Source: Loxodes magnus
Taxonomy: Eukaryota; Ciliophora; Karyorelictea; Loxodida; Loxodidae
Direction: 5' to 3'
DNA: 64,000 nucleotides
Assembly (NCBI GenBank): GCA_946699065.1
Contig: CAMPDV010000684.1
Location: forward strand, 1 to 64,000
Position numbers and translations under genes: made by a program. Shown piece by piece: positions 1 to 64,000 of this stretch (position 1 is the stretch's first letter; every line of letters starts with the position of its first letter). The notes beneath the pieces were generated by a model. It saw only the letters and a program-made list of their open reading frames with translations, had not been told where the DNA came from and searched no databases.

Positions 1-1563
1 GAGGACTTTATTTATTCTAATTTACTAATTACATTTAAACTTATTTTTAGGGTTTATCTAATTATTAAATCAATTCTTTATTTTTATCTAGTTAATTTTT
101 AAAGGTTATAAGGATATCTTAGCTTGTTCTTAGTATTAGGATGAAAAATAATTTCCTTTATTAGCATTTATCATCATGCATTTAGACAAAAATTATAAGA
201 ATAAGAAAGGTAGAGAATATTTACCATCATAAAGGTAAAGCATATCAACTATCTTAAGCAATATTCTTTTCTTTAGTGAAGAAAGCTCTAAATTTTAAGA
301 AACTTTGTTTTAGTAATAATGTTTACAAGTTTTAGCTATTAAAATATTTAAAAAGTAGCTCATAAAGCATTACTTATCAATCTAGCTATCAATATTTAAA
401 CTTTCTTCCATCTTAACTTTGGTTTATTAAGATAGAAGGATGATGCTTTTATAAGACAGATTATTTAGGATTACATAAACTAGATGGAATATAAAGGAAG
501 ATTATAAGTTGTAAATCCTATTTCAGTATTGTTTTGTAATCAAGATAATTAATTAATGATATCAGTATGCTGTATCTACTTTCAAATTTGCATTTTTAAC
601 TAATATACCAAAGTCATAAATTTCAAACTTTATAACTATTTTATATGCTACCTTAGTTAAGTTTAACCAGTTTTTTCAGTCAATTTTATTTCATTCTTTT
701 TCTAATATTACTTAATGCAACTTTTACTTTGAGTCAGAAGATAGCTTAGCAATCAGAAAATCCTCTGAATCAGATATTATAACTACTTCCTTAAATAATA
801 GTTATTTCATATTAATATTAAAAGAGAAAAATCAACTAGAGTTTTAAGCATATCTTAGCCAGGATAAAAAGCTAAATTAATTATTATTTAAAAGGAGAAG
901 TTATTGTATAGTTTATAGATAATTAGCAACCTAAAGATGAACTATTTTAAGGTTTTTTCTCACTGTTTTATTTGAATAAAAGCATTTTTACAATGGGAGT
1001 ATTTTCTTATTTTAAAGCTATGAAAAAAATTTGGAAGTAATAAGGATAAAGTGCCTAAGAGTGGATATTATAACTAAAGTGACTGATGGAATTATTTGTG
1101 ATAAAACACTAGAGATAAGTAAGATGACACAGAGCTGCTAGAAAAACAACAAAAACCATAAAAAAATAATTGAATATATGATTAGAAGAGTAAGAAAGGC
1201 TATATTTTAGATTATCAAATATATAGACTGAGGAAATTATGAGTAAATGAAAATTAAAGACTCTAAATTTTAATTAATGTATATCAATGTTGAAATCTTA
1301 AGCAAAGAAAAGCAAGAATTTTAATTTAGATGATAAAGTATAAAGATAAAGTGATGCTATCAATTTAAGTCTAACAGGAAATAATGATGAACAAGAAATA
1401 TTAACCAATTAATATTATTAAGTAGATATAAATTGAAAAATAATATTATCTAAAGCAAAAAGAAGAGAAAAAAGATAAATAACATATAACATGAACAAAG
1501 AAGGATTTCGGTAAGTTCTATCTAGAAATCTTCGAGAATTATAGTTCTGAATTAAAGCAGTGA
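1..1563 (+). CDS. 3' part of large intron-containing gene (duplicate copy 1), unknown function
   Basis: Only the 3' end lies in the window; the fuller copy is at 40890-45850. With TAR=Gln and TGA=Trp the frame starting at position 1 reads as a hydrophobic then mixed protein. It becomes consistent across 1-1440 only if two 19-nt GT-AG segments (661-679 and 900-918) are removed. The exon after the first join includes FYFESEDS and the exon after the second includes QQPKDELFQGFFS. The likely terminator is TGA at 1561-1563. A homopolymer-A length difference near 1460 shifts the last 30 codons relative to copy 2, so this copy may be decaying or carry a sequencing error. I do not recognise the family. 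Confidence 0.55.
661..679 (+). other. Candidate 19-nt intron
   Basis: The segment starts GTTTAACC and ends TTTTTTCAG, so it has GT-AG borders with a pyrimidine run before the acceptor. Removing it joins two frames that read as protein on each side but differ by one base in phase. The same 19 nt occur in copy 2 at 44948-44966. Confidence 0.6.
900..918 (+). other. Candidate 19-nt intron
   Basis: This is a GT-AG segment, GTTATTGTATAGTTTATAG. Removing it joins the frame ending ...KKLNQLL to the frame beginning NNQQPKDELF. It has the same length as the candidate at 661-679, and the same segment is present in copy 2 at 45187-45205. A conserved size in two independent joins supports a real minimal intron class. 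Confidence 0.55.
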
Positions 1564-4188
1564 TGAAACTTAAAATTCCATACATTTATGATATAAATAA
1601 ATTTATAAAGCAAGTAATTATTTAAAATTAAATAGTATTTTTCAAAATTACATCAATTTATTTTAATATTTATTTTCAATTTTAATTATTTTATTTTTTA
1701 CTTTTATAATAAAAATTTGATAATTAGATAGATATTTTATTTAAATAGTCTTAAACATATTTATATCTTTCAAGCTATATATTAAAATAAAAATTTTTAA
1801 TTCTTAAAAATTAAAATTTATTAATATTTTCTTAATAGTTACAATTATACGAAAAGAAATATTTTAACTATTAAAGTGTTATAAATATAAAAAAAATATT
1901 TATTTTTAATAATGAATTTTAATTATAGATTAATTTAAAGATTAAGTAGTATTCTATTTAAAATAATAAATATAGTTAAACTTATTTCATTAACTAAAAC
2001 TATTAAAATTAAAAATATACTTAATGAACAAATTTTATTTTATGAATAGTATAAATCATCAAAAAATTAGTTTTCATTTAATTTTAAAAATTTGTTTATA
2101 TTTAATTTATTAATATTAAAAAAGTAGTATATTAAATAAAATTCTACTATTATTTATAAATGAAAATACCCTAAAAATCTTATTAATAATATTTAATATG
2201 TATTTGATAGTAGTAGTTAAGCTTAAATATTTTAAAAATAGAATTAAGTTTTAGAATATAATAATAGTATGTATAATTTGTAAAAAATAGTAAAATAAGA
2301 TTTGTTTATGCATTATTAAATATTTTGTAATAAATGAATTATATTGTTAATAATATTACTTTAGCTTGTGATTATTGTATAATCTCTTTTGTTAATATTT
2401 GTATGTTTAGTTTGATTTATTTGAATAATTGGTATTTTTGATATGATGAATAAATTTAGGTATTGATGTATAAGTATTTTGATAATATAGATATTGATGA
2501 TAAATAAATATGTGATTATATGTATATAAATGAAGTAGTTAAATAGCTTAATAGTTAATATTGAAATGTTTAATAATATAGCATTAAATATTGATAATTT
2601 AGTAAGTTATTTAATTTTAATTAAGAAATCTAAATTATAATTTAACATTTAAATCAGTTTTTATTCTTTATCACCTATTTATATTAAAAATATAAGAATA
2701 AATAAACTTGTTTACTAATTTTAAAATATATTAAATTACACTTTTATATTTACATATAAGCATTTTATTTATAAAGATAAAGCTACTATAAGAAAATTAA
2801 ACATTTTATAGAAATATAATTATAGATAGAAATATAAAATAGCAGTATTTAAAATATTAGCTAAATATTTATTATTAAATGCTAATAATTTTTTATTATA
2901 AATATTATTTTCTACTTCTTGTTTCTATGTTGTTTTAATCTCGCTTAATAAAGTAGAACACTATTTCCTATTTATTTAAAGAAATAAAAACTGTAATTTA
3001 ATATGTTAAATTTACTTATTTATATAAAGATTTTAGATTAGGAATTAATATTTATTTATAGAAATATAAATCTAAAATTTAAAGCTAATTGTATTTATTT
3101 TAATCTAGCTTTAGATATAAATACAATTAAAAAAAGAATATATTAAGATTTATTTTTTATTTATTAGTAAATAATAAAAAAATGTAAAATTTATTTTAAA
3201 TATCATTTAACTAAATTAGTCAGATTATTATTCCTTTTTATATTTTTTATTGTTTAGAAGAAATTCTATAAATAAAAGTTAAATTTAAAGTTATTTAAAT
3301 CAAATTAAGTTTTTATTATTATACTTCAAATGTTTATTCAACTTTTAATTATTAATCATTTATTTTCAGAGTTACTTCATTCCTTTTTAACTCCTTCATT
3401 TCTTATTTTTAACAAAAACATTTTACATTCAAAAGCAAACCTTTTTTCATATTCTAAATTGGATACTAAGATTAGAGAAATTTGAGATCATATAAGAGAC
3501 AAAAACTTGAATTAAAAAGATTTAAAAAATAAAAATTTAAAGATTTAATAGCTTATTTGTTATATAAAGAAAATTATTAGTAATCTTTTATTATAAAATA
3601 TATCTTATTCATAGTTTAATTATTAAACAAAAACATCTAAAATTTAATATTAAATGTGCTTCATCAAATCTAAATTATTATTATTTTTATTTAATCATCT
3701 TTTTACACAGAATTGTTATATTAAATTAAAGTTACCTTTGCAACTATCCAATATTAAACATTGAGCATCAAACATTTATAAATTAAATTCTATTTTTAGT
3801 ATTATATAGATATATAGAATAACTAATATACTGATTATAAAAAATAAGCTTCTCTTTATTAGTATAAAAATAGCTTATACTAGATTTTACAAATTTTAAT
3901 TTTAAATGTTTATTTTTATAAAATAATTTAATTTTAATGAGGTAAATATATTATAATCCATAAAATAAAATATTTATTAACATTTTTAATTAAGAATCTT
4001 TTTAAACTTTATATTTAATTATATAAATCAACTAAGTAATATATCATTATATTATTATATTATTATATTATTATGTATTTCCTAAATTTAAATCAATACT
4101 TAATAATCAACTTAAACAATAACCTTTAAATTTACTATCTTCCTATATTTACTTTATTAACATTATTTAATTATCATTTATTTTATTC
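1564..4188. other. AT-rich intergenic DNA
   Basis: The stretch is extremely AT-rich, and I saw no protein-like reading or RNA gene. It contains an (ATT)n microsatellite around 4045-4076. It is repeated at 45851-48484, with about 2200-4188 nearly identical between copies. Confidence 0.7.
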
Positions 4189-5384
4189 AAAACAAATCCA
4201 TTTAATATCGGACAGCATCTTAGCAAGGTCGAAATTAAGAAGGCTAGAATAAAAGCCAATCTAATTTCAAAGTAAAAAAGTAGGGCCTTTGAATAATCAA
4301 GCTCTTCATCTCCTTCCTTGGGAAAGCGCATGGTTGACCCAGAAACTTCTTGAATAGAAAAAGAATAAGTTGAAAAATTAAATAAAGTTATAGTCAAACA
4401 AGAAGAAATTATCTGAAATCTAACAAATTAAATTTGATAAATTCTTACTAACTACGAACGGCTCAACCTTGAAATAGATTAACTCAAGACAATATTAATA
4501 AATAATAAATAAATTACAAGATAATAAATTTGGTCCTAATCTTAACTGCCTATATCATCAGTTGCATCAATGTAGATTGAAGATCCTCAAAATGAATTAA
4601 TAATCTCTCAATCCTAAGAAAAAATAACAGAATAAGAAAATAGTAAAGAAACAACCTAAATGAACATAAGAATTAAAAAACATTGAAAAAATTTTGAATA
4701 TTAATTAATTTCAACTAAAAAAGTTTTTGGACCGGAAACTCCTTTCCGATTGCACGACCCAACACTCTCTTTTTATGGAATAACGGGGATATCCTTTTGT
4801 GCTCCAGGCACAGCTGCTAGAGAGCTCCATCGGTATGAGAAACCAGGCTTCAAGCCCCTACCAAGAGCGGATAATCTCAAAGACAGTGTTCCCTTCAGAA
4901 AATGACTCTGACCAGGGACTTTCTCAGCGACAGGAAAGGAACTTGTTCCTAGCCATAAAACCAGAAAGTGTTGTCACGAAGGTCATTCTCAGCTCCCACC
5001 ATCTTTTCAATTATAAAAAATTTTGAATATAAGAACTCAAAATAAAATAGAAGAAAAAAATACTGATACTGTAGATCATAATGACATATTCTAAGAAGAT
5101 GTAAAAGTTTTTAAACCAAACAAAAAATTAAAGAATAAAAAACATGAAGAATTTTATCAAGACTTTATGTAACAAAGGAAGGGATCTATAAAAGAAAATT
5201 ATTTTAGAATTTTATAACGGAATCTGTTCATGAGAGTTGGTTGTCTTCTCAATAAAAAAGACCGTGGAACCCAACCACGCAAAAAAATAGTGGCAGCTGC
5301 AACCAGGTTTCAAGTCCTGTGATCGGCAAACAATTTTATTAACATAAATTATATTATTATTATTATTAATTAATTTTATTAATT
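4189..5384 (+). mobile_element. Inserted ORF1-type retroelement with (ATT)n tail (contains a SINE)
   Basis: This segment is missing at the equivalent site in copy 2 (near 48484), so it is an insertion. It reads as protein in the + direction with TAR=Gln: a basic N-terminal part, a Ser-rich run (SSSSSP), then a coiled coil (about 4330-4480). After the inner SINE comes a basic C-terminal part containing KKDRGTQPRKK. That C-terminus resembles the one in the element at 12568-13386 (KKGRGIHPRQKKGRV). The 3' end is TTAACATAAATT followed by ATT repeats, like the other ORF1-type elements. No endonuclease or RT is present. I infer a non-autonomous element or a 3' fragment moved by a LINE. Confidence 0.7.
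4702..5014 (+). mobile_element. SINE-like repeat, family A, copy 1
   Basis: This GC-richer repeat of about 313 bp also occurs at 18344-18659 and, inverted, near 33463-33766. It is flanked by a 16-bp target-site duplication, AAAAAATTTTGAATAT (4686-4701 and 5015-5030), and sits inside an ORF1-type element. A tRNA-like internal promoter is suggested by a B-box-like TTCAAGCCC near 4850 and an A-box-like AGGCACAGCTG about 40 bp upstream. An alternative promoter pair can be drawn on the other strand, so the transcribed strand is an inference. A short protein-like reading inside it is probably incidental. Confidence 0.8.
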
Positions 5385-5635
5385 TTGTCAACTTAGAGTA
5401 ATTAAAGTCTTCCATTTATATGCTTACATTTTAAACTTTTGCATGTATACTTTATAAGTTAATAAATTGTATCTTTTAAATTAATTAATAAAATTATATA
5501 ATTAATTTTTCTCATTTTTGTTCTCTAATTTAAAACTTAAACTAGATTTTTACATTATTATAAAATTAAATTTTATTACTATTCATTTTTACTTTTTATT
5601 ATATTTAATTCATTTTTTAAATTAACTTTACTTTT

Positions 5636-6170
5636 AGTCGACTGAGTAGGCAATCCCGTGTAGTCATGTCTGTACTGCAAATACTCTTGCAATAGATGCC
5701 ACCACAAACAATTAAGCATGGGCCCATTGTGTGATAAGCTTTACTTATTTGAGGATTCTCTCTTTCGGTACGAGAGGTCGACTAGAGGGAATCGAAATCC
5801 AGATCTCAGAGTTATCTTGATTTTACATGTCGCTATTCTGATAAAGAATTAGAAAACAACAAAGATATACTGAGATCACAATTAACTATTATTTAGAAGA
5901 ATTTAACCTAATTAAGTAACTTGACACAAATAGTGGAATATTCTCTAACTCCAGTCTTTGGAAGAATTTAAAGATGAAGGCAATCAATTTTGATTATAAA
6001 AACGGAGAGAAGAAGATAAGAATCAAGAGACCAGATGAAGCCAGAAACATTTCTAGTCTATTATTAATAATTAAATTTGATTTCTTTATTTTTCTTGGTG
6101 AACCAAACAATGGTGGTACCATGCTTGTTTAATTAATTAATTAATTTATTTATTTATTTATTTATTTTAA
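5636..6170 (+). mobile_element. SINE-like repeat, family B, copy 1
   Basis: This is a repeat of about 490 bp followed by an (ATTA)n/(TTTA)n tail. Other copies are at 16313-16830 and 48727-49260. All copies start at about the same place (TAGTCGACT-like head, then ...TAGGCAAT) and end with a CAATGGTGGTACCATGCT-like terminus. The head resembles 25893-26040 in the 3' region of the LINE at 19266-26630, and the terminus resembles that LINE's 3' end. This suggests a SINE or 3'-UTR-derived element mobilised by that LINE family. This copy lies within the segmental duplication. Confidence 0.75.
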
Positions 6171-6900
6171 GTTATAGTTAAAGTTAATTATAGTCAACTG
6201 TTTTCTTAAGAAACTTTTTACGCTTGTCATCAGGTTTTTTAAAGTAGGTTTATATTTCTATCCATCAATCTTTGGATTATCATGATAGATATGAATATCT
6301 TTAATTTATGTTATGCTTTCTTTAATGAGGCCATTTTATGACAAGGTAAACTCAGTATCTCAACAGTAGTCTGAACTCATATGGTTATAATCTAAACATC
6401 ACTAGCGATCATCAATCTTAAGACTATTAGCTGATTTATGAAGAAGATTATGAAGGGATGGAGTGGCCTTACTTTGTTGACCTTCTCTCAGCATAAGTGC
6501 TAGTTCCAGTTTTGAATGAGTCTTTCCTGAAAAAATGCCTAAATTCCTGTAGGAGTATCATTTGTTCCTCTCCTTCCAAAAATACGCCCAATGACTCAAC
6601 TGGCACTTTAGCAAGCTGCGCACCTGACGCACATGCTGGGCACTCCTCCCTCTATCTTATAATATCTAGACACAATGAGAATTTTCCATCCACAGACCGA
6701 ACAGGATTTTTCCAGATATGGTCTAGGAATTTCCCTTCAACTAACAGTTGAAAATTGGAAAGTTAGACGCCTCATTATGGAAAGTTGACAGTCTAGAGTG
6801 GGATGGACAAAATGATCCATACTTATCATCAGTATATCTGTGAATACTGCCAGATGTAGTGGATTTCCTTTCAGAAGCAAAAGTTATGAAATTCTAACCT
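6171..6900. other. GC-richer duplicated block of unknown function
   Basis: This stretch is clearly richer in GC than its surroundings and is well conserved in copy 2 (49270-49995). Under the altered code both strands are open. The antisense reading has clustered cysteines near 6600-6700 (CSVCG, CVRCAAC). The sense reading has many TGA-encoded Trp. I cannot name a family or choose a strand; it could be the remains of a transposon. Confidence 0.4.
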
Positions 6901-7447
6901 TAAAAATTTTTATTTACTTTCAGCCCTTAAATTTAGTTTAAATTCATAAACAAAGAAATTACCCTTCTGACATTTTTACCAACGAAAATATATAATTTTA
7001 TTTAAAATTTTTAATAAATAATAGTTTGATATATTTATAAAATAATTGAATTTACAACTATTTACTTTTTATTTATATTTTCGATATAACTCTTTTATTC
7101 TATTTAACATTTAAAGCTTAAATAAAATTTAATCTAATAAATCTATTTAAATTTAACATTAATATTATTCCTTTAAAATCTAAAATTATTATTCCTTATT
7201 TAAATTAAAATAAATTAAAGATGTATTAAGAGTAATATTATAGTTACAATTAAATATCTATTTTTAATTTGTTTATGATAATAATAGTTTTACTTATATT
7301 TTATTTTAATTTCTAAAAATAGTATACATTTTTCTATAGAAATTAATATATAATAATATTTAAAATAAAGATAATCCTAATTTTTAGTTTCTTTTTTGGG
7401 TTTATAAAGAAAAAATTAATTTTGTTTATTTATTTTATTTAATTAAA

Positions 7448-8482
7448 ATGTTTCTCTCAAAGTTAAAAGAGTATAGAGATAAAGAGATAGGGGAGAGTAA
7501 TAGAGATACTATTAACTCTGAAAAGTTTGTATTATTTGTTTAAATCATTAGGAATTCCTTTTGGAGTGATGCTATCCAATTTGCAAATTTTATAGAAAAA
7601 GGAATTTAGATTAATTTTATAGCCTAATCTTTACAGTTTAAGTATCATTCTTAAATAATTGTTAGCAGCATTATAAGTAATAATATGTCTGTCCAAAAGA
7701 ATATAGTGTCCATTAAGCAGAGAATAAGTTAATTAGAAGAGCTTGTATTTACAGTAAGCCAAATATGATTTTCAAATACAGTTAGATGCTCATTTAACAT
7801 CTCTATGAAATGAATTAATTTCTTCTCTCTTAACATACAATCAGCTTTAAGTATATTTGATACCAATCTAGCTTCACCTCTCAATTTTTATTAGGTTTTA
7901 TGTCCTTTGAAGTTCATTAAATAGAAACCTAAAATTCTTACTAAATTCCTTCATTCAATATATAAGCAAAGAAATTTGAAATTAATATAGTAGAAAATTC
8001 TATTTTAGCAATAATTAGAAGAGCTTAGTATAAGATATAAAGGTAAAAGATTTCTATTGTATGCATTAAGCTAATATTTAGAATATAAAAGATCTATAAG
8101 CATTGAGATTATTTCAATACCAGTACAACCATAAAAACTAATGCTCATAAAAGGAAACTAAAATGTATAAAATTAAAAGTTGATAAGATTTACATAAAAA
8201 GGAATTTAGAATCCAAGGAATAAACACAATATTGTAAAAAAGTTAATAAATTAATTCTCTGAGCCAACAAAAGAGGAGCTATTTAATTTATTGAGCAAAT
8301 TCAATTAATTGATTAAGTAAGTTTTGCTTAATGAACTGAGATAAAAAGATATTATATTTTTATTATATGATGTAAATAATAAGATAATTTATTTTAATAC
8401 CTAGTATATCTATTATAAGTTTATGAAAGCTAAATAATGTAATATATCATTAGCGATTCACTTTTAAATCTCTCAAGTATGA
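7448..8482 (+). CDS. Unknown duplicated gene, copy 1 (344 codons, internal 75-codon deletion)
   Basis: The reading runs from ATG 7448 to a TGA at 8480-8482 with TAR=Gln. Two earlier TGA codons read as Trp (QIWFSN, MKWINF). It begins MFLSKLKEYRDKE and has a mixed, soluble-looking composition with an SQLEEL-type helix and a basic C-terminal half. The partner copy at 50527-51786 is 419 codons. The 225-nt difference is an exact multiple of three, and otherwise only substitutions were seen between the copies here. Frame preservation supports real coding. There is no recognisable domain or signal peptide. TAA/TAG are frequent, so it is invisible under the standard code. Confidence 0.55.
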
Positions 8483-11400
8483 TAAAACTATTTTAGCACA
8501 AAAATTACAATTAAGTAATTCAATTGAAAGTTTAAGTTATACCTTATTAAATTTTTAATTAAATATTACTATCTATATATTTCTCATATAGTTACCTATA
8601 TCTATTTAGATATTTCTAAACAAGTATTTAAATGTTAGTTTTCTCTCTTCTTTATTTTAAAGTATTTATAGTAAAGAAATGTCAAAAATATTTAAAAGTA
8701 TTTGTAGGATTTTATTTGTAAGATTAGGAAGATAAGAACTTAAGTTTCTTATTTAATGATCTCAAATAGAATTATGAATATAAAATTATTAATTTGATAT
8801 AGATTAATAACGTAAATCTTTATAATGCTTAACAAATTTGCTATATATTAAAGTAATGAATGAAATATTCTAAATATATCTATTAAATATTTCTTTTGTT
8901 ACTAGTTTATTTTGGAGTTATAAAAGTTTATCTTTGCAAAGGTTATTCTAAAGACTTAATAGTATAATTTATAATTAAAAATAGTTTGAATGATATTATA
9001 ATATAATTTCAAAGCAGATTGTAAGTGATTCTTCATTTAGATAATTTAAACTACAATTAATAATTTCCTAATTTCTATAAATACGTTTTCCATTCTATTT
9101 ATTAACTGCTAATTTCTTACTTCATGACTCTCATTATTTTTGTTTGTTTATTTAAGTTAATATCTCTAGTAGCAATATTGAATTATAGTCCTAAAATAAT
9201 AACCCTTACACAACAGTTTCTATATTTTCTCTATAGAATTAGAAGCATCTGAAATAAATTAGTATGAATAATGAATGTTAATTTCAACATAGCTAAATTA
9301 ATATAATTAAATGATTAGGCACTTAAACTTGTTCTATAATAGTTATAAGAATATTTTTATATATAGTAATTAATAAAAAACATCTATAAATAGTCTTCTT
9401 TACTAACTCCATAGTTCAGATTATATGGATTAACCAAATTAAATTTATTTATAAGTATTTACTAAAACTAGAAAAGAAACAATTAATTAAACTAATTTTC
9501 ATAATGAACAGAGAACTCTAAAATATATTCGAACTAAACGCTTCCAATAGTTAAAGATTGAAAAATAGAATAAGATTGATTTAATTAAGGTATTAGAAGA
9601 AGAAATATCACTAAATATTAGTCTTTACCTTACATATTAAATGACTAAGATTAAGACTACAAAAATTTTTATTAGCTGAGAATAAATTAAATCTAAAGGA
9701 CTCAGTTATGTTGGCATGGTAATAAAATGTCCATATAATATCAATTTTAATATTTGAAATGCTAAGATTAGCTCTTACATCTCTCTTATATCTAAAAGTA
9801 TTTATCTTAAGAAAATATTTAAAAGGTATATAAAACTGTTGGATTATGTAGTTTTAAATTATATGTATAAAGTAAAATTAGGATAGAAATAGAATATATT
9901 ATGATAATGGGCTTAGATTAAAAAATCTGGTATTAGTGTAGATAAAATGAAAAGATGGATTTGTAAAAGAAATTATAAGTATTTCATTATATAAGCGACA
10001 TATAAAAGAATTACATAAAAGGTTTATAGAAATTTTATTAATACAAATATATAAAAATTAAGGGATTTTAACTTCAAAAAGTCATACAATTAAAAGAGTA
10101 CTTTAATTAAAAAATCTTAAAGCAATTACATAATTATAGTTTTGATTTAATTTTTTTGTAATATTCCATTAGCTTTCCAAAATGAATAATAATGTACCTT
10201 CCTTTAAAATATCAAAATGCCAAATTTAGTAATTTAGATAATCAAATTTTTATTATCTTAAGTAATTAAAATTTATTTTTGACGTTTCTTAGATCTCTCT
10301 ATTTTAATAAATCAATAGTTATGCAGTTTTTTATTATTGAAAATAATAAAGAGTTTAAGTCAAGTTTTTGTACTTTAATTATAGTAAAAATATTATCAAT
10401 CTTCATCTGAAGCTAATAATATATTCCTTGTGATATTAAGTAGCAAAAGTTTAGTTCATTAATATTTTTAAATTTAGTTGATTAAAATTAAATTTCTGAT
10501 TGGTTCCTTTTTCAATTATGACTTATGATATTTATCTAAACTCTATATTATTGAAGATGGATAATTGAATATTTTATATTATCTTATTTTGATTAATCTT
10601 AGATATTAGTAATTCTATTCTAATTTTATTATTTTTAAGGAAAATATTTTTCAAATGCTATAACTTTTTTCTTTGCAAGCCTTTAAAGTATTTATTTTTC
10701 TGCAAAGTAATCAAATTATAATTTAAAACTTGTACAATTTGTAATATTTATATTGTTAAGATAAAATTAGAAAACATTTTCTATAAAACTCTTAGGAGTT
10801 TTTTATTCTGATATGAAATTTATAACTAGTTATTTCCAGGAATGCTTAAAATATCTTAATTTAGTCGAGAGGTTAAGAAGTAATCTTGAGTGAAATTAGG
10901 GTTGAATTTTATGAAACATTCTGAGTTGCAATTTATTTTAAGGGCTCATAGTATATTTCTCTCTTATTTATAAGTGATAGATAAAATCAAAAAACTCTTG
11001 GTATAGTTTATACTTTATTTCGATTATTCAGCTTAATTCTAAATTATGATTTGAATTAAGTCAGAATTATATTCTACTAAATTATAAAATTTTCTATTAA
11101 GCTATTGAAAGACATAAAAGCTTAATTCTTACTTCTTGAACTTAATTTTTATGTAGTATCCCTTATTGAAAATTCCTTAAAATGAATAATTAACTCCATA
11201 TATTTGATATTATTCGTATGATAATATTTGCATGTACATCTTCACTTTAAAAATATTTTATTCCATTTCTTTACTTAAAGGTATCATCTATTTCTTCAAT
11301 CCCTTTTTAATGTATACTTCTGTTTATTTAGTCACATTAAAATTTCATTTTTCTTTAAGCTTTAGTCTATTTATTTTCCTATAAATAATGCTATTCTATT

Positions 11401-12550
11401 TATTTTATATAAGTTCCCATGAATACTTTACTAGTTTTTATTGCATTGCACCCTTCTCCATAAGATATTTCTTCTCTCTAAAAATAAATCTACTTACAAA
11501 AAATATACCGAAGCTCGTTTGCTTTTTAATCAATTTTCAACTTTATACATACTCCATTCTTTCCCTTTATCTTCCGTATCTTAATTTTGAAAAATTAGAA
11601 TTTATTGTATTTATTTTTGTTAAAAAATTAAAAGTAAAATTAAAAATTTTTTAGAATGAAATTGTATAAAAATATTAAAAGCATAAAATTAATAAATTTA
11701 CAATTGTTATACAATTTACTTAAAAATAATCTAATTTAAGGATTTAAAATATTTATAGTATTATTATTTTATTTATACAAGTAATTAGTTTTTTATTGTA
11801 TTAAAATGTATAAAAGGTTTATATAATTATTTATAATTTAGTTATTTTTATTATCTAATTTTATTTAAATCCTTTTTATTCCAAATTTATATTTTATTTT
11901 ACTAAACATATAAAATATACAATTTAAGTTCAAGTTTTATATATCAATCTTTATTAAACTTAATTTTATTTTTCATATATATTAAAAAAAGGGAATCAAG
12001 ATATAGTATAAAAAAATAATAAATGTTTAATTAAACCTTTAAATATAAATTAAAATATTATGATAAATCTAAAATAAATAGATAACAAAAGAGATATTTT
12101 ATTGTAGTTTAAATTAGCATTAATAAATCAAAGATTAAATTAAAGCATTATCTACCATTTATAACATTTATTCTATCAAACGGTGTAACAATTATTATGT
12201 TACATATAATAATAAACTTTTTTATCATTAAGAGTAAAATTCAATCTTAATTTAATTAAATACATACTAAATTTTTATTTCTTTTAAAATTTAAATTCAT
12301 AAAAGTATTAAAAATAATTAATAGTTACTAAATTTTATTAAAGAGGTAAATAAAAGTAAAAATATAACTTTGTTATGATTTTATAAATATAGGAAATTTA
12401 ATAAATATAAAAATATGTTAAATAAAAAACCAAATATATTGATATTTAACAAAATATAAATTTATTATTCATATTTAATAAGATTATTATTTAACTCTAT
12501 ATAAAGATTAAGGATTTTATTAATGGTTAAATTAGTTCTTATAAAAAGTA
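8483..12550. other. AT-rich DNA with possible coding patches
   Basis: This is mostly AT-rich DNA with no recognised family. Two patches read as protein: 9420-9640 (+), containing TKTRKETINQTNFHNEQ, and 9650-10080 (+) in the next frame, containing LAENKLNLKDSVMLAW. I could not join them with a convincing small intron. Small indels separate the copies here (52660-53400), so a decayed gene is possible. From about 10150 to 12550 I see nothing I can support. Confidence 0.35.
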
Positions 12551-13680
12551 TTTACAAATATTTCTTATAATAATAATAATAATGTAAACTAAATGTTAAG
12601 AGTTTTGGAGTTCTTTGGGATTCCAACCGATTTCACTCTGCCTTTTTTTTAACGAGGATGTATACCACGGCCTTTTTTTGAATGTGGGTGGCTACCACAA
12701 TGAATTTTCCATGTTACCACTAAATAATTTCTATTTATAAATTCCTGAGTCGATTATTCAAAGTTTTTTTAACATCCTTCATGTTTTTATTTCTTCTCTT
12801 TTTTTCAAATTTTATCATTTTTAACAATTTTTTAATAAGTGATATTTCGACCTACAACATCAACAATTTGTTGTCTATTTTTTTTTATTCAACTAAGGCA
12901 AAAATAATTTTTCTATTTGTTCTATTCTTTTAATTAGACTTTTATCAACATTTTATTCTATATTTATTTCTTAATCTTTTGCTAAGAAGGGAGGACTTCA
13001 TACTCATGTTTATCCCTTGTTTGAAATTATTTTAAGACTGAGTATAGAGCTATTGTTCTGTCACAATATTGTTTTATATAAGCAATTTCCTAAGAATTAA
13101 TAGTTCGTTATTTTAATCCTCAATTTATTCATAAGCTCTCTAATTCTTTCTCCTTGATTATATGTTTCTTCTTCATATTTAGAAATTAATTTTTTCATCT
13201 TTTCCATTTCAATTGAAAGCGAAGTGCTCTCATTAACTTGTCCAACCATTACTTTGCTTTCTGAAGAGGAGCTTGATAAGTGTTCCATTGATTTCTACTT
13301 CTTCTCTAGTTCTTTGTTAACTCTTCTTCTTGCGTTCCTTGCCTAATTTTTAGATAGTCGAATGTTCTATTCCATTTCCATTTTTTTTTACAAATATTTC
13401 TTAGATGTTGTAATTAAGGAATATTAACAAGCTACTTCAGAAAAATTAATTATGAAATAGATAAAAAAATAAAACATTATGCAAAATTATAATTTAATTT
13501 CCTTAAAAATTTCTAGCAAATTAAAAAATTTATAACTTAGATTGAACAAATTGAAATAAATAGAAATATATGGTAATATATTTAACTCTATTTAAGCTAT
13601 TAACATTAAGCTAAAGTAAATATATTTTAAATTTTTACAATTCTAAAATCATATTTAATTAGATTATCTTTAATTCAAAT
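12480..13680 (+). repeat. LINE 5'-leader-like AT-rich repeat (interrupted by the 12568-13386 insertion)
   Basis: The 12480-12567 plus 13404-13680 sequence recurs at 55800-56160, 59860-60200 and, more diverged, 18830-19260. Each copy lies just upstream of an ORF1 start (13728, 56210, 60309, 19266). Shared landmarks are a TTAGTTCTTAT-like stretch, GT/CAATTAAGGAA, ATGCAAAATTATAATTTAA and AGCAAATTGAA. I infer a conserved 5' leader or promoter region of this LINE group. Confidence 0.55.
12568..13386 (-). mobile_element. Inserted ORF1-type retroelement, antisense, with 17-bp target-site duplication
   Basis: The insertion is absent from copy 2 (empty site near 55870-55885). It is flanked by TTTACAAATATTTCTTA at 12551-12567 and 13387-13403. 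On the minus strand it starts near 13380 with ATG and reads MEQNIRLSKNQARNARRR, then a Ser run (LSSSSS), a charged coiled coil, and GQTWVWSPP. In a second frame it gives a basic C-terminus, KKGRGIHPRQKKGRV. The 3' end is AACATTTAGTTTAC plus ATT repeats. The parts match the element at 4189-5384 and, at the WVW motif, those near 31400 and 60850. It has one apparent frame change and no RT. Confidence 0.75.
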
Positions 13681-13727
13681 TTATATCTAAGTTAAACTCT
13701 AATAGAAAAAAGATGGAAGAATAAAGA

Positions 13728-14813
13728 ATGACGCTTAACAACTCTCAATATGAGGAGAAGGAGTTTAGCAACCTATAATCCAACCCTAGTAGCAGGCAAC
13801 CTTCATACTTTACAATAAACAATCTTACACCTAGCTAGATACTCCCCCAACCGCCAAAAAGTAAAAAAACAAAATCTAATATAATAAAAATTGGCGAGTC
13901 AATTCTAGATCTCGTAACAGCAAGAGAAAGACTAGTCAATAGTCGTAGTAGAGTTAACAAAAATGATACAGAAGCTCAAGGTGGAAATAATATGAGCAAG
14001 CAATTGTTAGGTAAAAATATTCAAAATTCCACAAGAATAAAATTTCGATTTGAGCATGAAATCTAGTTTAATTCGAGATAATCTTGAAACTCTAGGATAG
14101 AGTTGGCGACGGACAAGTAAAGTATTTTCGAATAAAAAAAAAGGGTATAATGCACGAAACAGAAATGAAGCAAAAGTAGCAACCCTCTTCCTCAAATATT
14201 CATAGTTGAAATACCCTAATAGAATTGCAAGCTCGCATCGCTCCGAAAATCTGAAATTGAACTCCTCAGCAAAAAAAGCAGACTAAGAACAAAAAAAATT
14301 ACATATGTAATTCAACTGGGCATCTCTATCGTAATTATCCGAATTTCTAAGAAAGTAGAAGAAATAATGAACTAGACTCTATAACAAGAGTAACAGAAAA
14401 AAAGCCTAAATAATAAAGCAATAAGAATTAATGTTCGCTTTAAGGTAAACTCTATAAAGAAAACAGTCAAGAAAGAATCAAGAATCATAAGTTTGAATGA
14501 GAAATTTTATTACTAAGAAGACACATATAATGCTGATTGGAGTAATAAAAAAAGTCATCTCGTTTTTAGCAAGAAAAGATTAATCGCTACGAGATTAAAA
14601 TATGCGAAAAAATATTTCTTTACTTTTAATTCCTCTATTTTTTTATAAACAAAAATCCCTTCTTAAAAATACCAAAAAAAATGTTTATAGAGCGAGACAC
14701 CAAATCGTTGAAGAGTTGCTCTTTAAATTTTATATTAAAAATAGTAATCTCATACTTCTTTTTGAAGTAATTGATAAAAAACAATTATATCAGACTCAAC
14801 AATGAGATATCTA
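13728..14813 (+). CDS. LINE ORF1-type protein with degenerate zinc knuckle
   Basis: From ATG 13728 the reading starts MTLNNSQYEEKEFSNLQ and has a Ser/Pro/basic stretch (PQPPKSKKTKS). It later holds a gag-like knuckle near 14300, YICNSTGHLYRNYPNF, in which the outer cysteines look replaced. Near 14520 it has DWSNKKSHLVFSKKR, similar in place to the DWDWYKIP segment of the 60309 ORF1. Frame changes are likely, so this copy is probably decayed. Only the first 180 bp are shared with copy 2 (56210-56399), where the duplication ends. The known role of LINE ORF1 proteins is RNA binding and chaperoning. Confidence 0.5.
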
Positions 14814-14819
14814 TTTATT

Positions 14820-15400
14820 AAAAAAAAAAATTTTAAATATTGAAATTTCTTATCTTTTCATTAAAATAAGATAAAAAAAATAAATATTATATATGTAATG
14901 AGTATCCCATTTATTTAAATTCTTCTTCCTCTTAATAATATTTTTTTAGTTTTTATTAACTCTTTCTATGAATCTTATTGTTCATTCTGAATAATTAGAT
15001 ATTCTTTATGAAATAGGAGCCATTTATTATTTTATAATAAATTTCTTAGTATAAAACTCTAAATCGAAATGTTATAAATAATATTTTTTTCCTTGAGAAA
15101 TAAGTTTTGTCTAAATAGTTTATCATTTTCTAAAGTTTTAAAATCTCTAAAAATTTTAGTCGCTAGAAATAATAACGAAATAAAAAATTTATCTTAAATA
15201 GAACCTTACATTTGTACTAACAAATGAATCCATGAAAAGAATCTTTCATTTTTAATTTCATTAAACTTTTAAAACAGAAGAAACTTATTAAACTTTTTAA
15301 CTGTTTTAAAAGTATAAAATTTAAAACTACAGTATTCATAGAGTTTAATTTAAAAAATTTATGATTGTTTTAAACGCTATAAAATTAAAAAAAATATTTT
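14820..15400. other. AT-rich spacer
   Basis: I see nothing supportable here. It separates the ORF1 segment from the antisense RT fragment. Confidence 0.5.
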
Positions 15401-17300
15401 AACAATTATTCTTATTATTCAAAATATTCTAAGACGCATTTTTTTTCCCTTTTCATTTTTACTTCTTATGGGCTATTCTATTCTCTTATTTTGTATAAAA
15501 ATTTTATTTGCTAAGTAACATGATATTTACTTAATGTTCTACTTTTTTTTTTCAAATCTCACTTCTATTGAATTTTCTTTATTTTTTTCATTTTCTATTA
15601 TTTACTACTTTTTCATGCGTTCATTTTTTTAAATGCAGATTCCATGTTTTACTTTTTCCAATTAGTTTTACTTTTATAAGACTTCTTCTTTTTATTTCTA
15701 TTCTTTTATGAAGGCTATGGCATCTAACTTATTCAAAACATCCTGCATATATTTTTATGTACTATTCTTTTCTTTTTATTCTATCATAGATGCATGTTTT
15801 TTATCTTCCATACATTTAAAAATCTAGCTATTATCATGTTAAATTGTTTTTGTTTTTTTTTATCCTTTTTTTTCAAGAATGATTTTGCCTTTTAATCATT
15901 GATTTTCATTTAAATTATTTCTTCACAATAGAAGTTTGCAAGTAGTTTAATTATCTATTCCGGTATTTTAGATTGCTTAAGATTTTTATATATATTTTCG
16001 TTGTACTGAGTCAACAGCTTTCTTAATATCCTTTTATATTGCTAAAATTAATTTTTTGTTCCGCTTTGATTATACCTATGCTATTCTTAGATTGAAGATT
16101 TATAGCGCTCATGATTTTCCTTTTTGAAACCATATTAGTATTCTCTTTCATCATTATGAAAATATCCTTGCACTTGCTAGAATACTAATCGTCAAAAATT
16201 TTAAAAGAATGTTTACTAAAGAGATTGGTCTATAGTTCATTGGGTTCATCTATCCTCCTTTATTTTATATTAATATTATATTAACATTTCATTTTTTAAA
16301 TGGATTCTGGTTTCTAGTCAACCAATTAGGTAATACGGTGCCTTCATGTCCTGCGTTGCAAGTACTCTTCCAATAGATGCCACCACAAACAAGTAAGGAT
16401 GTGCCCGATGTGTGATAAGCCTTACTTTTTTAAGGGTTCTCTCTATCGATGCGAAGGGTCGACTAAAGGGAACCAAAATCGAGATCTCAGAGTTATCCTG
16501 ATTTTACATGTCGCTATTCTGATTAGGAATTTAGAAAACAACAAAGACATGACTGAGATCCCAAATAACTATTATTTATAAGAATTTAATCTAATTGGGT
16601 CATTTGACTCAAATAATGGAATGTTCTCTAACTCCAGCCTTTGGAAGAATTTAAAGAGTGAATGCAATCAATTTTGATTATAAAAACGGAGAGATGAAGA
16701 TAAGAATCAAAGAGACCAGATGAAGCTAGAAAAATTTCTAGCCTATTATTAATAATTAAATTTGGTTTCTTTATTTTTTAGTTTTGAACTAAACAATGGT
16801 GGTACCACGCTAATATAAATTAATTTAATTTTATTTATTTATTTATTATTATTTCATCCCCTAAGTTATTGCTATCTCTTAAATCATTTTAGCTATCATT
16901 TTTTAAGTTACTTCTATTAACTTTTTCCCTCCTACTAAAATTGCTCCTACTTATATTTCATCAGGCTTTGCTGCTTTCCATTTCGTCAATTAGTTAATTT
17001 TTTCTCAAATTTCATATTTGTTTACCACTATTTGTCTCTTTTTTAAGTATTTAGTTGGTAAATTATTATCGCTATTTTCATATAACTGCTATCATTGGTT
17101 CCTGAAAACCTTAGCATCTTCTTTGATAAGGGTGCTAACTAATTATTTTTTCTATTAAGCTGATTTTTTAGTTTATTCCACATTTCTGTCAGTTTTCATT
17201 TATTTGCATTGTCATAAATAGGTCAAGCTAGTTTCTTTTATCTTTTTCCTTGATTAAATGTATTTTATCTTATTCTTTGGTATTCTCTATATTTCCTTTT
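15400..17300 (-). mobile_element. Antisense LINE reverse transcriptase fragment, split by a family-B SINE
   Basis: On the minus strand 17300-16850 reads toward the RT start motif (KAAKPDE, around 16970; GKAAGPDG in canonical LINEs). After the repeat at 16313-16830 it continues with RT fingers/palm sequence: VDSVQR, then IPEQIIKLLANFY, about 15930-16030. It is closely related to the antisense LINE at 56404-58110, which lacks the inserted repeat. It is 5'-truncated near 17300, has several frame changes, and I could not find the catalytic YADD-type motif. It is a decayed fragment. Confidence 0.65.
16313..16830 (+). mobile_element. SINE-like repeat, family B, copy 2
   Basis: This is a diverged copy of the repeat at 5636-6170, inserted in the antisense LINE fragment. 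The sequence at 56700-56770 shows the uninterrupted target. Flanks suggest an imperfect target-site duplication of about 14 bp ending ATTTCAT (before 16300 and near 16850). The tail is TTTA/TTA-rich. An independent insertion with the same 5' start as copy 1 argues for a true SINE rather than random truncation. Confidence 0.75.
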
Positions 17301-18328
17301 TTTTGATAATGAAATAACAAAAATATTAATAAAAAATTGTAATAATCATAGAAGTTTATTTATATTAAATTAAATATTAAATCTTTCTTAAATTATTTAA
17401 AATAAAAATAAATTACTTTTATTATGAAAAATTCTTCTAACTTAATTTATAATTTTTTATTATATATAATTATATGGATTAAAAGTAAAAAATAAATTAG
17501 ATGTTATTATTATAATTAGTTATATAATTCTCAATTATCTCCAACTAAAACTATTTATTAGTTTTTATTAAAACTTTTTTAAATAAAAATGATTATTTTG
17601 ATTTTATTAGAATCTTAGACAATTTATTAATTAATAAAAATTCCCATTTAATAAGCTATAGCTAAATTTTTATTAATATGCTTATCAAATAAATTATGAA
17701 GTAGTATTTAGTTAACTAAGATATTAATGTTTGATATTATATTATGCTAAATTAAAAATATTAAGAAAATATTCTAATTTCTAATTTTATTATAATTAAA
17801 TTAAATAAATCTAAAAAGTATTAAATTTATAATTTATAAAGATAAATTTATTATAATTAGTACTATTAATTTTATTTAATTCTACATACCTCTTTTTAAA
17901 TAGATTCTATTTTTTATATATTATTTAAAGTATCTATTAAAAATATGCTTTTATTTTTAGTATTTGATAGTAGCAAAGATTTAATTAATTAATAATAATT
18001 AAAATAGTATTTAAAAGAGTAATAATGTATTGTAATAGTTTATATGTTATATAAATAGTATTAATTATAAGTTATTTATTTTTAATTATATTGTTTCAAA
18101 TTTGAATAATAAGAGACTTATAGCTTTCAATTTTAAATATAAAGTAACTATTTATTAACATAGTATCATTATATTATAATCTTTTATATATTTACATTTT
18201 TTATTTTTAGTATTTTAAAATTTCTCAAATTAAGTATTTAAGTTTATTATCATAAAGAGTTTTCTTTTCAATTATGAATAATTCTATAAATTAACATATT
18301 AAATAAGGAGTAAAAAAGGAATAGTTAA
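17300..18328. other. AT-rich spacer
   Basis: There is no protein-like reading that I trust and no RNA gene. Some stretches (for example TATTTGATAGTAG near 17960) resemble the spacer near 2200, so it may be an old relative of that DNA. Confidence 0.5.
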
Positions 18329-18343
18329 TTCTCAATATAATAA

Positions 18344-18659
18344 TTAATTAATTAATTTCAACTAAAAAAGTTTTTGGAATGGAAACTCCTTTCCGATTAC
18401 ACGACCCGACGCTCTCTTTTTATGGAATAACGGGGATATCCTTTTGTGCTCCAGGCACAGTTGCTAGGGAGCTCCAGTGCTATGAGCAGCCAGGTTTCAA
18501 GCCCCTACCAAGAGCGGATAATCTCAAGACAGCGTTCTCTTCAGAAAATGACTCTGACCAGGGACTTTCTCAGCGACAGGAAAGGAACTTGTTCCTAGCC
18601 ACAAAACCAGAAAGTTTAATCACGAAGGTCATTCTCAGCTCCCACCATCTTTCAATTAT
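18344..18659 (+). mobile_element. SINE-like repeat, family A, copy 2
   Basis: This is a full-length copy flanked by a 15-bp target-site duplication, TTCTCAATATAATAA (18329-18343 and 18660-18674). The A-box-like AGGCACAGTTG is at 18453-18463 and the B-box-like GTTTCAAGCCC at 18494-18504. The spacing of 41 bp is close to that in tRNA genes. The 3' end is CCACCATCTTTCAATTAT, as in copy 1, with no long poly-A. Confidence 0.85.
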
Positions 18660-18829
18660 TTCTCAATATAATAAGATTAATATTTTAAAATAATAAATAA
18701 TGAAAAATAACAAATGACTACAAAATTTTATCTAAAGAGATATCTAAAAATAAAAAAATGAATCCAATATGATTATATAACTAAAGAAAATTTAATATAC
18801 ATTATAAAAAATATTAAAGCTATAAAGTT

Positions 18830-19260
18830 AAGCAATATTTAAGTTAACAAAAAACAAATTTATTCTTATTTATTTAATAAGATAGTAAACCTTATATAAA
18901 TATTATAAATTAAACTATTTATTAATCTTTAATTTATTTCTTATCAATTATTTATAAAATTTTCTAAGACTCTGTAATTAAGAAAAATTTAAATAATAAA
19001 ATCCAACAATATGCAAAAATATACTTACTAGAAATTATACCAAATTATAATTTTTACTATATTAAAATTTTTAACTAACTTTTTTATTTGATAAGATTTT
19101 GTTAAAATAATTTACATTAATAGAAATATATTGGATAGCATATTTTTCTTAATTTAAAATAATAAAGTTCAGTTAAATTAAATATTCAAATTATTTAAAT
19201 TATTTAATAATCTATTATTGGATTTTTATTATAATAATATAAAATGGATATAATAAATAA
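18830..19260 (+). promoter_or_regulatory. LINE 5' leader (diverged copy of the shared 5' repeat)
   Basis: This AT-rich leader lies directly upstream of the ORF1 start at 19266 and is alignable by eye with 55800-56160 and 59860-60200. Landmarks are TTTCTTATCAATTAT, GTAATTAAG and ATATGCAAAAATA. I infer it holds the LINE promoter. No motif can be named with confidence. Confidence 0.4.
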
Positions 19261-19265
19261 AAAAA

Positions 19266-21407
19266 ATGGACATGTACAAAAATTCGCAAGATTTCTTTCT
19301 TAGCGACTCTTCTTTATCTAAAAATAAAGAAGCTGCTTTCTAAAACGATGAGCATAGGCAGATGCTCAACTACTTTTATGAAATAGACATGGAATCGCTG
19401 CAACTTAAATCCGTTGATAATATCATGAAATTACTAAGAAATTTGCTAAAGAGCTGCAGTTAATGCCAAATTAATAGATATCTTCGAATTCCACTAAGAC
19501 AGCTTGGCAATTCTTTAAAACGTGGACATTAATTGAAGACTAATCTCAAATATAGGAAATATACTTATAGGTAAAAAGACTAGCTTGTTACTTCAACCTC
19601 TACGATGGTATCTAAAATATCCAATATACAGTAAGATACTTTAGATACTTAGGATATTTAAGATATTTCTTTAATTAAAAACTAAAATTAAATTTAAATA
19701 CAAAATTAATAAGAGACTATAAAAATTCAACAATTCAATACACAAAATAGCATTAAAATTCAATAGCAGATTTCAATAGACATTTAAACTGATTACTAAG
19801 AGAAGTTTGATATTACATACTTAACTGATCTTGAGATTTAAAATGCGTAACTTTAAGAAAAAATTGCAAAATTAAAATATAAAATTTAAAGCAAGATAGA
19901 AGAGGCAAATACTTTTGAAAATTAAAGGCTAAGTGAAAGCAAAAATCTTAAATTTCGAATTTAAAAACTCATAACTAAAAATAATTCTCTGTAAGAAAAG
20001 CTAATACATATATATGAGTAACACAATAAAGAAACTTTAAACATTAAATCACAATATAAAATACACTTAGAATAATACCAAAATTATTTATTTAAAGCTC
20101 AAAAGTAAATTAAGAAAATCTAGAATAAAAATTAAATCTTAAGGTTTGATAATTAGTAGAAATAGTTAATGCTTTAGTCCAAATAATTTGTAAATAATGC
20201 TACAAATAAATAATAATCAATATAAACGAATACTGATCTTTCCTTAACTTAAATATAAGAATTGGAAACTTAGAGTTAACTTCTCACTTAGACTTAATAG
20301 CAAAGTATAGTAAAACAAGCTATGCTTAGTGAGGAGCTAATGAACATGACACAATCATTTAAACTACAAGATGAGGCAATACTTGCTTCCAAGTAAGAAG
20401 CCCAAAATATTATAAACAACTTGGTTACTCAAATTTAATTCATTCAAGCTGAATTGAGTAAATGTAATTTGAGACATAATGAAGTATAATAACATCTTAG
20501 GGAGGTAGAAACTCTTAACTAAAATCTCAAAGGTGAAAATTTTCATTTATTAAGCAAAATAGATCAGATCGACTAAAAGGTACATTCACTCACAGTCAAT
20601 TGCCAGTAACAACAGGCTTAATGTTAATTATTACAAAATGAGAATTATTAAATATCATAGGAACTGAGCTTTCAAAAAAATAAATATGACAAATCAGTCA
20701 AAAGCCTTTTTACATAAACAATCACTCCTCAGGCATAGAATGAATAAACATAAATTGAAATTCAATTCAGCAACTAAATTTCTCAAGAAACTATATCGAC
20801 TTTAGATTCAACTACTGATACAGACTTATTATTCTTAGATCAATCTACCTAGTGCGACTTCGTTGAATTGAAGTATACAAAGTTGTAGAATTTATATGAT
20901 AAATTAAACAAATAATTTATCAATTAAGATATATAGAGTGTCTACTAAAGGCTTGTCTCGTGTTAATAAAAATAGTTTTGAGAAAAGGAAACACAAACCT
21001 GTTTAAAAATTAATAGCAAAGATGCTTGAACATGAACAGAAAAAGGGAAATTAATAAGCAATTATAGTTAGACAAGAATCATGGAGTTAAAGAATTAGGT
21101 TATTTAAACTTAAAATTCTATCAAGGCTAAGGATGAAGGAACAATAACAGTAGTTACCAATCATTAGCTAGTTGCTTCTTAACAAGAACTATAAATCACA
21201 AAATAGAATAATGGAAAACTGTAAGAGTAATATAATGAATTAAACGGATTATATGTTTAACTCATGCAGGATTATGAGCATCAAGTAGAATTGAAGCTAA
21301 ATGTTTATGCATAAATTTCAGAAATATAGAGAAAATAATAAGATGTTAAAACTCAATCTTACTTGAAAGAAATAATGAAACGCTTCAACATAAACACTTT
21401 TAATTGA
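19266..21407 (+). CDS. LINE ORF1, long coiled-coil protein
   Basis: The reading runs from ATG 19266 (MDMYKNSQDFFLSDSS) to TGA 21405-21407, about 713 residues. From about residue 140 on it is dominated by Gln/Lys/Glu/Leu heptad-like sequence (for example LQEKIAKLKYKI and ELSKCNLRHNEVQ), which predicts long coiled coils. Three TGA codons near 20980-21030 read as Trp. For 19439-19580 the next frame also looks protein-like, so one frame slip there is possible. LINE ORF1 proteins bind RNA and often multimerise through coiled coils, but this one is unusually long and shows no zinc knuckle in this frame. Confidence 0.65.
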
Positions 21408-22209
21408 TTAAATTTAAGAAGATTAGCAGATTGAAATTTTAGAAAATTCAAATATCTAGACATCATATGTGATGAATTGGGATAGCCAAACAAAATTTGG
21501 AAAGAGAAGTTGAAGAGATGCCAAATTTAACCAAGACACTTTAAACTTAAAATAGTCAAAATTTGGGTTTAATGAAGTAAATATTGAAGAGATTTTAAAT
21601 AAATACGAATTTAAAGACGCCTAACTAATTCAATTTATAAGGTCCAATAAATGATGAAATTAGAATCTTTTCACTTTAGTAGGCAATAGATTTATAACTT
21701 TATCTTGCAAACTAAACCATGCTACGTGTGATGGAAATGAAATAGATATAAAAATCGATAATAAATTGAGCGAAAAGTACGATTCATTAACATTATTCAT
21801 TATAATAAGTTACAGGTAATATATCAAAAATTGCCCCAAATTGCTTAACATATAAATTCATCAAAATGAGAAGATTCTCTGTATTTATGAGCCAGGAATA
21901 AAAGGAGGAGTTTTGACTTCATCATAAGAAATTCATCGATTTATAAAAAACGGAAATTATATAGTTAAAACGCTGCTATAAACCGATTTTAGAATTAACT
22001 ATATTGTCCTTTAAAAAATAACTAAGACTCAAAGGAGGTGTAGAGAACAATGTAGAATAACCATATTAATGCAAACAAGAATTTGGGAATTAAGAAATAA
22101 AGATGCCAATCGATAAGCAAAGAGAGATAGGCATAATAAAGCTTGGACATATTAACATAAATGGAATTGGAAGCAAGCAATTAAACGTGGAAGAATTTAT
22201 ACGAAATAA
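21391..22209 (+). CDS. Second LINE frame between coiled-coil ORF1 and EN-RT ORF
   Basis: In frame 1 a protein-like reading of about 270 codons follows the end of the coiled-coil frame. It includes NWDSQTKFGKRSW, NEVNIEEILNKYEF, CKLNHATCDGNEID and a basic C-terminus, CREQCRITILMQTR. It ends at TGA 22207-22209 and so overlaps the start of the EN-RT ORF by about 100 nt. It could be a separate protein, or the C-terminal part of ORF1 reached by a +1 shift near 21390, where frames 0 and 1 both look coding. I do not recognise a family. Confidence 0.5.
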
Positions 22210-25200
22210 TGACTTAGACATTTTCTCAATTAATGAAACGTGATAAAAATAAGACTATCCTCCAATACTTATTAATGGATATAGGACCTATTTCAAGAAC
22301 TCAGGAAAAGGAGGAGGAGTTTGCTTAATTGTTAGAGATTAACTTAATAGCACGGAATAGAATAGCATATAACAATTAGCTCAAGAGAGGTTCGTTACAA
22401 TCAAACTAGATAATATATTCATAACATCTTGTTACATGCCAGATAACAGCAAGAGTGAAAATATAAAAGACGAAGCATATGAATATATAAATGTATTCCT
22501 TAATTCTTTTCCTGACAACTCACATATATTATTAGGAGATTTTAACGCTCTACTATAAGACTTTGGGGATAACCCTATTAACAACTATGACAATACAAAT
22601 AGATTCTAAGAATTCATTCTCTAAAACGATTTAGAAATAATAAACGATGCAAATATGAACACATGTTTACATAAAGGGAATAAAAATATGTATTGCAACG
22701 ATTATATTGTCATCAGTAATCACTTGAATATGAATTAATTTAGAAATTTTCAGGTTCATAATTATAGCTTATTTTCAGATCATATTCCATTCACAGTTGA
22801 ATTTGTATACCATACTCATCTTCAAACTGAAAAAATAAAAGTGAGAAAGTACAAAATAAGTAGACTGTAGGATCCTATTGATAGATTTATCTATTAGAAT
22901 TCATTCAAAGATTAAGTAGAAGTATTCTTCCTAATTGATAGAGATAACTTAGAATATTAATACACTTATATTAGAGACTGCATTTAGAACAATGCAGATT
23001 AAGTTTTAGGCTCATTTATCCCAGACCCGAAGTATAATAGACTTCCTAAGGACCTCACATAAAAATATATCGAAGCAAAGAGAGCAAATTAATTGTACAA
23101 AGAAACTTTAGCATATATAGGGAGGAATAACTAAGAAATCATTGATCTTCACTAAAGAGCGAACACATTATGAAAAAGCTTTTAGCATCATTTATGAAAA
23201 TTTAAAAAACAAAAGGCCAAAAACAGATTCCTACTCCTCAATGAAACCACAAAAGATATGTTTTCTTAAGCAAAGAAAATACTTAACCCTAGACAAAGAA
23301 ATTTGATGAACTTTAATAAGGAATTGAAGGACTAATTTGTAGAAGCATGGGAAAATTAGGTATTTAGCAAGCATTCGAATTTAACTAACCAATAGATTGA
23401 ACTAAGTAACTAGAAAATAGATGCAATTTATGAAAATAACATAGAAATTCAAAATTAACCCTTTTCTTACTTATAAAATTTAGATCCTTTTACAATAGAA
23501 GAGATTATCTAACTTATAAGTCTAATTCCTAATGGTAAAGCAGCAGGGCCAGATGGAATAAAAGGAGAACTGCTAAAATATGGAGGATATTATCTAGCGT
23601 TGATGCTTCATTCTTTTATAAATAACATGCTTAGAATTGGAAGGATTCCTGAAGAGCTTAATACTTCTATCATAATCCCCATTTTCAAAAAAGGAAGTAA
23701 AGACGATTGAAAAAACTGACGCCCTATTTCCCTTATCAATACTATTTTGAAATTATATGATAAGGCCCTTACGAAGAGACTCTACTCAATAATTTATGAA
23801 AGACAGTTAATCCACTCAAGCTAAATGGGGTTTATGAAGAACAAATAAACCACCTAATAAATATGAGTGATCCAATAAATCATAGATCTTTATCGAAAAC
23901 AAGCGAAAGGAAAAACTAAACTGATTGCAACTTTAATTGACGTAGAGAAAATGTTTGATTCTATTGAAAGAAGAATTCTTTTTAAATAACTAAGAAGAGT
24001 CAAATTACCACTAGGTCTCATCTTGGCTTTAGAATCATTTTATAATAACTTAACTACTTCCTTTATTATAGACGGAACAAATTCTAAGAAATTGAAATTT
24101 AGCAATGGAGTGATGTAAGGAAGTTCGCATGGACCTGTGCTTGCATTATTATACTATGACATTGTCATTAGACATATAGAAAACAAAGGAAAAATATTAG
24201 GATTCAGATGTGTTAATTTTAAGAATAGGTTCACTTGTAGAGGTTGAGCTGACGATTTAATACTATTATCGAACTCATAAAAAAATATGTAGTCACTTAT
24301 TAATGAAGCAAACTCCATTTTCAATTAGACATTTCTTAAAATAAATGTCTCCAAATGCGAAACGTTATAGTTTTTAAAAAAGAAAAGCAAAGAAACAAAA
24401 CTAGACTTAAAAATAGGAGACCAAGCAATAATTTAGAAACAGCAAGTCACATATTTAGGGGTGATCCTTCACCAAAAGAAGAATCTAATTAACCATTGCA
24501 AATACGTTGCTGCAAACTATCTTTCAGCAATTAAAAAGGCAGTATTTGCATTATCAAGATATAGAAACGTAACACCTTGAAATTTCAAAATGCTTTGTAG
24601 ACTGTTCACGCTTCCTAAAGCAGAATACGGTGGGGACTTAATACCTTGGACTGTGCAGTATGGAATAAATGGAATCTTGAACAGAATTGAAAAGAGCATG
24701 AGATTAATAGCCAGAAAAGCCTTTTAATCAGCAGGAAATACGTTTAATGAATCATGCTTTGTAGACCTCAACTGGATGCCATTCAAACACATGATGGCTC
24801 TTAAGTATTTCAGGTTTTTCTTTAAGATTAGAAATGAAAGCTAAAATCAACCTTAATCATCTATTGGAATATTGTCTGAGAATAATTATAAAGAGGGATA
24901 TCAATATTATGATGAAGTTTAGAAACTGGCCTCATTTTATAAAATAGAAATTGATAATAAAGAGCACAATAACAACTTAATTTAATTCAGTAAATATGTG
25001 TAGACATAAATATAAAAGACATATTTTGAATTAGCTCTTTCAAGATTCAGCAGAATGCCTACTGCATAAATATATACAGAACAATTTTAAAACCTAAGAT
25101 AATTCCCCAAAATAACATACACGAAATTAAACAAAAAATATTTGAAAGAAATAATTTGTATCTATAAGATTAGAAGCCAGTCTTACGCATTTCGAAAGAC

Positions 25201-25783
25201 TCTGAAAGATCGAAATTATATTATTGAAAACCCTTTTTGTATATGCGGAGAATATGACACTCTCCAACATGTAATGGAGTGTATATATTACATTGATATA
25301 AGAGAATGATTGTTCTCCAAAATTGGTTAATGTGATATTTTGAAACTAATAAGTTACGATTAACTATATATAAACTCTTTTCCTAAGAAAAAAATAGAAA
25401 TGGTGGATGAATAAATAAAAATATTCATTCAAATGTTTATTAAAAGGAGGCGAGAAATTCTATAACAAGAGAAAGAAGAAGAGCAATACGAGAAATAATA
25501 AAAAGAAGCAAATCTAAGAATAGAAAATTTTAATGAAGAGAATGAAGAATAATAAAAACAAGAAAACAAAGAATAAGATGTCCAACAAAATTAGATGTAA
25601 AATGATGAGGAAGAAGAAGATTGGAACGAAGAGGAAAACGATAGCGAAGATGAAGAAGAAGAAGATTGACAACAGAAAATAGAAAAAAATGAAAGTTAGC
25701 TTGAAAATGAACAAGAAAGGAAATACTTAGAAGAAAAAAAAAACCTAAACTAGAAAATTAGTTCTGAAGAGCAATAAACTTGA
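22103..25783 (+). CDS. LINE endonuclease-reverse transcriptase, 1226 codons, intact under ciliate code
   Basis: ATG 22103 (MPIDKQREIG) to TGA 25781-25783 is one continuous frame with about ten TGA codons read as Trp and very many TAA/TAG as Gln. An AP-like endonuclease is at the N-terminus: INETW with Trp47 from TGA, GDFNA at 145, SDH at 225. RT motifs follow: GKAAGPDG around 478, RPIS after DDWKNW, LIDVEKMFDS with Asp613, QGSSHGPVLA, and the catalytic box as WADD at 715 (TGA for Trp where most LINEs have Tyr or Phe). A CCHC motif, CICGEYDTLQHVMEC, starts at about 1046. The last 110 residues are Glu/Asp/Gln-rich, an unusual tail. It acts by target-primed reverse transcription in the nucleus. 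All key residues seen are present. Confidence 0.92.
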
Positions 25784-25892
25784 TATACAATAACATTTAA
25801 AAACAATATAATACCTTCAATTGGAAGAACATATTCTGAAAATTGAAGGTACCACAAATTTTTTTAGTTAAATTTAAAAAATATAAAATGGA

Positions 25893-26290
25893 TATCGGCC
25901 GCGTCAGAAAACTAATAGGTAATCTGATGCAGTGTATATTGCATTGCGAGTAATCTCGCACTAGATACCACCACGGAGAAGGATGGATAAACTCGGTTGA
26001 CATGTCTAACTTACCCCGAAGGTTCTCTCTAGCAGTATGAAAGTTTTACTGACGGGTCTTCTAATTAATGACTTAATAACTAATTCTTATTTAGACCTTA
26101 TTCTGAAAGATTGAAGCATTTGACTCAAGATTTAAGAATAATTTTTAATAAGAAGATTCTCCATTTGGAGAAGATGAAGTGACTCTTTGGACGAATAGAA
26201 TGAAATCAAGATTTAGAGAAAATTTTTTTAATTTTAAATATTAATACTGAAAGAGCTGCGAGCCAACAAGGTGTTATGCGCTGCTCTATA
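25893..26290 (+). repeat. LINE 3' region homologous to family-B SINE
   Basis: 25893-26070 matches the head of the family-B repeat (TAGGTAATCTGATGCAGTG; TAGATACCACCAC; GGTTCTCTCT). The terminus near 26255-26290 (GAGCCAACAAGGTG, TTATGCGCTGCTC) resembles its end. It begins about 110 bp after the RT stop. Either the SINE derives its ends from this LINE's 3' UTR, or a SINE has been captured here. Confidence 0.6.
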
Positions 26291-26640
26291 ATCATATTTA
26301 TTTAATATAAATAAATAAGGAGGAGCAATCTTCTAATTGGCATTGACTTAAGATTTGATACCAGGAAGAACCATAGGCGAAGAACCTAACAAGAATCTTG
26401 GTAGGAGCCAAGAGAGAAGACAAAGACTGAAGAGATATCAAGTAATTTTTTTGATGAAAGATACCAGATACTAAGGTCTCTAAGGGAGCATTCTGATAAT
26501 AGCTCTATGGAAGAAAAGACTCACAAAAATGCTAGCACTGTGGAAGACTTCAGAAAATAATTTTTTAACTTTAAAAATATTTATTAAAAAACCACGTACC
26601 ATTGTGATGCTACGCGCTCTCTAGTCTTTTTTATTATTTA
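26291..26640 (+). repeat. Second 3'-terminal segment in tandem with the LINE 3' end
   Basis: This segment ends with a similar AT stretch followed by ACCACGTACCATTGTGATG and CTACGCGCTCTC, parallel to the end at 26255-26290. It begins with a similar TCTTCTAATT motif. It is followed by TTTA-rich sequence. It looks like a tandem or secondary copy of the LINE 3' terminus, but the middle has diverged. Confidence 0.45.
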
Positions 26641-27088
26641 TTTATATGATTTATTTATTAAAGCCTTGTATTTAAAGCTAAAATTTAGATTATAATTAAA
26701 ATTATGTTTACAAAAACTAAAATTTTTACTTAAAAATATTTTTTATTTCATCTAAAACTTAATTATAGCAAAATAAAAACAAAATTTAAATTAAGATTTA
26801 AAGAAAATTAAAATAATAATTTTAAATAATATTTTTTCAATTATGAAATAGAATCTAAACTAAACTTTAAATTTACTTTTTATGTTTTCAAGAAATACAA
26901 ATTCAATATCTCATTATAATGTTTTTTTATATTCAGATATAATCTATTTATGAAAGTAGCAAGAAAGATGATTTAAATCCAAATTGAGTAATAAATTATT
27001 TTTTTTATCAAATTAAAGTTTAATAATTATTTCCTTATTTTTTATTTCCGTTTCTGTTTTCGATTTTTGACATTGTAGTAATTATTTT
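26641..27088. other. AT-rich spacer
   Basis: I see nothing supportable here. Confidence 0.5.
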
Positions 27089-27421
27089 TCATTTTAATAT
27101 CGATAGTTACAACTCGACTTTTACCTTGCTTGAAATTAGTTCAAAATATTTTCTTTTTGTATTTTTTTGTTATTTATATAAAATCTTGTTAATTTTCTTT
27201 AAAACATTTGATTCTCTTATCTTTTAATCTTTGAAGCTAAAAAAATTCTATAATATTTTCGTAAGAATTGAAAATAAGTACCTTTTTATCTTCTAATTTA
27301 TTTTTTGGGAGAATAGATCCTTAAGTTTTTCCAAAATTTTATTTATTTCAGTACTTTTAATTTCTATTTCATCTCCTATTTTATTAGTCACGATTTAAGT
27401 CATAGTAACTTCAGTAATCAT
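27089..27421 (-). CDS. Small unknown protein (110 codons), helical and charged
   Basis: On the minus strand ATG at 27421 is directly preceded in frame by TGA, and the reading ends at TGA 27091-27089. It starts MITEVTMTQIVTNKIGDEIE and continues with an amphipathic Lys/Glu/Ile helix (NKILEKLKDLF). The clear protein character and a start just after a stop support coding. It may be a small host gene or a remnant of a coiled-coil ORF1. There is no family match that I can name. Confidence 0.45.
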
Positions 27422-27878
27422 TCAAACGCTCTCAGATAAGTAGGATTAGTTTAAAAAATAATTCCTTTTTATCATAATTTGATTTAAGCAATATTTTCTT
27501 AAATAAGTCGTTTTTAAATTAGCTATTTATTATGTGCTATAAATTCTCATAATCTCTCTGAAAAATTGTAAATTAATCTATTATGAAACAATGAAATAAA
27601 AAATAGTTTTATTTCATTCTAAAAAATAATAAAAAATATATCATTTATATATTAAATAATTATTAAATTTAATAGCTAAAAAATAATTCAAGACTATTAA
27701 ACGCAACTAAATACACAAATTAAAATTAATATAAAACTCTTATTTTTCATCAAAATTAAGAAAAATTAAAACTTTAATTTAATTAATATTAAAATAATCA
27801 AATAATTAAAAAATATTTTGATTAATTATAGAAAAACAAAGATATAGTTTTTTAATCTTAAATTATTTTTTAAATAAA
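27422..27878. other. AT-rich spacer
   Basis: I see nothing supportable here. Homopolymer-rich intergenic DNA. Confidence 0.5.
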
Positions 27879-27879
27879 A

Positions 27880-28881
27880 TGGAAGTTCTTAAAAGAGGAT
27901 GCTTTTGATGAAGGAGAATTCATTCAGATTAAGGCCCGAAGTAAAGGGGTTGGGCTATAAAAATTTTCATAGGCGTGATACTCTCCCGCCCCACCTCCTA
28001 AAAAGAGAAAATAACGATAGGCGGGAGACACTGAAGCTCCGCCAAAGTAATTAAAAATTACCCACCAATTAAATAACTAGGAATAAGTCTCTTAAACACC
28101 GTAATAAAATTGAACGAATTTGTCCAAAAACTATAGAAAGCATGAAAAAAACTTAGATTAAAGACCAATAAAAGTTTGAACATTGGAAGAAGATCAAAAT
28201 CAATAAAAAGAAGAAGTTGAGAACCACATTAAAGATGATGAACCTCACTTCTGCCGAAAATTTAGAAGCATTAATGTTTAAAAAATTGTTATAGAGAAAG
28301 TCTAGATGATAGAAAATGATATCTGAATTTTTAAAGAGCAAGAAAAAAAATTGGGAGAGGTAAGTTTAGATAAATACAGAGATAAAAATTAAACTGGATT
28401 AAGTCCAACAAGAATCCTAATAGAGGGACTGTGTTCAAATGAAAATAGAGAAAAGAAAAGTACTTAAATCAAAAGAACTTAGAAAACTAGGCAACTTATA
28501 TAAGAGTCGATGACACTTATGGTGGAAATACCCGCAGCAAGATAAAATAAGAAGAGTTATTTGAAGATTGATTTGACGCAAAATAACGACTTACTTTCCA
28601 TCAATCAAATCACTAAAATATTTGAAAAATTAGATATAATAAAATTTAAAATACTTTTATATTATAAAAGGAAAGTCTGTTCTGTAAATTATTATAAAAA
28701 TCGTATTTTGAAATTCACTAATACTGAAAATTTTAACATTTACTGTTAAAATATAAATAAAAAATAAGATCTAGAGTATTTAATTAAGAAACAGGCTATG
28801 TATTTAGCAAACAAAAAGAAAAAATAAAATTAAAAGGTAAATTATATTAAATAATAGCGATTTTAAATAAAATAAGTATGA
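27880..28881 (+). CDS. Unknown basic protein (about 330 codons), possibly ORF1-type
   Basis: Frame 1 reads without a TAR-independent break from about 27880 to TGA 28879-28881, with four internal TGA as Trp. It has a Pro/basic segment (PAPPPKKRKQRQ), then VWTLEEDQNQQKEE, CRKFRSINVQ, TGLSPTRILIEG, and a C-terminal part rich in Ile/Lys/Asn. WTLEED recalls the start of a Myb repeat, but the rest of that repeat is not evident. The Pro/Lys segment also recalls the ORF1 at 13728. No ATG is in frame at the start (27879 is one base off), so the true start or a first intron is unresolved. Confidence 0.5.
27983..28027. repeat. Short inverted repeat (8-bp stem)
   Basis: CTCCCGCC at 27983-27990 pairs with GGCGGGAG at 28020-28027 across a 29-base loop. 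A pure GC stem is striking in such AT-rich DNA. It lies inside the basic segment of the reading at 27880-28881 and could be incidental to coding. Confidence 0.4.
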
Positions 28882-30869
28882 GTTCAGAAATATCAATCAA
28901 TAAAGACAAGAATTAGCAATTTGAATAAAAAAGTAATATAAGTAAAAAAAGAAAAATTGAGAATAAATTAATAAAAAATAGAGGAGATATATTTAAAATT
29001 ATTTATAATAGTTTCTTTTTAAACTTTTTTAAAATAAAAAAAATTATTAAATATGAAATCATATAGCTATTTTAATTATTGTTAAAATTTATTAGATTAT
29101 TAAACTGGATAAAATTTAAATATTTTAATTTTATATACATTTTTAAACTTTATTTTAAAGTTTAATGTTATGAATCATATTTAATGATAAATAATATATT
29201 AAAATAATTATTTATCACTTGTATAAGATAAAAATTTGTTTGATACATAAAATTTATAAAATAACCTTATTTAACTTTTTTTATATTTTATTTATTTTTA
29301 TTTCTAAAATATTTTAATCTTCCCTAATATTAAATAATCAAACTATTAATTTGTTATTTTTATGAAAAATCATATTTTCTTGATAATGTTTTTCAGAAAA
29401 TAAGTTTATTATAAATTTTCAAATTAGAAAAATTAATAATTTATTATCTTTTTGAATATATCAAAATATATAAATTAAAAAATCATTTTGCTTATAATAA
29501 GTAGAAAACAAAATCATTTTGCTTATTAAATTAATGAACTTTTATCTTAACATTAAAGACAAAACTTTTAAAATTAAATTAAAATTTTTTTGTTTAAAAG
29601 CATTATAAAATTTAAGTATCTTAGTTTATAGTAGATCTATGAAAATATAAGTTATCTATACTAAATTTAAAAAATATCTTAGTACTTAGACTGTTAATTT
29701 TAAAATTATTGTAATTATCTTTTCAAAATTAATAAATTAAATTAAGAACATAATTTATTAATAAATAATTATATTGCTTTTATGTTATTTTAGAAAGTCT
29801 AATATTTCAATAATTATAATTAAAAAGCTAGATATTTAAGATTATTTAAGATTTCTTTATTTTCATAGCACTTTGATGTAAAAAAGTTTGATTATTATTA
29901 AAAGACATAATCTTCGGTTATTTCATATAATACCTCATCAATAAGTATTAAAATATTTTATATTAACCTATATAATTAAAAAATTTAAAGTTTAAGATAA
30001 ATTTACTTTAATTAAATATAAATTTTGTAAATAAACTTTCATTTACTTTAACTATTTTAAAAGTTAAAAAAATTTAAATTTGATTTATTCAGTATAAAAA
30101 CATTTTTTGTCTCTTCTAATTAAAAATATTAAATCAGTTAGCTTTATCATTTTTTTATATTTTTAGTTTAAAATTAATAATCAAAAAAGTTGTTAATAAA
30201 AATAGATATATCTAATTTTAAATAGGATTTAATATTTTATAAATATATATTTAATATGCTTCTTTATAATTTTAATATTTTATATACAATAATAATATAG
30301 AAACATATATATAACTTAGATATGCTTTATTTATTTTTAATATTAATTAGAAGATATAAAGAATTATAAATTATCTTTCACATTTTTAAACCTGATTTCT
30401 TCTAGTGTAATATTATATAAATAAATAAAAATAATAAATTAGCAAGAAAAGTTAAAGGGTCAAAGCATTTAACTTATTTTATTAGCTTTATGTTTAATTT
30501 AATCTTATAAAATGTATTTAAATATAAGAAAAATTAAAATAAGTTGTAAATAAATATTTTGTTTGCATATTTAACTAATTTATAAAATAGTGAATAGTAA
30601 ACTTTTTAATTAAGAAAAGAGATTTTTGGAAAATAAGAATTATTTTTTAATATTATCAGCTATTTAATATCTCAAAATCTTAATCTAGATTATTTACTTT
30701 TTACCTATTTTAATGCTAACCTTAATAACTAATTTATTTTTTATTTTAAAAAATAAATAAATTTTAAGCTAAATATTATGCATAAAAATGGTTTCATATA
30801 AAATAAATTGTATAAAGTGAATAAATTTACTAACAGTATAATAACTCGTATAAATTTACTTCCTAGAGG
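28882..30869. other. AT-rich intergenic DNA
   Basis: I found no supportable gene, repeat family member or RNA in this 2-kb stretch. Confidence 0.55.
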
Positions 30870-30870
30870 A

Positions 30871-31538
30871 ATGAAACTAAATATTATTAGAGTTTGCAGC
30901 AAAAAAAATAGCTCTGTGATTAATAATATAATTTAACTTTAAAATGAGAATGTATGGCTTAAAACAGAATTCCTTCTTATACCTTCTTTGTTCTAGCTTA
31001 CTAAGAACTGCAAAAAACAGAACAAAAATTACAGCCATTTGAAAAGCGATGTATTCATGAATAACTTTTTTTAACTCTAAACAAGATCTCATGGATAAAA
31101 AATCACAGATTAAAGTAGATCCTATAATCAATAAATGAAATTAAAAATAATATTTCTGCAGAAAACTAGAATACATCTCTAGAAATTTCAAGAAAAATGG
31201 TGATTTTGTGAAAGGATGTTTCATATATCTAGCGACTATAGATACTTTTTGAGGAAATAATAATATGAAAATGAAAATTATGAAAAAATATAATTAAAGT
31301 ATATTCCACTCCATAAGGAAATGTTTACAGGAAAAATTGTTTGATAGGGTTCGCTACTATTGGATATCATAATACTTAAAAAACAGGACAAATGTTTGAT
31401 AAAAGCTGAGTCTGAAGCAAAATTCCAACAATTAAGAAAGGCTAGATATGCCCAAAAATATAGTTCATAGAAGAACTCGATCCAGATGACATCCAGAATT
31501 AGAGATTTAAACTAACCTACAAGATTTAAATTCTTTGA
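30871..31538 (+). pseudogene. ORF1-type LINE segment with WVW-KIP motif
   Basis: From ATG 30871 (MKLNIIRVCSKKNSS) the reading includes QLQNENVWLKTEF, close to QLQSENQWLKTEL in the ORF1 at 60309. In another frame near 31400 it has WVWSKIPTIKKG and ELDPDDIQ. These match WDWYKIPIVRR and KLDSDEEIQ of the 60309 ORF1 and GQTWVWSPP of the 12568-13386 element. One frame change lies between the two parts. The terminator is TGA 31536-31538. No RT follows. I infer a decayed, ORF1-only element. Confidence 0.55.
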
Positions 31539-32220
31539 TTCGTGGTAAACAAAATAAAGGCGATGCCACATTAATAAATTATGTTAAGTAGAAAAAAAAA
31601 ATTTAAATTTAAAGTCATATTATCAAAGCATTTGCAATATTCATTTAAGATTTTAATTAATATATAATTAAGAAAATAAACATATAAATTTAATTTGATT
31701 ATAGCTAAAAGACTAAGTTAAAATTATGAAAATAAATACTAAAAACGATAAAAAAAATTAACTAACATTTTGATTTCAAGCCAGGTAGAAGTACATAATT
31801 TATGATTATTTAGTATATGTATTTTATTCATGGTAATAAATATGTTAAGAAATTAATTGCATGAATAGTTCCTTACATCATTAGAGATAGTTCAGAGTTA
31901 TCTTTAAAAGAAGATTTTAACTGCTCTAAAACATTTCGAGTAAATATAAATATTAATTAATTTTAAAATACGAAAACTTAAATAAAAATTTTAATTTTTT
32001 TAATGCAATAAATATACTTTTTATCTTGCGTTTTCATCTATACTTCCATTCTCTTTAATAAGAAAAATTTTGTAAAATATTCAAATAATTTATATTTTAA
32101 AATAAAAATAATTACTAAAACATAATACAACAATTTAAGGAACTAAATAAATTTTTGTACTGAATTAAAAAACTTATTTAACTCTAAGTTAAATAAAATA
32201 AGAATTTATATTAAAAAATT
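31539..32220. other. AT-rich spacer
   Basis: I see nothing supportable here. Confidence 0.5.
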
Positions 32221-32224
32221 TAAG

Positions 32225-33062
32225 TTTGTAGTTCTTAGGGAGAACTTTATAGATATCTTCTATTTTCTCCTGCTCTCTCCTAGACTAAAGGATGTCGTAG
32301 GATTTCACTAATCCGCCATCCTTGTCTCCTTCCCGAAGTCCAATTGTCCTTCAGGTTCATTCTCCCGTTATTGTAGTCGTTAACTTTTAAGTTGTAGAAT
32401 TTCTTTCTGTAAATTTATCCTGTCCTTGTTGGTCAAAAGCGAAATAGTTCTTCTAAAATTTTATTCTTATTAGTTCTTTTAATTTCTGGTTTCTTTCAGC
32501 AATTTCTCCAGCAGTGGTTCCTTTAACATATGTAGCACCGGATTTTTCTCCGATAGAATTTAATCTATTTTGTTTCTTGTTATTAGATTTCCGATTCGAT
32601 TTCCACTGGGATACTTGATTACTAATAAAATTATTTTTAGATCATCACTTGTTATTATACTTATTTTTCTTAAAGTTACTTTATTTTATATACAAATTTA
32701 GAAAAATGAAATGGAATATTTGAGAAACTTCGTAAAATTATTTATCAATTTATTCCAATTTAATTATTATTTATGATTAGATTTTACTTAGTAATTCTTC
32801 TATAGAGGGGAATTATAGGTCTAATTATTCAATCAATTTTTCTAGCTTGTTTTCTAGTTTTTCTATCCTTTATCTTTGTAATTTTAATTCGTATTAGATA
32901 TTTGATACTCTTTTCTGCTCCGATTATATATAAGCTTCCTTCGACTATATTTCTTAGATTTATTGCGGCTCTTATTCAGTTAGGTTAGATTTTTAGTCTT
33001 TTTTTTAAATGAGCTGAAAAAGGTCTATTTCTTAGGTGCAATTTTTCAATTATATATAATAT
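32225..33062 (-). CDS. Unknown coiled-coil protein, probably ORF1-type
   Basis: The minus strand reads from about 33060 down as a coiled coil (KLENKLEKLIEQLDLQ near 32850), then SIGEKSGATYVKG, AERNQKLKELIRIKF, and TGEWTWRTIGLREGDKDGG near 32330 with TGA as Trp. Between 32760 and 32650 the reading weakens, so a small intron or frame change is possible. Protein character is strong in the second half. No ATG or stop was fixed. Layout (coiled coil, then a WTW-type motif) resembles the other ORF1-type segments. Confidence 0.5.
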
Positions 33063-33462
33063 AGTTTTGATAATTTATTATATTTAATAAAACATTTCTT
33101 AGTTAATTATTTATTTATTTTTAATGATACTAGCTTATAATATAATTTGATAAGTCTTTATTTCGTTGAAAGAAAATTATATTTTAATTACAAAAAAATA
33201 TAATTCAAAAAATTTATTTTATTTGATAAAGCACAGTTTTAAAATGCCCAATCTTAAAGTTTAATTATGCTTTATAAAAAAATAAAATAAATAGCAATAT
33301 TAAAAAATTTATCTAGTTTAAAATAGATATATTGAAATATTAGAAATATTTAAGATCAAAAAAATTAAAAGTTATATCTAGAATAAAAATAAAGTTAAAC
33401 ATTTTTAAAAATCTTTATTAATGATAATTAGAAAACACAATTAAACTAAAAATTGTATACTT

Positions 33463-33766
33463 AAAAAGATGGTGGGAGCTGAGAATGACCTTCATGAGTA
33501 AGCTTTCTGGTTTTATGGCTAGGAATAAATTCCTTTCCTGTCGCTGAGAAAGTCCCTGGTCAGAGTCATTTTCTGAAGGGAATGCTGTCTTTGAGATTAT
33601 CCGCTCTTGGTAGGGGATTGAAGTCTGGCTGCTAATAGCACTGGAGCTCCCTAGCAACTGTGCCTGGAGCACAAAAGGATATCCGCGTTATTCCATAAAA
33701 AGAGAGCGTCGAGTCGTGCAATCGGAAAGGAGTTTCAGGTCCTAAAAATTTTTTAGTTGAAATTAA
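33463..33766 (-). mobile_element. SINE-like repeat, family A, copy 3 (inverted)
   Basis: On the minus strand this matches copies 1 and 2 over the whole length, from the TTAATTTCAACTAAAAAA head to the CCCACCATCTTT end. The B-box-like site is TTCAATCCC here. The tail differs (TTTAAGTATAC), and I could not see a clear target-site duplication, so it may be older than the other two. Confidence 0.8.
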
Positions 33767-34484
33767 TTAAAAATAAAAATAGTAAAAATATGTAAAAAAT
33801 AATTTTTATAAAATAAAATTAATAGAAATATAAATTATAACTATATTAAAAATAGTAGAAATATATTTACTATTAAAATGTATTAAAATTTTTGATGTTT
33901 ATTTAAAAATAAAAAATTTAAATTTCTACATAAAAGGTATATTTTTATATAAATTTAAAAAAAATTTTCTAATAAATAAAATTAAGTATCTAATTAAATA
34001 TCTAATCCAAAAGAAGTTATTATCTAAAATGATGAAAAAAAAACATTTTCAAAAGTCATGATAAAAAGGATGAATAATAATATAATCTTAAAAAATATAA
34101 GCAAAAAATGGACCTATAGAAAACTAAATAATAAGATGAATAAAATTAAAATAAACAAAATTAAAAAAAAGTATCAAATGTATAAATCGTAAAAACAAAT
34201 AAATAAAGAAATAAAAATTTTAAAAAATAAATCAGAAATAAAACAAAATAAATTTTTTTTATCATTTACAGAAAAAAAAACTTTCTTTCTAATTTACTTT
34301 AAACAAATTAAAAAAAAAAATATATATTAATTAAAAAATTAAAAAAGTGAAATTTAAATCTTGGGAAAAATTAAATATAAAAAAAAATATAAAAAAAATA
34401 AAAAAACTAAATTAAAAGAAAAACTTATAAAAAAAATATAATAAAATAAAATACGGCAATGAAAAAAAGAACAAGAAGAAAATC
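33767..34484. other. A-rich spacer upstream of the MORN gene
   Basis: This is A-rich with long A runs. It may hold the promoter and 5' UTR of the following gene. Part may be coding if the start lies further upstream (ATG codons near 34030 and 34459 are out of the main frame). Confidence 0.4.
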
Positions 34485-37400
34485 ATGAAAATTCATTAAA
34501 AAAAAAAAAATGATATTTTTGTATAAGATTAAAAAATTATAAGTCTTAATAGTTGAAAAAAAGTTCCTAAATAAATAACTGGAGATTAATATAAGGGGTA
34601 AGAAATAAATGAAGATTAAATAAATAATTGAATACATAAATACTCAAACGGAAAAAACTGAACAGGTGAAAGATATATAAATTAACCGTGAAGTGGAAAA
34701 GGATATATTAAATATAGTAATGGAGATAAATATGATGGAATCTTATTGAAACAAAAAAGAATGGGTAAAGGATTACTAAAATATAAAACCGGAGAAATTT
34801 GCGAAGGTGAATGATATAATGATATACCTTGAAATGGAAAAGGAGTTTTTAAATATATAAATGGAGATCGATATGAAGGATAATGATCAAATGGTAAAAG
34901 AGAAGGTAAAGGAATACTTAAATACTCAAATGGTGATGTTTTTGAAGGCGATTGAATTTAAAATAAACCTTGAAATGGAAAAGGAGTTTTTAAATATATA
35001 AATGGAGATCAATATGAAGGTATGATAACAGATGGTAAAAGAGAAGGTAAAGGAATACTTAAATACTCAAATGGTGATGTTTTTGTAGGCGATTGAATTT
35101 AAAATAAACCTTGAAATGGAAAAGGAGTTTTTAAATATATAAATGGAGATCAATATGAAGGTATGATAATAGATGGTAAAAGAAACGGTAAAGGAATACT
35201 TAAATACTCAAATGGTGATGTTTTTGTAGGCGATTGAATTTAAAATAAACCTTGAAATGGAAAAGGAGTTTTTAAATATATAAATGGAGATCAATATGAA
35301 GGTATGATAATAGATGGTAAAAGAGAAGGTAAAGGAGTACTTAAATACTCAAATGGTGATGTTTTTGAAGGCATTTGAATTTAAAATAAATCTTGAAATA
35401 GTAAAGGAGTTTTTAAATATATAAATGGAGATCAATATGAAGGTATGATAATAGATGGTAATAGAGAAGGTAAAGGAATACTTAAATACTCAAATGGTGA
35501 TTTTTTTGAAGGCGATTGAATTTTAAATGAACCTTGAAATGGAAATGGAGTTTTTAAATATATAAATGGAGATCAATATGAAGGTATGATAATAGATGGT
35601 AATAGAGAAGGTAAAGGAATACTTAAATACTCGAATGGTGATGTTTTTGAAGGCGATTGAATTTAAAATAAACCTTGAAATGGAAATGGAGTCTTTAAAT
35701 ATATAAATGGAGATCAATATGAAGGTATGATAATAGATGGTAATAGAGAAGGTAAAGGAATACTTAAATACTCGAATGGTGATGTTTTTGAAGGCGATTG
35801 AATTTAAAATGAACCTTTAAATAGAAAAGGAGCTTTAAAATATATAAATGGAAATCGATATGAAGGTATGATAATAGATGGTAAAAGAGAAGGTAAAGGA
35901 ATACTTAAATACTCAAATGGTGATGTTTTTGTAGGCGATTGAATTTAAAATGAACCTTGAAATGGAAATGGAGTTTTTAAATATATAAATGGAGATCAAT
36001 ATGAAGGATAATGATCAAATGGTAAAAGAGAAGGTAAAGGAATACTTAAATACTCAAATGGCGATGTTTTTGAAGGCATTTGAATTTAAAATAAATCTTG
36101 AAATAGTAAAGGAGTTTTAAAATATATAAATGGAGACCAATATGAAGGTATGATAATAGATGGTAAAAGAGAAGGTAAAGGAGTACTTAAATACTCAAAT
36201 GGCGATGTTTTTGAAGGCGATTGAATTTCAAATGAACCATGAATTGGAAATGGAGTCTTTAAATATATATAAATGGAGATCAATATGAAGGATAATGATC
36301 AAATGGTAAAAGAGAAGGTAAAGGAATACTTAAATACTCAAATGGCGATGTTTTTGAAGGCGATTGAATTTCAAATGAACCATGAATTGGAAATGGAGTC
36401 TTTAAATATATATAAATGGAGATCAATATGAAGGTAATATAATAGATGGTAAAAGAGAAGGTAAAGGAGTACTTAAATACTCAAATGGCGATGTTTTTGA
36501 AGGCGATTGAATTTCAAATGAACCATGAATTGGAAATGGAGTCTTTAAATATATAAATGGAGATCAATATGAAGGTATGATAATAGATGGTAAAAGAGAA
36601 GGTAAAGGAGTACTTAAATACTCAAATGGCGATGTTTTTGAAGGCGATTGAATTTCAAATGAACCATGAATTGGAAATGGAGTCTTTAAATATATAAATG
36701 GAGATCAATATGAAGGTAATATAATAGATGGTAAAAGAGAAGGTAAAGGAGTACTTAAATACTCAAATGGCGATGTTTTTGAAGGCGATTGAATTTCAAA
36801 TGAACCATGAATTGGAAATGGAGTCTTTAAATATATAAATGGAGATCAATATGAAGGTAAGATAATAGATGGTAAAAGAGAAGGTAAAGGAATACTTAAA
36901 TACTCAAATGGCGATGTTTTTGAAGGCGATTGAATTTCAAATGAACCATGAATTGGAAATGGAGTCTTTAAATATATAAATGGAGATCAATATGAAGGTA
37001 AGATAATAGATGGTAAAAGAGAAGGTAAAGGAATACTTAAATACTCAAATGGCGATGTTTTTGAAGGCGATTGAATTTCAAATGAACCATGAATTGGAAA
37101 TGGAGTCTTTAAATATATAAATGGAGATCAATATGAAGGTAAGATAATAGATGGTAAAAGAGAAGGTAAAGGAATACTTAAATACTCAAATGGCGATGTT
37201 TTTGAAGGCGATTGAATTTCAAATGAACCATGAATTGGAAATGGAGTCTTTAAATATATAAATGGAGATCAATATGAAGGATAATGATCAAATGGTAAAA
37301 GAGAAGGTAAAGGAATACTTAAATACTCAAATGGCGATGTTTTTGAAGGCGATTGAATTTCAAATGAACCATGAATTGGAAATGGAGTCTTTAAATATAT

Positions 37401-40250
37401 AAATGGAGATCAATATGAAGGATAATGATCAAATGGTAAAAGAGAAGGTAAAGGAATACTTAAATACTCAAATGGCGATGTTTTTGAAGGCGATTGAATT
37501 TCAAATGAACCATGAATTGGAAATGGAGTCTTTAAATATATAAATGGAGATCAATATGAAGGATAATGATCAAATGGTAAAAGAGAAGGTAAAGGAATAC
37601 TTAAATACTCAAATGGCGATGTTTTTGAAGGCGATTGAATTTCAAATGAACCATGAATTGGAAATGGAGTCTTTAAATATATATAAATGGAGATCAATAT
37701 GAAGGCACGCTAATTGATGGTAAAAGAGAAGGTAAAGGAATAATTAAATACTCAAATGGCGATGTTTTTGAAGGCGATTGAATTTAAAATAAACCTTGAA
37801 ATAGAAAACGAGTTTTTAAATATATAAATGGTGATCGATATGAAGGTATGATAATAGATGGTAAAAGAGAAGGTAAAGGAATACTTAAATACTCAAATGG
37901 CGATGTTTTTGAAGGCGATTTAATTGAAAATATGATTTAAGGATTTGGACATTTTATTTACTTAAATGGAGATCAATATGAAGGTACGCTAATAGATGGT
38001 AAAAGAGAAGGTAAAGGAATACTTAAATACTCAAATGGTGATGTTTTTGAAGGCGATTGAATTTAAAATGAACCATGAATTGGAAATGGAGTTTTTAAAT
38101 ATATAAATGGAGATCAATATGAAGGTATGATAATAGATGGTAAAAGAGAAGGTAAAGGAGTACTTAAATACTCAAATGGTGATGTTTTTGAAGGCGATTG
38201 AATTGAAAATATGATTTAAGGATTTGGACATTTTATTTACTTAAATGGATATCAATATGAAGGTACGATAATAGATGGTAAAATAGAAGGTAAAGGAATA
38301 CTTAAATACTAAAATGTTGATTTTTTTCAAGGTTATTGTAAAAATGTTATTTTTTAAGGTATTACTTAAAAAAAATACTATAATGGGGATTTCTATGAGG
38401 GATAATGATTAAAAGGTAAGAGAGAAGGTAATGGTATTTTTTTTTAATCTAATCTTGATATTTGAGATGGCAAATGATTTAATGATAACCTTAATGGTTT
38501 AGGATTTTTAAAATTTTATTCTGGTTTTTAGTTAGTAGGTTGTTTTAGTGAATCTTAAATTTAGTATATTTAAAAATTATTTTTTTTAAATGAATAGATC
38601 TATATCAGTAATTCTTAGGGTTAATGTTAGTGATTATAAAGATCTAAATTTTTAAATCCTTTTCTCGATCCTTGTAATAAAAGTAATTTTTTAAGAAGAA
38701 GTGATTTATTACAGATGGTAATTTAATATTGAATTTTTTAAGATATATGTAAACTACAGTAAACTGACAAGTTTTTTAAATTTTTCTAATTTAGCTTTGA
38801 TAAATTAAGCATTTTGTATGAATAGGAGTAGGAAAATTATATGATTTCTAAAATAAAATGACTTTTGAAACAAATAGTATATTGCAACTTTAAATGTCTT
38901 ATAATAAATTCTAAGTATTTTTCTTAAAATATAATGAACTAAATTTAGTTGCTTTTGTGTTTAAGTATTTTAGTGAAATAATATTTGTAATAGAAGTAAA
39001 AAATAAATTATTTTTAAGAATTTTATTTATATGCTTATGATAAAATTTTTATTATAAATGACTAATTTCCTTTACATTTTCTTAAGAAAATAGCCCTTAA
39101 AGGATGATATAAAGATGATGATTTATATTTTCTTAAAAATTGCTCTTAATTGGAGAATCTGGAAATAGTACATTATTCAAAAAATAATAGTTTTCAAGCA
39201 TTTACAGGCAGCTTTTTAGCAAAGTTTTGTAAGTAAATTCCTTTAAAAGTTTTAAAATTAAAAAGCTAATTTATAAAAAATAAACTAATTATTGAATATT
39301 TAAGGTTAAATGGAGAGTTAATATAGTAATTAGACATTAATCAGAATTAGTTTTTCCCTTAGATTATTTAGTACTGTCCTAATCTTAAAAAATGGAATTT
39401 ATAAATAAAAAATAACGAAGACTCAATTTTAAATTAGATTAAAGGACATCATTTATAATTTTTAAACTTAAATGGCAATTTTAATGTAGAATCATTTTAT
39501 AACTTTATATAATAGAATGAAGTTTAACTCTTATAAGTAAATATAAGCAACTGTTAGTATTTTAGCGATGATAGTTTACTAATGCTATTATATAAAACAC
39601 CTAATTTATAAAGTTTGTATTTAAGGGATTTAGATTTAATTGGAGATGTTTCCATATAACAAATCGGAGATTTTTGTTTAAAGTTAGAAAAGCTAAGTTT
39701 GAAAAATTTGCCTTTAATAAATGATGATACTTTAAGAATTGTTTTCAGAAAATGCAAAAATCTTAGTTTAATAAAACTTTCCCACTTTTAAGATTTAAGT
39801 TAGGAAACCATTAAAATTATAAGGGAAAATAGCTAGAACTTACAATCTTTAAGCTTAATATATGTTAATGAAATTAACGAAGATCATGCTAGAGAAATAA
39901 TACAAATAAAAAGACTTAAAATATTAAAGTTATACGATATTGAGTTATAGGATAATATTATTGCTTTAATATTTTAAAACTGTCATAATCTAGAAATTCT
40001 AGAGTTATATACAATTAACAAACTTAATTGAAAAGTATCACCAATTTGAGATTCATTTAATTCTTCTTATCCTATTTTTAAGAATTTAAAAAAGCTAAAA
40101 TTTGGTATTCATATTAAAATTTTGAAAGCTCATTTAATAGAATTAAAATAAAAATTCTAAAATATAAAGATTAAGATAGAAGACGAAGAGATTGGGAAGC
40201 CACATGAATTTGATGGATACATCGGAAGTATAAATTTCAACTTGAGATGA
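34485..40250 (+). CDS. MORN-repeat protein with C-terminal leucine-rich repeats (F-box-like/FBXL-type)
   Basis: The protein is about 1900 residues under TAR=Gln and TGA=Trp. N-terminal partial MORN repeats are followed by about 25 units of 47 residues, each two MORN motifs (YSNGDVFEGDW.., YINGDQYEGQW..GKREGKG), to about 38310. The MORN Trp is nearly always TGA. A segment near 38640-38800 (SDLLQMVIQYWIFQDICKL) is F-box-like but weak. Then come at least six LRRs of the Cys-containing FBXL/AMN1 type, 39380-40130 (LQSLYLRDL, LEKLSLKNLPLINDDTL, LEILELYTI). It ends at TGA 40248-40250. MORN arrays usually bind membranes or scaffold cytoskeletal structures, and FBXL proteins select ubiquitin ligase substrates. 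Three array units carry an extra TA, which breaks and then restores the frame. ATG 34485 is the first in frame, but the start is uncertain. Confidence 0.85.
34700..38310 (+). repeat. Tandem array of 141-bp units encoding paired MORN repeats
   Basis: About 25 head-to-tail units, nearly identical in blocks. Sub-types alternate between EGMIIDGK, EGNIIDGK, EGKIIDGK and EGQWSNGK versions, and between NKPWNGKG and NEPWIGNG versions. Runs of identical subtype (36500-37650) point to recent unit duplication or conversion. Two variant units with DLIENMIQGFGHFIYLNG occur near 37920 and 38200. Confidence 0.95.
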
Positions 40251-40889
40251 AACTTTTAACTTTTATATTAAAAATTTGAATTAATTAAATAAATAAATTT
40301 ATATACTTATATCTATTAACTTTCCAGGTTATCTAAGTTTATAACTTAAGATAGGAAGTTAGATAGATTATATTTAAGTATCATTAAATAACAAATTAAT
40401 AATTTTAAATTTATATAAAGTGATAACTAATCTAATTTCTTAATCCTTAATTCTATAATTTTATAGCCACAAACTAATAAATATTCACTAAAAATTATAA
40501 AGAATAAGATTATACAAATCAAAGAACTCTAATTAATAAACACCATCAAAAACTAAACTAGTTAATATCTTAACTTTCAATTAATTATAGCAAAATTTAT
40601 AATTAAGTAGGATATTTAAAAATAATAAATTTAAAACTTAACTACTAATATATAACGTCAGTATTTTTAATGACTATTAAGATTATCTAACTCTAATTAA
40701 GAAAGTAAGTTTGATTTAACTTATATATACTATACCTATATAAATCTAAATATTTATAGATATTTTACTTTCTTACTATCTAACTCTTATATTGTTAAAA
40801 TATTTATATAAATACTTCATAGTTAATTTCATCTTTGTAAAAGTATAAATCTTCTATCTCAAATTCTATCTCATCATAATTAGTTAAAT
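40251..40889. other. AT-rich intergenic DNA
   Basis: I see nothing certain here. The reading of the next gene may extend back to about 40670, where an in-frame TGA lies. Confidence 0.4.
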
Positions 40890-43800
40890 ATGTAAATTTT
40901 AGTAAATATAGCCATTTATATATTTTAAGTCTTTTAAATTAATGCATAGATAAGTATTGCTACTACTCTATTTTATTTATCCTAAATAGAAACTAATAAA
41001 TACCTCATATATAGAAATTATAATTAGACTATAATATAGAAAATAAATTTAGAACATATAATATTAGCAAATAAAAGTAATAGGTAAATATTTTAATTCT
41101 AAGCTTATGTAATAACACTATAAGCTAAGCTATTTTACTTATTAGTGATGCTAAACATTCTTCTTAATAGTGTAATTATTAATCTAGCTAGTTTCCTATT
41201 TAATTCTATTCTTACATGTATTGTTTATTATAATATTTTTATATTAGCATCGTTTTTTATCATCTATTTAGTTGCTCTATATTTATGCAATGGAGTATTC
41301 AAGTTTTTAATAGATTTATTTGAAAATCTATAGAATGTAAAAATGTATGTAGACTTAAGTGGATAATGCAATTAGAAAACATACATTAAATTAAAAAAAA
41401 TGAAAGTAAGGCAGCAAAACTAAATAAAAGCAAATTAAGTGGAAATGTATAGTATTATTGTGATATGCTACTAACTCAAATAATTTATTAGATATTTAAT
41501 TTAGAGAGAATAACTGGAGAGAAAGATTGCTTAGCAATAAGAAATTTAAGATGAAAATAAAGAAAAAGAAATTAAAACAAAAAGATAGAAAGAAAAGCTA
41601 AATAATTAAAAGATGAACTTTGCAAAGCTTTAAATTATTATAACTGGAAACTAAAAGTACTTAAGAGTTTTGCTTATCTAAGAACTTAAAATTAAATTTT
41701 TCAAAATTACGAGTAAAAAAAAGTTTAACACAGATTAAAAATTTAACATACAGAAAAGAGAAGTTATTTTGGTGACTAAGAACTACTCTTCATACTCTTT
41801 ATCGGTTTTAATTTAATTTGCTATCTTATCGCCTAAAAATTTTTCCGAGAAGAGATTAACTCTTAAAGTGTTATAATAACATATTAGCATGTTAAATCCA
41901 TTAAAAAAGCGGCTTCCATGGCTTTCAATTTATTGCATTATTAAAGAAAAGTTTAGAGAGGTTAAAATGAAAATTTATAAAGAGATTTTATAAAATAAAC
42001 TTGAATGGTTAGAAGTGATACAATAACATCATTAATTTCTTAGTGAGTCAAATTAACTTGTTAAAAATAAGAAAAATCATAAATGTAAAATGTATCTAAA
42101 TTTAATAAGCAAGCTTTATTAAGAATATAAAAATTCTCGAAATAAAATAAAACAAAACTTAATAGAAATTGCTAAAATAATTAGAGAAAGCAAGAGGAGC
42201 TAAAATAATAGCTTTAATATAAATAAGTCAAATTCCAATATCTAAAGAAATTTCTTGTGCAGGTATTTATATTTGTGACAATAGTTATTTTTCTCAAAAG
42301 GAAAAATAAAAATAATACCCAATGTTATAAATAAAATAAAATAAAAGAAATGAAACTACTCAAAATTATCCAATCAATAATGTAACTAGTTAACAATTAA
42401 ACTTTAAAAAGGCTAGATCAGGAGGCTAATTTTTTTGCAAATGATAGAAGATAAAAATACTTTTTTAGAGGTATTAAGATTTTCAGACTATAACTTTAAA
42501 TTAAATCTTAATTTTGAATATATATTTCATAAAAATTTACTCTCAATAAAGATTTCCAGATTAAAAAGCAAGATCCAGGACAAATGTTTTATACAAGAAA
42601 CTGTAAGCTCAATTAGATCAAACTCAAAATTTCTAAAAATAGTTTTTGAAATTTCTATTACCTAAAATAAAATAATTATATATCTGTACTTCAAGAAACT
42701 CCTCTTTCTACAAATAAAAGCAGTTGTTTAGAAAATTAACATGAAAGATATCTAGACTATTAAGATCGAGTTTCTAACTTCTGCATATTAAATATAAACA
42801 GGCCTTCATTCTTAGATTTATCATTTGAGCTAACTATTATTAAAGGTTATACATTGCTTTATGGTCGCATAATTTTTCAAATAAAAGCATCTTGCAAAAC
42901 CTATATATCCAATCTTGATTCCTTCTATCTAATTTTTCTACTTTTAACATTAAATTTTTAAATTATTAACCACTCTAATAGTATAATCTATTCTCACTTC
43001 TAAAAAATTCTTTAATAGTTACTATTTTTATAGTAAAATCCTTAAAAATAAGTCTTAAATGTAAAGGCTGAAATTAACTTCCTTTTTAGAGCTAACATAA
43101 TTATTCCAAGTTAGCTTTTGACGAAGTATCTAAATATCTATCTAATATTCATAAGCAAAAATATAACTGTTTAAGTATTGAAATTTATAATTGCATTACT
43201 AGACTTATAAGTAAAATTTATCCTCTTTTAACTAAATTTCTCTTTAAACTCTCTATTTACTCAACTTAGCTCTATTATCATTTTTAGGAAGTTCCATAAA
43301 GCCACTTTAATCCTTATAGAAAGTATAATAAGTGTTAGTATCTTTGAATTAAATTGATGTTATAGTATGTTTGTTAGATATTTATAAGAATTGAAAATAT
43401 TAAATTTATTTAGGATTAAAACTTAATAATTTTATGTCTTTAAGATTTTCGTAATATTCTTTTACCTATTTTAATAGAACTATTATTTTAAAATATTTAT
43501 AGCTTTCCTCATCACTTTATGTGTTAGATTTATTTATTTTGTATTAGTCTTTTTTCCAATTTACTAAGTTTTGCTTTTTAATTATTATGTATATATTTAT
43601 TTATGCTGAGTATGATTATGGAGAAATATATGTGTCTATTACACTATTAATCATAAAAAGCACATTTATTAATATTATAGATTTAAAATATTACTAAATA
43701 TCAAATAGATAACTCTGTTTTTGATAACACTCAAAATATCTCTTTCTTATTTCTTTTAAATACAATCTCTTATATCCTAATCCAATAATATGCATTGAAA

Positions 43801-45850
43801 CTTATAATGGAATATTCTTATTTTATGTACTTTAATTGCTCTCTAAAAAACTATAAAATGTAGCCAATTAGGTACTCTTAATTATTTATACATCAGCTAG
43901 TGTTTTTCCTTTATGTTTATTTTCTATTGATACATATCAACACTAAATTTTAAAATATAGTAGAAGTTAATGTTAATATTTCCTTTATTATTATTTTTCA
44001 TCTTTGTATGATTATTATTCAATCTTTTACATTTAAATCATTTCTTAAAGATATTTAAGAAGCTATTTCTTCAATTTTTAGCTTTTTAACTAATATATTG
44101 TGCTTATTTTCTTATTACTCTCTTTTTTTCTTTTATCATAGGAGGAAAGTTACAAATTTGATGATTATTTGAGACTGATTTGATTCGCCCAACTTTTGTA
44201 TAAAGATAATTTGTATAAAGTAAAGTTTAGGAATCTTACTCTATCTGATACTTTTATATATTTTGATATTACTCTTTATTTTTAGATGAGGACTTTATTT
44301 ATTCTAATTTACTAATTACATTTAAACTTATTTTTAGGGTTTATCTAATTATTAAATCAATTCTTTATTTTTATCTAGTTAATTTTTAAAGGTTATAAGG
44401 ATATCTTAGCTTGTTCTTAGTATTAGGATGAAAAATAATTTCCTTTATTAGCATTTATCATCATGCATTTAGACAAAAATTATAAGAATAAGAAAGGTAG
44501 AGAATATTTACCATCATAAAGGTAAAGCATATCAACTATCTTAAGCAATATTCTTTTCTTTAGTGAAGAAAGCTCTAAATTTTAAGAAACTTTGTTTTAG
44601 TAATAATGTTTACAAGTTTTAGCTATTAAAATATTTAAAAAGTAGCTCATAAAGCATTACTTATCAATCTAGCTATCAATATTTAAACTTTCTTCCATCT
44701 TAACTTTGGTTTATTAAGATAGAAGGATGATGCTTTTATAAGACAGATTATTTAGGATTACATAAACTAGATGGAATATAAAGGAAGATTATAAGTTGTA
44801 AATCCTATTTCAGTATTGTTTTGTAATCAAGATAATTAATTAATGATATCAGTATGCTGTATCTACTTTCAAATTTGCATTTTTAACTAATATACCAAAG
44901 TCATAAATTTCAAACTTTATAACTATTTTATATGCTACCTTAGTTAAGTTTAACCAGTTTTTTCAGTCAATTTTATTTCATTCTTTTTCTAATATTACTT
45001 AATGCAACTTTTACTTTGAGTCTGAAGATAGCTTAGTAATCAGAAAATTATCTGAATCAGATATTATAATTACTTCCTTAGATTATAGTTATTTCATATT
45101 AATATTAAAAGAGAAAAATCAACTAGAGTTTTAAGCATATCTTAGCCAGGATAAAAAGCTAAATTAATTATTAGCTAAAATGAGAAGTTATTGTATAGTT
45201 TATAGATAATTAGCAACCTAAAGATGAACTATTTTAAGGTTTTTTCTCATTGTTTTATTTGAATAAAAGCATTTTTGCAATGGGAGTATTTTCTTATTTT
45301 AAAGCTATGAAAAAATTTGGAAGTAATAAGGATAAAGTGCCTAAGAGTGGATATTATAACTAAAGGGACTGATGGATTTATTTGTGATAAAACACTAGAG
45401 ATAAGTAAGATGACACAGAGCTGCTAGAAAAACAACAAAAACCATAAAAAATTAATTGATTATTTAATTAGAAGAGTAAGAAAGGATATATTTTAGATAA
45501 CCAGATATATAGACTGAGGAAATTACGAGTAAATGAAAATTAAAGACTCTAAATTTTAATTGATGTATATAAATGCTGAAATCTTAAGCAAAGAAAAGCA
45601 AGAATTTTAATTTAGATGAAAAAGTATAAAGATAAAATGATGCTATCAATTTAAGTCTAACAGGAAATAATGATGAACAAGAAATATTAACCAATTAATA
45701 TTATTAAGTAGGTATAAATTGAAAAATAATATTATCTAAAGCAAAAAAGAAGAGAAAAAAGATAAATAACATATAACATGAACAATGAAGGATTTCGATA
45801 AGTTCTATCTAGAAATCTTCGAGAATAATAGATCTGAATTAACGCAGTGA
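40890..45850 (+). CDS. Large intron-containing gene, membrane-like N-terminal region, unknown family (duplicate copy 2)
   Basis: From ATG 40890 the reading includes strongly hydrophobic segments near 41150-41310 (LASFLFNSILTCIVYYN; FIIYLVALYLC), then a Lys/Gln-rich helix (about 41400-41650) and further coding-like parts in changing frames. Examples are DKNTFLEVLRFSDYN near 42450 and QETPLSTNKSSCLEN near 42700. Two 19-nt introns (44948-44966, 45187-45205) fit the 3' part, and more are likely. The C-terminal exon reads CLRVDIITKGTDG, DIFQITRYIDWGNYEQ, DKFYLEIFENN, then TGA 45848-45850. An A-run near 45307 is one base shorter than in copy 1 and shifts the frame. I infer a large transmembrane protein. 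The exon structure is unresolved. Confidence 0.5.
44948..44966 (+). other. Candidate 19-nt intron (copy 2)
   Basis: Identical to 661-679 in copy 1, with GT-AG borders and a TTTTTTCAG acceptor. Removing it restores the frame. Confidence 0.6.
45187..45205 (+). other. Candidate 19-nt intron (copy 2)
   Basis: Identical to 900-918 in copy 1, with GT-AG borders. The exon bases just before it differ between the copies, while the intron borders and length are kept. Confidence 0.55.
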
Positions 45851-48484
45851 TGAAACTTAAAATTCCTATAAATTTATGATATAAATAAATTTATAAATCA
45901 AGTGATTATTTAAAATTAAATAGTATTTTTCAATTTTACATCAATTTCTTTTAATATTTATTTTAAATTTTTATTATTTTTATTTTTTACTTTTATAAAA
46001 AAATTTGATAATTAGATAGATATTTTATTTAAATAGTCTTAAACATATTTTTAACTTTCAAGCTATATATTAAAATAAATATTTTTATTTTTTTTAAAAT
46101 TTAAATTTATTAATATTTTCTTTATAGTTACAATTATACGAAAAGAAATATTTTAACTATTAAAGTGTTATAAATATAAAAAAATATTTATTTTTAATAA
46201 TGAATTTTAATTATAGATTAATTTAAAGATTAAGTAGTATTCTATTTAAAATTATAAATATAGTTAAACTTATTTCATTAACTAAAACTATTAAAATTAA
46301 AAATATACTTAATGAACAAATTTTATTTTATGATTAGTATAAATCATCAAAAAATTAGTTTTCATTTAATTTTTAAAAAATGGTTATAATTTAATTTAAT
46401 TTATTAATATTAAAAAGTAGTATATTAAATAAAATTCTACTATTATTTATAAAATGAAAATATCGTAAAATCTTATTAATAATATTTAATATGTATTTGA
46501 TAGTAGTAGTTAAGCTTAAATATTTTAAAAATAGAATTAAGTTTTAGAATATAATAATAGTATGTATAATTTGTAAAAAATAGTAAAATAAGATTTGTTT
46601 ATGCATTATTAAATATTTGGTAATAAATGAATTATATTGTTAATAATATTACTTTAGCTTGTGATTATTGTATAATCTCTTTTGTTAATATTTGTATGTT
46701 TAGTTTGATTTATTTGAATAATTGGTATTTTTGATATGATGAATAAATTTAGGTATTGATGTATAAGTATTTTGATAATATAGATATTGATGATAAATAA
46801 ATATGTGATTATATGTATATAAATGAAGTAGTTAAATAGCTTAATAGTTAATATTGAAATGTTTAATAATATAGCATTAAATATTGATAATTTAGTAAAG
46901 TTATTTAATTTTAATTAAGAAATCTAAATTATAATTTAACATTTAAATCAGTTTTTATTCTTTATCACCTATTTATATTAAAAATATAAGAATAAATAAA
47001 CTTGTTTACTAATTTTAAAATATATTAAATTACACTTTTATATTTACATATAAGCATTTTATTTATAAAGATAAAGCTACTATAAGAAAATTAAACATTT
47101 TATAGAAATATAATTATAGATAGAAATATAAAATAGCAGTATTTAAAATATTAGCTAAATATTTATTATTAAATGCTAATAATTTTTTATTATAAATATT
47201 ATTTTCTACTTCTTGTTTCTATGTTGTTTTAATCTCGCTTAATAAAGTAGAACACTATTTCCTATTTATTTAAAGAAATAAAAACTGTAATTTAATATGT
47301 TAAATTTACTTATTTATATAAAGATTTTAGATTAGGAATTAATATTTATTTATAGAAATATAAATCTAAAATTTAAAGCTAATTGTATTTATTTTAATCT
47401 AGCTTTAGATATAAATACAATTAAAAAAAGAATATATTAAGATTTATTTTTTATTTATTAGTAAATAATAAAAAAATGTAAAATTTATTTTAAATATCAT
47501 TTAACTAAATTAGTCAGATTATTATTCCTTTTTATATTTTTTATTGTTTAGAAGAAATTCTATAAATAAAAGTTAAATTTAAAGTTATTTAAATCAAATT
47601 AAGTTTTTATTATTATACTTCAAATGTTTATTCAACTTTTAATTATTAATCATTTATTTTCAGAGTTACTTCATTCCTTTTTAACTCCTTCATTTCTTAT
47701 TTTTAACAAAAACATTTTACATTCAAAAGCAAACCTTTTTTCATATTCTAAATTGGATACTAAGATTAGAGAAATTTGAGATCATATAAGAGACAAAAAC
47801 TTGAATTAAAAAGATTTAAAAAATAAAAATTTAAAGATTTAATAGCTTATTTGTTATATAAAGAAAATTATTAGTAATCTTTTATTATAAAATATATCTT
47901 ATTCATAGTTTAATTATTAAACAAAAACATCTAAAATTTAATATTAAATGTGCTTCATCAAATCTAAATTATTATTATTTTTATTTAATCATCTTTTTAC
48001 ACAGAATTGTTATATTAAATTAAAGTTACCTTTGCAACTATCCAATATTAAACATTGAGCATCAAACATTTATAAATTAAATTCTATTTTTAGTATTATA
48101 TAGATATATAGAATAACTAATATACTGATTATAAAAAATAAGCTTCTCTTTATTAGTATAAAAATAGCTTATACTAGATTTTACAAATTTTAATTTTAAA
48201 TGTTTATTTTTATAAAATAATTTAATTTTAATGAGGTAAATATATTATAATCCATAAAATAAAATATTTATTAACATTTTTAATTAAGAATCTTTTTAAA
48301 CTTTATATTTAATTATATAAATCAACTAAGTAATATATCATTATATTATTATATTATTATATTATTATGTATTTCCTAAATTTAAATCAATACTTAATAA
48401 TCAACTTAAACAATAACCTTTAAATTTACTATCTTCCTATATTTACTTTATTAACATTATTTAATTATCATTTATTTTATTCAT
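45851..48484. other. AT-rich intergenic DNA (copy 2 of 1564-4188)
   Basis: It is homologous to 1564-4188 and runs straight into sequence equivalent to 5385 onward, so it shows the uninterrupted site of the 4189-5384 insertion. No gene seen. Confidence 0.75.
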
Positions 48485-48726
48485 TTTGTCAACTTATAGT
48501 AATTAAAATGTTTCATTTATATGCTTACATTGCATGTATACTTTATAAGTTAATCAATTGTATCTTTTAAATTAATTAATACAATTATAAAATTAATTTT
48601 TCTCATTTTTGTTCTCTAATTCAAAACTTAAACTAGATTTTTACATTACTATCAAATTAAATTTTATTACTATTCATTTTTACTTTTTATTATATTATAA
48701 TTCATTTTTTTAATTCACTTCGCTTC

Positions 48727-49265
48727 TAGTCGACTCAGTAGGCAATCCCGTGTAGTCATGTCTGTACTGCAATATTCTTCAATAGATGCCACCACAAACA
48801 ATTAAGCATGGGCCCATTGTGTGATAAGCTTTACTTGTTTGAGGATTCTCTCTTTCGGTACGAGAGGTCGACTAGAGGGAACCGAAATCCAGATCTCAGA
48901 GTTATCTTGATTTTACATGACGCTATTCTGATAAGGAATTACAAAACAACAAATATATGACTGAGATCACAATTAACTATTATTTAGAAGAATTTAGCCT
49001 AATTGGGTCATTTGACACAAATAGTGGAATATTCTCTAACTCCAGCCTTTGGAAGAATTACAAGAATTTAAAGATGAAGGCAATCAATTTTGATTATAAA
49101 AACGGAGAGAAGAAGATAAGAATCAAGAGACCAGATGAAGCCAGAAACATTTCTAGTCTGTTATTAATAATTAAATTTGATTTCTTTATTTTTTCGTGGT
49201 TAACCAAACAATGATGGTACCATGCTTGTTTAATTAATTAATTAATTAATTAATTTATTTATTTA
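48727..49265 (+). mobile_element. SINE-like repeat, family B, copy 3
   Basis: This is the segmental-duplication partner of 5636-6170, so the insertion predates the duplication. It has the same head, the same CCAAACAATGATGGTACCATG terminus and an (ATTA)n/(TTTA)n tail whose repeat number differs from copy 1. Confidence 0.75.
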
Positions 49266-49995
49266 TTTATTTTAAGTTATAGTTAAAGTTAATTATAGTC
49301 AATTGTTTTCTTAAGAAACTTTTTACGCTTGTCATCAGGTTTTTTAAAGTAGGTTTATATTTCTATCCATCAATCTTTGGGATTATCATGATAGATATGA
49401 ATATCTTTAATTTATGTTATGCTTTATTTAATGGGGCCATTTTATGACAAGGTAAACTCAGTATCTCAACAGTAGTCTAAACTCATATGGTTATAATCTA
49501 AACATCACTAGCGATCATCAATCTTAAGACTATTAGCTGCTTTATGAAGAAGATTATGGATGGATGGAGTGGCATTACTTTGTTGACCTTCTCTCAGCAC
49601 AAGTGCTAGTTCCAGTTTTGAATGAGTCTTTCCTGAAAAAATGACTAAATTCCTGTAGGAGTATCATTTGTTCCTCTCCTTCCAAAAATACGCCCAATGA
49701 CTCAACTGGCACTTTAGCAAGCTGCGCACCTGACGCACATGCTGGGCACTCCTCCCTCTATCTTATAATATCTAGACACAATGAGAATTTTCCATCCACA
49801 AGCCAAACAGGAGTTTTCCAGATATGGTCTAGGAATTTCCCTTCAACTAACAGTTGAAAATAGGAAAGTTAGACGCCTCATTATGGAAAGTTGACAGTCT
49901 AGAGTGGGATGGATAAAATGATCCATACTTATCATCAGTATATCTGTGAATACAACTAGATGCAGATGAATTCCTTACAGAAGCAAAGGTTTAGA
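49266..49995. other. GC-richer duplicated block, copy 2
   Basis: Partner of 6171-6900, with the same composition contrast and a few percent difference. Function unknown. Confidence 0.4.
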
Positions 49996-50526
49996 AATTC
50001 TAACATTAAAAGTCTTTATTGACTCTCATCCCCTTAAATTTAGTTTAAAATTCATAAATAAAGAAATTACCCTTCTGACATTTTTAATAAATAATAGTTT
50101 GATATATTTATAAAATAATTTAATTTACAACTATTTACTTTTTATTTATATTTTCGATATTTCTCTTTTATTCTATTTAACATTTAAAGCTTAAATAAAT
50201 TTAATCTAATAAATCTATTTAAACTTAACATTAATATTATTCCTTTAAAATCTAAAATTATTATTCCTTATTTAAATAAAACTAAATTAAAGATGTATTA
50301 AGAGTAATATTATAGTTACAATTAAATATCTATTTTTAATTTGTTTATGATAATAATAGTTTTACTTATATTTTATTTTAATTTAATTTCTAAAAGCAAT
50401 ATATACATTTTTCTATAGAAATTAATATATAATAATATTTAAAGTAAAGATAATCCTAATTTTTAGTTTCTTTTTTGGGTTTATAAAGAAAAATTAAATT
50501 TTGTTTATTTATTTTATTTAATTAAA

Positions 50527-51786
50527 ATGTTGCTCTCAAAGTTAAAAAAGTATAGAGATAAAGAGATAGGGGAGAGTAATAGAGATACTATTAACTCTGA
50601 AAAGTTTGTATTATTTGTTTAAATCATTAGGAATTCCTTTTGGAGTGATGCTATCCAGTTTGCAAATTTTATAGAAAAACGAATTTAGATTAATTTTATA
50701 GCCTAATCTTTACAGTTTAAGTATCATTCTTAAATAAATGTTAGCAGCATTATAAGTAATAATATGTCTGTCCAAAAGAATATAGTATCCATTAAGCAGA
50801 GAATAAGTTAATTAGAAGAGCTTGTATTTACAGTAAGCCAAATATGATTTTCAAATACAGTTAGATGCTCTCTTAACATCTCTAGGAAATGAATTAATTT
50901 CTTCTCTCTTAATATACAATCAGCTTTAAGTATATTTGATACCAATCTAGCTTCACCTCTCAATTTTTATTAGGTTTTATGTCCTTTGAAGTTCATTAAA
51001 TAGAAACCTAAAATTCTTACTAAATTCCTTCATTCAATATATAAGCAAAGAAATTTGAAATTAATATAGTAGAAAATACTATTTTAGCAATAATTAGAAG
51101 AGCTTAGTATAAGATATAAAGGTAAAAGATTTCTATTGTATGCATTAAGCTAATATTTAGAATATAAAAGATCTATAAGCATTGAGATTATTTCAATACC
51201 AGTACAACCATAAAAACTAATGCTCATAAAAGGAAACTAAAATGTATAAAATTAAAAGTTGATAAGATTTACATAAAAAGGAATTTAGAATCCAAGGAAT
51301 AAACACAATATTGTAAAAAAGTTAATAGTTGATATATAGAATGTAATTTCAATGAAAAACAGAAGAAACAAGTACTTCTAAACTAATATATAAGAAATTT
51401 AATTAAAGTCAACAATATTAAATCAACTAGAGTATTAAATATTTGAATCAATTACAGATTGATTATCAGTTCCATAAGTTAGTTTATTTATGAACATAAA
51501 AATATTAAGAAAGCAGTTCTTTGAAAATAAAAACCTATAAAATTGATTAAGAAATTAATTCTCTGAGCCAACAAAAGAGGAGCTATTTAATTTATTGAGC
51601 AAATTCAATCAAATGATTAAGTAAGTTTTGCTTAATGAACTGAGATAAAAAGATATAATATTTTTATTATATAATGTAAATAATAAGATAATTTATTTTA
51701 ATACCTAGTATATCTATTATAAGTTTATGAAAGCTAAATAATGTAATATATCATTAGCGATTCACTTTTAAATCTCTCAATTATGA
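50527..51786 (+). CDS. Unknown duplicated gene, copy 2 (419 codons, fuller version)
   Basis: ATG 50527 to TGA 51784-51786 in one frame with TAR=Gln and internal TGA as Trp. It starts MLLSKLKKYRDKEIGES. It contains 75 codons (51329-51553, including SMKNRRNKYFQTN and ITDWLSVPQVS) missing in frame from copy 1. The two copies differ otherwise by substitutions only across the frame, in contrast to flanking DNA with frequent 1-nt indels. No domain is recognised. It is probably a soluble, basic protein. Confidence 0.6.
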
Positions 51787-54700
51787 TAAAACTATTTTAA
51801 CACAAAATTACAATTAAGTAATTCAATTGAAAGTTTAAGTTATACCTTATTAAATTTTTAATTAAATATTACTATCTATATATTTCTCATATAGTTACCT
51901 ATATAAAGCTTCTATTTAGATATTTCTAAACAAGTATTTAAATGTTAGTTTTCTCTCTTCTTTATTTTAAAGTATTTATAGTAAAGAAATGTCAAAAATA
52001 TTTAAAAGTATTTGTAGGATTTTATTTGTAAGATTAGGAAGATAAGAACTTAAGTTTCTTAATTTAATGATCTCAAATAGAATTATGAATATAAAATTAT
52101 TAATTTGATATAGATTAATAACGTAAATCTTTATAATGCTTAACAAATTTGCTATATATTAAAGTAATGAATGAAATATTCTAAATATATCTATTAAATA
52201 TTTCTTTTTGTTACTAGTTTATTTTGGAGTTATAAAAGTTTATCTTTGCAAAGGTTATTCTAAAGACTTAATAGTATAATTTATAATTAAAAATAGTTTG
52301 AATGATATTATAATATAATTTCAAAGCAGATTGTAAGTGATTCTTCATTTAGATAATTTAAACTACAATTAATAATTTCCTAATTTCTATAAATACGTTT
52401 TCCATTCTATTTATTAACTGCTAATTTCTTACTTCTGACTCTCATTATTTTTGTTTGTTTATTTAAGTTAATATCTCTAGTAGCAATATTGAATTATAGT
52501 CCTAAAATAATAACCCTTACACAACAGTTTCTATATTTTCTCTATAGAATTAGAAGCATCTGAAATAAATTAGTATGAATAATGAATGTTAATTTCAACA
52601 TAGCTAAATTAATATAATTAAATGATTAGGCACTTAAACTTGTTCTATAATAGTTATAAGAATATTTTTATATATAGTATTTAATAAAAAACATCTATAA
52701 ATAGTCTTCTTTACTAACTCCATAGTTCAGATTATATGGATTAACCAAATTAAATTTATTTATAAGTATTTACTAAAACTAGAAAAGAAACAATTAATTA
52801 AACTAATTTTCATAATGAACAAAGAACTCTAAAATATATTCGAACTAAACGCTTCCAATAGTTGAAGATTGAAAAATAGAATAAGATTGATATAATTAAG
52901 GTACTAAAAGAAGAAATATCACTAAATATTAGGCTTTACCTTGCATATTAAATGATTAAGATTAAGGCTACAAAAATTTTTATTAGCTGAGAATAAATTA
53001 AATCTAAAGGACTCAATTAATGTTGGCATGGTAATAAAATGTCCATATAATATAAATTTTAATATTTGAAATGCTAAGATTAGTACTTACATCTCTCTTA
53101 TATCTAAAAGTATTTATCTTAAGAAAATATTTAAAAGGTATATAAAACTGTTGGATTATGTAGTTTTAAATTATATGGATTAAGTAAAATTAGGATAGAA
53201 ATATCATATATTATGAGAATGGGTTTAGATTAAAATAATTAGGTATTAGTATAGATAAAATGAAAAGATGGATTTTGTAAAAGAAATTATAAGTATTTCA
53301 TTAAATAAACGACATATAAAAGAATTGCATAAAAGGTTTATAGAAATTTTATTAAACAAATATATAAAAATTAAGGGATTTTAACTTCAAAAAGTCAAAC
53401 AATTAAAAGAGTACTTTAATTAAAAAATCTCAAAGTAATTACATAATTATAGTTTTGATTTAATGTTTTTGTAATATTCCATTAGCTTTCCAAAATGAAT
53501 AATAATTTACCTTCCTTTAAAATCTCAAAATGTCAAATCTAGTAATTTAGATAATTAAATCTTTATTATCTTAAGTAATTAAAATTTATTTTTGACGTTT
53601 CTTAGATCTCTCTATTTTAATAAATCAATAGTTATGCAGTTTTTTATTATTTGAAAATAATAAAGAATTTAAGTCAAGTTTTTGTAGTTTAATTATATTA
53701 AAAATATTATCAATCTTCATCTGAAGCTAATAATATATTCCTTGTGATATTAAGTAGCAAAAGTTTAGTTCATTAATATTTTTCAATTTAGTTGATTAAA
53801 ATTAAATTTCTGATTGCTTCCTTTTTCAATTATGACTTATGATATTTATCTAAACTCTATATTATTGAAGATGGTGAATTGAATATTTTATATTATCTTA
53901 TTTTGATTAATCTTAGATATTAGTAATTCTATTTGATTTTATTATTTTTAAGGAAAATATTTTTCAAATGCTATAACTTTTTTCTTTGCAAACCTTTAAG
54001 TATGTATTTTTCTGCAAAGTAATCAAATTATAATTTAAAACTTGTACAGTTTGTAATATTTTAGATTGTCGAGATAAAATTAGAAAACATTTTCTATAGA
54101 ACTCTTAGGAGTTTTTTATTCTGATATCAAATTTATAACTAGTTATTTCCGAGAACGGTTAAAATATCTTAATTTAGTCGAGAGATTTAGAAGCAATTTT
54201 GGTTGAAATTAGGGTTGAATTTTTATGAAACATTCTTAGTTACAAGTTATTTTAAGGACTCATATTATTTCTCTCTTATTTATTAGTGATATATAAAATA
54301 AAGCAACTTTTAGTATAGTTTATACTTTGTTTCGATTATTCAGCTTAATTCTAAATTTATGTTTTGAATTAAGTCAGAATTATATTCTATTAAATTAAAA
54401 AATTTTCTATTAAACTATTGAAAGACATAAAAGCTGAATTCTTACTTCTTTATCTTAATTTTTATGTAATATCCCTTATTGCAATTCCTTAAAATTAATA
54501 ATTAACTCCATATATTTGATATTATTCGTATGATAATATTTGCATGTACATCTTCACTTTAAAAATATTTTATTCCATTTCTTTACTTAAGTTACTTAAA
54601 GGTATCATCTATTTCTTCAATCCCTTTTTAATGTATACTTCTGTTTATTTAGTCACATTAAAATTTCATTTTTCTTTAAGCTTTAGTCTATTTATTTTCC

Positions 54701-55799
54701 TATAAATAATGCTATTCTATTTTATTTTATAAAGTTCCCATGAATACTTTACTAGTTTTTATTGCATTGCACCTTCTCCATAAGATATTTCTTCTCTCTA
54801 AAAATAAATCTACTTACAAAAAATATATCGAAGCTCGTTGCTTTTTAATCAATTTTCAACTTTATACATACTCCATTCTTTCCCCTTTATCTTCCGTATC
54901 TTAATTTTGAAAAATTAGAATTTATTGTATTTTATTTTTGTTAAAAAATTAAAAGTAAAATTAAAAATTTTTTAGAATGAAATTGTATAAAAATATTAAA
55001 AGCATAAAATTAATAAATTACCAATTGTTATACAATTTACTTAAAAAGAATCTAATTTAAAGATTTAAAATATTTATAGTATTATTATTTTATTTATACA
55101 AGTAATTAGTTTTTTATTGTACTAAAATGTATAATAGGTTTATATAATTATTTATAATTTAGTTATTTTTATTATCTAATTTTATTTAAATCCTTTTTAT
55201 TCCAAGTTATATTTTATTTTACTAAACATATAAAATATACAATTTAAGTTTAAGTTTTATATATCAATCTTTATTAAACTTAATTTTATTTTTCATATAT
55301 ATTAAAAAAGGGAATCAAGATATAGTATAAAAAATAATAAATGTTTAATTAAACCTTTAAATATAAATTAAAATATTATGATAAATCTAAAATAAATAGA
55401 TAACAAAAGAGATATTTTATTGTAGTTTAAATTAGCATTAATAAATAAAAGATTAAATTAAAGCATTATCTACCATTTATAACATTTATTCTATCAAATG
55501 GTGTAACAATTATTATGTTACATATAATAATAAACTTTTTATCATTAAGAGTAAAATTCAATCTTAATTTAATTAAATACATACTAAATTTTTATTTCTT
55601 TTAAAATTTAAATTCATAAAAGTATTAAAAATAATTAATAGTTACCAAATTTTATTAAAGAGGTAAATAAAATTAAAAATATAACTTTGTTATGATTTTA
55701 TAAATATAGGAAATTTAATAAATATAAAAATATGTTAAGTAAAAAACCAAATATATTGATATTTAACAAAATATAAATTTATTATTATATATTTAATAA
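51787..55799. other. AT-rich DNA with possible coding patches (copy 2 of 8483-12480)
   Basis: Homologous to 8483-12480 with scattered 1-nt indels. The coding-like patches around 52740-53400 correspond to those at 9420-10080. No gene model can be supported. Confidence 0.35.
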
Positions 55800-56160
55800 G
55801 ATTATTATTTAACTCTATATAAAAGTTAAGGATTTTATTAATGCTTAAATTAGTTCTTATCAAAAGTATTTAAAAATATTTCTTAGATATTGTAATTAAG
55901 GAATATTAACAAGCTACTTCAGAAAAATTTATTTTGAATAGATATAAAAATAAAATATTATGCAAATTATAATTTAATTTCCTTAAAAATTTCTAGCAAA
56001 TTGAAAAATTTATAAACTTAGATTGAAAAAATTGAAATAAATATAAATATATTAGTAATATATTTAACTCTATTTAAGCTATTAATATTAAGTTAAAGTA
56101 AATATATTTTAAATTTTTACAATTCTAAAATCATATTCTTATTAAATTATCTTTGATTCA
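55800..56160 (+). repeat. LINE 5'-leader-like repeat, uninterrupted copy
   Basis: This is the empty-site partner of 12480-13680, with continuous sequence across the position of the 12568-13386 insertion. It precedes the ORF1 start at 56210. Confidence 0.55.
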
Positions 56161-56209
56161 AAATTTATATCTAAGTTAAACTCTAATAGAAAAAAGATGG
56201 AATAATAAA

Positions 56210-56403
56210 GAATGACACTTAACAACTCTCCTTAGGAGGAGAAGAAAACTGAAGGAGTTTAGCAAGCTATAATCCAACCCTAGTAGCAAGCAACCTTCAT
56301 ACCTTCCTATAAGCACTCTTACACCTAGCTAGATACTCCCCAACAGTCGAAAAGCCTAAGAAAATCAAAATCTAATATAATAAAAATTGGCGAGTCACTT
56401 CTG
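56210..56403 (+). pseudogene. Truncated start of a LINE ORF1
   Basis: Only about 190 bp of the 13728-type ORF1 (MTLNNSP...) remain, with small indels relative to copy 1. The sequence then changes abruptly to an antisense RT fragment. This is the right-hand end of the segmental duplication. Confidence 0.6.
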
Positions 56404-58110
56404 TCCCATAACTGAAAACTGAGCTTACGAAAGTTATTATAATTATTCCTGCATTATATGGTGTTAATCCCTTATTCATTGTAATATCAACAAGGATTAC
56501 AAAAAAATTTTTTTTGTTCCGCATTGGTCATTCCTATACTGTTCTTAGATTGAAGATTTATAGTGCGCATGATTTATCTTTGTTGAAACCATATTAGTTC
56601 GGTTTCATCATTATGTAGATATCCTTACGATTGTTTGAAAATTCATACGTCTATAATTTTTAAAGCATGATTCATTAAAGAATGATCCATAGTTCATCGG
56701 GTTCATCTATCCTCCTTTTTTTTATATTGATATTATGTATTATTATTTCATCTCCTAAGGTATTACTCCCTCTTATCATCTTAGCTCTCATTTTGCAAGA
56801 TATTTTTATTAATTTTTTCCCGCCTGCTTAAATTGTTCTTACTTATATTTCATCAGGTCCTGCTGCTTTTTATTTCGCCAATTAATAAATGTTTTCTCAA
56901 ATTTCAAATTCGTTTATCACTATTTGTCTCTTGTTAAAGAATTTAGTTGATAAAGTATTATTGCCATCTTCATATAACTACTATCATCCATCCCTGAAAG
57001 TCTTAATATCTTCTTCTGATAAGGATACTCACTAATTATTATTTTATAACGCAGATTTTTTAGTTTCTTTGAAATTTCTATCAGGTATCCTTTATTAACA
57101 TTGTGCATAAATAGGTTAAGTTAGTTTCTTTTATTTTTACCTCTTGATTAAACGTTTTCTTGCCTAACTTTTTGATATTCTCTATATTTCTTTTTTTATT
57201 TATTTTCATTTATTTTTTCGTTGTTCTTTACCCTTTTTTTTAATTGCTTGCTGCATTTTCTGAAAATTTTATTACACTATTTTGTTGTTCCCATGTATTT
57301 ATATATCTTAAAATTTTATGTTTTAACTGTTCCGCATACCATTTAAACTCCTTCTTATATCTTTTTCTTTCATCATTTATAAGTCTATGTACCATTTAGG
57401 CTATCAATTTCTACTTTATAGACATTTTCTTGTATTAATCTTTCAAATTTTTCTTAAATCATTTTTCTTTAATAAAAGGTAATTTATTTTTGCTATCTTT
57501 TATGGTTTTAACTTCTATACCAATCTTTACCTATATAATACCGGGTGTATGGTCCCTTCTACGTATGGTAATTAAAATAATTATTTATCACCTTTTCTCT
57601 CTTTATTTCTTCATTAAAAAGTAATCATTTTATATTAATTGTTCTAGTGAACAAAAGTACCTATTTCAATTAGGTCTAGGTATATTAAATTATTATTTTG
57701 CATGAACTGTAGCTTTCTCTTTCAGGCTGTTTTTTTTCTTTGGTAATCATTTCTCTATGTGCGCATTTCAATCTCCTATGATCATTACATTAGGTCCTTT
57801 TTCTATAGCCTATAGTTTAAATTCATTCACAAATTATAGAATGGCTCGTATTATTCGTTGTCACTTGCAAAAGGTGTATATATGTTTATTACTGCCAGTT
57901 TTCTAATTATTTCAATGACACATCACTCTCGCTCCTCCAATAAGCGTCATTTGGTTGACTTCATTCTATATTTCTCTTATCTCCTTACATATATCGTTTC
58001 TAATATAGAATGCTACTCCTTCCTTTTTTTGACCCCATAATTATCAAGTTCTTATATCCTGCTATATTACGCATATCTTTTTAATCTTCAATCTAAATAT
58101 CTTATATTGT
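56404..58110 (-). pseudogene. Decayed LINE endonuclease-RT fragment
   Basis: The minus strand shows endonuclease pieces in three frames (VAFYIRNDIC; LAVINIYTPFASDNE; VNEFKLQAIEKGPNVMIIGD), the RT opening KAAGPDE, and QYGFNKDKSCALQIFNLR followed by LVDIT. At least two or three frame changes separate these. The fragment ends just at the first catalytic Asp region, so no active enzyme is possible. Confidence 0.7.
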
Positions 58111-58646
58111 CATATGTGGATATTTTTTGAGTCGTAAATTTGGTTAGTGCCTCTTCTTCCTTCTCCATGTTTCTTTCATCTTATCTATCATTCTCTGCTT
58201 CCAAATTATTTTCATTATTAGTTCTTTCTCCTTTTTTATCTTTTTCCATTTATTATTTATCTTTTATTCTTTTTCTATTCTATTCTTCTTTTACCTTTTC
58301 CTATCAATTGTTGTTGGGTACTTGTTTATTTTTGTTTTTTGGTTTCTTAGCATAGTAAATTATAATTAATTTTTTTTTAATTTGCTTCTTACTACTCACT
58401 TTCATCTTGCATTTTATTCTTTTTCTTCTTAAGCTTGTTCTATTTATTTTTCTTAATTTGCATTTTTCATTACATAATAGATTATGATATTTTGATTTTT
58501 TTTCTTATTTCTTCTGTTAGGGTTTTGCGATTTTATAATCACTTATTTTATCTTTTTCTCTTAATTGTTTTATATTATGTCTTATATATATTTGATATCT
58601 TTCTATTTTATTTAATTCTTAGAACATTTCTTTATCCCTCTGCCTT

Positions 58647-59786
58647 TCATATGACCAATTCCATTTTGATGAAAAATAATTCTTATTTATTCATTTAGCA
58701 TAAAAATCTTTTTTGTTATTTAATTTTTTAGTTGTTTTCATTATTTTTCTATTCTTTCGTTTTATTTTCTTCTCTTGCTTCTTCTATAATCATTTACTCT
58801 CCCTCTTCAATAATCCTTTTACTTGCTTGATTTTCTTTTAATTCTGGTTTATTTAATTTTAATTTAACTTCTTTTTCAAGCATCTCTAATTCTCATGTAT
58901 GTAGTTTTTTCCTTTTCGCTCCTTCCACCCTTCTGTATTGCTGGTCTATATGCTCTTTCAATTTGCATAGACAGCAGATAAAATTTACTGTGTGCTGTAT
59001 TCCCATTTTGTTTCCATTCAAGTCTATTAGTTCTGATATCCTCTTTGCTTCTTCTATATCCTTTAAATCTAAGTACACTACACTACTACCTATTAGCATT
59101 TTTGTATTTAGGTGTGTATGCTATACCTCTCCTCTATATTTTCCGTATTGTCTCGTTTTCTCCATTACTTCCTTCATGTTTGAATATTCGATTAATATGA
59201 AGTAGACTGGGCAGTTATGAATGTCATAGTATTATAGTTCAAGCTTAGATAGGAGTTCTAACCCCTTTGAATGCTCATTCCCTGAATAAAGCGAATTGCT
59301 AGTATCTTTCTTCATGTTTAAAGACCAAATATACTATTCCGTTTCATTTAACGATGAATTTGATCACTTCTTAGTCTATGGACTTTTTCTCTGCTAAATC
59401 AGTATTTCCAGAAAGTGGTTAAAATAAACTGCGGCCACCATAACTGATAGATCATCATAGGCATTTTAGTAGACTTTTTCCATTTAGTCTTCAGGAACGT
59501 TGGCTGTAATAAGTTGTTCATTCTTTCGTTAAATTATTGTTTAGATTGTGATATTTTTTATCACTTCATTCCTTTCTTATTTTATGCTCCTCCTTTTAGT
59601 GAAATCTGTTTAATCATAGATATATTGATATTCTTTTTCTGTTGAGTGTATTATTATATCATACTTCTTCAATCAATTAATTTGATTCGGCGTAGTTTGA
59701 GCGTTTTGTTATGAGTCTAGTTTCAATTCTTAATAAAGAAGATTTGACTAGTTAAAGCGAAGATGTGGTAGAAGAAAGTGCTACAT
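58647..59786 (-). CDS. LINE ORF1 with CCHC-like zinc knuckle, one continuous frame
   Basis: The minus strand runs from ATG 59786 (MQHFLLPHLRFNQSNLL) to TGA 58649-58647, about 379 codons, with TAR=Gln and three internal TGA as Trp. Segments are NQINWLKKYDIIIHSTEK, ANVPEDQMEKVYQNAYDDL, MEKTRQYGKYRGEV, MLIGSSVVYLDLKDIEEA, then the knuckle CCLCKLKEHIDQQY (last Cys replaced by Tyr), then a Lys/Glu-rich tail. It probably packages LINE RNA. If the final TGA were Trp, the Lys-rich reading would continue toward the endonuclease. Confidence 0.7.
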
Positions 59787-59859
59787 GTTTTCTTTCCTAT
59801 TTTGGAGAGGTGGTATAAAAACCCTTCTTGAAGCTAAGCATTTTTAATATATTATATAA

Positions 59860-60200
59860 TAAATAAGATAATTAATTTTAACTCTAAATAAAGGCTATAA
59901 ATTTTAATAATTTGATTAATTCTTAAATTAGTTCTTATCAATATATTTAAAAATAGATATTGCAATTAAGGAATTTTTAAATAAATTACTTCATATTAAT
60001 TCACTTTGAAATAGATATAATAAATAAAACATTTTGCAAAATATAATTTAACTTCATTAAAAAATTATAGCAAATTGAATAAAATTTATAAGCTTAAGCT
60101 AAACTAATTGAAATAAATGAAATATATTGGTAATATATTTTAGTCTATTTAGCAATTTGCATTTAACTTAAATTTTTACAATTCTAAAAACATATTTTTA
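59860..60200 (+). repeat. LINE 5'-leader-like repeat, diverged copy
   Basis: Alignable by eye with 55800-56160 (TTAGTTCTTATCA, GCAATTAAGGAA, TTTGCAAAATATAATTTAA). It lies just upstream of the ORF1 at 60309. Confidence 0.5.
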
Positions 60201-60308
60201 TTATATAAAAAAATTTCTCCTAAGAAATAAGCCTCATAAAATTAGCAGAAAATAAACTAATAAAATTCTCTTATTGAAATATACTCCCTAGAAACGGAAA
60301 GTAAAAAG

Positions 60309-60985
60309 ATGTAGCAGTCATTACTTGGCCTGAATTAACGGATTGAATCTTTGTCTTTTATTGTGCAATAATTATAAAGTGAAAATCAATGACTAAAAAC
60401 GGAATTAACAAACAAAGCCTCAAACTCTCAACTTAGCGAAGAACTGGAAAAAATGGAGTTTAAGCTTAAATAAAATATTAGGCGAAATAATTATTATTAA
60501 CTTCTTTTCTTTCATAATGATTCTATGATTGTGGAATAACAGAATTCTTAATTTTTTTCTAATTGGAAAATATTTTTTTAATGCAAAAACATGTAAAATC
60601 ACGACACGATACAAAAAACTGCAATTCAAGATGTTTCTACTGTTTTAAAATAGGATTTTTATATAAAAACTGTAGAAAATTCCAATTTAAATAAAAATTA
60701 GAAAACTGGATAATTTGGAGCAAAATGCCTAAACTTTAATGCCCTGCAAATGGAAAAATATTTAGAAAAAAATTGTACAATGGAGATAAGCTTCTGGAAG
60801 ACATTGCTAATGTATAGGAGAGAAGAACCAGACTAATATTCGGCAAAGACTGAGATTGGTACAAGATTCCAATAGTAAGAAGGACTAAGTCGCCATCGGA
60901 AGGTACGTAATAGAAGAAACTTGATTCTGACGAAGAAATTCAAGAATGGGTGGATAACTACTAATAATTTTTTAATCAACCGTGA
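60309..60985 (+). pseudogene. ORF1-type LINE protein, one frame change
   Basis: From ATG 60309 (MQQSLLGLNQRIESLSF) there is a helical part containing QLQSENQWLKTEL. The frame then changes to one holding a knuckle at 60632, CFYCFKIGFLYKNC (the usual His replaced by Phe). Next come FGKDWDWYKIPIVRR and KLDSDEEIQEWV, ending at TGA 60983-60985. Counterparts of these motifs occur at 30871-31538 and 12568-13386. No RT follows; the third copy of the large gene's 3' end begins about 35 bp later. Confidence 0.55.
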
Positions 60986-61013
60986 TCAGCCTATTGAAGA
61001 CAGTTATCACGTT
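60979..61013. repeat. Short inverted repeat after ORF1
   Basis: AACCGTGAT and ATCACGTT face each other across about 17 bases, with one unpaired base in the stem. It sits at the junction between the ORF1 segment and the third copy of the duplicated gene end. It may be a 3' terminal hairpin of the element, but it is short. Confidence 0.3.
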
Positions 61014-61018
61014 AATTG

Positions 61019-62060
61019 AAGTATCTAAGAGTGGATATAATAACTAAAGTGACTGATGGAATTATTTGTGATCAAAAGCACTAGAGATAAGTAAGATAAC
61101 ACAGAGCTGCTAGAAAAACGACAAAAGCCATAAAAAATTAATTGATTATTTAATTTGAAGAGAAAAAAAGGTTATATTTTAGGTTATCAGATATATAGAC
61201 TGAGGAAATTACGAGTAAATGAAAATTAAAGATTCTAGATTTTAATTGATGCATATTATGTTGAATTCTTAAGCAAAGAAAAACAAGAATTTTAATTTAG
61301 ATGACGAAGTATAAAGATAAAATGATGCTATCAAAATAAGTCTAACAGGAAATAATTATGAACAAGAAATATTAACCAATAAATACTATTAAGTAGATAT
61401 AAATTGAAAAATTATATGATTTAAAACGAAAAAGAAGATAAAGATCATATAACATGAACAAAGAAGGATTCGATAAGTTCTATCTAGAAATCTTCGAGAA
61501 TAATAGATCTGAATTAACGCAGTGATGAAACTTAAAATTCCCATAAATTTATGATATAAATAAATTTATAAAGCAAATGATTATTTAAAATTAAATAGTA
61601 TTTTTCAAAATTTACATCAATTTCTTTTAATCTTTATTTTCAATTTTAATAATTTTTATTTTTTATTTTATAATAAAAATTTGATAAATAGATAAATAGT
61701 TTATTTAAATAGTCTTAAACATATTTATATCTTTCAAGCTATATATTAAAATAAAAAAATTTATAACTTAAAAATTTAAATTTATTAATATTTTCTTTAT
61801 AGTTACAATTATACGAAAAGAAATATTTTAACTATTAAAGTGTTATAAATATAAAAAAATATTTATTTTTAATAATGAATTTTAATTATAGATTAGTTTA
61901 AAGATTAAGTAGTATTCTATTTAAAATAATAAATATAGTTAAACTTATTTCATTAACTAAAACTATTAAAATTAAAAATATACTTAATGAACAAATTTTA
62001 TTTTATGAATAGTATAAATCATCAAAAAATTAGTTTTCAGCTATTTTTTAAAATAAGTTT
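61019..62060 (+). pseudogene. Third, partial copy of the large gene's 3' end and flank
   Basis: Matches about 1055-2080 (copy 1) and 45335-46370 (copy 2): YLRVDIITKVTDGIICD near the start, the equivalent of the terminal TGA at 61523-61525, then shared AT-rich 3' flank. An insertion of bases (GATCAAAAGCAC against GATAAAACAC) shifts the frame early. It starts right after an ORF1 segment and stops near 62060, so it may have been carried or captured by a transposition or recombination event. Confidence 0.75.
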
Positions 62061-62151
62061 ATTATTTAATTTACTATATTTTGAATTATCCTTAATAAAC
62101 AAAAATCTCTTTTTTTATTGTTAATCAAAATATTATAATAAAAAAGGAGGC

Positions 62152-63026
62152 ATGGATTCAATACCACCTCTTTATAAAACTAGAAAGAAGAGTAGATGCG
62201 AGAAGCCACTTCTCCCAACCAGAAAAAAGATAAGAAAAGACTACTCAAACTCCTGACACAGAAGAGAAATTTCAAAAGTGGAAAAAGACGTGATGCATGG
62301 CTAGGTACAGCTCTTTGACTTTAATTCCGAGCAAGTTAATGTAGCATATCTTGCAATGATGGTAGTAAACTCCAAAAAATTGTTTAAAAATTGAAGTATT
62401 TGAACGAAAAACTAAAACATAAGCTGTAAGAAAAAGAAATGTATGAATCTCGCATAAACGACTAATAGCACTAAATGGATTCATTCTACTACATTCAAGA
62501 CCACTAGGATAAGAACACGACTAAGCTAAAGGGTCCAGTTATAAAATAAGAATAAGAGATTTAACTCCTAAAAGAATCAAGAAAGTAACGGTTGAATATT
62601 GGATCAATCCCAATAGTCTTTGAAGCCTAAACTTAACCACGGATAAAACAAATAACGATCAGGAAAAGATATTTCTGCTGTGGAAGCCAACTACATCTAA
62701 ATCGGAGCTGAGGGAAGTTCCAATAGAAGCAACGGGATTACTGGTAAGAAAAGAAAAAAGAAAAAATCAAATTTAACAAAATTTTTTGCTACAGCATGGA
62801 AACATATTCAAAAGGAAGAAGATGGAGCTATAATCAAGAACTGATAGCAATCTAGAACGGAAAACCTACTAAAAAATACGCAGATAGTAATTAATCAGTA
62901 AACAAGATAGAGAGAGAAAGAGTAAAAAATTTTGATTTTAGCCTCTGGTGCTTATGAAGGTAGGTGGGAAAAAGGTTGAAAAATCTCCAAGAACTCCTAA
63001 CATTTTTTATCATTATTATTATTATG
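62152..63026 (+). mobile_element. ORF1-type element with (ATT)n tail
   Basis: From ATG 62152 (MDSIPPLYKTRKKSRCEK) the reading is basic, then contains LFDFNSEQVNVAYLAMM. Other frames carry IRIRDLTPKRIKKVTVEYW and a knuckle-like FCCGSQLHLNRSWG near 62680. It ends with KVEKSPRTPN, a CCTAACATTTTTTATC run and ATT repeats at about 63009-63024. This matches the ends of the 12568-13386 and 4189-5384 elements. At least two frame changes are present. No RT. Confidence 0.6.
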
Positions 63027-64000
63027 ATAAAAATATTTTTAATTTATATTTTAATTTTTATTAAATAGAGAAAGCAAAAAAGGAAGAAGTTAAAGATGAG
63101 CAAAAATACGAGCAATTGAAGAAAAATGATGAATCAGTCAAGATTAAAAACAATTAAAAAAATTTGATAGTTGTCTATAATTGAAGAAAGCAATTCTAAC
63201 AATTAATAATGTCAAAAACTCTTTTGCTTAAATTTGGATTAATTTTTTTGTGCAAGGGATTTTTATGGAATTTCTTCTAATATGAATACTATAAAAGAAA
63301 TACATATAATGATATTGAATTCAAAACTATATATAAGAATATATTATAATGCTTTACTAAAATTTATTTTTCAAGCTCTTCTTTCATAAGATATCTTTAT
63401 AATTTTATTTCTTTATTTTTATATTAAATCTTTAATTATATAAATAATAATTATAATTTTATATATATGAAATAATATAACTCAGTTTTATTTTTATTTA
63501 ATCGGTTAGTATATAATAAGAAAATTTAGCTTTTTCAATAAGTAAGTAAATAATTAAAAAAGTTATAATTTAAATAGTCTAGATTTATTATTTAATTGAT
63601 ATGATAAAAATTTAATAAAATTATATTATAATCTTAATCACTAGAAATTACTTTTAACTCTTATAATTTGTTATTTTTTTATATGTTATTAGTAATTAAA
63701 GGTATAATATAATTAAAAATTTTTTTATCATAAAGCAACTAAAATACTTAATCTATAATTTAAAAATTCATTAAAAAAATCAAAAATTTAATTAAGAAAA
63801 ACAGAGATTATAGAGATCATAGCTCCAAAATAACGTGCTGTTCTTAATTTATAATAATAATGAATTCTATTGATTTAGCCTTTAAAAGTCATTATATACT
63901 AAGTTTAAATTTTTCGTATAATCTTGAATTTTTAGTCTTCATCTCGATTGCTTTTCTTAAAAATGTATCTATTCATGCTGATTTAAATCTTTTTATTATT
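63027..64000. other. AT-rich DNA at the window end
   Basis: I see nothing supportable. A short lysine-rich reading just after 63070 is not distinguishable from composition. Confidence 0.5.

Follow-up and report, generated by a model that had tools for sequence, protein, structure and literature searches.

A LINE ORF2 read through all three standard stop codons in DNA that is probably from a karyorelict-like ciliate

The window analyzed here is a single stretch of DNA of 64,000 nucleotides. It holds the second open reading frame (ORF2) of a LINE, which runs over 1,227 codons on the forward strand (22103..25783) and encodes an endonuclease and a reverse transcriptase followed by a C-terminal CxC...HxxxxC motif. 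When TAA and TAG (TAR) are read as Gln and TGA as Trp, the frame matches the Pfam profiles RVT_1 (7e-32), Exo_endo_phos (2.6e-10), and Exo_endo_phos_2 (1.1e-9). The Exo_endo_phos endonuclease domain occupies 22151..22783 (forward strand) and spans 8 TAA, 1 TAG, and 1 TGA, and the RVT_1 domain occupies 23696..24469 (forward strand) and spans 8 TAA, 4 TAG, and 4 TGA, the latter at codons 536, 539, 588, and 715. An APE-type endonuclease and RVT_1 thus share one frame, the mark of a LINE (non-LTR retrotransposon). The same two domains share a frame in the LINE-1 ORF2 protein of PDB entry 9k6g, which we take to be the human protein, although the sequence is distant and the frame described here is written in an all-sense code. 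Direct repeats around this main LINE do not exceed 11 bases, no more than chance gives, and a search of viral contigs for LINE relatives returned seven pattern matches, of which none was confirmed.

The ORF2 frame contains 76 standard stop codons: 48 TAA, 17 TAG, and 11 TGA, ten of them internal and one the last codon. Ordinary codons for the same residues are fewer (4 TGG, 27 CAA, and 6 CAG). Under the standard code, the longest stop-free run found anywhere in the window is 124 codons. An open frame is no evidence by itself, because under an all-sense code every frame is open; the evidence is homology. With every stop replaced by X, the translation still matched LINE-1 ORF2 protein chains (1.2e-27) in a single frame across residues 16-848. 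Past residue 848, the unbroken frame is based on a triplet phase signal from a model trained on 22103-25500, with only 25501-25783 held out. A sequence-only reading of this DNA had proposed that all three stop codons are read through in 22103-25783, and this is borne out by domain matches that span them, masked or not. The two TGA codons to which it had drawn attention are also where it placed them: codon 47 (22241-22243) is the Trp of the NETW motif in the endonuclease domain, and codon 715 (24245-24247) is the residue preceding ADD in the RVT_1 domain.

What do these codons mean? We tried all 20 residues at TAA and TAG jointly, with TGA masked, and scored the results against Pfam. The RVT_1 profile ranked Gln first (104.2 bits), ahead of Glu (98.1) and Ser (97.0). 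With a flat prior, the posterior for Gln was 0.9955 when RVT_1 was combined with Exo_endo_phos and 0.96 when it was combined with Exo_endo_phos_2. The endonuclease profiles alone do not place Gln on top: Pro leads in Exo_endo_phos and Glu in Exo_endo_phos_2. Within ORF2, the ratio of TAA to TAG is not significantly different from that of CAA to CAG, and neither TAA nor TAG is significantly depleted relative to a first-order model. These results support the assignment of TAA and TAG to Gln.

The corresponding scan for TGA, with TAR masked, covered the five TGA codons that the two domains contain. RVT_1 preferred Tyr (100.5 bits), followed by Phe (97.1), Trp (96.9), and Leu (92.8), and Exo_endo_phos scored Trp best (37.6). 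From the LINE alone, the posterior is 0.68 for Tyr, 0.26 for Trp, and 0.05 for Phe, with Tyr ahead of Trp by 1.4 bits. On these scores, TGA encodes an aromatic residue in the LINE. TGA is also depleted in the ORF2 frame, with 11 observed where a first-order model gives 29.7. The earlier claim that every family motif is kept only if TGA is Trp is not borne out as worded: RVT_1 in fact ranks Tyr and Phe above Trp.

A second locus bears on the choice among the aromatics. A MORN array lies at 34806..38471 on the forward strand, in 141-bp units of two PF02493 motifs each. The array had been described as having TGA for the conserved Trp in about 50 motifs and as independent support for the code. Among the 48 motif starts that pass a pattern, which dropped at least four further visible motifs, the conserved position is TGA in 27; the other 21 are ATA (17), TTA (2), or CTA (2), and none is TGG. 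The support is also weaker than claimed, because the units are near-identical tandem copies, the frame is broken, and a scan of all TGA codons in part of the array shows no preference for Trp. TA insertions near 36265 and 36406 (approximate positions) put about 1.4 kb of the forward strand (36260..37680) out of frame, and a third near 37675 (also approximate) restores it. Tandem PF02493 motifs are present, and three TA insertions interrupt what would otherwise be a single open frame.

When 20 residues were tried at all TGA codons of 34560-36269, Met scored highest (229.2 bits), with Phe, Ile, and Leu next. Trp reached 201.6 bits, with 11 of the 19 other residues higher and Ser tied. We propose that this outcome reflects a second TGA that most units hold at a non-conserved position. 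A test confined to the conserved position, designed after the scan of all TGA codons had come out against Trp, covered two motifs with 10 residues each. One motif, whose only TGA falls at the conserved position, gave 37.4 bits for Trp, 35.5 for Phe, and 33.6 for Tyr; the other, a more diverged one at 38373-38462, scored 22.1, 20.0, and 18.2 bits for the same residues and gave no match for Cys, Arg, Gly, or Gln. When the array is aligned, with stops masked, to a solved MORN1 chain, the best alignment places the conserved-position TGA opposite Trp in four of five cases and opposite Phe in the fifth. Adding these positions to the LINE raises the posterior for Trp to 0.81 with one motif and to 0.98 with both, the latter an upper estimate because the two motifs are paralogues. 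From the conserved MORN position, together with the known codes discussed below, we infer that, of the three aromatics, TGA stands for Trp.

Two further insertions are associated with a large duplication in which positions 1-12567 recur, in pieces and at 94 to 98% identity, at 44288-55885. The large duplications themselves are uninformative as a codon test because the alignment rows examined are similar in all six frames. Insertion 1 (4190..5352, forward strand) is present in the first duplication copy only, ends in a (TAT)n-type tail, and encodes a zinc-knuckle-like protein in which Tyr replaces the first Cys of the knuckle; it holds an internal repeat at about 4691-5018. Insertion 2 (12568..13386, reverse strand) has a 17-bp target site duplication and an (ATT)n-type tail and is absent from the second copy. 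Its frame encodes a CX2CX4HX4C knuckle, with TGA as the codon for the second residue. The two translations match at 38% over 78 residues (E 5e-12). With stops masked, the ungapped, well-matched part of their alignment (score 123, against at most 49 in 200 shuffles) sets TGA opposite Tyr, Phe, TGA, and Tyr, and TAR opposite Lys, Lys, TAA, Ile, Arg, Ser, and Leu. The N-terminal part, which contains gaps (score 79, against at most 50 in 200 shuffles), sets TGA opposite Ser, Tyr, Arg, and Ile, and TAR opposite Glu, Lys, Ser, His, Lys, Ile, and Glu. The pair supports an aromatic meaning of TGA in a family beyond the LINE and MORN sequences.

Upstream of ORF2, a TAR-rich frame at 19266..21470 (forward strand) is coiled-coil-like by composition. 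Its 571 codons from 19269 to 20981 include 51 TAA, 17 TAG, no TGG, and a single TGA, at the final codon of the count (20979-20981); further TGA codons follow in this frame after 20981. The frame has no Pfam match, and a PDB search of 19266-21595 gave none. Our Pfam run covered 20 coding-like segments and 4 more, a subset of the window's frames, and among these 24 only the LINE and MORN segments rose above the curated cut-off. Sub-threshold matches, among them AcrIIA4 (0.0069) in 56381-58411 and three in 25784-26640, were taken as chance; a PDB search of 56381-58411 gave no match. Searches of the 64 kb window for tRNAs and against Rfam found none and gave no match, respectively.

Taken together, the window reads as nuclear DNA of an AT-rich, repeat-rich eukaryote, most likely a karyorelict ciliate related to Loxodes or at least a karyorelict or Condylostoma-like one, in which TAR is Gln and TGA is Trp inside genes, with the LINE ORF2 written in that code. 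We give this reading a probability of about 0.88. The finding is a correct rediscovery of a code already known from karyorelicts, Condylostoma, and one Amoebophrya, and the statement that reassignment of all stops is established for karyorelicts and Condylostoma agrees with the published record (PMC4967479, PMC11441545). PMC4967479 describes TAA and TAG as Gln, TGA as Trp, and context-dependent stopping in Condylostoma magnum and in Parduczia. Karyorelicts, including Loxodes, are assigned NCBI table 27 in PMC11441545, which refers to a 2022 paper for that code. Karyorelicts with table 27 combine TAR as Gln and TGA as Trp with a repeat-rich genome (PMC11441545, PMC4967479), as the window probably does. 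For L. magnus, PMC11441545 reports about 2,700 RVT_1 copies, two or more families of LINEs that measure 5 to 6 kb, and a GC content of 33.5% in coding sequence; its code, repeat load, and LINE load as given there agree with the window.

The usage of TGA in ORF2 is high by comparison with these ciliates, a point against the karyorelict-like reading. Sense UGA is rare in both Condylostoma (0.042%) and Parduczia (0.12%) according to PMC4967479, whereas TGA accounts for 10 of the 1,226 codons before the last in ORF2. Inside the frame, ORF2 also uses TGA over TGG (10 vs 4). How would such codons be decoded? UAR would be read by tRNA-Gln with UUA and CUA anticodons, and UGA would be read by tRNA-Trp(CCA); in some ciliates, UGA is reported to be read by a tRNA-Trp(CCA) whose anticodon stem has 4 bp (PMC13092985). 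The ribosome would end at TGA only near the 3' end of the mRNA, as in the published karyorelict model.

The sense meanings do not by themselves identify the host. Amoebophrya sp. ex Karlodinium veneficum, a dinoflagellate relative, reads TAR as Gln and TGA as Trp and uses TGA as its sole stop (PMC6394959). Its sense meanings are the same as those proposed for the window, so the code alone does not discriminate between them. Blastocrithidia likewise gives amino acid meanings to all three stops, with TGA as Trp as is probable here, but its TAR codons are Glu where Gln fits better in our case (PMC12153298). A Glu meaning in the window would draw on Exo_endo_phos_2, which taken alone scores Glu at 41.1 bits and Gln at 39.7. 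However, Gln is ahead by 6.1 bits in RVT_1, and its lead in the summed scores is 10.9 bits with Exo_endo_phos and 4.7 bits with Exo_endo_phos_2, and Glu is the least probable of the alternatives. A more serious alternative is that the code is that of Condylostoma magnum, NCBI table 28. The sense meanings would then be identical, and TAA, TAG, and TGA would each terminate translation close to the end of the transcript. This fits the in-frame TAA found a few codons before the tail in both zinc-knuckle insertions. In Condylostoma, however, TAA, TAG, and TGA are each depleted immediately ahead of the stop (PMC4967479), whereas in ORF2 a TAG and a TAA precede the last TGA by 10 and 2 codons, respectively. 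That TAA also departs from the pattern of L. magnus, in which UGA and UAA are depleted over about 20 codons before the stop (PMC11441545), and one gene decides little. Condylostoma magnum has the sense meanings proposed for the window and, in addition, three codons that also stop (PMC4967479); we regard a table 28 host as unlikely, if still the strongest competitor of the karyorelict reading.

A different kind of explanation is that the host is a ciliate of the Tetrahymena type, in which TAR is Gln and TGA a plain stop, and that the LINE, interrupted by premature TGA codons, is a dead copy. The depletion of TGA in the ORF2 frame would fit, as would the 570 codons without TGA that precede 20979-20981 in the coiled-coil-like frame and the frame breaks in the MORN array. 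The depletion, however, is what a rare residue such as Trp would give, since TGA and TGG together make up 1.2% of ORF2 codons. A decaying element would be expected to show frameshifts, yet ten internal TGA codons are accompanied by a single frame over residues 16-848 with conserved domains. By our own reasoning, chance mutation to TGA would mostly replace Arg, Gly, Leu, or Ser, whereas the TGA codons of RVT_1 jointly favor aromatics, and where the two zinc-knuckle elements align best, TGA stands opposite Tyr and Phe. Decay of the LINE under a code with TGA as a stop is thus quite improbable, less likely than the table 28 alternative, and we retain the karyorelict-like code with TGA as Trp.

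All-sense codes show that position in the message can separate stop from sense. Stopping depends on closeness to the tail in the model set out in PMC4967479 and PMC11441545. What the window adds is a retrotransposon, perhaps with two reading frames and with a long 3' region, in an all-sense genome, and a LINE in such a genome is a natural test of termination when no codon is a dedicated stop. The last ORF2 codon, TGA, is likely a stop. Of 24 windows of 150 bases each across 22150-25749, the phase model is positive for the ORF2 frame in 21. On the held-out 25500-25783, this frame scores 2.8 and the other two -2.0 and -18.0. Over the next 857 bases (25784..26640, forward strand), the scores are -12.8, -18.1, and -15.9, with scattered short positive windows in changing frames and no consistent triplet phase in any frame. 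An extension of ORF2 to 26623 proposed by a gene-finding model was rejected because the phase test gives it no support. GC content falls from 28% (26500) to 22% (26600) and 11% (26700) near the presumed element end, about 0.85 kb past the TGA at which the ORF2 phase signal ends. The stretch 25784..26640 is probably the 3' region of the LINE.

This probable 3' region of about 0.85 kb contrasts with the 3' UTRs of L. magnus genes, whose median length is 41 bp (PMC11441545). If the mRNA really runs on to the 3' end, ORF2 would stop about 0.85 kb before it, and closeness to the poly(A) tail alone would not account for the stop. A strongly folding RNA is predicted on the forward strand at 25860..26160, beginning 77 bases past the last ORF2 TGA, with a folding z of -3.78 (-3.76 on repetition, the lowest of 27 windows); 26300-26600 is unremarkable (z -0.74), and the folded stretch has no Rfam match. 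One may speculate that such a structure, or an internal poly(A) site, marks the ORF2 stop ahead of the element's 3' end, an idea that we consider unlikely.

The same termination problem would arise within the message if an upstream ORF1 is real. A candidate short ORF1 of about 200 codons lies at 21463..22063 on the forward strand, in a frame different from that of ORF2. Its phase score is 1.9, with bounds picked post hoc, against control values of 1.0 at the 95th percentile and 4.9 at the 99th; it has no Pfam match, and a PDB search of 21451-22101 gave none. The phase score weakly suggests that 21463-22063 may be the ORF1 of the LINE. Introns in L. magnus average 19.3 bp (PMC11441545). Candidate introns that could join ORF1 to ORF2 comprise four GT..AG stretches, two of which have a length of 1 mod 3.

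The main LINE is the element whose ORF2 lies at 22103-25783 (+). Two stretches of the minus strand, 15928-16279 (E = 7e-4) and 56707-56905 (E = 0.005), show weak similarity to its reverse transcriptase, interrupted by frameshifts, and appear to be fossil remnants of another LINE family. The former reads NYRPISL where the main LINE reads N-TGA-RPISL. Shortly 3' of ORF2 in the main LINE, the stretch 25860-26160 has an RNA fold z-score of about -3.8 and matched no Rfam family.

A segment of approximately 12 kb is present twice in the window (1-12567 and 44288-55885), with 94 to 98% identity, in pieces. The copies differ by at least three insertions: the first copy carries those at 4190-5352 and 12568-13386, the second the one at 51328-51546. 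The insertions at 4190-5352 (+) and 12568-13386 (-) are related to each other, and both carry an in-frame TAA a few codons upstream of the tail. Each encodes a zinc-knuckle protein and is closed by an ATT-type tail, and no reverse transcriptase was found in either; in these features they resemble ORF1-only, non-autonomous retroelements. The insertion at 4190-5352 also contains the first copy (4691-5018) of a repeat of roughly 0.3 kb that recurs at 18347-18659 and 33453-33780, with 90 to 93% identity and one of the three copies inverted.

Within the MORN array (34806-38471, +), three units between 36260 and 37680 carry an identical extra TA. Together these add 6 bases, and the reading frame is regained.
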